DNA from: Desarmillaria ectypa
Taxonomy: Eukaryota > Basidiomycota > Agaricomycetes > Agaricales > Physalacriaceae
Assembly: GCA_030407005.1 (NCBI GenBank)
Contig: JAUDYN010000011.1
Location: 610,501 to 674,500 of the forward strand
Length of the DNA stretch: 64,000 bases
Reading direction: 5' to 3'
The notes under the pieces are model-generated. The model was not told the DNA's origin. It saw nothing but the letters and a program-made list of their open reading frames with translations, and searched no databases. The translations under genes were made by a program, and so were the position numbers. Of the stretch, positions 1-64,000 are shown in pieces. Numbering within the stretch: the first letter of the stretch is position 1; each line of letters opens with the position of its first letter.

Positions 1-2393
1 GGATACAAATTGAGAACCTCAATCTAAAATGACTACTTGCAGCATTCTGTGTTTTACATATATATGGTCACAAAGGATTCATGCCCATTCTTCTGCTGAT
101 AGTTCTTTGTGGCAAGCTACCAGAATGATAGCTTTAGAGAATTGATCTATAATGACTAGTAGTGCATCATAGCCATTAGATTCTAAAAGTCCAGTGATTA
201 TATTAACTGAGATATAAGTCTATGGAGAAATGGGAATGGTATTCAGATGAAGGAGAGCTGCCTTTGCCTGAGTGTTGCTCTTGGTGCATTGACAGGTTTT
301 GCAGCCTTTGACATATATTTCAATATCCTTCTTCAACTTGGGCCATCAATATTCTCAGAGTACCAATTTGGCCATCTTAGCTATACCTGGATATCTGGCT
401 ATGATATGATCATGGTAGCAACTGATGATTTCTCCTTGAAGAGATTTGTCCTGAGGAATGTAAATATGTTCTTTATAGTATAGGATTCCATTCTCCTGAG
501 TGATTCCTCATTTGTGGTCAAGAGATTTCTCTATCTCTCGATCCTATCTGTTCTTTTCTCTTATTATATCTCATATATGTGTGACTTGTCCATCTATGGT
601 AGGGAGGACAAGGGCTCAGAAGTGTTCAGGGGTAAGGACAATCACATCATGATTATCTCCCTTCTCCTGGTTGTGATTGTCATGCTAACTGGGTAAATGG
701 GCCTTCTGGTTAGCTGTTTCTGCTTTATGTTGAAGGATAAAATAGTATTCAGCTAATTCAGTGACCTATTGAGCTTGGTGATGGTTCAGCTTTTGTGGTT
801 TTTAGAAATACTGGAGGTTTTGGTGATCTGTCCAGATTTCAAGGATCTCTTTTGCACCTATTAGATAATAGTGCTATTCTTCAAGAGCAAGCATGATCAT
901 GAGCAACTCTTTGTCATAGATTTTGGAGTTGTGTTCAGTAATAGTCAATGCTTTGGATATAAAAGCCACTGGCCTCCATTTCCCATTCTGTTCTTGGCTT
1001 AGGATGGCACCAATGGCTCTGTTGCTTGCATTGGCCTCAATTCTGAATTTCCTGTCATCAGAGGGAATAGTCAGAACAACATTCATTGTCATCTGTGTTT
1101 TGAGTTGCAAGAATGCTTGCTCCTGTTCCTCTCCACATTTCCACTTGGGGTTTCCAGTCAATTGGGTGAGAGGTCAAACTATCTTGGAATAGTCATGTAT
1201 AAACTTTCAATAAAAGTTTGTAAATCCTAAAAAAGATTGGAGTTTCTTTTTCTTGGTCAGAACCAGCTATTCCACAATCCCAGCCACCTTGACTGGATTC
1301 ATGTGGATTGCATCCTTGCTGATGATTATACCAAGATACTCAGTCTTGAGTACCTCAAATTCATGCTTCTCAGCTTTGAGAAACAACTTGTTCTCCCATA
1401 ACTATTAGAGAACTTATTGTACAATTTGTTGGTGTTTCTCTATCATCTTGGTAAATATAAGGATATCATTGAAGTATATGGTTACTTTTCCTCTGGTGAT
1501 GACATCCTTGAAAATGTCATTCATCATCCACTAGAAAGTGGCTGATGAATTGGTTAACCCAAAGAATATTACAGTGGGTTTGAATAACCCTCTGTTGGTT
1601 TGGAATGCTGCTTTCTCTTCATCTTCTTCATGGATGCATACATTGTTATATCCCCATCATACATTCAATTTGGAGAAGTACTTTGCTTCATGTAACTTGT
1701 CAATGAGTTTAGAAATGAGAGGAAGAGGATATCAATTTTTAATGGTTATTTTGTTTAATTTTCAATAATCTTGAATAGGGTGGAGAGAACTATCCTTTTT
1801 CTTTACAAAGAAGAAGGGTGACATGAAGGGAGATTTGGATGGACAAATACATCCTGAGTCCAAGTTCTTATCTAAGAACTTATCTAATTGTTCTTGCTCA
1901 GTTTGATTGAGTGGATAGACCTTGCAGTCTAATGTGGATTTGGCATTGGGCATCAGCTTGATGGCATGGTCTCAGAGTTTGCATTCTGAGAGTTTGTCAA
2001 AGCTTTCTTTAGAGAATAAATCTCTAAAGCTTTGATACTGAGATAGTACCATCTTCTCAAAGGTTTTGTTTAGTTTCTCAGCATTGGTAGCTGCCACTAG
2101 CTCATTAGCATGGTGTACTGCCCAAATGGCTAGTTTTTCCTGCATGTTGACTGTGAGGATTGTGTCATCATCCTCCAATTCTTCATCCCACTGGTCTTCA
2201 TCATCTACATCAGAAAGGGGGATCAGATTTTTTTATGCATTGGCAGCATCTGAAAATCATCCTTCTGGTCTTCCAGTTGATGACCAGGTTGTGGTGTTTC
2301 AGCCAGTTATAACCCAAGTATACTGTTTTAGATTCTAAGTCAGTGACCACAAGATCAATACATTTAATGTGGTTACCAATAGTTATTTGGAGT
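1..2393 (-). pseudogene. Element C pol, 3' part: RT, RNase H, start of integrase
   Basis: In minus-strand order: the end of protease (about 2393-2200), reverse transcriptase (about 1960-1200), RNase H (about 1180-870) and integrase (about 830-1). The RT active box reads YFND (about 1470), RNase H keeps the EANASNRAIGAILSQ block (about 1000-1050), and the DNA at 1-90 is colinear with the integrase centre of element A at 6440-6540. Many in-frame stops break it. The protease reading frame stops abruptly at 2393, where the LTR of element B begins, and continues at 20815. It would have served reverse transcription and integration of cytoplasmic particles; it is dead. Confidence 0.8.
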
Positions 2394-2781
2394 TGTTATA
2401 ACCCTGTCCTAGCACATGGTCTTGGGATGTTGAGTCACTCTTGGGCTGTCTCACATTTGGACAATCACCTGTAAACAAGAGGACTGCTAGTCTTTAGAAA
2501 AGTGCAGTAGAAGGTATATGGATTAAGTTTAGTTGAAAGATAGAGAGTATGTACAAAAACTACTCTACTTATATACTGAAAGTATGAGGCTAATAATAGC
2601 TGAAACAGTATGGTACATGTGTGAGACTGGAGCGAGTCAGATAACCATGGTTCAGTAACAATGAGGTATTTAGGAATAGATAGAGTCCTCATGAATTGAT
2701 AAGACTGGAAAAGTGTGAACAGTTATATAGATGAAATGTGTTCTGTCATGGAAATGATTAGATAATGGAAAAATTGTAACA
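2394..2781 (-). repeat. Element B 3' LTR
   Basis: 388 bp, TGTTA...TAACA in minus orientation (the plus copy starts TGTTATAACC and ends TTGTAACA). It pairs with 20422-20809 of identical length. It has a TATATA-type box and the R segment CTATCTTTCAACTAA used in the self-priming model. A polypurine tract (AACAAGAGGATAA in minus sense) abuts its pol-side edge at 2782. Confidence 0.9.
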
Positions 2782-2813
2782 TTATCCTCTTGTTAAAGCA
2801 GTTGTCCCAACTG

Positions 2814-4892
2814 CTAAGGTTCTTCTTCAGGGGTTTCGAGTTGTGATTCAGCTTAACTGATCTAGTATTGATTAATCAGATCTTCCTATGTGTTTTGATC
2901 TAGATTGATTATCCATTTTTGATATCCATCCTTGCATTGGGTAAGGTATGTGATATCACCATTTTTAGAATATTCATGGTTGAGTATTTTGAGCATCTTC
3001 TTATCCTTGATTATGATTTTGGCATTATATAAGGCTCAGTTGATGTTGGTCTTATATTCCACTATCGCTTTCTTTGTATTTTCCATTTTTGTTTCTTGGA
3101 CCCAAGAGTTGTGCTCCCTTGTCCATTCTTTCCATTTGACAAGATAGTGTTGTGAAAAACAGGAGATGAATAGATCAGTTCATTCCCAGTTAGTACATGC
3201 ATGGTGTCAGACCAATAGTATTGTGCTTGGCTGAGCTCTGCAAATGCATGCAGATGTACACTACTGTACCTACTTATATACTAAATACTAATGTGCTAGA
3301 ATCTTCTACAACTTTCCTAATATTTCTCTTTTAATCAGCAAGTTCAGCATAATGCCAGATTGCCATCATCTCAGCTCAACTCTCAAATCCCAACAGATAG
3401 TTCATGACTTCTCTGGATGGTTGTCCCCATTTGGCATGTACTTCTCAGATATGAGAATCTAGGACTTCCTCAATCTTGTATTCTTCTTGACTGTCAACAA
3501 GGTCTGGGGGAGGAGATGGTGGTTGTTGTTGATTGGGGAATGAAGGTGTGATGTAAGGGGTCAATAGTTTTTCATTGAATCAGGGGTATATCTTCCAATG
3601 AGGTGGTAGCTTCAGTTTGTATGCTGACATGCCTGACTTTTTGATGATCTCAAATGGTCCAGTTTACTTATTATCAAGTTTCTTTTTTTGGTCTTGGAAG
3701 ATGAAGGTTGGCAGTGTTGAGCCAAACCTTGTCACTGATTTGATATTCTCAGGGCAACTGTTTTTATTTGTCATATTGCACCTTCATTTGCACTATGGCC
3801 TTTTCCAAAGCATTATGGATCTCCTTATAAAATTAGGCCATAGTTTCTGTGAATTCTATGACTATAGGGTTCGCAAACATGGTTTTTTGAATAGAATCCA
3901 GAATGAGATGAGGATTTCAGCCATATAGAGTCATGAAGAGACTTTTGCCAGTGGCTGAATGGATTTGGTTATTGTGAGTGAACTCGGCAAGTGGTAGCCA
4001 TTCCACTCAGTCATTTTGTCTATGGTTGACAAAGATGCAAAGATATTTTTCAATCTCCTGATTGATGTGTTCCATCTGTCCATTGGTCTGGGGATGGTAT
4101 GCAGTGGATGCATTTTGGGTAATATTCAGTATCTGATAAAGTTTCTTCATGAAAGAAGATATGAATTGAGATCTGCAGTCAGAGATGACTACCTGTAGCA
4201 TCCCATGCTTTGTGTAAACATGATTTCAGAGGATAAGAGCCTATCCTTCTGTGGATAATTCCTCATGGCATAGAATCAGGAGTATTGTTTTAGAAAAATG
4301 GTCTATGATGATGAGTAGGGCATCATAGCCTTCTGATTCTGGAAGGCTGGTGATCATGTCAACTGAGATGTGAGTCCAGAGAGCATTGGGAATTTCATTG
4401 GGATGTAATGGGGTGGCCTTAGCTTGAGTGTCACTTTTGGTTCTTTGACATATTTCACATTCTTTGATATAGGTTTTGATGTCCTTCTTTATCTTGGGCC
4501 ACCAGTATTTGCATAATACTAATTCCTTGGTTTTGGTGATCCCTGGATGTCCTGCAGTGATGTGGTTGTGGAATTGCATGATGATTTCTCCACAAAGAGA
4601 TACATCCTGAGGAATGTAGATACATCTGTCATACCGAAGTATCTTGTCTTTTTGTATGATTCCTCATTCATGGTTAAGGGATTTCTCAATCCCTTGATCC
4701 CATTGTGTTTTCTGTCTGGTTGTGTCTCTTATATGCATGATTTGTTCATTATGAGTGGGCAAAATGAGTGCCTGGAAATGCTCAGGAGAAAGGATGACTA
4801 TATCTTGATTGTTTTCCTTCCCTTGATCATGGTCATCTTGTCAGCTAAGTAGATCTGCTTTTTTATTGGCTGTTCCAGCTTTATGTTGAAGA
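2814..4892 (-). pseudogene. Element B pol 3' part: integrase and chromodomain
   Basis: Minus-strand integrase (about 4850-3850) followed by the GPF/Y-type linker and chromodomain (about 3600-2900), ending with TAG at 2814-2816. The zinc-binding end shows HNHITAGHPGITKTKEL and CEICQRTKS (4579-4400). This copy keeps the first catalytic aspartate in ISVDMITSLPES (about 4350), which the other copies have lost. The chromodomain reads on toward EEP-stop. Frame breaks and stops are frequent. The upstream RNase H part lies beyond element A and continues at 14763. Confidence 0.85.
4888..4892. repeat. Left target-site duplication of element A (GAAGA)
   Basis: GAAGA at 4888-4892 is repeated at 14758-14762, immediately outside the two 422-bp LTRs. 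Removing A and one copy restores the RNase H reading of element B, matching the undisturbed sequence of element A at about 7159-7185. Confidence 0.95.
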
Positions 4893-5314
4893 TGTTAGGT
4901 ACCACCTTGGGCATGTGACTTGGGATGTCAGCTGATCCCTCTAGGCTGTTACGTGTTTAAACAGTTACCCAATAAGAGAGATAGAAGCTTTCAGTCTTTA
5001 GTGTAGTGTGAGTAAGGAGTATATGATTTAAGTTTAGTTGAAAGATAGAGTACAATGGTGTAGTCTACTCTGTTTATATACTGTAAGTACGGCATTATAT
5101 TTAGATGAAATGCTAAAGTCTATGCACAAACGGTGTCGAAGTAGGATGGTCTGGAAGGATCATACAACTAATAGAAAGTGTCTGGGGTGACAGACAGTGA
5201 GAACGAGGGTAGGTATCAGTGAGTAGCTGGATACAAGTTGGAATTGTTGCTAGATTAGATGGATGAGTCATCAATATGACTTGGATAAGATAAGATAACA
5301 GAAAAATCATAACA
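4893..5314 (-). repeat. Element A 3' LTR
   Basis: 422 bp, begins TGTTAGGTACC and ends AATCATAACA on the plus strand. Same length as 14336-14757 and differing from it mostly by transitions. Inside, on the minus strand, a TATATA-type box is followed about 30 bp later by CTATCTTTCAACTAA, which matches the element's own PBS complement better than the copy in the 5' LTR (which retains CGA). Confidence 0.95.
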
Positions 5315-5345
5315 TTATCCCCTTGTTAAAGCAGTCATTCCGACT

Positions 5346-8300
5346 GCTAAGGTTCTTCTTCTGGGGTATCAAATTGCATCGCGATTTGACTGACCCAATA
5401 CTGGTCAATCAAGTTTTTCCATATGTTCTCATCTGGATTGACTATCCATTTTGTATATCCATCTTTTTATTTGGCAAGGTAGGCTACGTTGCCATATTCT
5501 GAGTATTCATGGTCTAGGATCTTGACCACTGCTTTGTTGTTGGTTATGATTTTTGGAGTGTATATGGTGCAGTTTATGCTGGCCTGGTACTCTTGGATCG
5601 CTTCCAAGGCATTCATCATCTCGTTTTCTCAAACCCATGAATTGTGTTCACAGGTCCATCCTTTCTATTTGACCAAGTAGTCTGTGACTTTCTTGGATGG
5701 TTGTTCTCTTTTGGAATGCACCTTTCTTGTGTGTGAGTCCAAGACTTCTTTGATTTCATACTCTTCTTGACTGTCAATAAGGTCTGGAGGAGGAGGCAGT
5801 GGTTGTTGCTGATTTGGAAATGTAGGTGCAATGTACAGGGTCAACAGTTTCTCGTTGAACTGAAGATGAATCTTCCAGTGGGGCAGCAGTTTCAACTTGT
5901 ATGCTGCTGATCCCGACTTTTTGATGATCTCGAATGGTCCTGTTCACTTGTTGTTGAGCTTTTTTTTGGGTCTGGGAAGATGAAGGTTGGTGGTGTCAAG
6001 CCAGACCTTATCCCCAACTTGGTATTGTCGAGGTGACTGTTTTCATTTGTCGTATTGCACCTTCATTTGTGCCACTGCCTTTTCCAAGGCATCATGAACT
6101 TTTTTATGGACCTTGGCCATCGTTTCTGTGAAGTCAACAGCTGCCGGATTCACGAAGCTGGTTTTCTGGATAGACTCCAGAATGAGTCAGGGGTTTCATC
6201 CATATAGGACCATGAATGGACTTTTGCCCATAGCCAAGTGTACTCAGTTGTTGTGGGCGAATTCTGTGAGGGGTAGCCATGCAACCCAGTTGGTTTGTAG
6301 GTGGTTGACAAAGATTTGAAGGTATTTTTCAACTTCTTGGTTGACTCTCTCTGTTTGTCCATCGGTCTGGGGATGGTACACCATTGAGGCATTCTGCATG
6401 ATGTCTAGCATTCAGTATAGTTCTTTCATGAATGCTGAGATGAACTGGGGCTCTCGGTCCAATATGACCACTTGTGGCATTCCATGTTTCGCATATACAT
6501 GATTGCGAAGCATTAGGGTCCATTCTTTGGCAGATAATTCCTCACTGCATGGAATTAGAAGTATATTCTTGGAGAATCGATCTACAATGACCAGTAGTGC
6601 ATTGAATCCTTCTGACTCTGAGAGTTCTGTAACCATGTTGACTGAAATATGGGTCCATGGAGTATCGGGTATGGCGTTAGGGTAAAGGGGAGCCACTTTG
6701 GCCTGCATATCACTCTTCATCTGTTGACAAGTCTCGCATCCCTTGATGTAGAACTCAACATCTCTTTTCATCTTTGGCCACCAATACTCATGAAGAACGA
6801 GTTCCTTGGTCTTGGCGATGTCTGGGTGTCCAGCAGTGATATGATCATGGTTTTGTGAAATGATTTCACCATGTAGGATAGAGTCATTTGGAATATAGAC
6901 TCGTCTGTCATACCACAGGAGATTGTCTTCCTGGGTGATTCCTTGTGCATGGTTAAGGGATTTCTCGATTCCTTGGTCCCACTGGTCCTTTTATTTTGTT
7001 GCATCTCTTATATGCATGATCCGTTCTTCGGCTGTGGGCAGTATTAATGCCTGGAAATGTTCTGGGGAAAGGATGATGACGTCTTGATTGTCCTCCTTTC
7101 CTTGATCATGATCATCTCATCTGCTGAGAAGATCAGCCTTCTTGTTCACAGTTTCAGCTTTATGTTGAAGAATAAAGTGGTATTCGGCTAATTTGGTGAC
7201 TCACCGAGCTTGTCAGCAGTTCAACTTCTGGGGTTTTCGGAAATATTGGAGGTTTTGATGATCCATCCATATTTCGATGGTCTCTTTGGTGCCCATCAAG
7301 TAGTGGCACCACTCTTCTAGTGCTAGCATGATTGCTAGCAGCTCTTTGTTGTATATCTCATAATTACGCTCAGTGACAGTGAGCACTTTTGACATGAAGG
7401 CGACAGGCCTCCATTTGCCATTCTTTTCTTAGCTTAGAATGGCACCGATCACCCCATCACTTGCATCAGCCTCTACTCTGAACTTTCCATTGTCAGAGGG
7501 AATCATAAGTACTATGTTTGTCATCATCAATTTCTTGAGTTGACAGAATACTTGGTCTTGTTCTGATCCCCACATCCAGTCTACCTTTCCAGTTAACTGG
7601 GTAAGGGGATGCACGATCTTGGAGTAGTCCTGAATGAACTTTCTATAAAAGTTCGTGAATCCTAAGAAGGACTGTAATTTCTTCTTCTTCGTTGGAGTTG
7701 GCCATTCTGCTATTCCAGCAATTTTGATTGGATCCATGCGAATGGCGTCTTCACTGATGATCACTCCCAAGTATTTAGTCTTGAGTACTTCAAACTCGCA
7801 TTTCTCTGCTTTGAGGAACAGCTTGTTCTCTCGAAGGTGTTGGAGGACTTGTCAGACTATGTCTCGGTGTTCAGACAAGGACTTTGTGAAGATTAAGATA
7901 TTGTTGAGGTAAATGGTAACTTTTTCTCTGGCGATTTGATCCTTGAATATATTGTTCATCATCCACTGGAACGTAGTGGGTGAATTTGTAAGGCTGAAGA
8001 ACATGACCATAGGCTCAAAGAGTCCTCGGTTAGTTCTGAACATGGCTTTTTCCTCATCTCCATCTCTGATGCAGACATTGTTGTATTCCCAATGAACATC
8101 TAATTTGGAGAAATACTTTGCACCATGTAGTTTGTTGATGAGCTCAAATATGAGCAGAAGAGGATAACAATTCTTAATCATCATTTCATTCAGTTTGTGG
8201 TAGTCCTGAACTGGTTGTAGTGAACCATCCTTTTTCTTGACAAAGAAGAAGAGAGAAGTGAAGGGAGATTTCGAAGGATGGATTCGTCCTGAGTCTAAGT

Positions 8301-10275
8301 TCTCATCAAGGAACTTGTTGAGTTGTTCTTGCTCATTGCAATTGAGCAGATAGACTTTACAGTCTAGAGTGGATTTCATGTTGGAGACTAACTTGATCGC
8401 ATGGTCCCAAGGTCTTCATTCGGGTAGTTTGTCAAAGCTTTCCTTCGAGAACAAGTCTCTAAAGCTTTGGTACTGAGGAGGCACGAGCTCCTCAGATATC
8501 TGTTTCAGCTTTTCAGTGTTGGCAGCTGCAGCCAACTTGTTTGCATGATGGATGGCATGAAGGATGATTTCTTCTTTCATGTTGACAGCAAGAATACTTT
8601 CACCCTCTTCTAGCTCTTCATCCCATTGGTCTTCTTCATCTGCGTCTGGCAAAGTGAAGTGGTTTTGAACACAATGACATCATCCAAAGATCATGGTTCC
8701 TGCCTTCCAGTTGACAAAAGGGTTATGGCATTTCAGCCAGTCATAACCCAAGTATATGGTCTTGGAGCCTAAGTCAGTGACTGCGAGGTCAATCCATTCA
8801 CTGTGGTCTCTGATAGTCATTCAGAGTTCCACAAATTCAGTGACGTTGCCTGCCTTGTTGCACATTCCATTGGCATTATAGACTGGTATCAGGGCAGTGG
8901 CCTTTCTGGTGTCCAACCAGTGTTGTTGGATATAGGTTTGGTTGATAGAGCTGCCTGTACAGCCACTATCCAACAACACATGGGCTGTCAACGTCTGTTT
9001 CCCAGTACATGGGGAAAGCTGAATATCCACCAAGAAGTCTCGTTCTGAGCTTTTGGTCCCATGTATATAGCGGATCGGTTCATGGAGTTCATAGAGCTTT
9101 TCGTGAGCAAGATTTTCTCTGATACTTAAGCTCTGAATGAGCTCATCATCTATCTCTCTGAGTCATTTGGGGATGAACCCAAATAGAGAGAACTGCCTTG
9201 GTGATTGCCAAGTCCTTAGAGTTATAAACGGCACATAGAGTCCAATCAATCCTGAATGGTCCATACCATTGGTGATCCTTCTGCTTCCCCATACATTCAG
9301 AAGACTTTCTCTGCTCCCCATTGCATCGGGAAGCTTCCAGTGTTCTGTACTTCCCTATACATTCAGAAGTTTCTGATACCCCCTTGTTAGAATAGGTGTT
9401 GGGTTCGGTACTTCCCCATTCATTTGGAAGTCCTTGAGTTGTTGCTTCCCCATGCATTTGGAAGTCTTTGGGTATCAGGGTACTGGCTTTGGATTGACTG
9501 GCTTGCCAGATCCTAAAAGCCATATCGTCTTCTTTGTCGGGTACTTCGACGATAGTGGTTCTGCTGAAATGCCCCCTTTTTATCACCTGGGCACTAGCAA
9601 CTTCCTCTTGTTCTTCAGCTTTGATTCACTCGGGAATCTTCCAGGCCTTGGGAGGAGTCTGGTATCAGCTTGAGGCATTCAAAGTTCCACTTCTACTAGC
9701 CATTGTGGCAGAGTACTGGGCCAACCCAGCTGAGGCAAATCTCATCAGCATTGCCATCAGCTGCAGTATCAGCTGTTCTCCCACCAGTCTGGCTAGCACA
9801 TGGCCCTGGTCCTGGTCTTGGTGGGCGCTCTCCTGGTCCCCCACTGACCCTGGCAAGGCTGGTGGACTTGTCCCTCCACTCGAGGAGGGCACTGTGGCAT
9901 TCGGACTTCTGAGAGGCCTGAAGGAGTCCTGCCTACTATCCGCTGCCCGTCACTGATTACTCAGCAGCATATCCAGTGAGCTAGGCTCGTTGGACTTTGT
10001 GGTGGCACCAGCACCACCTGGCAAGTCCCACACCTCATTGGGGGCTCAGGAATTGTCACTACAGATATCTGTGTCAGCTTCCAAGAGGAGGATGACATAC
10101 CTGTTTTTACTTGTTGATTCTTGTTTTGTCTTTGGCTTCGGGGTCTGTGAAGTCATAATAGGTTTATTGTTTTTTGTACATAATTGTCTGTTATCATAAT
10201 AGTTAGTCCAACCCATGGAAACCGAGGACTCACCTTCAGACTTGGTCAAGCAAGGGGAATCGAACTCTTGTTGAC
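5346..10275 (-). pseudogene. Element A pol polyprotein (PR-RT-RNaseH-IN-chromodomain)
   Basis: Minus-strand polyprotein whose frame is -1 relative to gag. Protease around 9033-8821 (LLDSGCTGSSIN), RT 8379-7500 with active box YLNN near 7910 (both aspartates of YLDD replaced by Asn), RNase H about 7480-7210 (VEADASDGVIGAILS), integrase about 6950-6150 with zinc-binding and DDE parts, chromodomain about 5850-5500, and terminator TAG at 5346-5348. The integrase first catalytic residue is Asn (SVNMVTELPES). Most interruptions are point stops, not frameshifts. Its products would convert element RNA to cDNA and insert it, with the chromodomain directing it to modified chromatin. Loss of RT and integrase aspartates makes it inactive. 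Confidence 0.85.
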
Positions 10276-10278
10276 CTA
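10243..10278 (-). promoter_or_regulatory. Element A gag stop and gag/pol overlap hairpin
   Basis: Gag ends AAA-GAC-TAG (TAG at 10276-10278 in minus sense), and the pol frame is open across this stop in the -1 phase. Immediately downstream is GGTCAACAAGAG-loop-CCCTTGCTTGACC, which can pair GGTCAA with TTGACC. The same arrangement occurs at E 40908-40948, D 49261-49300, B 17798-17832 and C 21834-21866. Role in frameshifting or reinitiation is inferred. Confidence 0.5.
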
Positions 10279-13200
10279 GTCTTTTACTTCCTCTATCTTG
10301 GACATAACTGGCCCCATTTCATCAGAGGGCCTCAAGAATCTCACAATGTTCTTCTCTTTTCTTGTAGGGCAATTCTTGCTCAGGTGACCCTTCTCATTGC
10401 ATCTAAAGCAGCACCCCTCAGCTCATTGCTGGTCTAAGTCCATGGCCTTCCCCACCCCTCCATAAGTCGTCCACTGACTAGTCCCTGCATCCTGACTGGT
10501 ATTACTGCCAGCAGTCGGCTTTGGGGCCAAGGAACTTGTCACCCCAGTGGTGTTCTTGCTGCTGGGCTGCTGTTGTTGGTGATGCAGGCCCTGCTTCTGG
10601 CTGTCCCGAGGCATACTGGTGGTCTGGTCAAAGACCCACTTCTGCTGTCTCTCTTCATACATCCAGAGGATGTATTCCTTCCATTTGGGGTATGAGCATG
10701 GAATATTGATGCCCATGTTGGAGATGAAGGTGGTGTAGGAGCTTGGGACTCCTAGTCTCACCACCTTCACCATGATGCCACACTCAGCTTTGTCAGTCCT
10801 TTGGCCCACTAGCTTGGCTTCCTCCTCAAGCTTCTGGGAGTAGTGGGAGGCAGGCTGCGCTCCCATGCAGAGGTTGAACATCTGCTTCTCGTGGATCTTC
10901 TCGATTGCAGGATCCTGGAATTGTCATGTGACCAGGTTGACAAAGTCAGTCTAATTGAAGTATCGGAAATGGGCGGTGGTCCCATCATATGAGTCACTGA
11001 CCCAGTATTTGGGTCTCTTGTAGACCCACCAGTCCTTGGCGGCGCCCTTGAAGTGGAATGTCGCGAATAGCATCAGGTGCGACGGCACCTGGAAATAATA
11101 GCAGAACACTTCAAAGTAGGCAATGCAATTGCCGATGAAGCATTCAATGTTATCATGATTCTCTTTGAATGGCAAAGAGACCTTGACAAGTGTTGGTTTG
11201 ATGCTCAGATAGGGGGCATCAGCAGTGGCATTTCCGATAGGGTTAGGGATAGGGTCAGGTGGACCCTTGCCGGGGGGTGGTCTTGGGATCGAATAGCGAT
11301 CTGGCCTGGAACCTGGGTAATCTCTTGATGGTTCACCTGACAGTCTGCCTCTCTTGGGCTCTTTCCCCTTCTCCTGGTCACAGAGATAATCTGTCATCAT
11401 TTTCCTGGTGGATTCTTCTCTATCTAGCTCTTCGCACATCTCTGCGATGCACCTTTCTTTCTCCATCAGAGCAGTTTTTGTCTGCTGACAGATTTCTTCT
11501 GCTGTGGCAGGGGTTCTTGACACCCCTGCAGTGGCACTTCCTCCAGGGATGTTTTCTGCTTCCATGTCTTCTCCCGCCCCTGCAAAGAGAAGACTACCAC
11601 CCTGATAAGGGTGGTAATCTTGGTGATATGCCTGATGATGTGGGGGCGAGTCGGGAAGTGGTCGTGGGTTCGCAACTGAGGTATCTGGAGGGTGATCCAG
11701 ATATATTTCATATTGGGGCTGGTGATAGTCCAGCCTATCATAATAACCTGTATCATAGATTAATATGTCATACTGGGGCCTTTGCCCCCAATCATTCCTC
11801 TCTCACCATCTCCAGCCTCCATAAGTGTTGGATGGTTCACTCCAACTCCCTCTGCTCCTCTGGATCTCAGGCTTGAAGCCCTGGAAATAAATTCCCAGTG
11901 GAGGGGCAGAAAATACTCCAGTCACAGTTTGTGCCTATCCAGGAATTGATGATTGTGGCCTGATCTGGGCCTCGAATGGGGTCCCCTCAGTTGAGGGCCA
12001 ACCACTCATCCATTTCTGGTCTGGGCTCCTCCCAGAGATCTCAGGCTTCAACGTCTCAGTGTCAAACTTCCTATGTGGCAGTCCAGAATGGACTGAAAAT
12101 TCTTCGATCAATCTCAGAGAGGTTGAGCCAGATGAAATCCCCCCCATTTGGATTGAAGGAGTCATTGGGGGCATGGGGAGGGGCCAGAGTTGGGGCATTA
12201 TACTCCCTGTCAGACTCATCATCAGAGATTTCGATGATAGGGAGTGAGGAGATGGAGATTGAGCCTCCTTGGGGCCAGGTTTCATGGCCCCAGAGGCTGT
12301 AAGGGTGGTTGTGATCCATGGTAGAATTGTCTGGGTTTCGGGGTCCATGATAGAACCCATTGTCACTGTCCAGGGAGGGAGAGCAGGATCATACATGCCA
12401 GTGTTGCTGGTGGAGGGCGGAGGTTGTGGGATGAGGGGATAGGCCAGAGTATGGGGGCGGGGCATCATCGAGTGCAACCTGAACATCTCACACATATTCT
12501 TGGGCTGCTGTGAAGGCGGCGGTGGGTTGTTCCATCCGGTACTGGTGATGTGCTTGGTAACGGCAAGTGACAAAAGAATTAGGGAATGGCAATGAACACC
12601 AATCACACTAAACCTCTTACTACTCTACACTTAATCACCAATATTGAATTTGGGCGGTTTCGAGTATGATGGAAGCACTCTGCAGACTTCAATAATCAAG
12701 TACAATTGTCTTTAAGACGTTTTATTCATTACTAGTGAGTTTATACAAAGTACTGCTCGTACTAGTGGGGTGGGTAAGATACAATTGGATAAGAGTGACT
12801 TGGTTTAAGCTACTGTGCTCGTTCTGACTGAAACTGCTTCAGACTGGTGGCACTCTTGGCCCTATACTGCTTCCTACAAGTGATAAACACTTGACTAGCC
12901 ACACTCTTGGCTAACTAGTGGTGCTCTTGGCCTAAGAATAAACTATAACTCCAAGAACTTTGCTTGAACTAACTTCAAAACACTCCGGACCTTTGCAGGA
13001 CACAACAGTGACTCTAATGGACTTCAATTCAATGCAATTCTATGGGTGACTTAGCGACTATTAATCACTTCATCGAGGTTAAGCACAAAAGCCTTTAATT
13101 GGGGACACCAGTTACTACCAGTGAGGGCTCAACTGCAGGGATGGCTTGCCTGCTTTGCACAAGCGCCCACCCCACTACTTATATACTACTGAGGCAAAAC

Positions 13201-14087
13201 TATAAATATCATCTGGGTATAGAGTATATTGGTAAGGATTTCTTGGCTAGTCACAAATAATGGTGAATAATCACACAATAGTCAGTCTAGTCTGTTTTCT
13301 TTTCAAATATTTGGTCTAAAGACTCCACAGTTGGTCTTTTCACACCCTTGGCACAACTACATGCCCTAGTAATGTGGTTATATGAATATCTGGATATTGG
13401 TACCTGTAACAGCTATCTGATCATAATCGAGGGTGCAGTCCAGCTTCACTAGTACTGATCATAAGAGATCTATATTGAAATAGTCAGATCTGGGCTCAAG
13501 GTTAATCCATTCCTAATTTGTTTCTAAGTCCTGTTTCAAGATTGCCATGTGACTAGTTATCCTGACTTAGGCGTTTATGCCCAGTCTGGGCTGCTAGTGA
13601 CAGAACTTGATGAGATCTGTGTACTCTGCTCCTGGTTTTTGTGTGCTAGTAGCATCCTTCATTTGCTAGTGGCTGTATTTTACTTAGTCCTGCTAGCATT
13701 CGAGTTACTAGTCTGGCTGGCTGGTAGATTTAACCCACTAATAGTGTTGCATCTAAGTCCTGGCTCTACCAGTTGCTTACTGCTTTTAACTATCAGCTCG
13801 AAGCCTCAGCTATAGTCCTCTATGTATCACTAGTATAGGATAGATGTGCAATAGTATTGTTACAAAATCGCAAAATCTAGGTGTGAATGCATAGATGGCA
13901 TATCACCGGAGTAGAACTGCCCACACATTATGGGTGTGGGCAGATGAGGGCCTAGGACTTGGGGGCCTCTCAGAAGCCATGCTCCCCTCAGAGGAGGAGG
14001 CAATTGTAAATCTTGCCCGGGGATGAACGAGTGGTAGCGCCTCTCATTCTCCCAGTTGGGCAGCAGGTAGCTCCTGGGGAAGGACAT
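10276..14087 (-). pseudogene. Element A gag (capsid and zinc knuckle), split by R1
   Basis: The capsid/nucleocapsid part runs 11565-10276 with DWWVYKRPKYWV, FQKLEEEAKL-type blocks and one CCHC knuckle (CFRCNEKGHLSKNC, about 10420-10380). The same frame is traceable upstream through YGGWRW and SAPPLGIYFQG blocks and, across the R1 insertion, to an ATG at 14085-14087 (MSFPRSYLL). Removing R1 with one 4-bp target copy (1364 bp) keeps the frame. Stops are few: TGA mostly, plus a TAG near 11933. Upstream of about 11900 a second frame is also conserved, so the true Gag start is uncertain. Gag would package element RNA into particles. Confidence 0.7.
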
Positions 14088-14280
14088 GGTCCAGGTGCCT
14101 AGAGGGTCATGGTGGTGGTGCAGGTCGTCGGGCTCACCTTTGTTGGAGCAAAGCCCAGAGTTCTTCCTTATAAAGTAATATGGCAAGGACCATGAAAAAA
14201 GTCAAAAGTATGGCACCACTGATAGTGACACCAAGGGAAATGGTTCGGGGTTCTTGTTGGTTGTTTTCTTCTTCAGGCAT
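11792..14280 (-). other. Element A accessory reading frame overlapping 5' gag region
   Basis: In the phase of the membrane microprotein, and continuous across R1 when R1 and one target copy are removed, lies a conserved frame. It includes LGE-stop-EALPLV, AVLLRYRME, QEYV, MDHNHPYSLWG, then SSLPIIEISDDESD and FIWLNLSEIDRRIF, ending with TGA at 11792-11794 after a helical WRLEMVREE. The equivalent frame in element E differs mainly at its third codon positions around the IEISDDESD block, indicating protein-level constraint. How it is initiated is unknown, since a stop follows the membrane segment. Confidence 0.5.
12546..13905 (+). mobile_element. R1 copy 1: 1.36-kb TG..CA element (solo-LTR-like)
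   Basis: Begins TGATGTGCTTGG and ends GATGGCATATCA. The termini form an imperfect 8-bp inverted repeat (TGATGTGC/GCATATCA). Flanked by CTGG (12542-12545) and CCGG (13906-13909), a 4-bp target duplication with one transition. A TATATA-containing stretch (about 13183) could be a promoter. It interrupts element A, so it is younger than A. No gag or pol is present in any of the four copies, so it is either a long solo LTR of an unseen retrotransposon or a non-autonomous element. Confidence 0.75.
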
Positions 14281-14331
14281 GAAGAAGTGCTTCTTTATGG
14301 CTAGTGTTAGAGAAGCAGGGGAATCTTTCAA
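14134..14331 (-). CDS. Element A membrane microprotein (conserved leader ORF)
   Basis: 65 codons from the first ATG, or 48 from the second ATG at 14280 (MPEEENNQQEPRT), which aligns with starts in the other elements. A short polar N-terminus is followed by one hydrophobic span, VTISGAILLTFFMVLAILLY, then a charged tail KEELWALLQQR and TGA. It lies between the PBS and the MSFPRS frame (46 nt gap). Homologous ORFs are found at 20236-20367 (B), 23688-23828 (C), 36847-36972 (D), 38255-38407 (E) and 57606-57728 (F). It is predicted to be a single-pass membrane protein. Family unknown to me; function not assigned. Confidence 0.7.
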   Translation of the reverse strand: MKDSPASLTLAIKKHFFMPEEENNQQEPRTISLGVTISGAILLTFFMVLAILLYKEELWALLQQR

Positions 14332-14335
14332 CTAA

Positions 14336-14757
14336 TGTTAGGTACCACCTTGGGCATGTGACTTGGGACGTCAGCTGATCCCTCTGGGCTGTTACGCATT
14401 CAAACAGTTACACAATAAGAGAGATAGAAGCTTTCAGTCTTTGATGTAGTGTGAGTAAGAAGTATATGATTTAAGTTTAGTCGAAAGATAGAGTACAATG
14501 GTGTAGTCTACTCTGTTTATATACTGTAAGTACAGCATTATATTTAGATGAAATGCTAAAGTCTATGCATGAACGGTGTCGAAGTAGGATAGTCTGGAAG
14601 GATCATACAACCAATAGAAAGTGTCTGGGATGACAGACAGTGAGAACGAGGGTAGGTATCAGTGAGTAGCTGGATACAAGTTGGAATTGTTGCTAGATTA
14701 GATGGATGAGTCATCAATATGACTTGGATAAGATAAGATAATGGAAAAATCATAACA
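14336..14757 (-). repeat. Element A 5' LTR
   Basis: 422 bp, plus-strand TGTTAGGTACC...AATCATAACA, paired with 4893-5314. On the minus strand it has a TATATA-type box and the R segment TATCTTTCGACTAA. Inside the element, at 14335 downwards, the PBS reads TTAGTTGAAAGAT, complementary to that segment except at the CpG. A U5 hairpin (CTGTT/AACAG, 14389-14407) is conserved in position with the other LTRs. Confidence 0.95.
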
Positions 14758-14762
14758 GAAGA

Positions 14763-17700
14763 ATAAAGTGGTATTCAGCCAACTCTGTAATCCATCAAGC
14801 TTGTTGTCAATTTAGCTTCTGAGGTTTCTGGAAATACTGGAGATTCTGGTGGTCTGTCCAGATTTTGATTGTCTCTTTGGCCCCCATGAGATAATGATGC
14901 CATTCTTCTAAGGCTAACATGATTGCCAGCAATTCTTTATTGTAGATTTCATAATTGTGTTCAGTGACAGTCAATGCTTTAGACATGAAGGTGACAGGCC
15001 TCTATTTGCCATTCTGTTCTTGGCTTAGAACAGTGCCAATAGCTCTATCACTAGAGTCTGTCTCTACTCAGAATTTTCCTTCATCCGAGGGAATAGTTAG
15101 AACAATATTTGTGGTCATCATCTTCTTGAGTTGTGAGAATGCTTGTTCTTGTTCTATTCCCTAGATCCAGTCTACTTTCCTGGTTAGCTGGGTTAGGGGT
15201 CATATGATCTTGGAGTAGTTATGTATGAACTTTCGATAAAAATTTGTAAATCCTAAGAAGGATTGGAGCTCCTTTTTCTTCATCAGAGTGGGCTATTCTG
15301 CAATTCCCACAACCTTGACTGGGTCCATTTGGATCGAGTCTTCACTGATGATAACTCTGAGATATTCAGTTTTGAGTACTTCAAATTCGCATTTTTCTGC
15401 TTTGAGGAACAACTTGTTTTCTGATAAGTATTGGAGAACTTGACAGATGATAGTTCAGTGTTCAGAAAGGGATTTGGTGAAAATAAGAATATCATTCAGA
15501 TAGATGGTTACTTTTTCCTCAGCAATCAGGTCTTTGAAAATGTTGTTCATCATCCACTAGAAGGTGGCTGGTGAATTAGTGAGACCAAAGAACATAACTA
15601 TAGGCTCAAAGAGTCCTTGATTAGTTCTAAACATGGCTTTTTCTTTGTCTCCTTCTCGAATTTATACATTGTTGTATCCCCAGCAAACATCCAACTTGGA
15701 GAAGTATTTTGCTCCATGTAACTTGTTGATGAGATTGGAGATCAAGGGGAGTGGATAATGGTTTTTAATCATCATTTTGTTTAATTTGTGATAATCTTGA
15801 ACAGGTCATAAGGAGCCATCCTTTTTCTTAACAAAGAAGAAAGGAGAGGTGAAGGGAGATTTAGAGGGATGAATGCATCCTGAGTCAAGGTTTTTGTCAA
15901 GAAACTTGTCAAGTTATTCTTGCTCATTTCAGTTGAGTGGATAGACTTTGCAGTCTAATGTGGATTTGGCATTGGGGATTAGCTCAATAGCATGATCCCA
16001 GGGTTTTCAGTCTGGTAGTTCATCAAAGCTTTCTTTAGAGAATAAATCTCTAAAGCTCTGATACTGAGGAGGCACAAGCTCCTCAAAGGTCTTCTTCAGT
16101 TTTTCTGCATTTGCAGCTGCTGCCAATTTGTTAGCATGGTGTATGGCTCATAGTATAATTTCTTCTTGTACATTGACTGCAAGAATTATTTTGCCTTCTT
16201 CCAATTCTTCATCCCCACTGGTCTTCATCATCTGTATCGAGAAGAGTGAAATGATTTTTTATGCAATGACATTGTCTGAATAACATTGATCCTGTTTTCC
16301 AGTTAATCAGTGGATTATGGTGTTTAAGCCAGTCATGGCCCAAATACACCATTTTGGAGCCTAGGTCCATGACTGCAAGATCAATTCATTTGACATGGTC
16401 TCCGATTGTCATTTAGAGTTCCACAAATTTGGTAATGTTGCCTGTCTTATTATGGGTTCTATCTGTGTTGTAGATGGGGATTAGGGCAGCAGTTTTTTGG
16501 GTATCCAACTGGTGTTATTGGACATAGTTTCAGTTGATAGAGCTGCCAGTGCAGCCACTATCCAACAATGCATGGGTTGTCAGCATTTTCTTTCCAGTAC
16601 AGGGAGCAAGTTGTACATCCACCAGAAAGTCCCAACTAGAACTTTTGGTACCACTGATATACTGGATTGGTTTGCAGAGTTTGTAGAGTCATTCTTGCAC
16701 TGAATCTTCTTCAGTTTTCAGGCTTTGTGCAAGCTTGTCAGTGATTTCTCTAAGTCATTTGAGATGAACCCAGGTGGAAAGAACAGCTTTAGCAATGGCT
16801 AAATTCTTAGCAGTACAAATGACATGTAGAGTCCAGTCGACTCCAAAGGGTTTGTACCATATGTGATTGAGTACTCTCATGACTGGCAGGATTTCAGGAA
16901 TTCCTTGTTAGATGGGCTTTTGGGTGTCAGAGTTCTGGCTTTAGACTGTTTCACCTTCCATTGTAGAAAGGCCATGTTGTCCTCTTTGTTAGGTACTTCT
17001 ATGATGGTAGTGGTTCTGCTAGAATACCCCTTTTTTACCACCTGGGTGCTAGTGGGTTCCCGAGTGTGAGATATCCCCTGTTCATCAGCTAGCACTATCT
17101 CTGATGGGATTTGAGCAGCTTCCCCATCCTCTCTGAAGGTATCAGCTGGTGAAGTCAGCATTTGTTCCATGCTGTCAGAGTTAGGATCTATTGGTGCCAA
17201 CAGCTCTACCTTCCCCTTCTCTGTCAGATCTAGTGGTTGGCTGCAGGACCCTTGGTCAGTGCGACTATTGCACACATTATTTGGACATATAGTGATGATC
17301 CTGCCTTTCATGTCACTATCAGCTGCCAGGGGTGAAGTGGGCTGGGAGTTGTCATTTTGATCCTGGGTCCTCAGTTTTCGGCCTTGGTGGGTGCTTGTTT
17401 CCCCCACCAACCCTGGTGAGATTTGTTCTGGATTTGGCTTCCTAAATGGGGGTGCTGGGGTGTTTGGCTTCAGAGGTCTGAGGATGTCCTATCTACTGAC
17501 CCCTGTCTGCAGTTTTATCTGTGTATCTGATGAGATCTGCTGAGCAGTCTTGTTGGACTTTGTGGCAGTGCTGGCACCACCCGGCAAATCCTGTGCCTCA
17601 TCAGGGGCTTGGGATTTACTATAGATAATTGTGTCAGTGTCTTATAGGAGCATGATATACCTATTTGTGTTCAATTCTTTGGTGTTCTTTGGCTTCAAGA

Positions 17701-17829
17701 TTTGTGAGAAATTCATATATTTATGTATATTTAAATATCCTATATTGAGTAAATAAGTCCAACCTATGGAAACCAAGGACTCACTAATGGAGGATTTAGT
17801 TAAGCAAGGGAAATCAAACCCTTGTTGAC
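14763..17829 (-). pseudogene. Element B pol 5' part: protease, RT, RNase H
   Basis: Minus-strand continuation of the pol cut by element A. The polyprotein N-terminal region is about 17800-16700, protease about 16620-16400 (retaining a degraded DSG-like segment near 16555), RT about 16250-15200 with box YLND at about 15505-15515, and RNase H about 15130-14763. The frame meets the integrase part at 4887 when A is removed. Many stops and small indels. Same domain order and spacing as elements A, D and E. Confidence 0.8.
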
Positions 17830-20177
17830 CTATTCTTTTGCCTCCTCAATCTTGGCTATAGGTGGCACCACTTCATTAGTGGGCCCTACTGACCAAATAT
17901 CCTTAAAGTCCTTTCTCTTAGGACAGTCCTTGGCCATGTGACCTTTTTTATCATATCAGAAACATCTCCTCTTAGTCTTTCATCAATCAATTTCCATAGG
18001 CTTACCCATTTCTCCATATGTCATCCATCAGTCTATCCCAGCATCCTGACTGACTCCTGCATTCACAGTCAGCTTTAGAGTCAAGGAACTTATTGCCCCA
18101 GCAGTAGCTTTACTGCTGGGATGCTGTTGTGAGAGATTGGGATGGGAGTCCTTCTTTTGCCCATTCTGGGGAATGCCTGACATTTGGTTGAAGACCTATT
18201 TCCTTTGGTGTTTCTCATACATTCATGAGATCTGCTCCTTCTACTTTGGATACATGTGCAGGATATTGACACCCATATTAGAGATAAAAGTCATGTAGAA
18301 GATTGGTACTCCCAGATGAATGGTTTTCACCATGGCACCATACTCATTTTCATCAGTCTGTCAGCCTGCCAATTTGGCTTTCTCTTTCAGTTTCTGGAAG
18401 TAGTGGGAGATGAGCTGCATTCTCATCTGGAGATCAAACATCCACTTTTCATGGACCTCTTCAATCGCAGGGTCTCTAAATTGTCAAGAGACCATGTTGA
18501 TGAAGTCATCCCAAGCAGGATAATGGAAGTGGGCAATGGTGCCATCTTATGCATCACTGACCCAGAATTTAGGTCTCTTGTAGACCCACCAGTCTTTGGC
18601 AGCCCCTTCAAAGTGTGAGGTTGTGAACAGTACCAGGTGTGACAGCACCTGGAAATAGTGTCAAAACACTTCAAAGTAGGCAATGCAATCACCAATGAAG
18701 TGTTCAATATCATTGTGATCCCCTTTGAATGACTTAGGAGGTTGCACAAGAACAGGTTTGATCCCTAGGTAAGGGACATTGTCAGGCATATTTCTGATGG
18801 GATTGAGTATAAGGTCAGGGAGTCCCTTTCCTGGCAGCAGTCTTGGGATCAAAAATTAATCCAGCTGTGGACCAGGGTAGCCTCTTGGGGACTCTGTGGG
18901 CCTCCCACACTCCAGCTCTTTTCCTTTGTCATTTTCACTGAGATACTCTGCCATCAGCTTCTAGGCAGCTTTCTCTCTGGTGAGTTCCTCATACATCTCC
19001 TGGATACATAGTTCCTTTTTGGCTAGCATAGCCCTTGTTCGCTGCTGAAGTTCTTCTGCCATTTTTGATAATGAGGATGATCCTGCAGTGGCAGAACCTG
19101 TAGAGATCATGTCAGGCTCAGGTTCTTCTCCTGTGCCTGTGAATAAAAGGCCACCACTCTGGTAGGGGTGGTAACCTTGTTGATGTGCCTAACTGTGTGA
19201 TGGTGAGTCGGACAAGAGTCATAATCTTATGGCTAAAGTGTTGAGAGGGTAGTTGGGATAATTCATATATTGGGGCTGAGAATATCCCAACCTGCCATAG
19301 TGTCCATAGTCATATGTATCAAACCTGGACATCCTCTCCATTTTCCTCCCTTCTGGCAAGTTCCAATTGCTAAAGTTGTCAAAGGGCATGACTCAGAGCC
19401 TATTGTTCTGCTGCCATCCTAGGGTAAAGCCTAGGTACCAGATCTCCTAATATGGGATGGTATAGCTCCCTGTTCCAGTTGGCATATATCCAGGCTTGAA
19501 TGGTGGCACCCCAATTGGGGTCACCTCTGTTGAGTGCAAGCCACTCATCTATGTCAGGCTGAATTTCTGGCCATTCCATCCTATGTTCAACATCAGTTCT
19601 TCTAATCTCCCAGATGATTGCTGTGATGGGACTGAGTATCTCCTGATCAATGTTGGTGAGTTCTGGCCAGGTTCACTCTGGTCTATTGGCATTGAATGGA
19701 CTGTTGGGAGAAAGGGAAGTGGTTGTGGTCGCAGTGTTTGATTCTTCATTGGAGTTGCTGGAGAGTTCAATAATGGGAAGTGAGGAGGATGAATTGGTTC
19801 CTCCTTGAGGCCAGGAGCCTCATTCTCTAGCCCAGGGTCCATATGGGTGGTTCTGGTCCATCTCTGGGTGATCAGAGTGATGGATTCCAGAATAAGATTG
19901 GGCTGAGATAGGGGCATAGGGACACTTGTGAGCAGTATATGGGGGAGGGGGGGGGGGGGGTCCTCGATCTCAGCCTGTATATACCTTGCATATTCCTGAA
20001 TGAGGGTGAGGGTGGTTTATTCCAGCCAGTTGTTCAAGGGGCCTGAGGTTAGGGTCCTCCTGTTATTGGTGGTCTCCTCAAAGGAGGAGACAGTTGAGAA
20101 GTGAACTTGGGGATGAGAGAGTATCTTCTCTTCCTTTGGTCCCAGTTGGACAGAGGAAGGCCTCCTGGAAAGGCCAT
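17830..20177 (-). pseudogene. Element B gag and overlapping accessory frames
   Basis: Minus strand. The capsid part is about 18900-18100 (HFEGAAKDWWVYKRPKFWV-like block near 18600-18540) and a degraded CCHC knuckle lies near 17960. Gag ends in TAG at 17830-17832, preceded by GCA-AAA-GAA. An ATG at 20175-20177 opens the conserved MAFPGG frame. The accessory frame with SSLPIIELSSNSNEES (about 19780) ends with TGA at 19319-19321, overlapping an in-frame gag ATG a few codons upstream (MERMSRF). A G tract at about 19945-19960 varies the frame. Confidence 0.65.
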
Positions 20178-20235
20178 AGTCAGGGTATTAGAGTGGTTGG
20201 AGTGGGATTTGTGAGCAATAGGGTCACCACTCTTG

Positions 20236-20367
20236 TCAGAGAAGGGTGTGGATTTCTTCTTCATATATTAGTATGAAGAAGGCAGTAACAAGGATGAGTA
20301 GAGTAGTGCCACCAATTGTGACACTGAGAGTAATGGTTTTCTGGTTTTGTCAGTTTTCTTTAGGCAT
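20236..20367 (-). pseudogene. Element B membrane microprotein ORF
   Basis: Reads MPKEN-stop-QNQKTITL, then the hydrophobic span VTIGGTTLLILVTAFFILIY, EEEIHTLL and TGA. It aligns with the microproteins of A, D and E and sits in the same place, 58 nt before the MAFPGG ATG. One TGA in the N-terminal part makes this copy a pseudogene. Confidence 0.6.
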
Positions 20368-20421
20368 GTACTTCTTTTTACAGCTGGCATATAAGAAGCA
20401 GTAAAGATATCTTTTGACTAA

Positions 20422-20809
20422 TGTTACGACTCTGTTCTAGCATGTAGTCTTAGGACATTGAGTCACTCTGGGGCTGTCTCACATTTGGATAATCACCTAT
20501 AAACAAGAGGACTGCTAGTCTTTATAAAAGTGCAGTAGAAGATATATGGATTAAGTTTAGTTGAAAGATAGAGAGTATATACAAAAACTACTCTACTTAT
20601 ATACTGAAAGTATGAGGCTAATAATAGCTGAAACAGTATGGTACATATGTGAGACTAGAGGGAGTCAGATGACTGTGGTCTAGTAACAACAAGGTGTTTA
20701 GGAATAGATGGAGTCCTTATAGATCAATAAGACTGAGAGTGTGTGAATGGTTATATAGATGGAATGCATTCTGTTATGGAAATGATTAGATAATGGAAAA
20801 ATTGTAACA
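20422..20809 (-). repeat. Element B 5' LTR
   Basis: 388 bp, TGTTACGACTC...AATTGTAACA on the plus strand. Equal in length to 2394-2781. The PBS at 20407-20421 (plus sense ATATCTTTTGACTAA) matches the LTR R segment CTATCTTTCAACTAA at 12 of 14 positions. The two mismatches are the TG/CA products of one ancestral CpG. Confidence 0.9.
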
Positions 20810-20814
20810 AGAGT

Positions 20815-23660
20815 TCCACAAATTTGGTGATGTCATCTGCCTTGTTGTGGGTTCTATCTGTATTGTATATAGGGATTGGGGCAGCAGCTTGTCAAGTGTT
20901 CAACTGGTGTTGTTGGATGTATGTTCAGTTGATAGAGCTGCCAGTGCAACCACTATCCAATAGTGTCCTTATCATCATAGCCTTCTTCCTCATACAAGGG
21001 GCAAGTTATATATCCACCATGAAGTCTCTTTTTGAGCTCTTGGTTTCTTAGATATATCGAATTGGTTTATGAAGTTCATAGGGCCACTCTTGAGCTTGGC
21101 TCTCTCCAGTTTGTAAGCTTGTTATAAGCTCATCAGTGATTTCTCCAAATTGTTTGGGGTAAACCCACATAGAGAGAGCAGCTTTGGCAACTGCCAAGTT
21201 CTTTGTGATGTGAATAGCACATAAAGTCCAATTGACTCCAAATGGCTTGTACCACACATGATTGGATATCCCCTTGTTAGGCAGAGTTTCAGGTTTTAAT
21301 ATCAGATTTGTTGGTTTGGACTATCATGCTTTCCATTATAGGAAAGCTGTGTTGTCCTTTTTATTGGGTACTTCAATGATAGTGACTCTGTGAAAGTGCC
21401 CCCTCTTTACCATCTGGGCATTAGTCATTCCTCTCTGTTCATCAGCTATCACTGCTACCAATAAGGTTAGAGTAGCAGCGCTGCTGTCTCTGAAGGTGTC
21501 AACTGGTGAAGTCAGCATTTGGCATTGGGCTCCACCTACTTGCCCCAGTCTATGATGTTATCTGTATATTTGGTAGACTCAGAGAGTCTGGTGAACTTTG
21601 TGTGGTGCTAGCATCACCTGGCAGAACCCACACTTCATTGAAGGGGTGGGATTTACTATAGATAGTCATATCAGTACACTCTCAGAGTGCATTGTATTAG
21701 TTTGTCAATTCTTTCAGTGTATTTAGTATCAGAATCTGAAATAAAGTTATATTTTTTTGTGTATTTAAAGGTTCTAATGCATGTATATAAGTCTGACCTA
21801 TGAAAACTGAGGACTCACCACTGGAGGCTTTAGCTATGTAAGAGGAATCAAACCCTTGACAGCTTAATCTTTTGCCTCTTCAATCTTGGCCATAGTACTT
21901 TCCACTATATTAGCTGTACCTACTGACTGAATGTCTTTGAAATCTCTTTTCTTAGGGCAATCTTTGGCCATGTGGCCCTTCTCATTGCAGTGGAAGGATC
22001 TTCGGCCTTTTGTCAGTCTACTTCCATCAGCTGTTCCAACCTCCCATATGTTGTCTATCAGCCTGTTAAGGTATTCTGACTGGGACCTATATTGGCCATC
22101 AGCTTTGGAGCCGAGCCACTTGTCACCCCAACAGTGGCTTTGCTGTTGGGTTGAGGTTGGGGGGGGGAGGCAGGAGTCCTTCTTCTGACTCTCTTGCAGT
22201 ATTTTGGTAGTTTGGTCAAAGACCCATTTCTGCTGTCACTCTTTGTACATCCAGAGGATGCATTCCTTTCATTCCAGATATATGCAAAGGATGTTAATGC
22301 CTATATTGGAGATGAAGATCATATAGGAAGATAGTACTCCTAAATGTACAGCCTTCATCATAGTGCTGCATTCTTGCTCATTGGTTCACTGACCCCTCAA
22401 CTTGGCTTCTTCTTTCAGCTTCTGAAAGTAGTAGGAAGCTGGTTGGGTTCCCATTCATAGGTCAAACATGTATTTTTTGTAGACCTCCTTGATTGTAGGG
22501 TCCCTTCTCCAGGGATAGTCTCAGAATTGAGAATTGATCTGGCCTTCCTATTGAGGTGCATACAGGTTTAGCAGGTCTTCTGCACTCAGGCTTCTTTTCC
22601 TTGTCCTTGAGGTGCCAAACTGTGGCATAAACTGCTTTGGTGGCTTCTGCCTCTGCAAGTTCTTGATGAATCTTCTTGATTCATCATTCTTGTTTAGCTA
22701 GTTTGTCCTCTGTTCTTCTGCTGATGGCTGTAGTGTTTCTGCAGGTGTGGAACTTGGTCCAGAGTCTTTTCCTGCACCTGCAAATAGAATGCTGTCACCC
22801 TAATAGTGGTGGTAATCAGGTTGATGGGCTCAGTTAATAGGCAGCAAGTCTGGAAGGGATTGTAGCTGTTGAGCTAGAGTGTTAGGAGGATAGTGGCTGT
22901 ATGACATATATTGGGGCTGGAATGATTCCAGCCCAGCATAATATCCTGCAGAGTATATAAAATTATCAAAATTAGCCCTCAGGCCTCTTCTCTTCTGGTT
23001 GATTGGCCTTCTTTTTGGCCAACTCCTGAAGGGTGCACTCCAGTTCACACTGCTCCTCTGCTATCTGGAGGCATAATCTGGGTGCCAAGTCCCCAAAGAG
23101 AGTCAGATTAATGTCTGAGAGCTCAGGCCACTCATAATCAGCCCCATTGGGATTGAAGAGGCTGTCAGAGGTAAGGGGAGTGGTCAGGGCTTCAGAATTA
23201 TCAGAGTTGTCAAAGACTTCAACAAGGGGGAGGAAGGATGAGGAGTTAGACTCTGTTTCTCTGCTGGACCAAGAGCCTCACTCTTGGGTAATGATGGCCC
23301 AGAGGCCATATGGATAGTTTTAGGAATAGAGTATGTCTATTCCAAGATCATTTGGGTGTCAAACTCTGTTATGGATTGAACAAGGTAGAGTATAGGGGGG
23401 GTGGCAGGAGTTTATAGGAGATTCTGAATATATCTCATATGTTTCTCACATATTTTTGGGTGGCAGTGGGTCATTCCACCCAGTTGTTGGAGAAAGGGGT
23501 TGAGGTTAGAGTCCTCCTGCACAGAGGAAACTCTTTGGAGGTGTTTGTGAAACAGACCTGGGGATGAGGGATCCCTTCTTCTTTCCTAGGTGCCAGACTT
23601 GTGATAGCCAACCTGGCAGGGGCTGGTTGCCTGGGTAAGATATATAAAGAATGTTGGGGT
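20815..23660 (-). pseudogene. Element C protease start, gag and accessory frames
   Basis: Minus strand. Protease is at 21060-20815 (continuing at 2393), and the pol N-terminal region at about 21840-21100. The gag stop TAA at 21864-21866 is preceded by GCA-AAA-GAT. A broken knuckle and capsid lie at about 22000-22500, and upstream gag contains SAGYYAGLESFQPQYMSY (about 22960-22900). The accessory frame ends in TAA at 22972-22974 after a charged helix. The MSFPGG start of the other elements appears as ATA (ISYPGNQPLPGW, about 23645). Capsid is internally deleted relative to A. Heavily decayed. Confidence 0.65.
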
Positions 23661-23687
23661 GGGTGAGGTAGGAGTTGGAGTTTAGAG

Positions 23688-23828
23688 TCATTGTCTCCAA
23701 TGTAAATATGCATGGATTTCTTTTTTGTATGTGAGTACAAAGAGTGCTGTGAATAATACTAATAGGAATGCACTGCTGATGGCTGTACTAAGAGCAATTG
23801 TTCATCTTTGTTCTGGTTTTTCTGGCAT
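23688..23828 (-). pseudogene. Element C membrane microprotein ORF
   Basis: MPEKPEQR-stop-TIAL, then the hydrophobic span SAFLLVLFTALFVLTY, KKEIHAYLHWRQ and TGA. Same position relative to PBS as in the other elements. One TGA, probably from CGA, precedes the membrane segment. Confidence 0.6.
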
Positions 23829-23883
23829 ATGATTGCTACTTCATGGCTTGTGATGAAGGAGTAGGTATTAATCTTTTGACTAA

Positions 23884-24277
23884 TATTAGGACCCAATCCA
23901 TATGTGATCTTGGGATCAGGTGCAACTCTTGTGCTGTCTCACATTTGGACAATCACCTGTATGGTAGAGCATGGCTTAGATCTTTAGATATAGTGGTAGA
24001 TAGTATATGTTTTAAGTTTAGTCAAAAGATAGAGAGTATACATGAAAACTACTCTACTTATATACTGAAAATGTGTAACTAATAATAGATGAAATGAACT
24101 GATGTCCATGCATGAAACAAGTTAGATTGTATGAATATAGTGTAACCATAGTGAAATGTTCAAGAATAGATAACAGTGTGGTAGAATCAATGGTGGTTAT
24201 CGATGAGTGGTAGCAATGTTGATAAGGAATAGCAATTAGATGTTGGATAAGATAAGATTATAGAAAAAATCATAACA
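23884..24277 (-). repeat. Element C 5' LTR
   Basis: 394 bp, plus sense TATTAGGACCC...AATCATAACA (terminal TG mutated to TA). PBS at 23870-23883 (ATCTTTTGACTAA) is identical over 13 nt to the R segment inside the LTR (about 24011-24024). The right flank AGAAT (24278-24282) should be the target duplication, but the left copy is outside the window. Confidence 0.85.
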
Positions 24278-24527
24278 AGAATCTATATAGTACCAGCAAA
24301 AACTACAACCAGACAGTTAGTGTATATTCAGAAACTGCACTAGACAGCCTATCAGTAACAGATTGTGTTCAGTAATACAAAAGTAGCAACTTGTGTTATT
24401 TCAAGTATATTTTATAATATATATATTTAATTACTATCAGGAATCTAGTATCTTCAGTACAAATGTTTGACCAGATATAAATTACCCCCTTCAAACTGCA
24501 ATTATTGAGTGTATTATTGAGTGTAGT

Positions 24528-24965
24528 TATTAGACCTGAACTTCACATAATCCTGTGAGTGTGTTAGATCTCAAGACTGTCTCATATTCAGACAATCACC
24601 TATAAGATCTATGGCTACTGCTCATCAGATATGATGAAGAAGGACTAAGTTTTTAGTTGAGTTCTAAGAGTGAAGTGTTGGCATAGATAAACTTTAGCTC
24701 AAAGCTGGGAAATATACAGCAAGAGCTATTCTACTTATATATGAAAACTGTGTAGCTAATAATAGATCTGTTGATGAATCATCTATGTGTGAAACAATAA
24801 GAAACATCCATTGAGTAGGTGACCATCACAAGCTGTAATGCAAAGATAAGAGCCACTCAATAAGAGCATGGCAACAGTGATACAACAACTGATAAGATAT
24901 GCAATAGGCACTGAAGATAAGATAGGTGTCTGAGATAAGATGAGGTAAGTAGAAAATTTATAACA
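24528..24965 (-). repeat. Solo LTR, F family
   Basis: 438 bp, plus sense TATTAGACCTG...TTATAACA. Flanked by perfect GTAGT duplications (24523-24527 and 24966-24970). Internally, on the minus strand, it has a TATATAAG-type box and CAGCTTTGAGCTAAAG, related to the R segment of element F. No body attached, so it is a product of LTR recombination. Confidence 0.85.
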
Positions 24966-24970
24966 GTAGT

Positions 24971-26224
24971 GTTATAGCACTTTGCACTTCTAGTACAGTC
25001 ACCATCTTTCAGCACCTTAGATTCACATGCAAGATAATAAGTTTTGGGAGAACCTTCTAATTGAAGCTCAAAGGATATTGTTAGAATAACCAGACATTTA
25101 GTTCAAACTCTCTACAATTTGCTTAATTCTAAAATGAGAACAATCAAACTCTGGATACATCTTGTCTTTCTTGCCTAGTCAAAATAGATGTGTGTTATTT
25201 ATCATATGTCACACCATCATGTTGAATTGAGATATTCAGATCCTGTTCAAGATGAATTTATGAAGAATGATAGTATATCTGTTATCTTGGCATGCTATAT
25301 AAGTGTATTTAATATGCTGTCAGGACTATCTGGCTTTACAGAGCAACTAATAAGCCTCCTGGAGAAGGACCATATCTAAGTGTATGTAGCCTCATCACTT
25401 AGAAATATGCTGGCATATTTAAATGATATATTCATTTAGTTCATTTACCATAGAGTTACAGTTCAATTACTAAGAATATATTTAGGTGTGGTCATTGATG
25501 GCCTGAGTCTGATGGTGAACTCTTTAATATTAATAATTAATGGTAAAAATTTCAAATCAAAAGGAGCAAACAAGCATGGAGTGTCTCAGTCAATATTTCA
25601 TTAAAGGCAGATGATTCATTTATCTGAGTTCAACATTTCTCATTGCTTCCAGAAAACTAAAGATTCTAGAATGCAAAAACTCATTCTACAACAAACAGAT
25701 AATCTATTGTTAGACTTGATGACAAGCCTTTTTGGTGAGTATAGTCATTGTGATTTCCATGATAAGAAGACTGATTAAAGTCTTTGTATTCATATCTGCA
25801 TATAGTACCATCCTCTTTTCTTTTAATACACATTATTCATTTTCCTGTCTCATGCAGCTCAGCAAAAGCAAAGTAACTTATATGTTGGTCTGCATCTTAT
25901 GTGTAGACTGATGGCTCAGTGTGGAAGAATGTGCTACCCTACTAAAAGCTGTCTTTTATTATGATCAGTAAGCTAATATTTAAGTTGAATGCTAACTGAT
26001 CTATATGAAGGCAGTGGAATTTCTCACATCAGTTGCAGTGTGAGTAAGAATATTTATTATGCAGCACCAACTCAAACTCATGAAAATCATTGACTATACA
26101 GCTGAGAACTATTCAATTATCTTGAAAACTCATCCATATAGCATAAAAGTAAGATGAAAACAAAATATCTTTGAGTACAGGAATAAGGCTGGTCCATATT
26201 TGGGGAATCAGACCATATTATTTG
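24971..26224. other. AT-rich degraded stretch with a possible decayed gene
   Basis: No LTR termini or pol motifs found. On the plus strand about 25180-25720 stays partly open (DEFMKNDS, LSGFTEQLISLLEKDHI) and is followed by an intron-like GTGAGTATAG...CATGCAG (about 25736-25858). This suggests remains of a host-type gene rather than a transposon, but I recognise no family. Confidence 0.3.
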
Positions 26225-26680
26225 ACATGATCCTTCTCCTCTCACAGTTGATCCTGCACCTTCTTGAGATAGTTGAAGTTTGAATCCTTTGCTGCCACTA
26301 TGAAAGCCTCCACTTCCCTCCTGTAATACATATCTGTTGCAATGAGGAAGGGCACCTTAAAGTCATTTTTATAGATATTGAGACACTCCTCATCAAGGTT
26401 TGTGTCATTCACTCCAAGCCTTAAGGAGTCAACAACATTTTTGAGAAGCTCTTCATTAGTGACTTGCCTATTTCATTCTCATTTAATAGTGAGTAACAGT
26501 GCATTGACTAGTCAATCTTTCTAATTAATCAGGTCAAATACATTTGCCTTCCATTGTATAGGAATATCCTTCATTGAGTTGGATACTATGATAACATTCA
26601 GCCCTTCTTCCAGAAATGCTCAAGCTGTTACTAGATTTAATATTCTGGGAGGAAGGGAAGGAATATGGTTAAGGGACACA
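26225..26680 (-). pseudogene. Cullin fragment
   Basis: The minus strand reads, with stops, VNALLLTIK-stop-E-stop-N, then VVDSLRLGVNDTN, NIYKNDFKVPFLIATDMYYR and REVEAF...YLKKVQDQL. This matches the N-terminal cullin-repeat pattern in which a YxxDFE..FL..T..FY..E segment is followed by Y.KK.E..L. Several stops are TGA where arginine is expected (CGA). Cullins scaffold ubiquitin ligases. Only about 130 codons are present, with no C-terminal cullin-homology or neddylation site, so this is a fragment or retro-captured piece. Upstream residues (LEEGLNVIIVSNSMKD) are open but not recognised. Confidence 0.6.
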
Positions 26681-26689
26681 ATCACTGTG

Positions 26690-27290
26690 GCTAAAGGTGG
26701 GCAAGATACACCATCCTTTTTTTGTGGCCTAACCAATTTTAATGTCTCAAATCTGCAGTGTCAGGGCCAAAGAGTTAAAAAACCAGCATGTGGATGAATC
26801 AGTCTGGTTCCTCTGAATATTTTAAAAGTATGGTGTATATGGACAGATACAGGTCCATACCATAGCCAACTCTGATGACCCAAAATACGGCCATATTCAT
26901 AGTCATCGAGGGAGTGACAGAGGACCATCTTATGCCATAAGTAAAGGACAGTACCTACGATCTAAAAGAAGCATATGACACTCACACTTTAGCAACAGAT
27001 ATTCATCGTTGTCGTCAAACTGTCCATATATGGACAACAGTACCGATGACATCAACCATGGGCAATAATTTTATCCAGTCTATGGCCGCATCGCTATGGT
27101 CGTATCCATAATGGTACAGTGCACATCCTGGAAAAAACTGTCCCCCAGCCAAAAATACAACATGCAGTCATTCACAGCCGCAAATTCCCTTGCCGCGTCT
27201 TGTATGGTGCACGTACTTCTCTTGAATGACGTTACACTGATGTTACGTTGTCATGCGCGTACATCGCTTTTGCAGCCCAGGTGAGAGTAG
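26690..27290. other. Boundary between CpG-poor TE zone and gene island
   Basis: No gene recognised. From about 26,900 rightwards CpG dinucleotides become frequent again, in contrast to the preceding 26.9 kb. Contains GGACAGATACAGGTCCATACC-like imperfect repeats at about 26840-26870. Confidence 0.4.
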
Positions 27291-27561
27291 CTATCTTCGA
27301 TGGCAGACTGGCGAGAGATGCCAGTATTCCGAGTTGTGCTTGCTTTGAGAATTGAGGCGAGGTCATCAAGCGGTGCATGCTAATGTCGAAAATCGAGAAT
27401 CAAGACCGCGGACGAACTTGAACTGAGATGGAGCGTACTATCCGCCGTAGGACAGTCCTATCCATTATCATCGCTGTAAGATCAAATGTAAGTAGCAAGG
27501 GGGGAAATTATTTGCTTCTTCTCCTGAACCCGCTGCGCACGACGTTCTGCCATTTTTACGA
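27291..27561 (-). pseudogene. Diverged tandem copy of the 3' end of the neighbouring small gene
   Basis: On the minus strand the segment reads MAERRAQ...EKK and a stop at about 27487, resembling the last exon of the gene at 27952-28553 (KLAERRAQEEKRASEANKF). Its downstream flank also repeats (GCATGCTAATGTCG at 27377 versus GCATGCTAGTGGCG at 27864; ATCGAGAATCA in both). So an approximately 0.4-0.5 kb block holding the gene's end was duplicated and then decayed. Confidence 0.5.
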
Positions 27562-27951
27562 ATATTCACTTAGCAGCGCCGGAGCCGCTCGTTGTCCCGA
27601 TTGTTAACTGACTCAGAAAAATGGCCACCTAGCGGCAGAGTAAAACACATAGAATCAAGGACATTCTTACTTGCCAGGCTCTCGCTGCATTCCATATAGG
27701 CATATCTTGCATGAAGTCGTACTCATATTCCCTTGGTGCATGGGTACATCGCTTTCTATAGGGATGAAACCCTGGGTGAAAGGTCCACACACATACAAGC
27801 CGCTATCCCGGATGCATTCAATGACTTGTGCACCTGCTTTCGAGAGCGAAAGGCATCGAGGATGCATGCTAGTGGCGAGGATCGAGAATCAGAACTACGA
27901 ACGAAATCGCTCCCAGCCCGTGTTACCCATTCCCGCTGTCAATGATGAAAC

Positions 27952-28553
27952 TCAGACGTAGCGAGGGGGAAACTTGTTCGCTTCCGACGCTCGCTTCTCC
28001 TCTTGGGCACGACGTTCTGCGAGTTTCTACGAGCACATGAGTCTAGAATTTAGATCCAGGCCTCAAAGAATGAAAATGTCAACGCACGTTCTTGGCTGCA
28101 ATGATAGTCGCCATGAGAGAATCAAGTGTAGCTTCAGACAAATCAGACATCTAGGAGGAAAGATTCAGCATTGCGATGCGTCAGAAGATAGAAACGTACA
28201 GCCTCGTCCGCTTGCTTACTGAGCTCTCTGATATGTTCAAGTGAGGCTTGTTCCTCTTGCTGAGGTGGTGCCGGTGGTGCCGGAGCTTCCACACACTCTC
28301 TCGGCTGTTGAGGCAGCTCCAATCCGAACCGTTGCTGGCCCTCCAGCCGCACCCCAGCTCCATACGCATACCGTCGTTCCCTCTCATTGCCCTCCGGTAC
28401 CCTTTCATCGGAGTCAAGAGGTGCGCTCTGACGCATCCACCCTCGTTCATAGTATCCATTCGGGTTGGCGGCGTAGTACCCTGCCTGGATACGACCGTTG
28501 CAGTAGATGGTGGCTACAGCCGCACCAGCGATGAACCATAAAAAGCCGCCCAT
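27952..28553 (-). CDS. Small membrane-anchored protein of unknown function, three exons
   Basis: Exons 28553-28200, 28150-28088 and 28026-27952 join in frame. Introns are 49 bp (GTACGT...CTAG) and 61 bp (GTGCGT...GTAG). The 163-residue product starts MGGFLWFIAGAAVATIY, a short hydrophobic anchor, followed by a Tyr/Gly/Arg-rich stretch (residues 20-70), a Pro/Gln region, a predicted helix around HIRELSKQADEA-MSDLSEATLDSL (107-135), a basic Lys/Arg/Glu helix and the C-terminus FPPRYV. The exon joins restore an amphipathic helix, supporting the model. I recall similar short conserved proteins in Agaricomycetes but no assigned role. CpG-rich and without stops, so probably an active host gene. A decayed copy of its 3' end lies next door at 27291-27561. 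Confidence 0.75.
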
Positions 28554-28985
28554 TGCTGAGAGCGTTGATGTTGATGGTAGTCAGTGGTCAAGAAACAAAT
28601 GACTCTAGATCGCCAAATCTGATGACGTATTTGTCGACTCGGAAGCAGTTCCAGCATCGAGCCCGGGATTCAGTGCCGCTAGAGCAATATTTACTGAAGC
28701 GGTCGAGCTATTTCTCGTCTGTAACGTCTCAGCGAGGTGGTGAAGGCATTCGCACGCCTCGTGAGCGAGTGGCCTCAAACTTGTTCTACGAAGATTTGAT
28801 ATTCGATGGCTTGGAAAGCAAGCAAACTTCAAACATAGAAGATATTCACAGGATACTTTATAGAGGGCCGACCAAAACAGTTAGCTTCTGATATTGTAAA
28901 ATAACTTTGATTCTACTGTACACGCTAGGGTGAGTATCAATCACTATGAGAATCTTGCCTACTCTCATTTTCTTCAAGTTCCTGC
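28554..28985. other. Intergenic region
   Basis: Presumed shared spacer between the small gene's promoter side and the 3' end of the helicase relic. Open frames exist on both strands (for example 28553-28891 plus), but none shows domain features. I see no RNA gene or repeat. Confidence 0.4.
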
Positions 28986-31743
28986 TCATGCCCAAGGGCC
29001 TGCTGCTCTGCCTTGCTGCTGTAACATGTCTTCATCTTCTCGAGCATAGGTATTGGAGGGATCAAGAGCGTGGTTTCTACCGCCTATCGGCGCTTTACAT
29101 TCGAGAGTAAAACAGAAAACTCAGTGAAGATAACATTTAGACGGTCCTCATACCTCTGTGATAACGAATGTATGACCATTTATGCAGTTGTAGAAATGAC
29201 CTCGGTGCGAAAACCCAAAGGCTTCCACAATGTCTTGTTTCTCCTGCAGGGATATTGATAGACGGCGTCGTTCATGAGGTGATTTTCCAATTTCCGGTAT
29301 TCTGCAAAGGAGCGCTCGATTCTGGCGCTACAATTGCGGTGGAACCATCGACAATCTTCATTGGTCTGGGATGGATCACTCGACGGACGGCTTAACAAGT
29401 ATGACCGTTCGAGCTCATTCAAGCGACTCCTCAACTTCTTCCTGTCAGTTTGAACCTCCGCTACCAAGCCATCCCAAGCTTCCGCCAATGCACCACCCTT
29501 GGACGCGTGCCTGCGCTTCTCTAACATGGAAAGTCGGAACTGCTCAAAGTCTGAACAGAGTATCAAGCTAGCACAACGAGCGGCCAGGCGTGGTGAAGAA
29601 GTTGCGCGAGCGATGGTAATAGCCTTCTGACAGTCGACGATGCATGACTGATAGGTGAACAAGGTGAACGGGTACCAGACATTACGATGATGAAGAGCTG
29701 CAGGTTCGTCGGAAGTCATTGGAAGTGCCTCAAACCGAGAACGAGCGATGCTTCCCAACATGAGCCTCAACTCGACGGATAATATGAATGCTTCGAGATG
29801 ATATTGACGATCAGCCTTGTGAGGAGGTTTCCCAATCTTCTGGTCAACATTGCGCATTGCAATATGTTTGGGGGGGGGCCATAGAGTGGTTCCGATGGTG
29901 GTTCGGCAACAAAATGTGCAAGTTCCAAACGGTAGAGAGTAGAAAAAGCAGACTCGTAGGCGCGCACGTGGGCAGACCGCGTCTTCGTAATGTTAGCTAC
30001 CCCTTTTTAGACTCCATGAAATTCTCCAATAATACCCATCCATGATTTGGCCTTGAAGCCGACAAACCATGGCGAGTAATCATAGACCTAGCAATGAACA
30101 TATCATGGTTTAAGACGTCGTCTGCCTTCTTAGTCATGAAGCCTTTCCTTCTTTCGACTAGGTCCTTGAACTCGTCCGCAGGATGAAACTTGAAATCCGG
30201 CGCAGATTTTAGTTCTTTAGCTCGAGGTTCTACTTCTGCCAGACCATTGCCGAAGGTCTCAACAGATGAGACAACCTCGGCCAGACGTTGGGAGTCGCAG
30301 TTCCCCGCGCAAGAGACGGAACTGAATGACCAGATACTGCTCCATTGAATTTCGAGCCAAATGATGTGGAGCGTCCGGACGGTTGACGGGAATGTATGGA
30401 AGACTAGTAGAGACAATTTCGTCACGGGTAGGGACGATATGTATGTCGGCTATGTCACGGCGATCATTGCTATGGCGGGGACCAAGAAGGCAAAGGGCAC
30501 CAGGACGGTCATAAGTCTGAATAAGATGACCCTGTAATGCTTCAGATCGATGCTCTTCTCTCAGACCTTGTGGTTGCGCTGGTCTTCCTTCTCTTTCTGA
30601 ATTTGCATGCTCTCGCTTTACTATTGCTTCCAGTCTACTGATAGACTTCTTGATTTGTTCCAAGGCCAAGCGCTGGATGGGTGAGTCGATGAAATCATCA
30701 AAGCTTGACGTTGCGGCTAGTCTCGCCTATTCATCGTACCATCGAACAAGTTTGCTAACGAATACGACGATATCTGAATGGTTATTAATGGCATGTTTGA
30801 AACGTTGAAAATATCTGAGAAGAGTGAGCATGACAATGACTTGGAGCATATGATTGAGGCCACTATCCAGGGCGCTGTACAAGGCCCTGCAGAATGTCAA
30901 CTTGATAAAGAGTATACGTATATTTGAGATGGCATACTGGATATTACAGTGGAGATTGGTTTTGAGGATGAGAGCTGAGCCAAGATGTGACAGAGAAGAC
31001 AAGAGATAATAGTTACCCGGAGAAGCGGAAAATATACAATTTGGAACGAAAAGGTCATGAAGCCTGCCCCAGTACAGTAAGAAATGGGGGAGTATTGCAA
31101 GACTTCGCAGATGCAAGTGAGGATTTGGTACTAGTTGGTTTGATGAGAACATGACTATTTAAAGAATTAGGAAAACTCTACCTTCAAATCGACTATCATT
31201 TCAAGAAATGACTGGGCCTGAACAGTGTCCTATGAGAATCTTTGATTAAAGAAGAGCTGACTTTATGCAAAGAAAGCACCTATTGTGAATTTCAGTGATC
31301 AACACTAGCTAGAACCTGGACAAACTGAATGACTCAATTAGGGCTTGTGGACTGGAACGTTTGACTATTGAGCCCCTTGAGCATGTTATGCACCTTCGTC
31401 GGGCCCATTGTATGCAATTGCCTAAGGAATTGTTGTTGACTCCAGCCAATCCCTCTGTCATCAAGAAGCTGAAGGTGTCGGTTTCCGAAGACGTTACCTC
31501 TAGAGGCGAGCCTGCAGCTGACGAACATGGTGGAATATATAGTCAAATCCTCGTCGACATTCCCCCAATGTCCAGAAGAACTCACAGTTCCGCTGGCCAG
31601 CTATGTTTCCGCTAGGTCTACTACCTGATGGTCCAGGAGATTGCAAGGGAGTTGACGATGACAAAGGTGTTGGAGAGTTCGTTCGTGGAGAAACTTGCAG
31701 TCCTGATTATAACGGCATCCTTCAGGAGTGTTGAAGATTGGCA
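28986..31743 (-). pseudogene. ZNFX1/NF-X1-type helicase-like gene relic lacking the helicase core
   Basis: Minus strand. N-terminal CCCH fingers: GCRYNQDCKFLH (about 31705) and CEFFWTLGECRRGFDYIFHH (about 31560-31510, third Cys replaced by Tyr). Then a family N-terminal domain (31152-30730, one TAG), ISRLEAIVKREH and PYIPVNRPDAPHHL...YLVIQFRLL (about 30620-30310), typical of the segment just before the helicase. At about 30305 the frame shifts directly into the C-terminal region (RLAEVVSSVETFGNG). It then runs via a frame break at the G9 tract (29868-29878) to RNVDQKIGKPPHKADRQYHL, WFHRNCSARIERSFAEY and an RZ-type finger start GHFYNCINGHTFVITE (about 29200-29155). The last piece is PIGGRNHALDPSN, then a stop at 28986-28988. 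No P-loop or DEAD motifs remain, so the core is deleted. Family members act in RNA-based silencing or innate-type defence; that role is by analogy. Confidence 0.65.
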
Positions 31744-32605
31744 CGACTGCCTGTCTCGTCTGTTGGAAATGTCAGAAAGGTATTGGAGGTAGGGGGAATA
31801 CCTCGAAGCATCAATGGACGCCTATTGGTGCTTGTTACTAAGATGGTGCCTGATCATAACAAAGGCCTCGCTAGCCACTTACTGAAGAAGTTAATTAATG
31901 GGCTATCAAATTTACATAACCACATAACCCAAATCCATGCTGGTATTGAATGAGCCAGCCTCAGATGAGTTTTCCAGCCGTAAGGCCTGACGCTGCCACT
32001 GGCTGACGGTGCTACTAGGACAAACATCGCATACATGTAATGTCTCTGTACAGTCAACACGCCAGAAAAAAGTGTGAGTACGATTCAGCAAATTTTGAAA
32101 GCACGGAAAATGGAAACAGCTGTTGGGACGTACCAAAAATTCGCGGTATTAGTTATGGCATCAGGATCAAGGGCGGTAACATCAGACCGTGACGACAACA
32201 AGAATTTGAACCAAAATCTCAAGCTGTTGAATTGGCAAGTGCTGTCTCTCTCCTGCTGATACTCGATACAAATTCAACATTCATACGCATCTTTACAAGC
32301 ACTGCAGTGTATCAGGATGAACGAGGAAAAACACCTCGACGCCTCTATCGTGATTGTTGTTGGAAATAAAGGAGAAAACGATGAAAAATCTGTGGAAAGA
32401 GTATACATGTAAGGTCTGCCAAAATTGTCTTTCTGAGAGGCTTTATTGGTAATTGGTCCTTATTTGCGTGGCTGTTGGGCTACAATAGAAGTATACTCCC
32501 CGAATTCGCATTCAACGGAAACCAACATTGGCCTTATTATACTGACCTCAGTCTTGAAGGTGCGACCTAAAGAATTCCGCTATACGTACTTGTAAATCTT
32601 AGCGT
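31744..32605. other. Intergenic region between helicase relic and GH1 gene
   Basis: Contains the unlocated 5' end of the helicase relic (a 3' splice-like CAACAG lies before the first CCCH finger at about 31760) and the 3' flank of the GH1 gene. Several short open frames of 60-75 codons on both strands lack recognisable features. Confidence 0.4.
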
Positions 32606-35186
32606 TCATTGAAAGGTGTCATACAGCTCACCCAAGGACAGCGCCGAACGCTTGTATGTCCGTTCTAGTGTCGTGTAATTGACGTGTTGGATACCGAATC
32701 TACGTCCGTGCTAAGACAAGAAAGTATCTGAAACCTGAACAAAGAGTACGCACCTATTGGACGTTCCAGTTATCCATTCCGCATTGTCAAGCATTGCTAC
32801 AATGAGTTAGCAGATTATATTCTGTTCCGCTTTACTAAAACGAACCCCAAGCAAAAGCACCCTGTATCGGAATCCCATCTTCGTGTATGGATAGCAACAT
32901 CTCACCGAGATACGTAAGAAAATAGTCTGGAAACGGTTGATGAATCTTCAATGAACTTGAAAAAAAAGAGATTTCAGACGCACTCGTTCGGGCGACGTCC
33001 TCCTTTATTTGTGACAGGTCCGTTTTCTCGTTTACGAAAGGCTCCGCAAAGCCGAACTCGGAAACGTACTGTTCACCAGTGGTCAGAGATAGCCATTATA
33101 TATAGTCCTCACCCACCAATTTATTACTCGGCCACCGAGAGTGAAGGTCCTTCAGCAAAGTACGAAGGGCTACTGGTGTTGCCTGAGGCCAGGGGTCCAA
33201 TGGGCTAGGTACAGGACCTCTGGCCCAACCGTAATCAGAGTCGAAAAGTACAGGTTCGTTACAGACGGGCCACAAGGGATGAGAGGTATTTGCCACACAT
33301 GCGTCGATTCCTTCTGGCGGGGCCCTTACCCATTGCGAGTGGTAGGAATCGATGGCATAGAAATCTGCGGAGCCGAGGATGTCCCTCTTTTCCTGGTCAG
33401 TGAGACGCGGGAGATACTCGGAGGGAAGGGTGTCCTTGACAATGTCGGGCCAATCGCCTGTTGTATATACGGGGTCTGAGAAGATGCCTATTTGGAATGC
33501 TGCATGGCGTTCGACGGCAAGGGCGTCCTCAGTAGAGTTGCTTCTCCACGGCGTGCCTCTGGAGGATGTTCAGACGGCGTAAATACAAACGGAGAAAGGG
33601 ATATAGTTACATGTAATCGTCGTTTTTGAAGGCAATCTCTCCCGATATATTCATTTCTCGAAATGCTGGAAACGAAATCCGTTAACGAGAGGTTTTTATC
33701 GTGATGCGCAAACGGACCCTTGACGGCTCCTGCATGGGCCTTTACTATGAAAAAGTCAGGGTCGGGGATAAAGGAGGCATGTAGGACGTACGCAGATTGT
33801 ATGTGCATTGATAAGGGGCGGTAGACGAGTTTACACCGGGGGCAAGTGTGGCATCTATTCTTAATGATAAGCTCGTGAACCGGGTTTGATAAACCAGCGT
33901 GTTTACTGAAAAGATAGATTGCAACCTGGCCACAATAAGCACGCGGCTCGTTAAAAGTATACCTGAAGTAGTTGAACTTTTGTGGGACCAAGAAACTATG
34001 GACACAAACCAGGTTTTAACACGGCCATTGTACGCCTTGAACACGGTTTTGGCGTAGCTGAAAATTGTATAAGCACGCGAACTATCGCATCCTCTAGCTC
34101 ACTTTACAAAGTCATCGACTACCTCTGGTGACGTGAAAGCCCCGTAGTAAGCCTGGAGGGCGAGAGGCGTATCCCAATGGACTATTTCTCTGGTGTCAAA
34201 CATGGTTACGTTGAATAGTAACAGACAATCTTACACAATGTTACAACAGGTTCCACACCATGAGCCAGATGGTAATCAATAACTACGCCGAAAACAATCA
34301 GTATCACTTACGATACCGTTACGATGAAATCATACCATCAGAATAGTGATCCACGCCGGCGGTGTTAACGGGAGAATCGGCGGCACCAAACGGATAGATC
34401 CTCGCCCACGAGATACTGCGGAACATTGTTCAGAGAGATCGCATCAGCTGGGTTCCAATACATACGAGAAAGAATGCGCAGTGACACCGAGAGCAGCAGA
34501 GCGTTGGACATCCTCTTTATACAAGAAGTACTGAAGATCGACAACGTCACCTGCAATAATCTCAGTCACGTGAATAACAGTAGCAGTACCGCGTATACTT
34601 ACCAGTGGAGTTATCGAATACACCGTCTGGCTGTCTGGAAGCCCAGTCCCACATTGTCGGACCTTTGCCCTCATTCTTCGCGGCTCCCTCGACTTGGTAC
34701 GCAGATGTGGCGACTCCGAATTTGAAGCCTTTGGGGAATTTCAAGTCTGGCAAGATATCCTTCGGCGTGGGAGCATAGAAGGATGGATACATAGGTGAGG
34801 GAGAGGGCGGTAAGGTGACTGATGCACCAGGAACGCGAGTAGTGGTGAACGGAGGTGGCTCGATAGGTCCGACCTGCAAATTAGTGATAGTAATTTCAAG
34901 TCCTGGGACAATTGATAAGACCACGAACGATGTTCCAAAGTTGTTCCAGTCCTTCCGGTGTGTAATCGCGAGGAATAGATCCAATTGGAGGAAAGCTAGC
35001 CGTCGCCGTGGAGATACTTGTGGAACTCAGTGTGTTGGTAGTGGTGGATATTACCGTCGCAGAGCTTGTTCCCGTACTACCCGACTGTGCGAGAGCCACA
35101 AAAATACCGCTCCACCTACTAGGAAAGGCGAAAGAGAGTAACAGTACTTCGATGAACATCTTGAGAGCAAGAGAATCGAAGAACAC
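32606..35186 (-). CDS. Glycoside hydrolase family 1 beta-glucosidase, secreted, 16 exons
   Basis: Exons (minus): 35186-34929, 34873-34603, 34550-34466, 34415-34336, 34282-34235, 34181-34103, 34057-34010, 33962-33907, 33854-33792, 33744-33718, 33665-33611, 33558-33117, 33068-32984, 32926-32846, 32796-32754, 32699-32606. They total 1815 nt, 604 residues, with 45-57 bp GT-AG introns and no stops. The N-terminus has a hydrophobic leader (a better signal peptide from Met10, 35159) and a Ser/Thr-rich linker. GH1 proper starts at FKFGVATSAYQVEGAAKNEG; SISWARIYPF, then TFNEP with the acid/base Glu (exon 8) and VSEFGFAEP with the nucleophile-type Glu (exon 13) follow, and AFAWG...LDNAEW lies near the end. 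It would hydrolyse beta-glucosides such as cellobiose or plant glycosides outside the cell. The GT-AG joins restore family sequence at each boundary, which argues for an intact gene. Substrate is not predictable. Confidence 0.88.
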
Positions 35187-35261
35187 TGGCGGCAGCTGTA
35201 AGGTGTCACATTGTATGTATAACCATGGTCATTCGGAGAAATGCAGCGAAAGGTGGCTTTC

Positions 35262-35305
35262 TCGGATTCGGATTCGGATTCGGACTCGGATTCGGACTCG
35301 GATTT
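35262..35305. repeat. Hexanucleotide microsatellite (TCGGAT/TCGGAC)n
   Basis: About seven tandem TCGGAT or TCGGAC units, 75-120 bp upstream of the GH1 start on its promoter side. Alternating T/C at the sixth base gives a higher-order 12-bp pattern. Confidence 0.85.
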
Positions 35306-36391
35306 CTAACCTTGTGACAGCCTGGCACATTTATTTTGGGACTGGGTCTTGGACAAGGCTGCGGACGGCGATGGCGATGGCAACAATGACAACTATCCTA
35401 GATCATCGTGGTTATAGCCCGCAAGAAACCTCGATCATGATGCAGCTACTGCCTGAACCAAGCTGAGCTTCATTCAATACAGGTCCTCAATATGCGTACC
35501 TAGTTGTTTTCTTCCTTTCCGGTATGTCTTCAGGTATAATCCTACCAACTAGTCCTTCAGTGCCTGTATGTACACGTTACTTACTATCCAGCAGCTGCAA
35601 TTATATACCAATATTAGTTCTATTAGCGAATAATGGTGAGTAAAACCCCACACAAACATTTAGGCTGACTAGATGGCTTTCTACTGTTGCACTGATAATT
35701 TAAAGTCCTCTTGTGGCTGAGATAGACCACATCAGTGCAAGGAGGCACACAGTAGTAGGATGGCTGGGACAGTGTGGATGATTGGCATGGTCAAAGGGGA
35801 TATCCCCTTCCATGATGCACTTATCTACTTGTATCATCATCCTTTCTCATATTCCTCACCTATCCCACCCGCCAGAAAGCAATATGCCACTGCAATGCAA
35901 AACAATACCATCTTACTGCAGCCAAGTAGTGAGACTCTGAAAATCGAGTAAAGGTGGAGATGAGGTGGGCCATGGAGACAGTGAGAGGTGAGTGGCTATT
36001 AAGGAAGAGGGAGAAAGATGTAGGGAAAAGGAAGGTGCTTGAGAGAGATCAAGGTATCAGTAAACTAGAACTGTTATGAATATTCCATATATCGACTTAC
36101 TAGTCTTCCAGTGCCTAAACAAGGGCTGAAAGTCTTCTTTCACCTTCTCCAATATTCTGTACATCCTGTTTACCTACCTGAAAATACTAGAAATCCATAG
36201 AAGATTCCTGAAAGGCTGTACTACTAGAACTTTCTTCATAGCTTTCCATAGTATATAAACACTTACTCTAGCTATGAAATGACAATCTACTCTTGGATTC
36301 TCAATTTTACCTTGTATGAATCTGAGTCTCTTAGTTAGTTACACTCAGTGCTTACCATTCTGTATTACAATTTTATCTTATCTTACCTGAG
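35306..36391. other. Intergenic to TE border, no gene recognised
   Basis: CpG content drops at about 35,600. The stretch 35630-35690 (GAATAATGGTGAGTAAAAC, CACACAA, GGCTGACTAGATGGC) resembles part of R1 (CAAATAATGGTGAATAATC...GTCAGTCTAG) and may be an old relative. A TATATAAAC box at about 36252 and TGTTATG at 36072 hint at another LTR remnant, without target duplications. Element D begins at 36392. Confidence 0.35.
36387..36391. repeat. Left target-site duplication of element D (CTGAG)
   Basis: CTGAG at 36387-36391 is repeated exactly at 54496-54500, immediately outside the two 396-bp LTRs. Confidence 0.9.
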
Positions 36392-36787
36392 TGTTATGAT
36401 TTTTCCATTATCTTATCTCATCTTGTTATATCTATGACACCAACTATCTTATCTCAGTCAGCATTGATGCTTTCACCAACAAACACCCCATTTCTCATCC
36501 AAGAACACCCTCATTTACTTTCATTGGCTTATGATCCATCTGACTTCAGTCCCATTTACTCATGGACAATACTGTTTCATCTATTAATAACACTGTATTT
36601 TCAGTATATAAGTAGAGTAGATTACACCATTATACTCTACCTTTTGACTAAATTACATTTATATACCTTCTACCACACCACACCAAAGACCAAGCCAACC
36701 TCTCTACTAAAGGGTGATTGTCTGAACACAAGACAGCCCAGAGAGAAGCTTACATCCCAAGTCACATGTATAGACAGGACCATAACA
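36392..36787 (+). repeat. Element D 5' LTR
   Basis: TGTTATGATTTTTCC...GACCATAACA, 396 bp. TATATAAG at about 36605, then the R segment CTACCTTTTGACTAA about 30 bp downstream. PBS at 36788 (TTAGTCAAAAGGTA) is its perfect 14-nt complement. U5 hairpin TGTCT/AGACA at 36719-36735. Confidence 0.93.
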
Positions 36788-36846
36788 TTAGTCAAAAGGT
36801 ATCCCTCCTGCATCTTCTATGCCAGCCATAAAGACACACCAACCCT

Positions 36847-36972
36847 ATGCTCAAGAACAATGACAACCAGAACAACCAACAAACAATCACTCTCAGCATC
36901 ACAATCAGTGGCATCACACTCCTTATTCTTTTTACTGCTCTTTTAGTACTAACATATGAAGAAGAAGCATGA
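36847..36972 (+). CDS. Element D membrane microprotein (conserved leader ORF)
   Basis: 41 codons: MLKNNDNQNNQQTITLS, then the hydrophobic span ITISGITLLILFTALLVLTY, EEEA and TGA. No internal stop in this otherwise decayed element. It lies 59 nt after the LTR and 73 nt before the MSFPGG ATG (37046). Predicted single-pass membrane peptide, homologous to those in A, B, C, E and F. Function unknown. Confidence 0.65.
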   Translation: MLKNNDNQNNQQTITLSITISGITLLILFTALLVLTYEEEA

Positions 36973-37771
36973 AGACTTCTTCACTAAGAAAGACAACTCT
37001 GTAACCTGCAACCCCCTCCCCATTTTCCTGCCCAACACTCTGAACATGTCCTTCCCAGGAGGATATCCCCTGTCAGACTGGGAACAAGAGAGGCAGCTCT
37101 ATTATCCCACCCCTGGGTCAGCTTCAGAGTCCCCTTGACAGCTTCATCCTCCTCTGAGGATATCAATCAGAATCCCACAAGAACAATTCTTGCAACCCAC
37201 TGGCTAGAATGACCTGCCCTCACCAAGGCTGAGGAATATGCATGGGACATTTGGGCTCAGATTGATAATCCCCTGCCCCTATACTCTCTTTCCCCTCATC
37301 CCTGTTCCCCAACTCCTGCTTGGCCCTATCTCAGGGCCTTACAAATCAATGATCCTAATGTGGATCAAAACCACTCTTATAGACTCTAGGCTCAAAGATG
37401 AGACCCCTAGCCAAGAAGGAACCAAGACTCCTCATCCTCACTCTCCATCATCAAACTTTCCTTCTCAGACTTCAGAGGAAGCTCAAACTCTAAAACAGAG
37501 TTTATACCACTCACCCCTCTCCTTCCCCTCACCCCTGATGGCCTCTTCAACCCTGATGGAATAAGTCAAAACTGGCCCACCCTTATGGCCATCGACTGAG
37601 AAATTCTTGGCTCTATCACATCTGTCACCTGGAAACTCAGGTGAGCTGATGTCAAAGCCAGAATAGCCTGGCCAGAGCACCATCCCGATATGAATGAGTG
37701 GCTCACTCTTAACCAGAGCAATCCAATATGGGGACTGAACCCCAATACTACAATTTGGGCCTAGATCCATG
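36973..37771 (+). pseudogene. Element D accessory/5' gag region, left of the E insertion
   Basis: Two conserved frames overlap here. The frame opening at ATG 37046 reads MSFPGGYPLSDWEQERQLYY and has TGA and TAG breaks later. The frame in phase with the microprotein reads HVLPRRISPVRLGTREAALL, then EEYAWDIWAQIDNP and EWLTLNQSNPIWG, and continues after element E at 46194. Across the E junction the second frame from the microprotein ATG to TGA 46355-46357 is an exact multiple of three (1089 nt). Confidence 0.5.
37767..37771. repeat. Left target-site duplication of element E (CCATG)
   Basis: CCATG at 37767-37771 is repeated exactly at 46189-46193, outside both 424-bp LTRs. Confidence 0.95.
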
Positions 37772-38195
37772 TGTTACAATTTTTCCATTATCTTATCTTA
37801 TCCAAGTCATATCCATGCCTCATCCACCTAATCTAATCCAAAACCTGACTCGTATCCAGCTATTCGCTGGCTACAACCCTCGTTCTCACCATCTGTCACC
37901 CCAGACACTTTCTATTGGTTCTATGATCCTCCCGGATCATCCTACTTTGACACCATTTGTGCATGGACCATAGTGTTTCACCTAAATATACACGCCATAG
38001 AAATACTATATAAACAGAGTAAACTAGACTGTTGTACTCTATCTCTTGTTTAAATTAATATTATATACTTCTTGTTCACACAACACAGAAGACCCTCAGC
38101 TTCTATCTCTCTCATTGGGTGATCGTTTGGACGTGTAATGGCCCAGAGAGATCAGCTGATCGTCTCAAGTCACGTGCCCAAGTCGGTGCCTAACA
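37772..38195 (+). repeat. Element E 5' LTR
   Basis: TGTTACAATTTTTCC...GTGCCTAACA. TATA box CTATATAAACAG about 38009-38020, with the R segment TATCTCTTGTTTAA at about 38040. Retains more CpG than the other LTRs (for example CACGTG and CGGATC). Confidence 0.95.
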
Positions 38196-38210
38196 TTAAA
38201 TAAGAGATAA
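38196..38210 (+). promoter_or_regulatory. Element E self-complementary primer-binding site
   Basis: TTAAATAAGAGATA follows the LTR end directly and is complementary to TATCTCTTGTTTAA in the LTR R region at 13 of 14 positions (one transition). No TGG start or tRNA 3'-end complement is visible. This matches the self-priming arrangement known for Tf1/sushi chromoviruses, where the 5' end of the RNA folds back as primer. Confidence 0.7.
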
Positions 38211-38254
38211 TCCCCTTCACTTCTATTATGCTAGCCATATAGAAGATCTTCTTC

Positions 38255-38407
38255 ATGACCAGAGAAGACAGAAACTCCCAAGAACCCCGAACCATATCCC
38301 TCGGCGTCGCCATCAGTGGTGCCATACTATTGTCGTTTTTTACGGTCCTCACCATATTAATATACGAGGAAGAAATCCGGGCTCTGCTCAGAAGGCAGCC
38401 CCAATGA
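38255..38407 (+). CDS. Element E membrane microprotein (conserved leader ORF)
   Basis: 50 codons: MTREDRNSQEPRTISLG, hydrophobic span VAISGAILLSFFTVLTILIY, then EEEIRALLRRQPQ and TGA followed by C. First ATG after the PBS that opens more than a few codons. The pattern Q/T-I-T/S-L-x-V/T-x-I-S-G-hydrophobic-Y-E-E-E is shared by six elements of differing age. Not similar to any gag, protease or envelope segment I know. Inferred to be a single-pass membrane peptide with a short acidic cytosolic or lumenal tail. Could alternatively be a regulatory upstream ORF, but the amino-acid conservation argues for a protein role. Confidence 0.75.
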   Translation: MTREDRNSQEPRTISLGVAISGAILLSFFTVLTILIYEEEIRALLRRQPQ

Positions 38408-38444
38408 CCCGACCCAGAACTCCGCCCTGCTCCACCCACCACCA

Positions 38445-38726
38445 ATGATGTTCCCAGGGGGATACCCCCCACAAGACTGGGAGAACGAGAGGCAGTTTCA
38501 CTCATTCGTCTCCAGGCCCGATTCATCATCGGCCCTTCCTCCTCCTCCAAGGAGAGTAATGACTCAAGATCCCCATCTCTGGGGATCTCAGAACTTCGGG
38601 CCCAGATTGCCCAATCTGCTTGTGCCTATAATGCGAGAGCTGTCCTTCTCCGCTACCAGATGGAATGACCCACCATTGCACTGGAGCGACCAACAGTCGG
38701 CCTCATGGAGGCCAAAGAATACGTGA
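38445..38726 (+). CDS. Element E second leader ORF, MSFPGG type
   Basis: 93 codons from tandem ATGs (MMFPGGYPPQDWENERQFHS), TGA at 38724. It opens 37 nt after the microprotein stop in another frame. The first 25 residues are conserved in A (14087), B (20177) and D (37046), with differences concentrated at third positions of this frame, so it is probably translated there. Downstream, the same frame is open again to 39743 (331 codons), with only two TGA between, and in element A it is colinear with capsid. It may be the real N-terminus of Gag or a separate small protein. Pro/Ser-rich, otherwise featureless. Confidence 0.45.
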   Translation: MMFPGGYPPQDWENERQFHSFVSRPDSSSALPPPPRRVMTQDPHLWGSQNFGPRLPNLLVPIMRELSFSATRWNDPPLHWSDQQSASWRPKNT

Positions 38727-39457
38727 GGGACATTCGGGCTATGATGGATGAACCCCCACCCCCATATCCTGGCCCCCCCCCTTGTCCAAGAACCCCTGCT
38801 CTCTGCATATCCCAGTGGAGATCAGACTCCCCGTCGCCCGACAGTGACAACAGTAGAAGGTCTGGCCACTCCGGACCCCAACACCCCAACGATCCAAACA
38901 TGGATCGAAACCACCCCTATGGCCCCTGGAGCCGCGAGCAGTGGCCAGATGAGGGAGAAGAAATCTCCCTCTTCTCCCTCCCCGTCATCGAGATCTCTGA
39001 TGATGAGTCCGACAACAATATCGTCAGAGACAACACCCCGGTCCCAGCCACTCCCCATGCCGCCGACGACCCCTTCAATCCAGATGGGGATAATTTCATC
39101 TGGCCTGACCTCTCCGAGGTCGACCAGAGACTATTTGGTCCATTCTGGACTGCAGCATGGGAAGTTTGACAAAGGGATGTCGAGGCCCGCGACCTCTGGG
39201 AAGAACCCAGAGTTGAGATGGATGAGTGGCTCACCCTTAACAGGAGTGACCCCATCTGAGTTCCCTTTGATGGGCCCAGTTCCTACAGGGCCAACATCAT
39301 CAATCACTGGATATGTGCCAATCGCGACCGGTCAATTTTCCGCCCCTCCGCCGGGGATCGTTTTCCAGGGTTACAACCCAGGACCACTCAGGAACAGCGG
39401 GAATTGGAGCGGACCCTCCAGCACTTATGGAGGCTGGAGGTGGCAAGAGAGGAATGA
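38534..39457 (+). pseudogene. Element E accessory frame with acidic SIM-like motif
   Basis: Same phase as the microprotein. Blocks: ELRAQIAQSACAYNARAVLL, EAKEYVRDIRAMMD, MDRNHPYGPW, FSLPVIEISDDESDN (about 38976-39020), FIWPDLSEVDQRLFGPFW, EMDEWLTLNRSD and a terminal helix EQRELERTLQHLWRLEVARE, then TGA 39455-39457. Internal TGA at 38666, 39167 and 39257 sit where other copies have arginine (CGA) or its CAA derivative. A/E differences near the acidic motif fall mostly on third positions of this frame. VIEISDDESD resembles a SUMO-interaction motif (hydrophobic core plus acidic/Ser tail). Initiation mechanism unknown. Confidence 0.5.
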
Positions 39458-40912
39458 GTGGGGGCAAGAGCCCCAGTACAATACGTTAACCTACAATACA
39501 GGTTACTATGGCGGGATGGAATACCACCACTTCCCAACTCGCCCCCATATCATAGGGCATGTCACCAAGGATACCACCCCTATCAGGGTGGCAGTCTTCT
39601 CTTTGCAGGGGCGGGAGAAGAAATGGAAGCCGAAGGAGCCCCTGCAGGAAATGCCACTGCAGGGGCGTCAAGAACCCCTGCCATGGCAGAAGAAACCCGG
39701 CAACAAATGCAGAACGAGTTGCTGGAGAAAGAACAGCACATAGCGGAAATGTGTGAAGAGCTCGACAAGGAGGACTCCGCCCGCAAGACATTGGCGGACT
39801 ACCTCTGAGTCCAAGAGCAGGAGAAGGAGCCGGAGAGGGGAAGACCCCTGGGGCCGCCAAGAGGTCACCTGGGGTACCGGCCGGATCGATTTTCGATCCC
39901 AAGGCCGCCCCCTGGTCAGGGACCCCCTGACCCAATCCTGAACCCGGTCGAGAATGCCACTGCTGATGCCCCCTATTTGGGCATCAAGCCAACCCTCGTC
40001 AAGGTCCCCGCCCCATTTAAGGGGGACTATGATGATATTGAGCACTTCATAGGCAATTGCATCACCTATTTTGAAGTGTTCAGACACTATTTCCAGGTAC
40101 CATCGCACCTGGTGCTATTCATGACGTCCCACTTCGAGGGTGCCGCCAAGGACTGGTGGGTCTACAAGAGACCTGAATACTGGGTGGGGGATGCCTTTGA
40201 TGGCACCACTGCCCACTTCTGATACCCCGACTGGGCCAACTTCATTGACCTGGTCACGCGACAATTCTGAGATCCCACGATCGAGGAAATACATGAAAAG
40301 CGCATGTTCAACTTGCATATGGGAGCACAGCCCGCCTCCCATTACTTCCAGAAGCTGGAAGAAGAAGCCAAGCTAGTGGGCCGGAGATCCAATGAGGCCA
40401 AATGTGGCGTGATGGTAAAGGCAGTGCGACTAGGAGTGCCTAGTTCATATACAACCTTTATATCGAACATGGGCGTGAGCATTCCGCCCTCATATCCGGA
40501 GTGGAAGGAGTGCATCCTCCAGATGTATGAAGAGAGACAGTGGAAATGGGTCTTTGACCAGACCACTAGTACACCCCAGGATGGCCAGAAGCAGGGCCCG
40601 CGTCCCCAGCAACAGCAACCCAGCAGCAAGAACACTGCTGAGGTGACAAGTTCCTCGGCTCCAAAGCCAAGTGCTGGGAGTGGGGGAACCAGTTGCGATG
40701 CTGGAACCAGTAAGTGGACGACGTATGGAGGGGCGGGGAAGCCCATGGATCTAGACCAGCAACGAGCCGAGGGGCGCTGCTTCAGGTGCAACCAAAAGGG
40801 TCACCTGAGCAGGGATTGCCCTATGAGAAAAGAGAAGAACATTGTGAGATACGTGGGGCCCACTGATGCAGTGGTGCCAAGTACCTCCAAGATCGAGGAG
40901 GTAAAAGAGTAG
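39458..40912 (+). pseudogene. Element E gag: capsid and zinc knuckle
   Basis: Capsid-type domain from about 39980 (PFKGDYDDIEHFIGNCITYF, HFEGAAKDWWVYKRPEYWV, YFQKLEEEAKLVGRR) and one CCHC knuckle CFRCNQKGHLSRDC at 40778-40819, ending in TAG at 40910-40912. First in-frame Met of the conserved MEAE start is 39623. TGA stops at 39806, about 40220 and about 40268 replace arginines. Around 39520-39535 E lacks about 25 codons that A, C and D have (a QPQY...RPRP segment), which shifts frame relative to the upstream MSFPGG phase. Gag forms the particle shell and binds RNA. Confidence 0.8.
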
Positions 40913-43900
40913 GGTGTCAAGGGTTCGATTCCTCTTGCATGCCCAAGTCTCAAGGTGTGTCCTCGGCTTCTGTGGGTTGGACTGACTATTATGAAAATAG
41001 AAAATTACATACACAAAAAAATATATCTATATCTTCACCGAAGCCGAAGAACAAGAAAGAATCAGCAAGAACAAACAGGTACATCATCCTTCTAGAAGAA
41101 GCTGATACAAGTATCTGTAGTGACAAATCCCGAACCTCTGATGAACTGGAGTGGGACTTGCCAAGTGGTGTTGGCGCTGCAACAAAGTCCAACGAGCAGT
41201 GCTCACCGGATATGCCGCTGAGTGCACAGCAACGAGCAGGGACCAGTAGGTGGGACTCCTTCGGGCCTCCCAGAAGTCCAACCATCCCAGTACCTGCCTC
41301 AAGCGGCGGGGCAAGCTCACCAGTTCCGCCAGGGTCGGCGGAGGACCAGGACAGTGCCTCTAACCAAGGCCAGGATCAATGACCCAGACAAACCAGTCCG
41401 GGGAGTGGAAAACTTGATGAAGCTGAGTACCAAACTGGGCCGGCAAGTCAAAGGGTCAACAACCGTGCAAAGGTCACCTTAGGCACTAGCTGGGAGTCAA
41501 TGACCAAGGGAATTCAAACTCCGTTGTGAGTGGTGCCGGCTGAGGAAAAGGGACAGGATCCTGCTAGCACCCAGGCAGTAAAAAGGGGGTATTTCAGCAA
41601 AACTACCATTGTTGAAGTACCCGACAAAGAAGATGACATGGCTTTTAGGATGTGGCAAGTCAGCCAATCCAAAGCCAGTACCCCAATATCCAGAACACCA
41701 GAAACACAGAACCTTGACCTTCCGAATGCATGGGGAAGCGTCAAACCCGACACCTATCCTAACAAGGGGGTATCAAACGCTTCTGAACGCATGGGGAAGC
41801 AGGACAAATTCCAATAGCTCAAACCATTTGGGATTGACTGGATGATGCATGCAATATGCGACTCCAAGAACTTGGCAAATGCCAAGTCAGTTCTCTCCAT
41901 TTGGGTACATCCCAAATGACTTGGAGAAATCGATGACGGGCTTATTCAAAGCTTACAGATGGGAGGGAGCACTGCCTGGGAACAGCTCTATGAATTACAT
42001 GAACCCATTCATTACATTCGCGGCACCAAGAGTTCTGGACAGGACTTCTTGGTAGACATCCAACTTTCCCCATGTACTGGGAAAAAGATATTGACAACCC
42101 AAGTGTTGTTGGATAGTGGCTGCACAGGCAGCTCTATCAATCGAACTTACGTTCAACAACATCAGTTGGACACCAGGAAGGCTGCAGCCCCTATACTGGT
42201 CTATAATGCCAATGGAATGCACAATAAGGCAGGGGATGTCACCGAGTTTGTAGAACTCCGGATGACAATTGGAGGACATAGCAAGAGAATCGATCTCACA
42301 GTCACAGACCTCGGTTCCAAAACTGTGTACTTTGGCCACGACTGGCTTAAACACCACAATCCTTTCATCAACTGGAAGGCAGGGACTTTGACATTCGGAT
42401 GATGTCATTGTGTCCAAAATTATTTCGCCTTGCCTGACGCAGACGAAGAAGATCGATGGGATGAAGAGCTCGAGGAAGGAGAAAGTATTCTTGCTGTCAA
42501 TATGCAAGAAGAAATCATCCTTCGTGCCATCCATCATGCGAATGAGTTGGTGGCAGCAGCCAATGCCAAGAAACCAAAGAAGACATTTGAGGAACTCATA
42601 CCTCCTCAGTATCAAAGCTTTAGAGATTTATTCTCTAAAGACAGCTTTGACAAATTACCCAAAAGAAGACCCTGGGACCATGCCATCAAGTTGATCCCCA
42701 ATGCGAAGTCAACCTTGGACTGCAAGGTGTATCTGCTCAATTGAAATGAGCAAGAACAATTGGACAAGTTCTTGGATGAGAACTTAAACTTGGGGCGCAT
42801 CTGCCTCTCGAAATCTCCCTTTGCCTCTCCATTCTTCTTTGTTAAGAAGAAAGATGGTTCCCTATGACCGGTCCAGGATTACCGGAAGCTTAATGAAATG
42901 ATGATCAAGAATCATTACCCCCTTCCACTCATCTCCGAGTTAATCGACAAACTACAGAGAGCCAAGTACTTCTCCAAGTTGGACGTACGATGGGGATATA
43001 ACAATGTCCACATCCAAGATGGAGATGAAGAAAAGGCTGCATTCAGAACTAACCGAGGACTCTTCAAACCCACAGTAATGTTCTTCGGACTTACAAATTC
43101 ACCAGCCACATTCCAGTGGATGATGAATGACATATTCAAGGATTTGATCGCTGGAGGAAAAGTCACCATTTACCTCGATGACATACTCATCTTCATGAAA
43201 TCCTTGTCAGAACACCGGGACATAGTACGACAGGTACTCCAGCAACTTCGAGAGAACAAATTGTTCCTCAAAGCAGAGAAATGCGAGTTTGAGGTACTCG
43301 AAACTGAATACCTAGGGGTTATTATCAGCGAAGATGCCATTCGCATGGACCCAGTCAAGATAGCAGGGATAGCAGAATGGCTGACCCCAACAAAGAAGAA
43401 GAAATTACAATCCTTTTTGGGATTCACAAACTTCTACCAGACATTCATCAAGGACTACTCCAAGATAGTGCATCCCCTTACCCAGTTAACTGGAAAAGTT
43501 GACTGGACATGGGGATCAGAACAAGAACAAGCATTTAATCAGCTCAAGAAGCTGATGACAACAAACATAGTCCTTACAATCCCTTCAGATGATGGGAAAT
43601 TCCAAGTTGAAGCTGATGCCAGTGATGGAGCCATTGGCGCCATCCTAAGCCAAGAAAAGGAAGGCAAGTGGAGGCCAGTCACCTTCATGTCGAAAGCACT
43701 CACTGTCACTGAACGCAACTATGAAATCTACGACAAGGAGCTGCTAGCAATCATGTTGGCATTAGAAGAATGGTGTCATTATCTCATGGGCACCAAAGAG
43801 ACCATTGAGATCTGGACTGACCACCAGAATCTCCAATACTTCCGGAAACCCCAGAAGTTGAACCGTCAACAAGCTCGATGGGTCACCGAGCTAGCGGAAC

Positions 43901-45732
43901 ACCACTTTATCCTTCAACATAAAGCTGGAACTGCTAATCAGAAGGCCGATCTTCTCAGCAGATGAGACGATCACAACCAGGGAAAAGAAGACAACCAAAA
44001 TGTTGTCGTCCTATCCCCGGAACACTTCTGAGCATTGGTACTACCAACAATGGAAGAAAGAATTATGCATATAAGAGATGCAACAAAGCAGAAGGAGCAG
44101 TGGGACCAGGGGATCGAGAAGTCCCTTAACCATGAAAGAGGAATCATGCAGGAAGACGAAATCTTGTGGTACGATGGATGAGTCTATATTCCCAATGACT
44201 CGATACTACATGGTGAGATCATTGCTCAATTCCATGATCACATTACCGCAGGACACCCAGGAATAGCCAAGACCAAGGAACTCATACTCTGTGAATACTG
44301 GTGGCTGAAGATGAAGAAGGACGTAGAGTCTTACATCAAAGGATGTGAGACCTGTCAAAGAATGAAGAGCGATATGCAGGCCAAGGCAGCACCCCTTCAT
44401 CCCAACACAATATCCAACATACCATGGACACATATCTCAGTCAATATGATCACGGGACTCCCCAAGTCAGATGGATTCGATGCTCTACTAGTCATCATAG
44501 ACCGTTTTTCCAAGAACATCCTCCTGACCCCATGCAATGAGGAGTTATCTGCTGAAAGATGGGCACTGATACTTCGCAATCACATATACATGAAGCATGG
44601 AATGCCACAGGTGGTCATCTCAGACAGAGGACCACAATTCATTTCAGCATTTATGAAGGAACTATATCAAATGCTGAATATCACTCAGAATGCATCCATG
44701 GCATACCACCCGCAGACAGATGGACAGACAGAGAGAGTCAACCAGGAGGTTGAGAAATACCTCCGTATCTTTGTCAATCATCGACAGACCGACTGGGTAG
44801 CATGGCTACCACTCGCCGAATTCGCCCACAACAACCGAATTCACTTGGCCATGGGCAAGAGTCCTTTCATGGTCCTATACGGACAAAATCCCCGACTCAT
44901 ACCTGAGTCAATACAGAAAACCAGCTTTGCAAATCCTGCAGCTGTTGACTTCACAGAAACTATGGCCAAGGTCCATAAGGAGGTCCATGAAGCATTAGAA
45001 AAGGCCGCGGCACAAATGAAAGTGCAATACGACAAAAAGAAACAGACTCAAAGAGAGTACTGGATTGGGGATAAGGTGTGGCTTGATACCGCCAACCTTC
45101 ACCTTCCACGACTGAAGAAAAAGCTCAATGACAAATGAATGGGACCATTCAAAATCATCGAGAAATCAGGAGCAGCAGCATACAAGTTGAAGCTGCCGCC
45201 ACATTGGAAGATCCACCCCCGGTTCAATGAGAAGCTGTTAACTCCATACGTCACACCCTCATTTGTGAACCAAGAACAACCACTGCCTTCCCCTCCAAAC
45301 CTCGTCGATGGTCAAGAAGAATACGAAATAGAAGAAGTCTTGGATTCGCACACCAGAAAGGTATGATCCAAATGAGGACAACCATCTAGGGAAGTCATGG
45401 ACTACCTAGTCAAATGGAAAGAATGGACTCGTGAGCACAACTCATGGGTCCGAGAAAACGAAATGACAAATGCATTGGAAGTGATCCAAGAGTATCAGGC
45501 TAGTGTAAACTGCGCCATATACACTCCAAAAATCGCAACCAGGAAAATAGTGGTCAAAATACTGGACCACGAATACTCAGAACACAGCGACGTAGCCTAC
45601 CTCACCAAATGAAAAGATGGACACATCAAATGGATTATCAATCCAGATGAAGAAATATGGAAGAAGTTGATTGATCAGTATTGGATCAGTCAAATCGCAA
45701 CACAGTTCGACACCCCTCTGGAAGAGACTTAG
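40868..45732 (+). pseudogene. Element E pol polyprotein (PR-RT-RNaseH-IN-chromodomain)
   Basis: Frame is -1 relative to gag and open across the gag stop. N-terminal region with GWTDYYENRKL and NRYIILLEEADT. Aspartic protease DSGCTGSS at 42112, RT about 42680-43400 with active box YLDD at 43171-43182, and RNase H about 43600-43960 (VEADASDGAIGAIL, IYDKELLAIMLALEEW). Integrase zinc part HDHITAGHPG...CETCQ at 44236-44358, catalytic core 44440-44740 with Asn at 44443 in place of the first Asp, Asp at 44623 and Glu at 44731. Chromodomain about 45310-45510 (YEIEEVLDSHTRKV, YLVKWKEW). Interruptions are point stops: TGA at about 13 sites, TAG at 41815. Final TAG 45730-45732 is shared by position with A, B and D. 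No frameshifts seen. Confidence 0.9.
40898..40948 (+). promoter_or_regulatory. Element E gag/pol overlap: candidate -1 shift site and hairpin
   Basis: Gag ends GTA-AAA-GAG-TAG; the pol frame is -1. Lys AAA preceded by A can re-pair in the -1 phase. Six to eight bases downstream CAAGGG-TTCGATTC-CTCTTG folds as a hairpin, and its loop and flanks match the tRNA T-arm / B-box consensus GGTTCGATTCC. Element D has A-AAA-AAA-TAG at the same place. Function as frameshift stimulator is inferred. An in-frame ATG at 40939 leaves reinitiation possible. Confidence 0.5.
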
Positions 45733-45764
45733 CAGTCAGGACGACTGCTTTAACAAGGGGGTAA
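45732..45764 (+). promoter_or_regulatory. Post-pol hairpin and polypurine tract of element E
   Basis: GCAGTC-AGGAC-GACTGC (45732-45748) overlaps the last base of the pol stop, followed by AACAAGGGGGTAA, the plus-strand priming polypurine tract directly before the 3' LTR. Equivalent hairpins: A 5330-5346, B 2798-2814, D 54067-54083. Confidence 0.7.
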
Positions 45765-46188
45765 TGTTACAATTTTTCCATTATCTTATCTTATTTGAGT
45801 CATATCCATGACTCATCTGCCTAATCTAATCCAAAACCCGACTCGTATCCAGCTATTCGCTGGCTACAACCCTCGTTCTCACCATCTGTCACCCCAGACA
45901 CTTTCTATTGGTTCTATGATCCTCCCGGATCATCCTACTTTGACACTGTTTGTGCATAGACCATAGTGTTTCACCTAAATATACATGCCATAGAAATACT
46001 ATATAAACAGAGTAAACTAGACTATTGTACTCTATCTCTTGTTTAAATTAACATCATATACTTCTTGTTCGCACAACACAGAAGACCCTCAGCTTCTATC
46101 TCTCTCATTGGGTGATCGTTCGAACATGTAATGGCCCAGAGAGATCAGCTGATCATCCCAAGTCACGTGCCCAAGTCAGTGCCTAACA
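45765..46188 (+). repeat. Element E 3' LTR
   Basis: 424 bp, TGTTACAATTTTTCC...GTGCCTAACA. Differs from 37772-38195 at roughly two dozen sites, nearly all transitions and many of CG/TG/CA type. Confidence 0.95.
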
Positions 46189-46193
46189 CCATG

Positions 46194-49100
46194 CTAACAG
46201 AAACTGGAAGCTTTATCACCCTGCTATTGATGATCTGGTACCAGGGCTACACCCAAGGACAGCAGAGGAACAATGGGAGCTGGGTCACTCCCTTTGACAG
46301 TTATAGTGACTGGAGCTTATCCAGAGGGAGGAGAATGGACATGATATCCAGATTTGAGAAGAGTAGATATGACAGTGGATAATATGGTGGGCTGGAATAT
46401 TTCCAGCCCCAATATACAAATTTCCCTGACTACCTGCCTGACACCCTGGTCACAAGACCAAGACCCCTGTCCAATTTGCTACCTTATCATCAGGCATGAC
46501 AACCCAGCTACCACCCTTATCAGGGTGGCAGTCTTCTTTTCACTGGTGCAGGAGAAGATATGGAAGCCAACAATGCCTCTGCAGGATCATCAAGGACTCC
46601 AGCAACAGCAGAAGAAGTCCAGAAAGCAACAAAAACTGCATTAGCCAAGAAAGAAAAATACATCACAGAGATGCATGAAGAACTCACAAGAGAAGAGACC
46701 ACCAAGAAGATGATGGTGGACTATCTTTATGAAAAAGACAAGGGAAAGGAACCTAACAGAGGAAGACCCACCAAACCACTAAGAGGCTACCCAGATCCAA
46801 GGCCAGATCAATTCTCAATCCCAAGACCACCTCCTGGAAGAGATCCTCCTGACCCTATCCCCAATCCCATCAGGAATGCACCTGATGATGCCCCTTATTT
46901 GTATATCAAACCCATACTTATCAAGGCCCCTCTCCCATTCAAGGGGGACCATGATGATATTGAATGCTTCGTGAGTGATTATATCACCTATTTTAAAGTG
47001 TTCCAACACTATTTCCAGGTGCCATCACATCTGGTTTTATTCATGATCTCTCACTTTGAAGGGGCCACTAAGGACTGGTGGGTCTATAAGAGACCCAAAT
47101 TCTGGGTTGGCAACTCATATGATGGAACTGCCACCCACTTCCACTATCCCATATGGGAAGACTTCATTGGCATGATCTCTCACCAATTTAGAGACCCCAC
47201 TATCAAGAAAGTATATGAAAAGTGGATGTTTGACCTCTGAATGGGGATACAACCTGCCTCCTATTACTTTCAGAAGCTGGAAGAAGAGGCGAAACTGGCA
47301 GGCTGATGGACTGATGAGCATGAGTATGGCACCATGGTAAGGGCAGTCTGACTAGGAGTATCAAGCTCCTACACAACCTTTATCTTCAATATGGGTGTCA
47401 ACATCCTGTGCTCATACCCAGAATGGAAAGAATGCATCTTGCAAATGTATGAGGAGCACCAGCACAAGTGGGTCTTCGACCAGACCACTGGCATGCCCCA
47501 GGATGAGCAGAAGAAGGACTCCTGTCCCAACTCCCAACAGCACCCCAGCAGCAAAGCTGCTGCTGGGGTGACAAGTCCTCAGCCCCAAAGCTGAGTGCTA
47601 ATATGGGAGTAAGTTGGGATGCCAGAACTGGTTGGTGGATGACATACAGTGATGTGCTTGATAATGGTGAGTGACAAAAGAATTAGGGAATGGCAATGAA
47701 CACCAATCACACTAAACCTCTTACTACTCTACACTTAATCACCAATATTGAATTTGGGCAGTTTCAAGTATGATGGAAGCACTCTGCAGACTTCAATAAT
47801 CAAGTACAATTGTCTTAAAGATGTTTCATTCATTACTAGTGAGTTTATACAAAGTACTACTTGTACTAGTGGAGTGGGTAAGACACAATTGGATAAGAGT
47901 GACTTGGTTTGAGCTACTGTGCTCGTTCTGACTGAAACTGCTTCAGACTGGTGGCGCTCTTGGCCCTATACTGCTTCCTACAAGTGATAAACACTTGACC
48001 AGTCGCACTCTTGGCTGACTAGTGGCACTCTTAGCCTTATACTGCTTCCTACAAGTGATAAACACTTGACTAGCCACACTCTTGGCTAACTAGTGGTGCT
48101 CTTGGCCTAAGAATAAATTATAACTCTGAGAACTTTGCTTGAACTAACTTCAAAACACTCCAGACCTTTGCAGGACACAACAGTGACTCTAATGGACTTC
48201 AATTCAATACAATTCTATTGGTGACTTAGCGACTATTAATCACTTCGTCAAGGTTAAGCACAAAAGCCTTTAATTGGGGACACCAGTTACTACCAGTGAG
48301 GGCTCAACTGTAGGGATGGCTTGCCTGGTTTGCACGAGCACCCATCCCACTACTTATATACTACTGAGGCAGAACTATAAATATCATCTGGGTATAGGGT
48401 ATATTGGTAAGGATTTCTTGGCTAGTCATGAATAATGGTGAATAATCACACAATAGTCAGTCTAGTCTGTTTTCTTTTCAAATATTCAGTCTAGAGACTC
48501 CACAGTTGGTTTTTCCGTGCCCTTGGCACAACTACATGCCCTAGTAATGTGGTTATATGAATATCTGGATATTGGTACCTGTAACAGCTATCCAATCATG
48601 ATCGAGGGTGCAGTCTAGCTCCACTAGCATCGATCATAAGAGATCTATATCAAAATAGTCAGATCTGGGCTCAAGGTTAATCCATTCCTAATTTATTTCT
48701 AAGTCCTGTTTCAAGATTGCCATGTGACTAGTTATCCTGACTTAGGTGTTTATGCCCAGTCTGGGCTGCTAGTGACAGAACTTGATGAGATCTGTGTACT
48801 CTGCTCCTGGTTTTTGTGTGCTAGTAGCATCCTTCATTTGCTAGTGGCTGTATTTCACTTAGTCCTGCTAGCATTCGAGTTACTAGTCTGGCCGGCTGGT
48901 AGATTTAACCCACTAGTGGTGTTGCATCTAAGTCCTGGCTCTACCAGTTGCTTACTGCTTTTTAACTATCAGCTCGAAGCCTCAGCTATAGTCCTCTATG
49001 TATCACTAGTATAGGATAGATGTGCAATAGTATTGTTACAAAATTGCAAAATCTAGGTGTGAATGCATAGATGGCATATCAATGGAGGGGCAGGAAAGCC

Positions 49101-49269
49101 CATGGAGATTGATCAATGATGAGTAGAGGGAAGATGCTTTTGCTGTGATGAAAAGGGTCACATGAGCAAGGACTGCCCTAAGAGAAAGGATTTCAAGGAT
49201 ATTCAGTCAGTAGGGCCCACTAACGAAGTGGTGCCACCTACAACCAAAATTGAGGAGGCAAAAAAATAG
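46194..49269 (+). pseudogene. Element D end of accessory frame and gag, split by R1 copy 2
   Basis: The accessory frame ends QREENGHDIQI and TGA 46355-46357. Gag opens within it at ATG 46335 (MDMISRF), a 23-nt overlap, and continues through LEYFQPQYTNFPDY and MEANNASAG (46560) to the capsid block WWVYKRPKFWV (about 47080) and QPASYYFQKLEEEAKLAG (about 47255). R1 copy 2 interrupts it at 47650. The CCHC knuckle CFCCDEKGHMSKDC follows at about 49138-49180, and gag ends GCA-AAA-AAA-TAG (49267-49269). Stops at 47238 and 47304 (TGA). Confidence 0.75.
47650..49081 (+). mobile_element. R1 copy 2, with internal tandem duplication
   Basis: 1432 bp, TGATGTGCTTGA...GATGGCATATCA. Flanked by ACAG (47646-47649) and ATGG (49082-49085), an imperfect 4-bp duplication explained by two transitions. 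About 72 bp (around 47951-48095, unit containing CTATACTGCTTCCTACAAG) is duplicated relative to copy 1, which explains its extra length. Inserted between capsid and knuckle of element D gag. Confidence 0.75.
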
Positions 49270-52200
49270 GTCAACAAGAGTTCGATTCCCCTTGCTCAAC
49301 TGTGTCTCCTGAAGGTGAGTCCTCAGTCTCTGCAGGTTGGACTAATATACATGCATCTAGACAATTACCTACAATGAACAATATATATCACATGACTTCA
49401 CAGACCCCAAGACTGAAGACCAATGAAGAATTGAAAAAGAACAGGTATATCACACTTCTAAAAGAAGCTGATACTGTAATCTATAGCAAATCCTGAGCCC
49501 CCGACGAGGTGCAGAATTTGCCAGATGGTGCTGGCACTGCCACGAAGTCCACTGAGCTAGCACAGTAAAACTCACCAGATATGTGAGTAAAACTGCAGAC
49601 TGGGGCTAGTAGGCAGAATGTCCTTGGACCTTCCAGAAGTCTGAATGCCCCTGAGCTCCCCTTGAGTGGGGAGACAAGTCCACCAACCTTGCCAGGGTTA
49701 GTGGGGGACCAGGACAGCACCTCTCACTAAGGCCAGGATTGGGGCCATGCACTACCTGGTCCAGTCAGGAGAAACCTAGTGGTGGAGCCAACCACAATGC
49801 TGATGAGATTCACACCTGGCACTACAGCCAACTCCACCAGAACAGGTAGTAGCAGAACCTTAGAAGCAGCAAGCCAAGTCCTATCTTCTCCTGAGATAGT
49901 TCAAGTTTTGAAAGCAACTCAAGCTGAAGAACAGAGGGAAGCTGCTAGCACTCAGATGGTAAAGAGAGGGCCCAGCAGTAGAAACACCACTATCATTGAA
50001 GTACCCAATGAAGAGGATGACATGGCTTTCCTATAGTGGAAAGCAAAACAGTCCAAAGCCAGAACCCCAACATCTGAAAGCCCACCTAACAAGAGGGTAC
50101 TGAATCCCAAAATCCCGCTGGTCATAGGGGTACCCAAACCAGTGTGGTATAAACCTTTCAGAGTCAACTGGACTCTAAGGGTGATTCATGCCACCAAGAA
50201 CTTGGCAGTTGCCAAAGCAGTTCTCTCCACTTGGGTTCATCCCAAATGACTTGGAGAGATAACCAATGAGCTCATTCAGAGCTTGAACACCAAAGAGAGC
50301 CCTGCACATGAGCAACTCTATGAACTTCAAGAACCAATCTGGTATATCCATGATACCAAGAGTGTTAGATGAGACTTCTTGGTGGATATCCAACTTGCTC
50401 CCTGTATGGGGAGAAAGGTCTTGACAACCCATGCATTGTTGGATAGTGGTTGCACAGGCAGCTCTATCAATCAAACCTACATCCAACAACACCAGTTGGA
50501 TACCAGAAAAGCCACTACCCCTATACCCATCTACAATGCAGACAGAACTCATAATAAGGCAGGCAATATAACTGAATTTGTGGAACTCCAAATGACTATC
50601 AGAGACCACGTCAAATGAATCGACCTTGCAGTCATGGATTTGGGTTCCAAAACAGTATACTTGGGCCATGACTGGCTTAAATTCCATAACTCTCTAGTCA
50701 ACTGGAAATCAGGAGTTATGATATTTGGACAATGTCACTGTGTAAAAAACTACTTCACAGTCCCCAACTCCAATAAAGAAGACAGATAGGATGAAGAACT
50801 CAAAGAAGGAGAAACAATTCTTGCAGTTAATATGCAAGAAGAAATCATTCTTTGAGCAGTACACTATGCAAATAAATTGGCAGCAGCTGCAAATGCAGAA
50901 AAACTGAAGAAAACTTTTGAGAAGTTAGTACTCCCTCAGTATCAAAGCTTTAGAGACTTGTTTTCTAAAGAAAGCTTTGACAAACTTCCAGAATGAAAAC
51001 TATGGGATCATGCCATCAAACTTATCCCAAATGCCAAGTCCACCTTAGACTGCAAAGTCTATCCCCTCAATAGAAATGAACAGGAACAGCTTGACAAGTT
51101 CCTTGATGAAAATCTAGATTCAGGATAGATTCATCCTTCCAAATCTCCCTTTGCCTCTCCCTTTTTCTTCATCAAGAAAAAGGATGGTTCTTTATGACCA
51201 GTTCAGGACTATCAAAAACTGAATAAAATGATGATCAAGAATTGCTATCCCCTTCCCCTAATCTCGGAACTCATTGACAAATTACATGGAGCAAAGTACT
51301 TTTCCAAGTTAGATATCTGATGGGGATATAACAATGTATGAATCAGAGAAGGAGATGAAGAAAAAGCTGCATTTAGAACAAATCAAGGACTCTTTAAGCC
51401 CATAGTTATGTTCTTTGGTCTCACAAATTCACCAGCCACCTTTTAATGGATGATGAACAACATTTTCAAGGACCTAATTGCTGGAGGAAAGGTCACCATC
51501 TATCTCAATGATATTCTTATCTTCACCAAATCCCTGTTGGAACATAGAATCATTGTTTGACAAATCCTCCAATGATTATGAGAAAATAAACTATTTCTCA
51601 AAGCAGAAAAATGTGAGTTTGAAGTACTTGAAACAGAATACCTTGGAGTTATTATCAGCAAAGATGCAATCCACATGGATCCAGTCAAAATCACAGGAAT
51701 CATGGAATGGCCTACTCCCATGAAAAAGAAGGAACCCCAATCCTTTTTAGGATTCACCAATTTCTATCAAAAATTCATATGTGACTATTCCAAGATTGTA
51801 TGACCCCTTACCCAGTTAATCAGAAAAGTGGACTGGATGTGGGGATCAGAACAAGAACAAGTGTTTATTCAACTCAAAAAGTTGATGACCACCAATGTTG
51901 TCCTAACAATTCCCTCAGACAGGAAAGTTCCAAGTAGAAGCAGATGCTAGCAATGGAGCCATCAGCACTGTCCTAAGCCAAAAATAGAATGGCAAATGGA
52001 GACCTATTGCATTTATGTCCAAAGTCTTGACTGTCACCAAACACAATTATGAAATCTACAACAAAGAACTACTTGCCATCATGTTAGCCCTAGAAGAATG
52101 GAGCCATTATCTCATGGGCACCAAAGAGACAATCGAGATCTAGACCGACCATCAGAACCTGCAGTATTTCTAAAAGCCCCAGAAGCTGAACTGCCAACAA

Positions 52201-54067
52201 GCTTGATGGGTAACTGAATTAGCAGAGTACCACTTTGTTCTTCAACATAAAGCAGGGATCACTAACAAGAAGGCTGATCTTCTCAGTCAAAGAGATAATC
52301 ATGATCAGGGAAAGAAAGACAATCAAGATGTAATTGTTCTTTCCCCTAAACACTTTCAGGCATTAATATTGCCCACAACTGAAGAATGAATGATATGTAT
52401 AAGAGATGCAACTCGACAATGAGAACAATGGGATCAAGGGATTGAAAAATCCCTCAATCACGAACAAGGAATCACCCAAGAAAAAGAAGTATTATGGTAT
52501 AATGGACAAATCTATATTCCTCAAGATTCATCCCTTTATAGAGAAATCATTGTCCAATGCCATGACTATATCACAGCAGGACATCTGGGAATCACCAAGA
52601 CCAAGAAACTCATTTTACAAGAGTATTGGTAGCTGAAGATGAAAAGAGACATCGAATCCTATATCAAAGGATGCAAAACCTGTCAAAGGATGAAGAGTGA
52701 CATGCAGACAAAGGCCACTCCTCTTAATCCCAATACAATCCCAGATGCCCCTTGGACCCATATATATCTCAGTGAATATGATAACTGGCCTTTTAGAATC
52801 TGAAGGATTTGACACTTTACTCATCATTGTAGACCGCTTTTCCAAGAACATCATTCTTATTCCATGCAATGAAGAATTATCTGCAGAAGGATAGGCTCTT
52901 ATGCTCTGAAATCATGTTTACATAAAACATGGAATGCCATAAGTGGTCATCTCTGATCGAGGACCACAATTCACATCTTCCTTCATGAAGGAATTATACC
53001 AGATGCTGGACATCATGCAAAATGCATCCATGGTGTACTATCCACAGACTAATGGACAGATGGAATGAATCAGTCAAGAGATTGAAAAATACCTTCACAT
53101 CTTTGTCAACCATCATCAAATAGACTGGGTCATCTGGATACCCCTTGCAGAATTCACTCATAACAACAGAGTTTATTCTGCCACTGGCAAAAGCCCATTC
53201 ATGGTCTTATATGAATGAAATTCTCAACTCATTCCTGAGTCTATCCAAAAGACCAATTTTATAAATCCTGCAGCCATAGAATTTACAGAAATGATGGCTA
53301 AAGTTCACAAAGAGATTCATGACGCTTTGGACAAAGCAGCAGTGCAAATGAAGGTGCAATATGACAAAAGGAAACAACCATCACAAGAATACTGAATCAG
53401 TGATAAGGTTTGGCTTGACACTGCCAATCTTCATCTTCCACAACCAAAGAAGAAACTTGATGACAAATGAACAGGACTGTTTGAAATTATTGAAAAATCA
53501 GGCATGGCAGCATATAAGCCAAAACTGCCACCCCATTGGAAGATACACCTCCAATTCAATGAGAAATTATTGACTCCCTACATTGCACCCTCATTTCCCA
53601 ATCAACAACAACCACCACCTCCTCCTCCAGACCTCATCGATGGTCAAGAAGAATATGAAATCAAAGAAATCTTAGATTCATGCACTCATCAAGTATGCTC
53701 TAAATGGGGATAACCATCCAAGAAAGTCACAGACTATCTAGTCAAATGGAAGGGATGGATCAGAGAGCATAACTCTTGGGTCCAAGAATCAGAAATGTCG
53801 AATGCTACAGTAGTGATTGAAGAATACAAGGCCAGCATAAACCATGCCTTATACACTCCAAAAATCATAACCAAAGAAAAGATAGTGGTCAAAATACTGG
53901 ACCATGAATATTCTGATGATAGAGATATTGTATACCTTGCTCAATGCAAGGATGGATATTAAAAATAGATTATCAACCTAGATAAAAAAGTGTGGAAAAA
54001 CTTGATTGACCAATACTGGACCAACCAAGTTATATCACAACTCGACACCCCTGAAGAAGAGCCTTAG
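49270..54067 (+). pseudogene. Element D pol polyprotein
   Basis: Conserved N-terminal GESSVSAGWTN (about 49312), protease LLDSGCTGSSINQTYIQQ (about 50439-50490), RT about 51000-51760 with box YLND (about 51503), RNase H about 51930-52290, integrase about 52540-53260, chromodomain about 53640-53840, and final TAG 54065-54067. Many stops and a few indels (for example around 51915 and an extra TATA at 52761). The gag-pol hairpin GGTCAACAAGAG...CCCCTTGC follows the gag stop at 49267. Not functional. Confidence 0.85.
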
Positions 54068-54099
54068 CAGTTGGGATGACTGCTTTAACAAGGGGGTAA
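54067..54099 (+). promoter_or_regulatory. Post-pol hairpin and polypurine tract of element D
   Basis: GCAGTT-GGGAT-GACTGC (54067-54083; one T-G pair) then AACAAGGGGGTAA before the 3' LTR, same geometry as in elements A, B and E. Confidence 0.65.
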
Positions 54100-54495
54100 T
54101 GCTATGATTTTTCCATTATCTTATCTCATCTCATCATATCCATGACACTAACTATCTTATCTCAGTCAGCATTGACACTTTCACTGACAAACACCCTATT
54201 TCTCATCCAAGAACACCCTCATTTACTTTCATTGGCTTATAATCCATCCAACTTCAGTCCCATTTACTCATGGACAATACTGTTTCATCTATTAATAATG
54301 CCATATTTTCAGTATATAAGTAGAGTAGATTACACCATTATACTTTACCTTTCAACTAAATTACATTCATATACCTTCTACCACACTGCACCAAAGACCA
54401 AGCCAACCTCTCTACTAAAGGGTGATTGTCCAAACATGAGATAGCCCAGAGAGAAGCTTATGTCTCAAGTCATGTGTATAGACAGGGCCATAATA
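54100..54495 (+). repeat. Element D 3' LTR
   Basis: 396 bp, TGCTATGATTTTTCC...GGCCATAATA. Terminal CA has mutated to TA and TGTT to TGCT. Followed by CTGAG duplicate at 54496-54500. Confidence 0.9.
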
Positions 54496-54500
54496 CTGAG

Positions 54501-55533
54501 CACTAATCTTCTTATCTTATCTGATATCTAGACATTGAAATCTTATCATTATCCTCCATGTCTCTTCTGCTATCACTATCACATCTGGATGCCTAGACTC
54601 TTAGTCATTTCTTATAACCCCAATAGACTATACCTATATTAGGATAGTGATAAGGCTGGCTGTAGGCACCTGTGGAACAGCATATGGACTATTATGATGA
54701 TACTCTAATTTACACACACACACAAACTACACAATATACAATCACCCTTGTAAGTTTTAGGAGGGTCTATTATTTCCAAGATGATCTGATAGTACTTTGA
54801 TATCTTATAAGAATTCTGATGTCCTTGACACTTTTGGCATTCTAAGCATTCTCAATTAAGATCCTAAGTCTAGCAACTTTTATAGGAAGGAAGTTCACTG
54901 GCATGATGCAATCTTCAAGACAAATTTGATACTTTTACATTATGGGACATTGATTCCAACAAAACAGAGATAATACAAATTATAACTTTAGTGAGCTCAC
55001 TATTTAAACATACAGACCAATCACTGAATTAGCCTACTCACTATACAACTGTATGTAGACATTCTCAAACAGACTCAAACAGAATATCTCAACTCAAGAA
55101 CACTTCAGAAGCACTCAAAAACAGATTCAGAAACAGAACTCAGAACAGAACAGACACAGAATAGACAGAACAGACAGAACAGAACAGAATTCAGAATTTC
55201 ACTTCAGATTATACCTTGAACAGACTTATCATGACTTAACAGAACAGAAACAGCTTTACTGATTTTATATTTACTCTGATACAATCTCTCAAAAGTCTTA
55301 TTCCAAAATATCTCATATTTTTCTAAGTGAGCTTACTAATCCTATGCAATGCTCAAAGTTATAAACAGCTCCAAAGTCATAGTGCCACTTTCTACACATA
55401 CATCATAACAGAGGGGAGGGGTCCAAAACTTAGCCTCTATTCTACTTTTGCTAGCTACTTATACTATTGTGAATTAAAATTACAAATACTTTATAATTTC
55501 CAGACTCCTACATACATAGCCCACTATCACTGC
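54501..55533. repeat. AT-rich spacer with AGAAC-rich simple repeat
   Basis: No coding motif found. Contains a CA run (54711-54726) and, at about 55078-55250, a degenerate array of CAGAA/AGAAC units. Possibly an LTR or leader of another unrecognised element, but no TG..CA termini with duplications were found. Confidence 0.4.
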
Positions 55534-57099
55534 TGATGTGCTCAGTAATGGCAAGTGACAAAAGGACTAGTGAATGGCAATGAACATTAATAACACTAAG
55601 CCTCTTATTACTCTACACTTAATCACCAATATATTGAATTTGGGTGTTTCAAGTATGATAAAAGCACTCTGCAGACTTCAATAATCAAGGAAGGTTGTTT
55701 TAAAGATATTTTATTTGTTACTAGTGAGTTATACAAAGTACTACTTGCACTAGCAGGGTTGGCAAGATACAATTGGATAAAGAGTGAGTTGGCTTGAGCT
55801 ATTGTGCTCACTCTGACTGAAACTGCTTCAAACTAGTGGCTCTCTGTTATGATTTATTCATTTTTCTTATCTTATCTTGGGCACTTATCTTATCATAATC
55901 TAATCACATCTAATCTCAGTACATATCACAGATCATGGACTATTTGTCTCATTGCTACCAAATGACTTCAGCAATTGTACTATGGCTCATAACTATCATT
56001 TATCTACTATCTTATATTCATTGTTTTATGCATGGTTATCTTATAGATGCATTTATTATTAGGACTAAAACTTTAGTATATAAGTAGTGTAGCTCTCAAT
56101 ATATTATCTCTAGCTTTGAGCTAAAGTTTATCTATACTAAACTTTCTTTTAGACTCACTCCTCTTGCTAAAGACTAAATGCTAGTTTCTTGACTTGACTC
56201 TCAGTAACAACATTCAGAGACTTATTGAGTGACTGTATGAACATGATACAGCCCTTTGTTTACTCTTGTTATTATCCAAAGTTTGGGTTTAACACTCTTT
56301 TGGCCCTATACTACTTCCTACAAGTGATAAACACTTGACTAGTTGCACTCTTAGCTAATTAATGGCACTCTTAGCCTAAGAATAATATTATAAACTTTGA
56401 GAACTTTGCTTGAACTAACTTCAAAACACTCTAGGTCTTTGCAGGATGCAACAGTGAACTCTAAGCAACTTCAATTCACTCAATACTATGGGTAACTTAG
56501 CAACTATTAATCACTTTGTTGAGATTAAGTACAAAAGCCTTTAATTAGAGACACTAGCTACTACTAGTGAGGGCTCAACTGCAGGGATGGCTTGCCTGGT
56601 ATGTATGAGTGCCTATTTCACTACTTATATACTACTGAGAAACTATAAATATTATCTGAGTATAAGGTATATTAGTAAGAATTTTATGGCTAGTCACAAA
56701 TAATAGTGAATAATCACATAATAGTCAGTCTAGTCAGCTTTCTTTATCATCTAACAGGCCTAGAGACTCTGAAAGTGGTTCTTTCCATATCTTTTGCCCA
56801 CTGCACTCCCTAATGACATGGGTATATAAATCACCAGATGTTTGTATTGGTAACAGCTATTTGATCATGATTGAGGGTGCAGCCCAACTATACTAGCACT
56901 GATCATAAGAGATATATATTATATTAGTTGGATCTGGGCTCAAGGTTAATTTATTTCTAAGTCCTGTTTTAAGATTGCTATATGACTAGTTATCCTAACT
57001 TAGGCATTCATGCTCAGTCCAGTCTGCTAGTGATAGAACTTTATGAGATCTGTGTACTCTGCTCCTAGTTTAATGTGCTAGTAGCATTCTCATCTGCTA
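55534..57099 (+). mobile_element. R1 copy 3, broken by a solo LTR and truncated by element F
   Basis: Starts TGATGTGCTCAG at 55534 and follows copy 1 in order. It is interrupted at 55845-56294 by a solo LTR and stops at 57099, where the LTR of element F begins. The last part of R1 is missing. More diverged than the other copies. Confidence 0.7.
55845..56294 (+). repeat. Solo LTR of F family inside R1 copy 3
   Basis: 450 bp, TGTTATGATTTATTC...GGGTTTAACA, flanked by CTCTC (55840-55844) and CTCTT (56295-56299). Same length as the element F LTR. Contains AGTATATAAGTAG, the R segment CTAGCTTTGAGCTAAAG and a U5 hairpin CTGTAT/ATACAG (56233-56251). Confidence 0.85.
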
Positions 57100-57549
57100 T
57101 GTTATGATTTTTTTCTTTATCTTATCTTATCTCCTAGTGCTTATCTTATCACCAGTGCTCATCTTATTATGTTGATCCCTATTTCCATCAGTGGTAATCA
57201 CTATTGTCTTGCCCATAAAATACAACTTCAGCTATTATACTCATGGCTCACAATAGTTTCTCACTCAACAGATATTTCTCATTGTTTCATGCATGGATTA
57301 CTCATGGATCTATCTATTATTAGCTACCTAGTTTTCATATATAAACTAGTTAGTTCTCACTGTAAATCCCCAGCTTCAAACTAAAGTTTATTTATACTAT
57401 TATCTCTCTCATAGAACTCAGCTAAGAACTTAGCCTCTCTTCATTGGATTCAAAGACCATAGCTGCAGACTCTAGGATGATTGTCTGAGTGTAAGACAGT
57501 CCAGGATATTAGTGCATATCTGCAGATCATATGAGATGTAGATCTAACA
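57100..57549 (+). repeat. Element F 5' LTR
   Basis: 450 bp, TGTTATGATTTTTTTC...AGATCTAACA. R segment CAGCTTCAAACTAAAG (about 57370); PBS at 57550 (ATTAGTTTGAAGCT) is its complement over 13 nt. U5 hairpin TGTCT/AGACA at 57482-57498. Confidence 0.85.
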
Positions 57550-57605
57550 ATTAGTTTGAAGCTTCTCACAGTTTCTTCATTGCCATCTGTAAAGAACCCA
57601 TATAC

Positions 57606-57728
57606 ATGAAACCCAATCCCAGCAAAACTCAAACCATCACTATTAGTACTGCCTTTGAGAGTGCTATTCTGATTTTCTTTTTCACTGCCCTAATCTTCCT
57701 TGTGTGGAGAGAACAGATAAAAAACTAG
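57606..57728 (+). CDS. Element F membrane microprotein (conserved leader ORF)
   Basis: 40 codons: MKPNPSKTQTITIS, hydrophobic span AILIFFFTALIFLVW, then REQIKN and TAG. The most divergent member of the family, yet same location and layout, and free of internal stops in an element whose gag is full of them. Confidence 0.65.
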   Translation: MKPNPSKTQTITISTAFESAILIFFFTALIFLVWREQIKN

Positions 57729-59775
57729 CTACACTGACAACATATTCTATGTCTCCAACCACCACCCCCATTCCCTCTACACTATATCCTTCTCTGATGA
57801 CCAACCATCACCACAAGGGTGGATTCTGCAAATCTGACACTCTCTCTAGAGAAGAACATCCCAACCTACTGTGCTATCTTCATATCCCAATCCTCTGATG
57901 AGTTCCTGCCATGCCAGCAGGAGTCAATTTGACCCATAGCCTCTGATTCCACCTAATCAACAAGAATAGAATGATCCACCACTGTGAAGAAATATGCATG
58001 AGACCTATGGACTAGGTTCCAAACCCTGAGCGACTCTCTCTCTCCTATGAGCCTGCATATCCTGCTCATGCATGGGTATGATACAGAAGCCATGCCAGGA
58101 TGGCAATACCCCATCTCAACAGTCTTTATGGTCTCTGGACTACTAGAAAAACCCCAGCCCAAAGCCAGAAATGCATCCTCTGGCCAACTGATGGAGAGAA
58201 GAGCAACTCCAGCTCTTTTCTTCCCCTCATCAAACTCTCTGATGACCCTGCATCCACCCCAACTCCCTCCACTCCCTGATCCCCCATTGACCCCTCTCAC
58301 ATTCAAGGCTCCAACTATAAGTGGCCCAAACTTGCCAATGTCAATCAAGAGATTCTCAGCCCCTTCAAAAGTGAGGCATGGGAGCTCAGAAGAAGTGACA
58401 TTGAGGCCTGAACCTCTTGGCCCAGCATCTATCCCAAGATGGATAAGTACCTTGCCCTCAATCAAAAGGATTCAATCTAAGGCTCCAGTGCAGGTGCCAC
58501 TATATATGCCTGGATATATGCCAACTGAACATATAGTCTATATCCCTTATTAGCAGAAGATAGGATACCTGGCTTATGTCCATGAATAACCAATGAGCAG
58601 CAGGAGTTAGAGCATACTCTTCAGGTCCTGGTATAAAGAGAGGGGGACTGGCCAGATCTCGACAGCCAATTTTAATAGTTTTACACATAATACAGACTTT
58701 TACATAGGGCTGGAATCATTTAAGCCCTAATATATGTCTTTTTATGACTATCCCCCTGACATCTCCCTAAACCAATTCAGACCTCTCTCTGATTCTCCAT
58801 CTCCTGTGGCTGACATAATCATATTGCCACTCTTACCTGACATCTTTCATTGGCAGAAACTGACAAGCTGAATCTGGCAACAGAACTTCCATCCCTATTA
58901 GAGAGAAAATCTTCTATTCACAGAAGCTGGGGAGGATCCCAGCACCAGTATGGCATCACCAGTACCACCCCAACTGACCAAGAAGGAATGACTCTTACAA
59001 GCCAAAGAAGACCTAGTTCAAAAGAATCTATAAATCAAGAAACTGTAACAAGAACTCACTGCAGCTAAAGAACTACAAGATGGGCATGTCAAATTTTGGC
59101 AGTTTCCCATCAAAGAAAAACAACTGGAATGAGGTAGGACCTGGAACCCATCCCTGGATCCATCCTCATAGACTGACTGATACTCTATCTCACACTTACC
59201 CCCTAATCTATATTTTAATCCAGTCAGCAATGCATCTAGCAGTGTCTCATACCTAGACATCAAACTAGTCCTAGTACAACCATCAAAGCCCTTCAAAGGA
59301 GATCACAATAACATTGAAAGATTTGTAGATGATTGTATCACCTATTTCAAAGTATTTTGACACTACTTTCAACTATCCTCTCACTTGGTTTTCTTTGCCT
59401 GATCCCACTTTGAAGGAGCCATAAAAGACTGGTGGGTTTACAAATGTCCTGAGTATTGGACTCCAACCAGTACCACTGGAATCTCTGCTTATTTCAGTAT
59501 CCAAACTGGGAAGACTTTATCGACCTGATTATCCAACAGTTCTACAATCCCACAATTGAAGAAATCTACAAGAAAAAGATGTTTGATCTTCATATAGAGA
59601 CACAGCTGGCCAGTTACTACTTTCAGAAATTGGAAGAAGAGGCTAAATTAGCAGGACAATAGACTGACAAGAATGAGCAAGGTGCCATGATGAAGACAGT
59701 ATGACTAGGAGTCCCCAGCTCCTATATAATCTTCATCTCTAACATAGGCATGAATATTCTGCATATGTATCTTGA
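57729..59775 (+). pseudogene. Element F accessory frames and gag, 5' part
   Basis: Accessory frame with ARNASSGQ-type open stretch 58047-58553 in one phase and WIYAN...YSLYPLLAEDRIPGL with a C-terminal QQELEHTLQVLV helix (about 58506-58675) in another. Gag resumes with EDFIDLIIQQFYNPTIEEIY and ASYYFQKLEEEAKLAGQ (59510-59662), preceded by DWWVYKCPEYW at about 59430. Stops and frame changes throughout. Cut by R1 at 59776. Confidence 0.6.
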
Positions 59776-61136
59776 TGATATGCTGTCTATGCATTCACAC
59801 CTAGATTTTGCAATTTTGTAACAATACTATTGCATATCTATCCTATACTAGTGATATATAAAGGACTATAGCTGAGGCTTTGAGCTGATAGTTAAAAGCA
59901 GTAAGCAACTAGTAGAGCCAGGACTTAGATGCAACACCATTAGTGGGTTAAATCTATCAGCCAGCCAGACTAGTAACTTGAATGCTAGCAGGACTAAAAG
60001 AAATACAGCCACTAGCAAATGAAGGATACTACTAGCACACCAAAACCAGGAGCAGAGTACACAGATCTTGCGAAGTTCTGTCACTAGCAGCCCAGACTGA
60101 GCATAAATGCCTAAGTCAGGATAACTAGTCACATGGCAATCTTAAAACAGGACTTAGAAATGAATTAGGAATGGATTAACCTTGAGCTCAGATCTGACTA
60201 TTATGATATAGATCTCTTATGATCAGTACTAGTGGAGCTAGACTGCACCCTCGATCATGATTGAATAGCTGTTACAGGCATCAATATCTGAATATCCATA
60301 TAACCACATTACTAGGGCATGTAGTTGGTCCAAGGGTGCAGAAAGACTGACTGTGGAGTCTCTAGACTGAATATTTGAAAAGAAAACAGACTAGACTGAC
60401 TATTGTGTGATTATTCACTATTATTCATGACTAGCCAAGAAATTCTTACTAATATACCCTATACCCAGATGATATTTATAGTTCTGCCTCAGTAGTATAT
60501 AAGTAGTGGGATGGGCACTTGTGCAAGGTAGGCAAGCCATTCCCACAGTTGAGCTCTCACTGATAGTAACTGATGTCCCCAATTAAAGGCTTTTGTGCTT
60601 AACCTTGACGAAGTGATTAATAGTCACTAAGTCACCTATAGTATTGCATTGAATTGAAGTTCCTTAGAGTCACTGTTGTGTCCTGCAAAGATCTGGAGTG
60701 TTTTGAAGTTAGTTCAAGCAAAGTTCTTGGAGTTATAGTATTATTCTTAGGCCAAGAGTGCCACTAGTCAGCCAAGAGTGTGACTGGTCAAGTGTTTATC
60801 ACTTGTAGGAAGCAGTATATGGCCAAGAGTGCCACTAGTTTGAAGCAGTTTCAGTCAGAACAAGCATAGTAGCTCAAACCAAGTCACTTTTTACCCAATT
60901 GTGTCTTACCAATCCCACTAGTGTGAGTAGTACTTTGTATAACTCACTAGTAACAAATAAAACATCTTTAAGACAACTGTACTTGATTATTAAAGTCTGC
61001 AGAGTGCTTCCATCATACTTGAAACCACCCAAATTCAATATTGGTGATTAAATGTAGAGTAGTAAGAGGTTTAGTGTGATTGGTGTTCATTGCCATTCCC
61101 TAATTCTTTTGTCACTCGCTGTTACCAAGCACATCA
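59776..61136 (-). mobile_element. R1 copy 4
   Basis: 1361 bp in minus orientation: plus strand starts TGATATGCTGTC and ends CAAGCACATCA. Flanked by TTGA (59772-59775) and CTGA (61137-61140), a 4-bp duplication with one transition. Inserted in the gag of element F, so younger than F. Confidence 0.75.
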
Positions 61137-61855
61137 CTGAGTGGAAAGAATGAATTCTCCAGATGTACAAGGAGCAACAATGTAAGTGGGTCTTTGACCA
61201 AACCACTGGAGCCCCACATGACAATCAGAAGCAGAATGATTATTGACCCCAACTGAACTCCAGCAGTAAGCAACCTGCTGGAGCAATGTTACAGCCCTGT
61301 CTAACACATGACTTGGGATGTAAGCTTCTCTCTGGGCTGTCTCACATTTGGACAATCACCTGTATATTGAGAGTTAGGCTCAGTCTTTAGTGTGGTGTAG
61401 TAGAAGGTTTATGATTGTAATTTAGTTGAAAGGTAGAGTACAAGTGTGAAAACTACTCTACTTATATACTGAAAGTACAGTATTTATTAATAGATAAAAT
61501 GATGAGGTTCATGAGGAAACCTTGAGGAAGTTGGATGATTATAATCCAATGAGAGCAAATGGGGGTGACAACCATGTAGAACTGGGGTGGTTGTCAGGGA
61601 ATACATTGTCACAGAGTGAGAATGATGTGAGATAAGATAGGATGTATCAATGATCTGACTGGAGAAGATAAGATAACAGAAAAATCATAACAGGCAACAA
61701 GTTTATCAACTGCCAAACTGGAGGCCAATTCAGGACCAGGCCAGGATATGACTATGGGAAGGTGGATGACCTACAGCAGACAAGGGCAACTAATGGAGAT
61801 TGACTGACAAAAGGCTGAAGGGTAGTGTTTTCAGCTATAGGAGAATATTGGAGGA
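61137..61855 (+). pseudogene. Element F gag, 3' remnant with solo LTR inside
   Basis: EWKEWILQMYKEQQ and KWVFDQTTG (61140-61205) continue the gag cut by R1. Then the LTR at 61287-61692 intervenes, and GRWMTYSRQGQLMEID (61760-61803) leads to a broken knuckle before similarity ends at about 61850. Confidence 0.6.
61287..61692 (-). repeat. Solo LTR, minus orientation
   Basis: 406 bp, plus sense TGTTACAGCCCTGTC...AATCATAACA, flanked by AGCAA (61282-61286) and GGCAA (61693-61697). Related to the B/C LTR family (GACAGCCC hairpin segment, TTTAGTTGAAAGGTAGAG). Confidence 0.8.
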
Positions 61856-62512
61856 TAATAAAAGCACATATAAGAACACATACATGCTGTCAGAGCCTGC
61901 TCTAAAGGCAGCAGTAGTTGAAGAGGTTGTAGTCTGCAGCTGCATTCTCTGCATGGGGCTGGAAGCCCTGAGTTTGGGGAGGCATCATATTCATAATTTG
62001 GAACACCTTTACTTGAGATCAGCATAGAACAGTAACACAAACAGTAGAGTGCACAAAATATGATATTAAGACCTCCACCAGGCTGCTGATTTGCTGTATT
62101 AGCAGCTGTGGTACATCAAGGCACCATGAGCTAAGAAAAGACAGCTCTGAAGAGCAGATGAGATAGTCAATAAGCTAAAAGCATTCTAGTATTTAAATCA
62201 TCAGATGAAACAAATTCTAGGATTCTTAGACCAAAGATTTTGGGCCATGATGGATGCATGTTCACAACAGGGTGCTTGAGGTGCTTGAATCGGTCCACAG
62301 GAAATGTAGAAAGTGTTCTTCAAGGCTAGCAGGCAACTTTGAGTCAAGGTTGATTAAAAAGAAGGGTAGGACCCCAAAGTTTGCATTAGAAGAGGTGGTA
62401 AAATAGCCAATATGTACAAAAACTGAGAGCGAGATGAGCGAACAGGTAGAGTGGCGACGAAACACGATGGGAAGAGAGACAACTCTCATTCCCCAAAAAG
62501 TTGATCGAAGTC
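61856..62512. other. Unassigned AT-rich stretch at TE/gene border
   Basis: No transposon motif or gene recognised. Composition changes to CpG-rich at about 62430-62500. Confidence 0.35.
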
Positions 62513-62582
62513 GTGACTTGGGTGACTCGGGGTCACTTCAAGTCACGCCGAGCGGACAGTTCTAGGCGACTTGGTTCAAGTC
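62513..62582. promoter_or_regulatory. Nested palindromes upstream of aldo-keto reductase gene
   Basis: GTGACTTG (62513-62520) and CAAGTCAC (62539-62546) form a perfect 8-bp inverted repeat enclosing GTGAC-TCGGG-GTCAC. A second inverted pair GACTTG-GTT-CAAGTC follows at about 62568-62582. Several further GACTT/AAGTC half-sites are nearby. Candidate operator or fold-back structure about 500 bp before the gene's ATG. Confidence 0.5.
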
Positions 62583-62918
62583 AGATGCCGTCCGCGGCTT
62601 GACTTAAAATGGCGCGGGGCTTAAAGCTGAGTCATCGAAACACTAACTATCTGACTAAAGGTCCTCGGACATTATGCCGGCTTGAACCAATCTTCTCGCA
62701 GCCTCTCGCGATATCTCCAACAGTGGTTAGCAACCAGTTCCTCTTTCAGTATCTGTTTTTCTAGAATCTCCTCATCCGTTTCCGCGTCTCGCTTCTTTTC
62801 GGAACGGCATGGTAGACGTGTACGACGGCCAGTCGATTTGGTCAGCAGCAGTTCAATATGCTCACTCAGCAAGAATCCGCCGTACTATCTAAAATAGTTC
62901 CGGGGGCAATCTTAGCCG

Positions 62919-62927
62919 GTATAAAAG
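62919..62927 (+). promoter_or_regulatory. TATA box of aldo-keto reductase gene
   Basis: GGTATAAAAGGAA lies about 140 bp before the ATG at 63061; a transcription start about 30 bp downstream would leave a roughly 110-nt leader. Confidence 0.55.
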
Positions 62928-63060
62928 GAATATTTTATCCTTGTCAAGGCTTGCACCACTTTTACACAACGATGTATGTCCTCATCGCTTCTCTATACCA
63001 GCTTATTGCTTATTGCTTTCTTACACAGCGATACCACCTTCACGTTTGCGAATTGCTACC

Positions 63061-64000
63061 ATGTCGACGACCTCTACACCTCCAGACTTTGATCCCAAGA
63101 ACATGTTGTTCCGCAGGCTAGGACCCAGTGGGTTGAGAGTACCGTTGTTTTCTCTCGGCGGATGTCAGTGTCATCCTTGATGTTCTCGACTGGAGCGCTG
63201 ATTGGTCACAGGGTTAACGTACGGAGGTACTGTCGTCGGTGACCCAGTCAAGGTGAGCTCGCCTTGGATATATACCTGTAGTCAACTTACTAACCCGATG
63301 ATCACAGGAAATCATCAAGACGGCATTCGAGAATGGCATCAACATGTTCGACACTGCAGAGGCTTATGAGAAGGGCAAGTCTGAAATAGAAATGTGTGCT
63401 CCTCCCTTTTGCTCCTCTTTCATTCAATGTTGAATTGGATTTGTAGGGGCCGTGCCATTAAAGAACTCGGATACCGCAGGTCGGATCTCGTGATATCGAC
63501 GAAGATTTTCTTCGGGCCACGCTCTGGACCTAATGACGGTGGCCTGTCCCGGAAACAGTTCGTTCTCAATTGTTTTTGTGCGAAGCGTAAATTGACCTGA
63601 ATTTCAGTATCATTGAGGGCACCCAAGAGAGTCTTGCTCGCCTTCAAATGGACTACGTCGACGTGATATTTGCCCACCGCCACGATGCTAATGGTGAGTA
63701 TTGGGCTACAAGCCAATCGTTATCCACTAACTTATATCTTCTTAGTTCCAATGGAGGAAATTGTCCGGGCCTTCAACTACGTGATTGACAAGGGTTGGGC
63801 CTTTTATTGGGCAACATCGGAATGGAGCGCACTCGAAATAGAGGAAGCGTATCGTGCGTTATATCCTTCTTCTATCTTGGATTCCATGTCTCACATCTAT
63901 GAAGACGTTGCTGATAGACTCGGCCTTCAAGGTCCCATAGCTGAGCAGTGCCAGCACCAGTACGTCTTATTCTTCACGCCATCCTACACCCTTTTTAACT
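63061..64000 (+). CDS. Aldo-keto reductase, voltage-gated K+ channel beta-subunit type (5' part)
   Basis: Exons 63061-63163, 63212-63252, 63308-63393, 63447-63557, 63608-63693, 63746-63853 and 63905-63959, with introns of 48-55 bp; the next intron starts at 63960 and the gene leaves the window. The reading begins MSTTSTPPDFDPKNMLFRRL and includes SLGGWLTYGG, INMFDTAEAY (catalytic Asp and Tyr), SDLVISTKIFFG (Lys), YVDVIFAHRHD (His) and AFYWATSEWSA. This order and tetrad fit NAD(P)H-dependent aldo-keto reductases of the Kv-beta group, common in fungi as cytosolic oxidoreductases reducing aldehydes or quinones. About 190 residues are visible of a usual 330-350. No stops or frame breaks, so likely a functional host gene. 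Confidence 0.88.

Follow-up and report, generated by a model that had tools for sequence, protein, structure and literature searches.

A predicted membrane protein gene overlaps the gag frame of a family of self-priming chromoviruses in Desarmillaria ectypa

In gammaretroviruses, a membrane-anchoring N-terminal sequence lies upstream of gag on the same mRNA and gives rise to glycosylated Gag as an in-frame extension of Gag. The polerovirus ORF0/ORF1 and lentiviral Vpu/Env genes are overlapping pairs reached by leaky scanning, Vpu being a small membrane protein; to our knowledge, no comparable leaky-scanning overlapping pair has been described in LTR retrotransposons. Tf1 is known to prime from its own mRNA end, and the ORF3 of bdelloid rotifer elements lies downstream of pol.

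A membrane ORF upstream of gag has been described in Ty3/gypsy elements of the insect MDG1 group (412, Stalker2 and Mdg1), where it is called sORF2 (Voichek et al. 2025, PMC11952523), and the passages of that paper drawn on here contradict the statement, made in a sequence-only reading of the locus studied below, that no Ty3/gypsy family has such an ORF before gag. According to these passages, sORF2-like proteins have 63–107 residues and an ectodomain of near 30, and often carry an N-myristoylation motif, which some of them also lack; the MDG1 elements suggest that an upstream membrane ORF can serve envelope-free cell-to-cell transfer, and the authors describe fusion assays in simple systems as unsuccessful so far (PMC11952523). 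The bdelloid rotifer LTR elements have an added ORF with membrane spans and no canonical envelope, with two membrane regions in the case of Vesta4, and the portions of that paper cited here do not mention an overlap with gag (PMC5408684). A literature search at the level of titles and abstract openings listed no retrotransposon of a fungus in which a membrane ORF overlaps gag, and no literature was found on the gag ORFs of Armillaria LTR retrotransposons.

Here we describe such an overlapping frame, ORF0, in six related elements (A–F) contained in a 64,000-nucleotide stretch of the D. ectypa genome (the window). Judged by their sequence, these elements belong to the self-priming chromodomain Ty3/gypsy retrotransposons and have three genes. 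A Pfam search with the pol product of copy L046 returned RVT_1, RT_RNaseH, rve, SH3_Tf2-1 and Chromo domains; outside pol, Pfam gave a weak gag domain. The sequence directly behind the LTR is complementary to a stretch 32–34 nt behind the TATA box, from which the mRNA start was placed. The longest exact complementary runs measure 13, 14 and 13 nt in C, D and F and 7, 7 and 8 nt in A, B and E. Both arms of F have a sequence unlike that of C and D, and complementarity reaches 13–14 of 14 positions in all 20 young copies. In view of this LTR-adjacent complementarity, the 5′ end of the element's own mRNA most likely serves as the primer. In their chromodomain, SH3_Tf2-1 domain and priming by the mRNA's own 5′ end they are like the Tf1/sushi-type self-priming chromoviruses. 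They are unlike them in the presence of ORF0, the majority of fungal elements having one or two ORFs in the relevant part of a 2010 survey (PMC2864245).

Compared with sORF2, ORF0 is similar in being single-pass (here by prediction), in lying on the sense strand upstream of gag in a Ty3/gypsy element, and in having an aromatic residue and, in some copies, basic residues beside its span. It differs in its length of ∼400 residues, its ∼1 kb overlap with gag, its conserved long tail and its occurrence in a fungal chromovirus. Since its length, ectodomain and lack of an N-myristoylation motif depart from what is given for sORF2, we do not class ORF0 as a member of that group. A membrane ORF upstream of gag is thus of a kind already known from insect MDG1 elements; its overlap with gag is not expected in this element type. 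ORF0 is unlike the in-frame extension of glycosylated Gag in that it occupies another frame and has its own stop, and it is like the polerovirus ORF0/ORF1 and Vpu/Env pairs, to which it is not homologous, in that a weakly initiated first ORF overlaps a second one in another frame.

The sequence-only reading had reported a single-pass membrane microprotein of similar sequence at the 5′ end of all six elements. We found a similar peptide encoded at each of these sites, on the minus strand in A, B and C and on the plus strand in D, E and F, with T-I-T/S/A-L/I followed by one hydrophobic span in every element. The span scores as a membrane segment, with a mean Kyte-Doolittle hydropathy of 2.2–2.6 over 19 residues in the six elements, the B and C peptides having entered the scoring as pieces without their first residues. 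The Y-E-E-E-like residues reported to follow it are present in A–E but not in F, which has W-R-E-Q. The four peptides described as having no internal stop are those of A, D, E and F, B and C having one stop each, and in all six elements a stop follows within ∼15 codons behind the peptide. When the genome containing the window (40.6 Mb, 32 contigs) was searched with the E peptide, all 150 scored matches (of 502 candidates) had E ≤ 0.01, indicating that the peptide is far from chance. With the E, D and F peptides as queries, at least 150, at least 150 and at least 147 matches were obtained, respectively, in partly overlapping lists, which point to several diverged lineages of one family with the ORF0 front end.

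This peptide is the N-terminus of a protein of ∼400 residues. Of 20 less decayed copies, which were picked for long frames and read at length, 13 have an uninterrupted ORF0 of 395–402 codons between its ATG and a shared end, and an open frame of at least 395 codons was reported for 23 of the 150 E-peptide matches, a number in which codons before the ATG are counted and one of the 23 frames has stops inside the match. The less broken copies have three long frames, namely ORF0, gag (∼841 codons) and pol (∼1629 codons); gag, which is in the +1 frame, begins 190 nt behind the ORF0 start, and its end is overlapped by pol, in the −1 frame. Using the ORF0 of L046 as a tblastn query, residues 1–400 were matched in E at 68% identity, E itself being broken by stops, and residues 7–334 (at 31% identity) and 355–400 were matched in D. 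Matches in pieces covered residues 1–133 and 143–400 in A, 7–105 and 173–400 in B, and 13–76 and 213–295 in C, and residues 222–391 were matched in F, whose first part was matched only as peptide. The parts in A, B, C, D and F sit in different frames, reflecting insertions or indels. Similarity over the whole protein was also found in further lineages beyond A–F. By these comparisons ORF0 is a conserved predicted protein of ∼400 residues that can be traced in each of the six elements and also in Armillaria (see below). The positions of its parts in the window are listed in Table 1.

Table 1. Positions of ORF0 parts and associated features in the window
Feature	Position	Strand	Basis or remark
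5′ LTR of E	37772..38195	+	3′ LTR at 45765-46188, 95% identical
Presumed mRNA 5′ end of E	38040..38053	+	Complementary to priming site; 13/14 by eye in E
Self-priming primer-binding site of E	38196..38209	+	Directly behind LTR
ORF0 of E, whole	38255..39454	+	400 codons aligned; peptide of the sequence-only reading is the first 50 codons
Predicted membrane span of ORF0 in E, residues 18-36	38306..38362	+	Hydropathy 2.49; helix 12-36 in L046 model
N-terminal gag of E, +1 to ORF0, overlapping	38445..39530	+	tblastn, gag 1-361
ORF0 of D up to near E insertion	36847..37728	+	Peptide and tblastn
ORF0 of D, last 46 codons	46193..46330	+	tblastn; directly behind inserted E
ORF0 of A, N-terminal, residues 1-133	13906..14280	-	tblastn; cut by inserted repeat
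ORF0 of A, C-terminal, residues 143-400	11795..12535	-	tblastn
ORF0 of B, N-terminal part	20059..20367	-	Peptide and tblastn
ORF0 of B, C-terminal part	19346..19963	-	tblastn; another frame, beside poly-C tract
ORF0 of C, N-terminal part	23607..23828	-	Peptide and tblastn
ORF0 of C, residues 213-295	23092..23358	-	tblastn
ORF0 of F, N-terminal with predicted membrane span	57606..57728	+	Peptide match, hydropathy
ORF0 of F, residues 222-391, SUMO-interaction-like stretch and C-terminal region	58118..58630	+	tblastn

Element E (37772-46188) is inserted in the ORF0/gag overlap of D (36392-54493), and D resumes directly behind the 3′ LTR of E. A separate repeat family of ∼1.1–1.4 kb, whose members are 82–96% alike (12545-13905, 47649-49081, 59776-61137 and 55529-57099), is inserted in the ORF0/gag overlap of A and elsewhere.

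The origin of the stop behind the peptide can be seen in the alignments of related copies. In 23 copies of the D lineage, taken from 150 D-peptide matches, the column of the D stop reads TGA in 12, TAA in 1, TGG in 2, TGC in 2, CAC in 2, CAA in 2, CAG in 1 and AGA in 1. Thus 13 of the 23 have a stop, nine have another CpG product of an arginine codon and one has the arginine codon AGA. Since all of these codons except AGA are CpG-decay products of an arginine codon, we attribute the stop behind the peptide to decay. In 31 copies of the E lineage, the column of the E stop reads AGA (22), TGA (4), CGA (3), AGG (1) or CAA (1). Many of the stops fall in CpG-derived codons, indicating that strong CpG decay acts on these elements. 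The feature seen by the sequence-only reading is therefore real, but the decayed front of a gene was taken for the whole gene, the early stop in A–F being decay; CpG decay can turn the front of a longer gene into a false microprotein. The G+C content of the window is 43%, compared with 47–51% in the stretches of 20 young copies.

ORF0 is under purifying selection, in line with the outcome that the sequence-only reading had proposed to look for. In the part of ORF0 before gag, transitions amounted to 2/98 nonsynonymous versus 15/50 synonymous, considering alleles present in at least two of 17 copies taken as young among the 31 of the E lineage. For these counts and those given below for the overlap, columns with CpG were removed, which took out 309 of 1400 columns in the set of 17 and 427 of 1400 in the set of 31, and each site-allele was counted once, the copies sharing ancestry. 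The D lineage (23 copies) agrees, with 11/26 synonymous versus 7/62 nonsynonymous transitions (p 0.003) and 8/26 synonymous versus 10/148 nonsynonymous transversions (p 0.001). Within the overlap, transitions silent in ORF0 only were more frequent than those altering both proteins (35/233 versus 11/262, odds 4.0, p 3.8e-5), and selection on ORF0 was detected from transitions in all four data sets and from transversions, with significance only when all 31 copies were used, in two of four. Changes silent in gag that alter ORF0 were slightly commoner (odds 1.4–2.6), with p below 0.05 in three of eight tests. Across 13 other pieces, the values by codon position were.435/.258/.529 in the ORF0 front,.401/.324/.383 in the first half of the overlap and.382/.279/.472 in its second half. 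Taken together, the substitution and codon-position data indicate that ORF0 clearly codes for protein and that gag probably does so too within the first half of the overlap, whereas little gag constraint is seen in the second half. The claim of an ORF before gag holds for a conserved coding segment with the predicted span 5′ of gag, but not for the gene as a whole, the gag start lying ∼190 nt inside ORF0.

The openness of the gag frame was compared with that expected under synonymous shuffling of ORF0. In eight of eight copies the gag frame has no stop in the ∼1 kb over which it overlaps ORF0 in the +1 frame, where 4–6 were expected (P 0.001–0.0025 in each), and its longest open run is 349–354 codons (P ≤ 0.004 in all eight). 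One antisense frame is open for 311–322 codons, with P of 0.001–0.005 in five of the eight copies and 0.04–0.10 in the other three, and the remaining three frames gave P ≥ 0.05 in all eight. Since the copies are related, these tests are not independent, and since an antisense frame is nearly as open in five of the eight, openness alone is no proof; dual coding of ORF0 and gag in the overlap is nevertheless likely. An example of the antisense frame is L008 574-1515, which may be a composition accident or an antisense gene. Every one of the 31 E-lineage copies keeps the gag ATG, as do 21 of the 23 in the D lineage; its +1 relation to ORF0 is kept in 30 of 31 and 20 of 23, respectively, so that gag is not in frame with ORF0.

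We examined the start codons of both frames for features relevant to their translation. Position −3 of the ORF0 AUG is a pyrimidine in all 31 E-lineage copies; in the D lineage, an ATG stands at the start column of D in 13 of 23, and the −3 base is C in 7, T in 7 and G in 6, with a gap in 3. Position −3 of the gag AUG is A in all 23 D-lineage copies, but in the E lineage 27 of the 31 copies have C there, a weak context. In a total taken across 20 related copies, 14 AUGs were found between the presumed mRNA start and ORF0 where 30 were expected, and 5 between the ORF0 and gag starts where 15 were expected. These data fit leaky scanning in part, and we consider it somewhat more probable than not that ORF0 is translated in this way. 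Some ribosomes would probably initiate at the weak ORF0 AUG, while those that pass it would continue to the AUG of gag; as we propose, one mRNA would in this way yield both proteins. The genes would then be read in the order ORF0, gag from ∼190 nt inside ORF0 (+1), and pol after a −1 step.

Relatives outside the genome were sought among proteins. A search with the C-terminal part of gag yielded 39 relatives among 7995 candidates scored, of which 35 are from Armillaria ostoyae, one is from Armillaria solidipes and three are nameless. A whole-ORF0 search gave no relative among the 7993 candidates with the most words in common, the probable reason being that low-complexity words filled the candidate list; with the C-terminal part of an Armillaria protein as the query, 12 proteins including the query were obtained among 140 candidates, all of them from A. 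ostoyae. P0040 of A. ostoyae is a stand-alone ORF0 relative of 387 residues that is 34% identical to L046, and its locus tag is two away from that of the pol protein P0038, whose contig has the same length. Among 18 Armillaria proteins with the C-terminal motif, 15 have PPxY, 15 have the hydrophobic-acidic stretch and, by eye, 14 have a membrane-type N-terminus; the regular expression used for this motif missed P0020 and P0025, which are also ORF0-like. ORF0 relatives were not found in Pfam, among solved structures or in phage records.

ORF0 comprises a predicted N-terminal membrane helix, a proline-rich linker with a PPxY motif, a hydrophobic-acidic stretch that we take to be SUMO-interaction motif-like, and a conserved C-terminal region. 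Read without following indels, 25 of the 31 E-lineage copies have PPxY and 23 the SUMO-interaction-like pattern, PPxY arising in 7% and 18% of shuffled linkers. The structure model obtained for ORF0 of L046 is of poor quality, with a mean pLDDT of 48. It contains helices at residues 12–36 (pLDDT 61–82), 109–142 (∼58–71), 286–314 (∼59–66) and 378–398 (50–81) and low-scoring ones at 322–330 and 343–361 (∼46–55), the rest being unstructured. The span starts at residue 15–18 in A, D, E, F and L046, and the N-terminus comprises 14–17 residues in A, D, E and F. Directly behind the span stands Y in A–E, W in F and N in some Armillaria proteins, and within 15 residues behind it there are 2–5 basic residues in A, C, E, F and L046, 1–4 in eight Armillaria proteins and none in the decayed B and D. 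By basic counts, an N-outside/C-inside orientation is favoured in L046, A, C and all eight Armillaria proteins, level in B, E and F, and reversed in D. An N-myristoylation motif is absent, the N-termini being MSGED, MTRED, MLKNN, MKPNP and, in Armillaria, MTPD and the like.

On this evidence ORF0 is very probably inserted in a membrane, as a single-pass protein whose short N-terminus would probably be outside or luminal and whose long tail would be cytosolic. We favour the reading that it is a membrane protein made separately from Gag, which we hold to be somewhat more probable than not and with which the alternatives considered below are partly compatible. In the best-supported reading its tail would act as a membrane-bound adaptor. 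NEDD4-type ligases are bound by PPxY motifs, which in some retroviruses function as late domains, as stated in the passages cited (PMC2940739, PMC2958808). The PPxY motif of the tail would recruit NEDD4/Rsp5-type ubiquitin ligases, and Gag or partners from the host would be bound by the conserved region at the C-terminus, so that particles would be placed at a membrane; this adaptor role with Gag is put forward tentatively. Gag membrane anchoring and membrane disruption, two roles offered in the sequence-only reading, are possible.

ORF0 might instead be made as the front of Gag by a +1 frameshift or splicing, which would give a membrane-anchored form of Gag. Several Armillaria gene models do join the ORF0 N-terminus to gag in one protein, and it is the second half of the overlap that shows the least constraint on the gag frame. 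These models, however, join the two at differing points, as prediction artefacts would, and are read as such here, splicing being the alternative; moreover, a stand-alone ORF0 model exists in P0040, no candidate intron joining the two frames was found in 12 copies under one donor-branch-acceptor pattern, and A, B, D and E all preserve the gag AUG together with the first residues behind it. We therefore regard synthesis as the front of Gag as unlikely. The same weak gag-frame constraint, with little of it in the second half, means that the gag start could lie further on, in which case only ORF0 would be real in most of the overlap and the gag frame there would be an accident of composition. The ORF0-type codon pattern of the second half and the antisense frame that is nearly as open in five of eight copies are consistent with such a later start. 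Against it stand the open gag frame in all eight copies at the probabilities given above, the match of A, B, D and E to gag at its start and over its first residues (C matching by eye, and F not), and P0039 of Armillaria, which is in the gag frame from a similar start and is 31% identical over gag residues 5–615. A later start of Gag is accordingly rather unlikely.

As to function, ORF0 could act like MDG1 sORF2 and the reoviral FAST proteins, whose short outer N-terminus, span and basic, proline-rich tail (PMC11952523) would have their counterparts here, and fuse or bridge membranes so that particles pass between cells, which would be a special case of the separate membrane protein. Its location upstream of gag, its one span with an aromatic neighbour (Y or W), the basic residues behind the span in some copies and its proline-rich tail are in keeping with this idea, but it has no N-myristoylation motif, its N-terminus in A, D, E and F is shorter (14–17 residues versus ∼30), and it has 400 residues rather than 63–107, with a tail conserved at length. 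We judge this activity improbable. Slightly more improbable still is that ORF0 is an envelope-independent transmission factor whose PPxY tail brings capsids to the plasma membrane, the element passing between hyphae; that it arose, on such a reading, independently of insect sORF2 and overprinted with gag is given the same low weight. A stand-alone membrane microprotein or a short regulatory uORF, in some lineages at least, would account for the stop within ∼15 codons in all six elements and for the TGA at one place in 12 of 23 D-lineage copies. The column of that stop, however, varies as CpG decay of arginine would, and the downstream protein is conserved as ORF0 in the six elements and reaches its own end in 13 of 20 copies. 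Since ORF0 has ∼400 residues, with an early stop by decay, and does not end near the gag start in less decayed copies, a regulatory uORF of the kind once suggested is unlikely. Both forms were rejected on account of the long frames, the ORF0 similarity in A–F and the CpG-decay stop column, and we consider them highly improbable even for single lineages; no young intact D-type element open through the stop column was found.

Our analysis thus points, from sequence comparison, to a conserved gene for a predicted membrane protein that, in this family of self-priming chromoviruses, overlaps the frame of gag. If ORF0, which is under selection in this genome and traceable in Armillaria, is a membrane protein made separately from Gag, the pair would be a rare case of dual coding in an LTR retrotransposon and would provide, beside insect sORF2, an independent case of an envelope-less retrotransposon with its own membrane protein. 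It would also make testable the idea that fungal retrotransposons use membranes to assemble or even to exit the cell.

Two minor observations were made on individual copies. One of the copies L048 and L049 lies on a 26 kb contig and its partner on a large contig; their ORFs are identical throughout, with pol displaced alike, and they probably represent a duplicated or haplotype stretch. On the opposite strand beside another copy (L010 2117-3148), an open frame resembles, by eye, a Ty1/copia-type reverse transcriptase.
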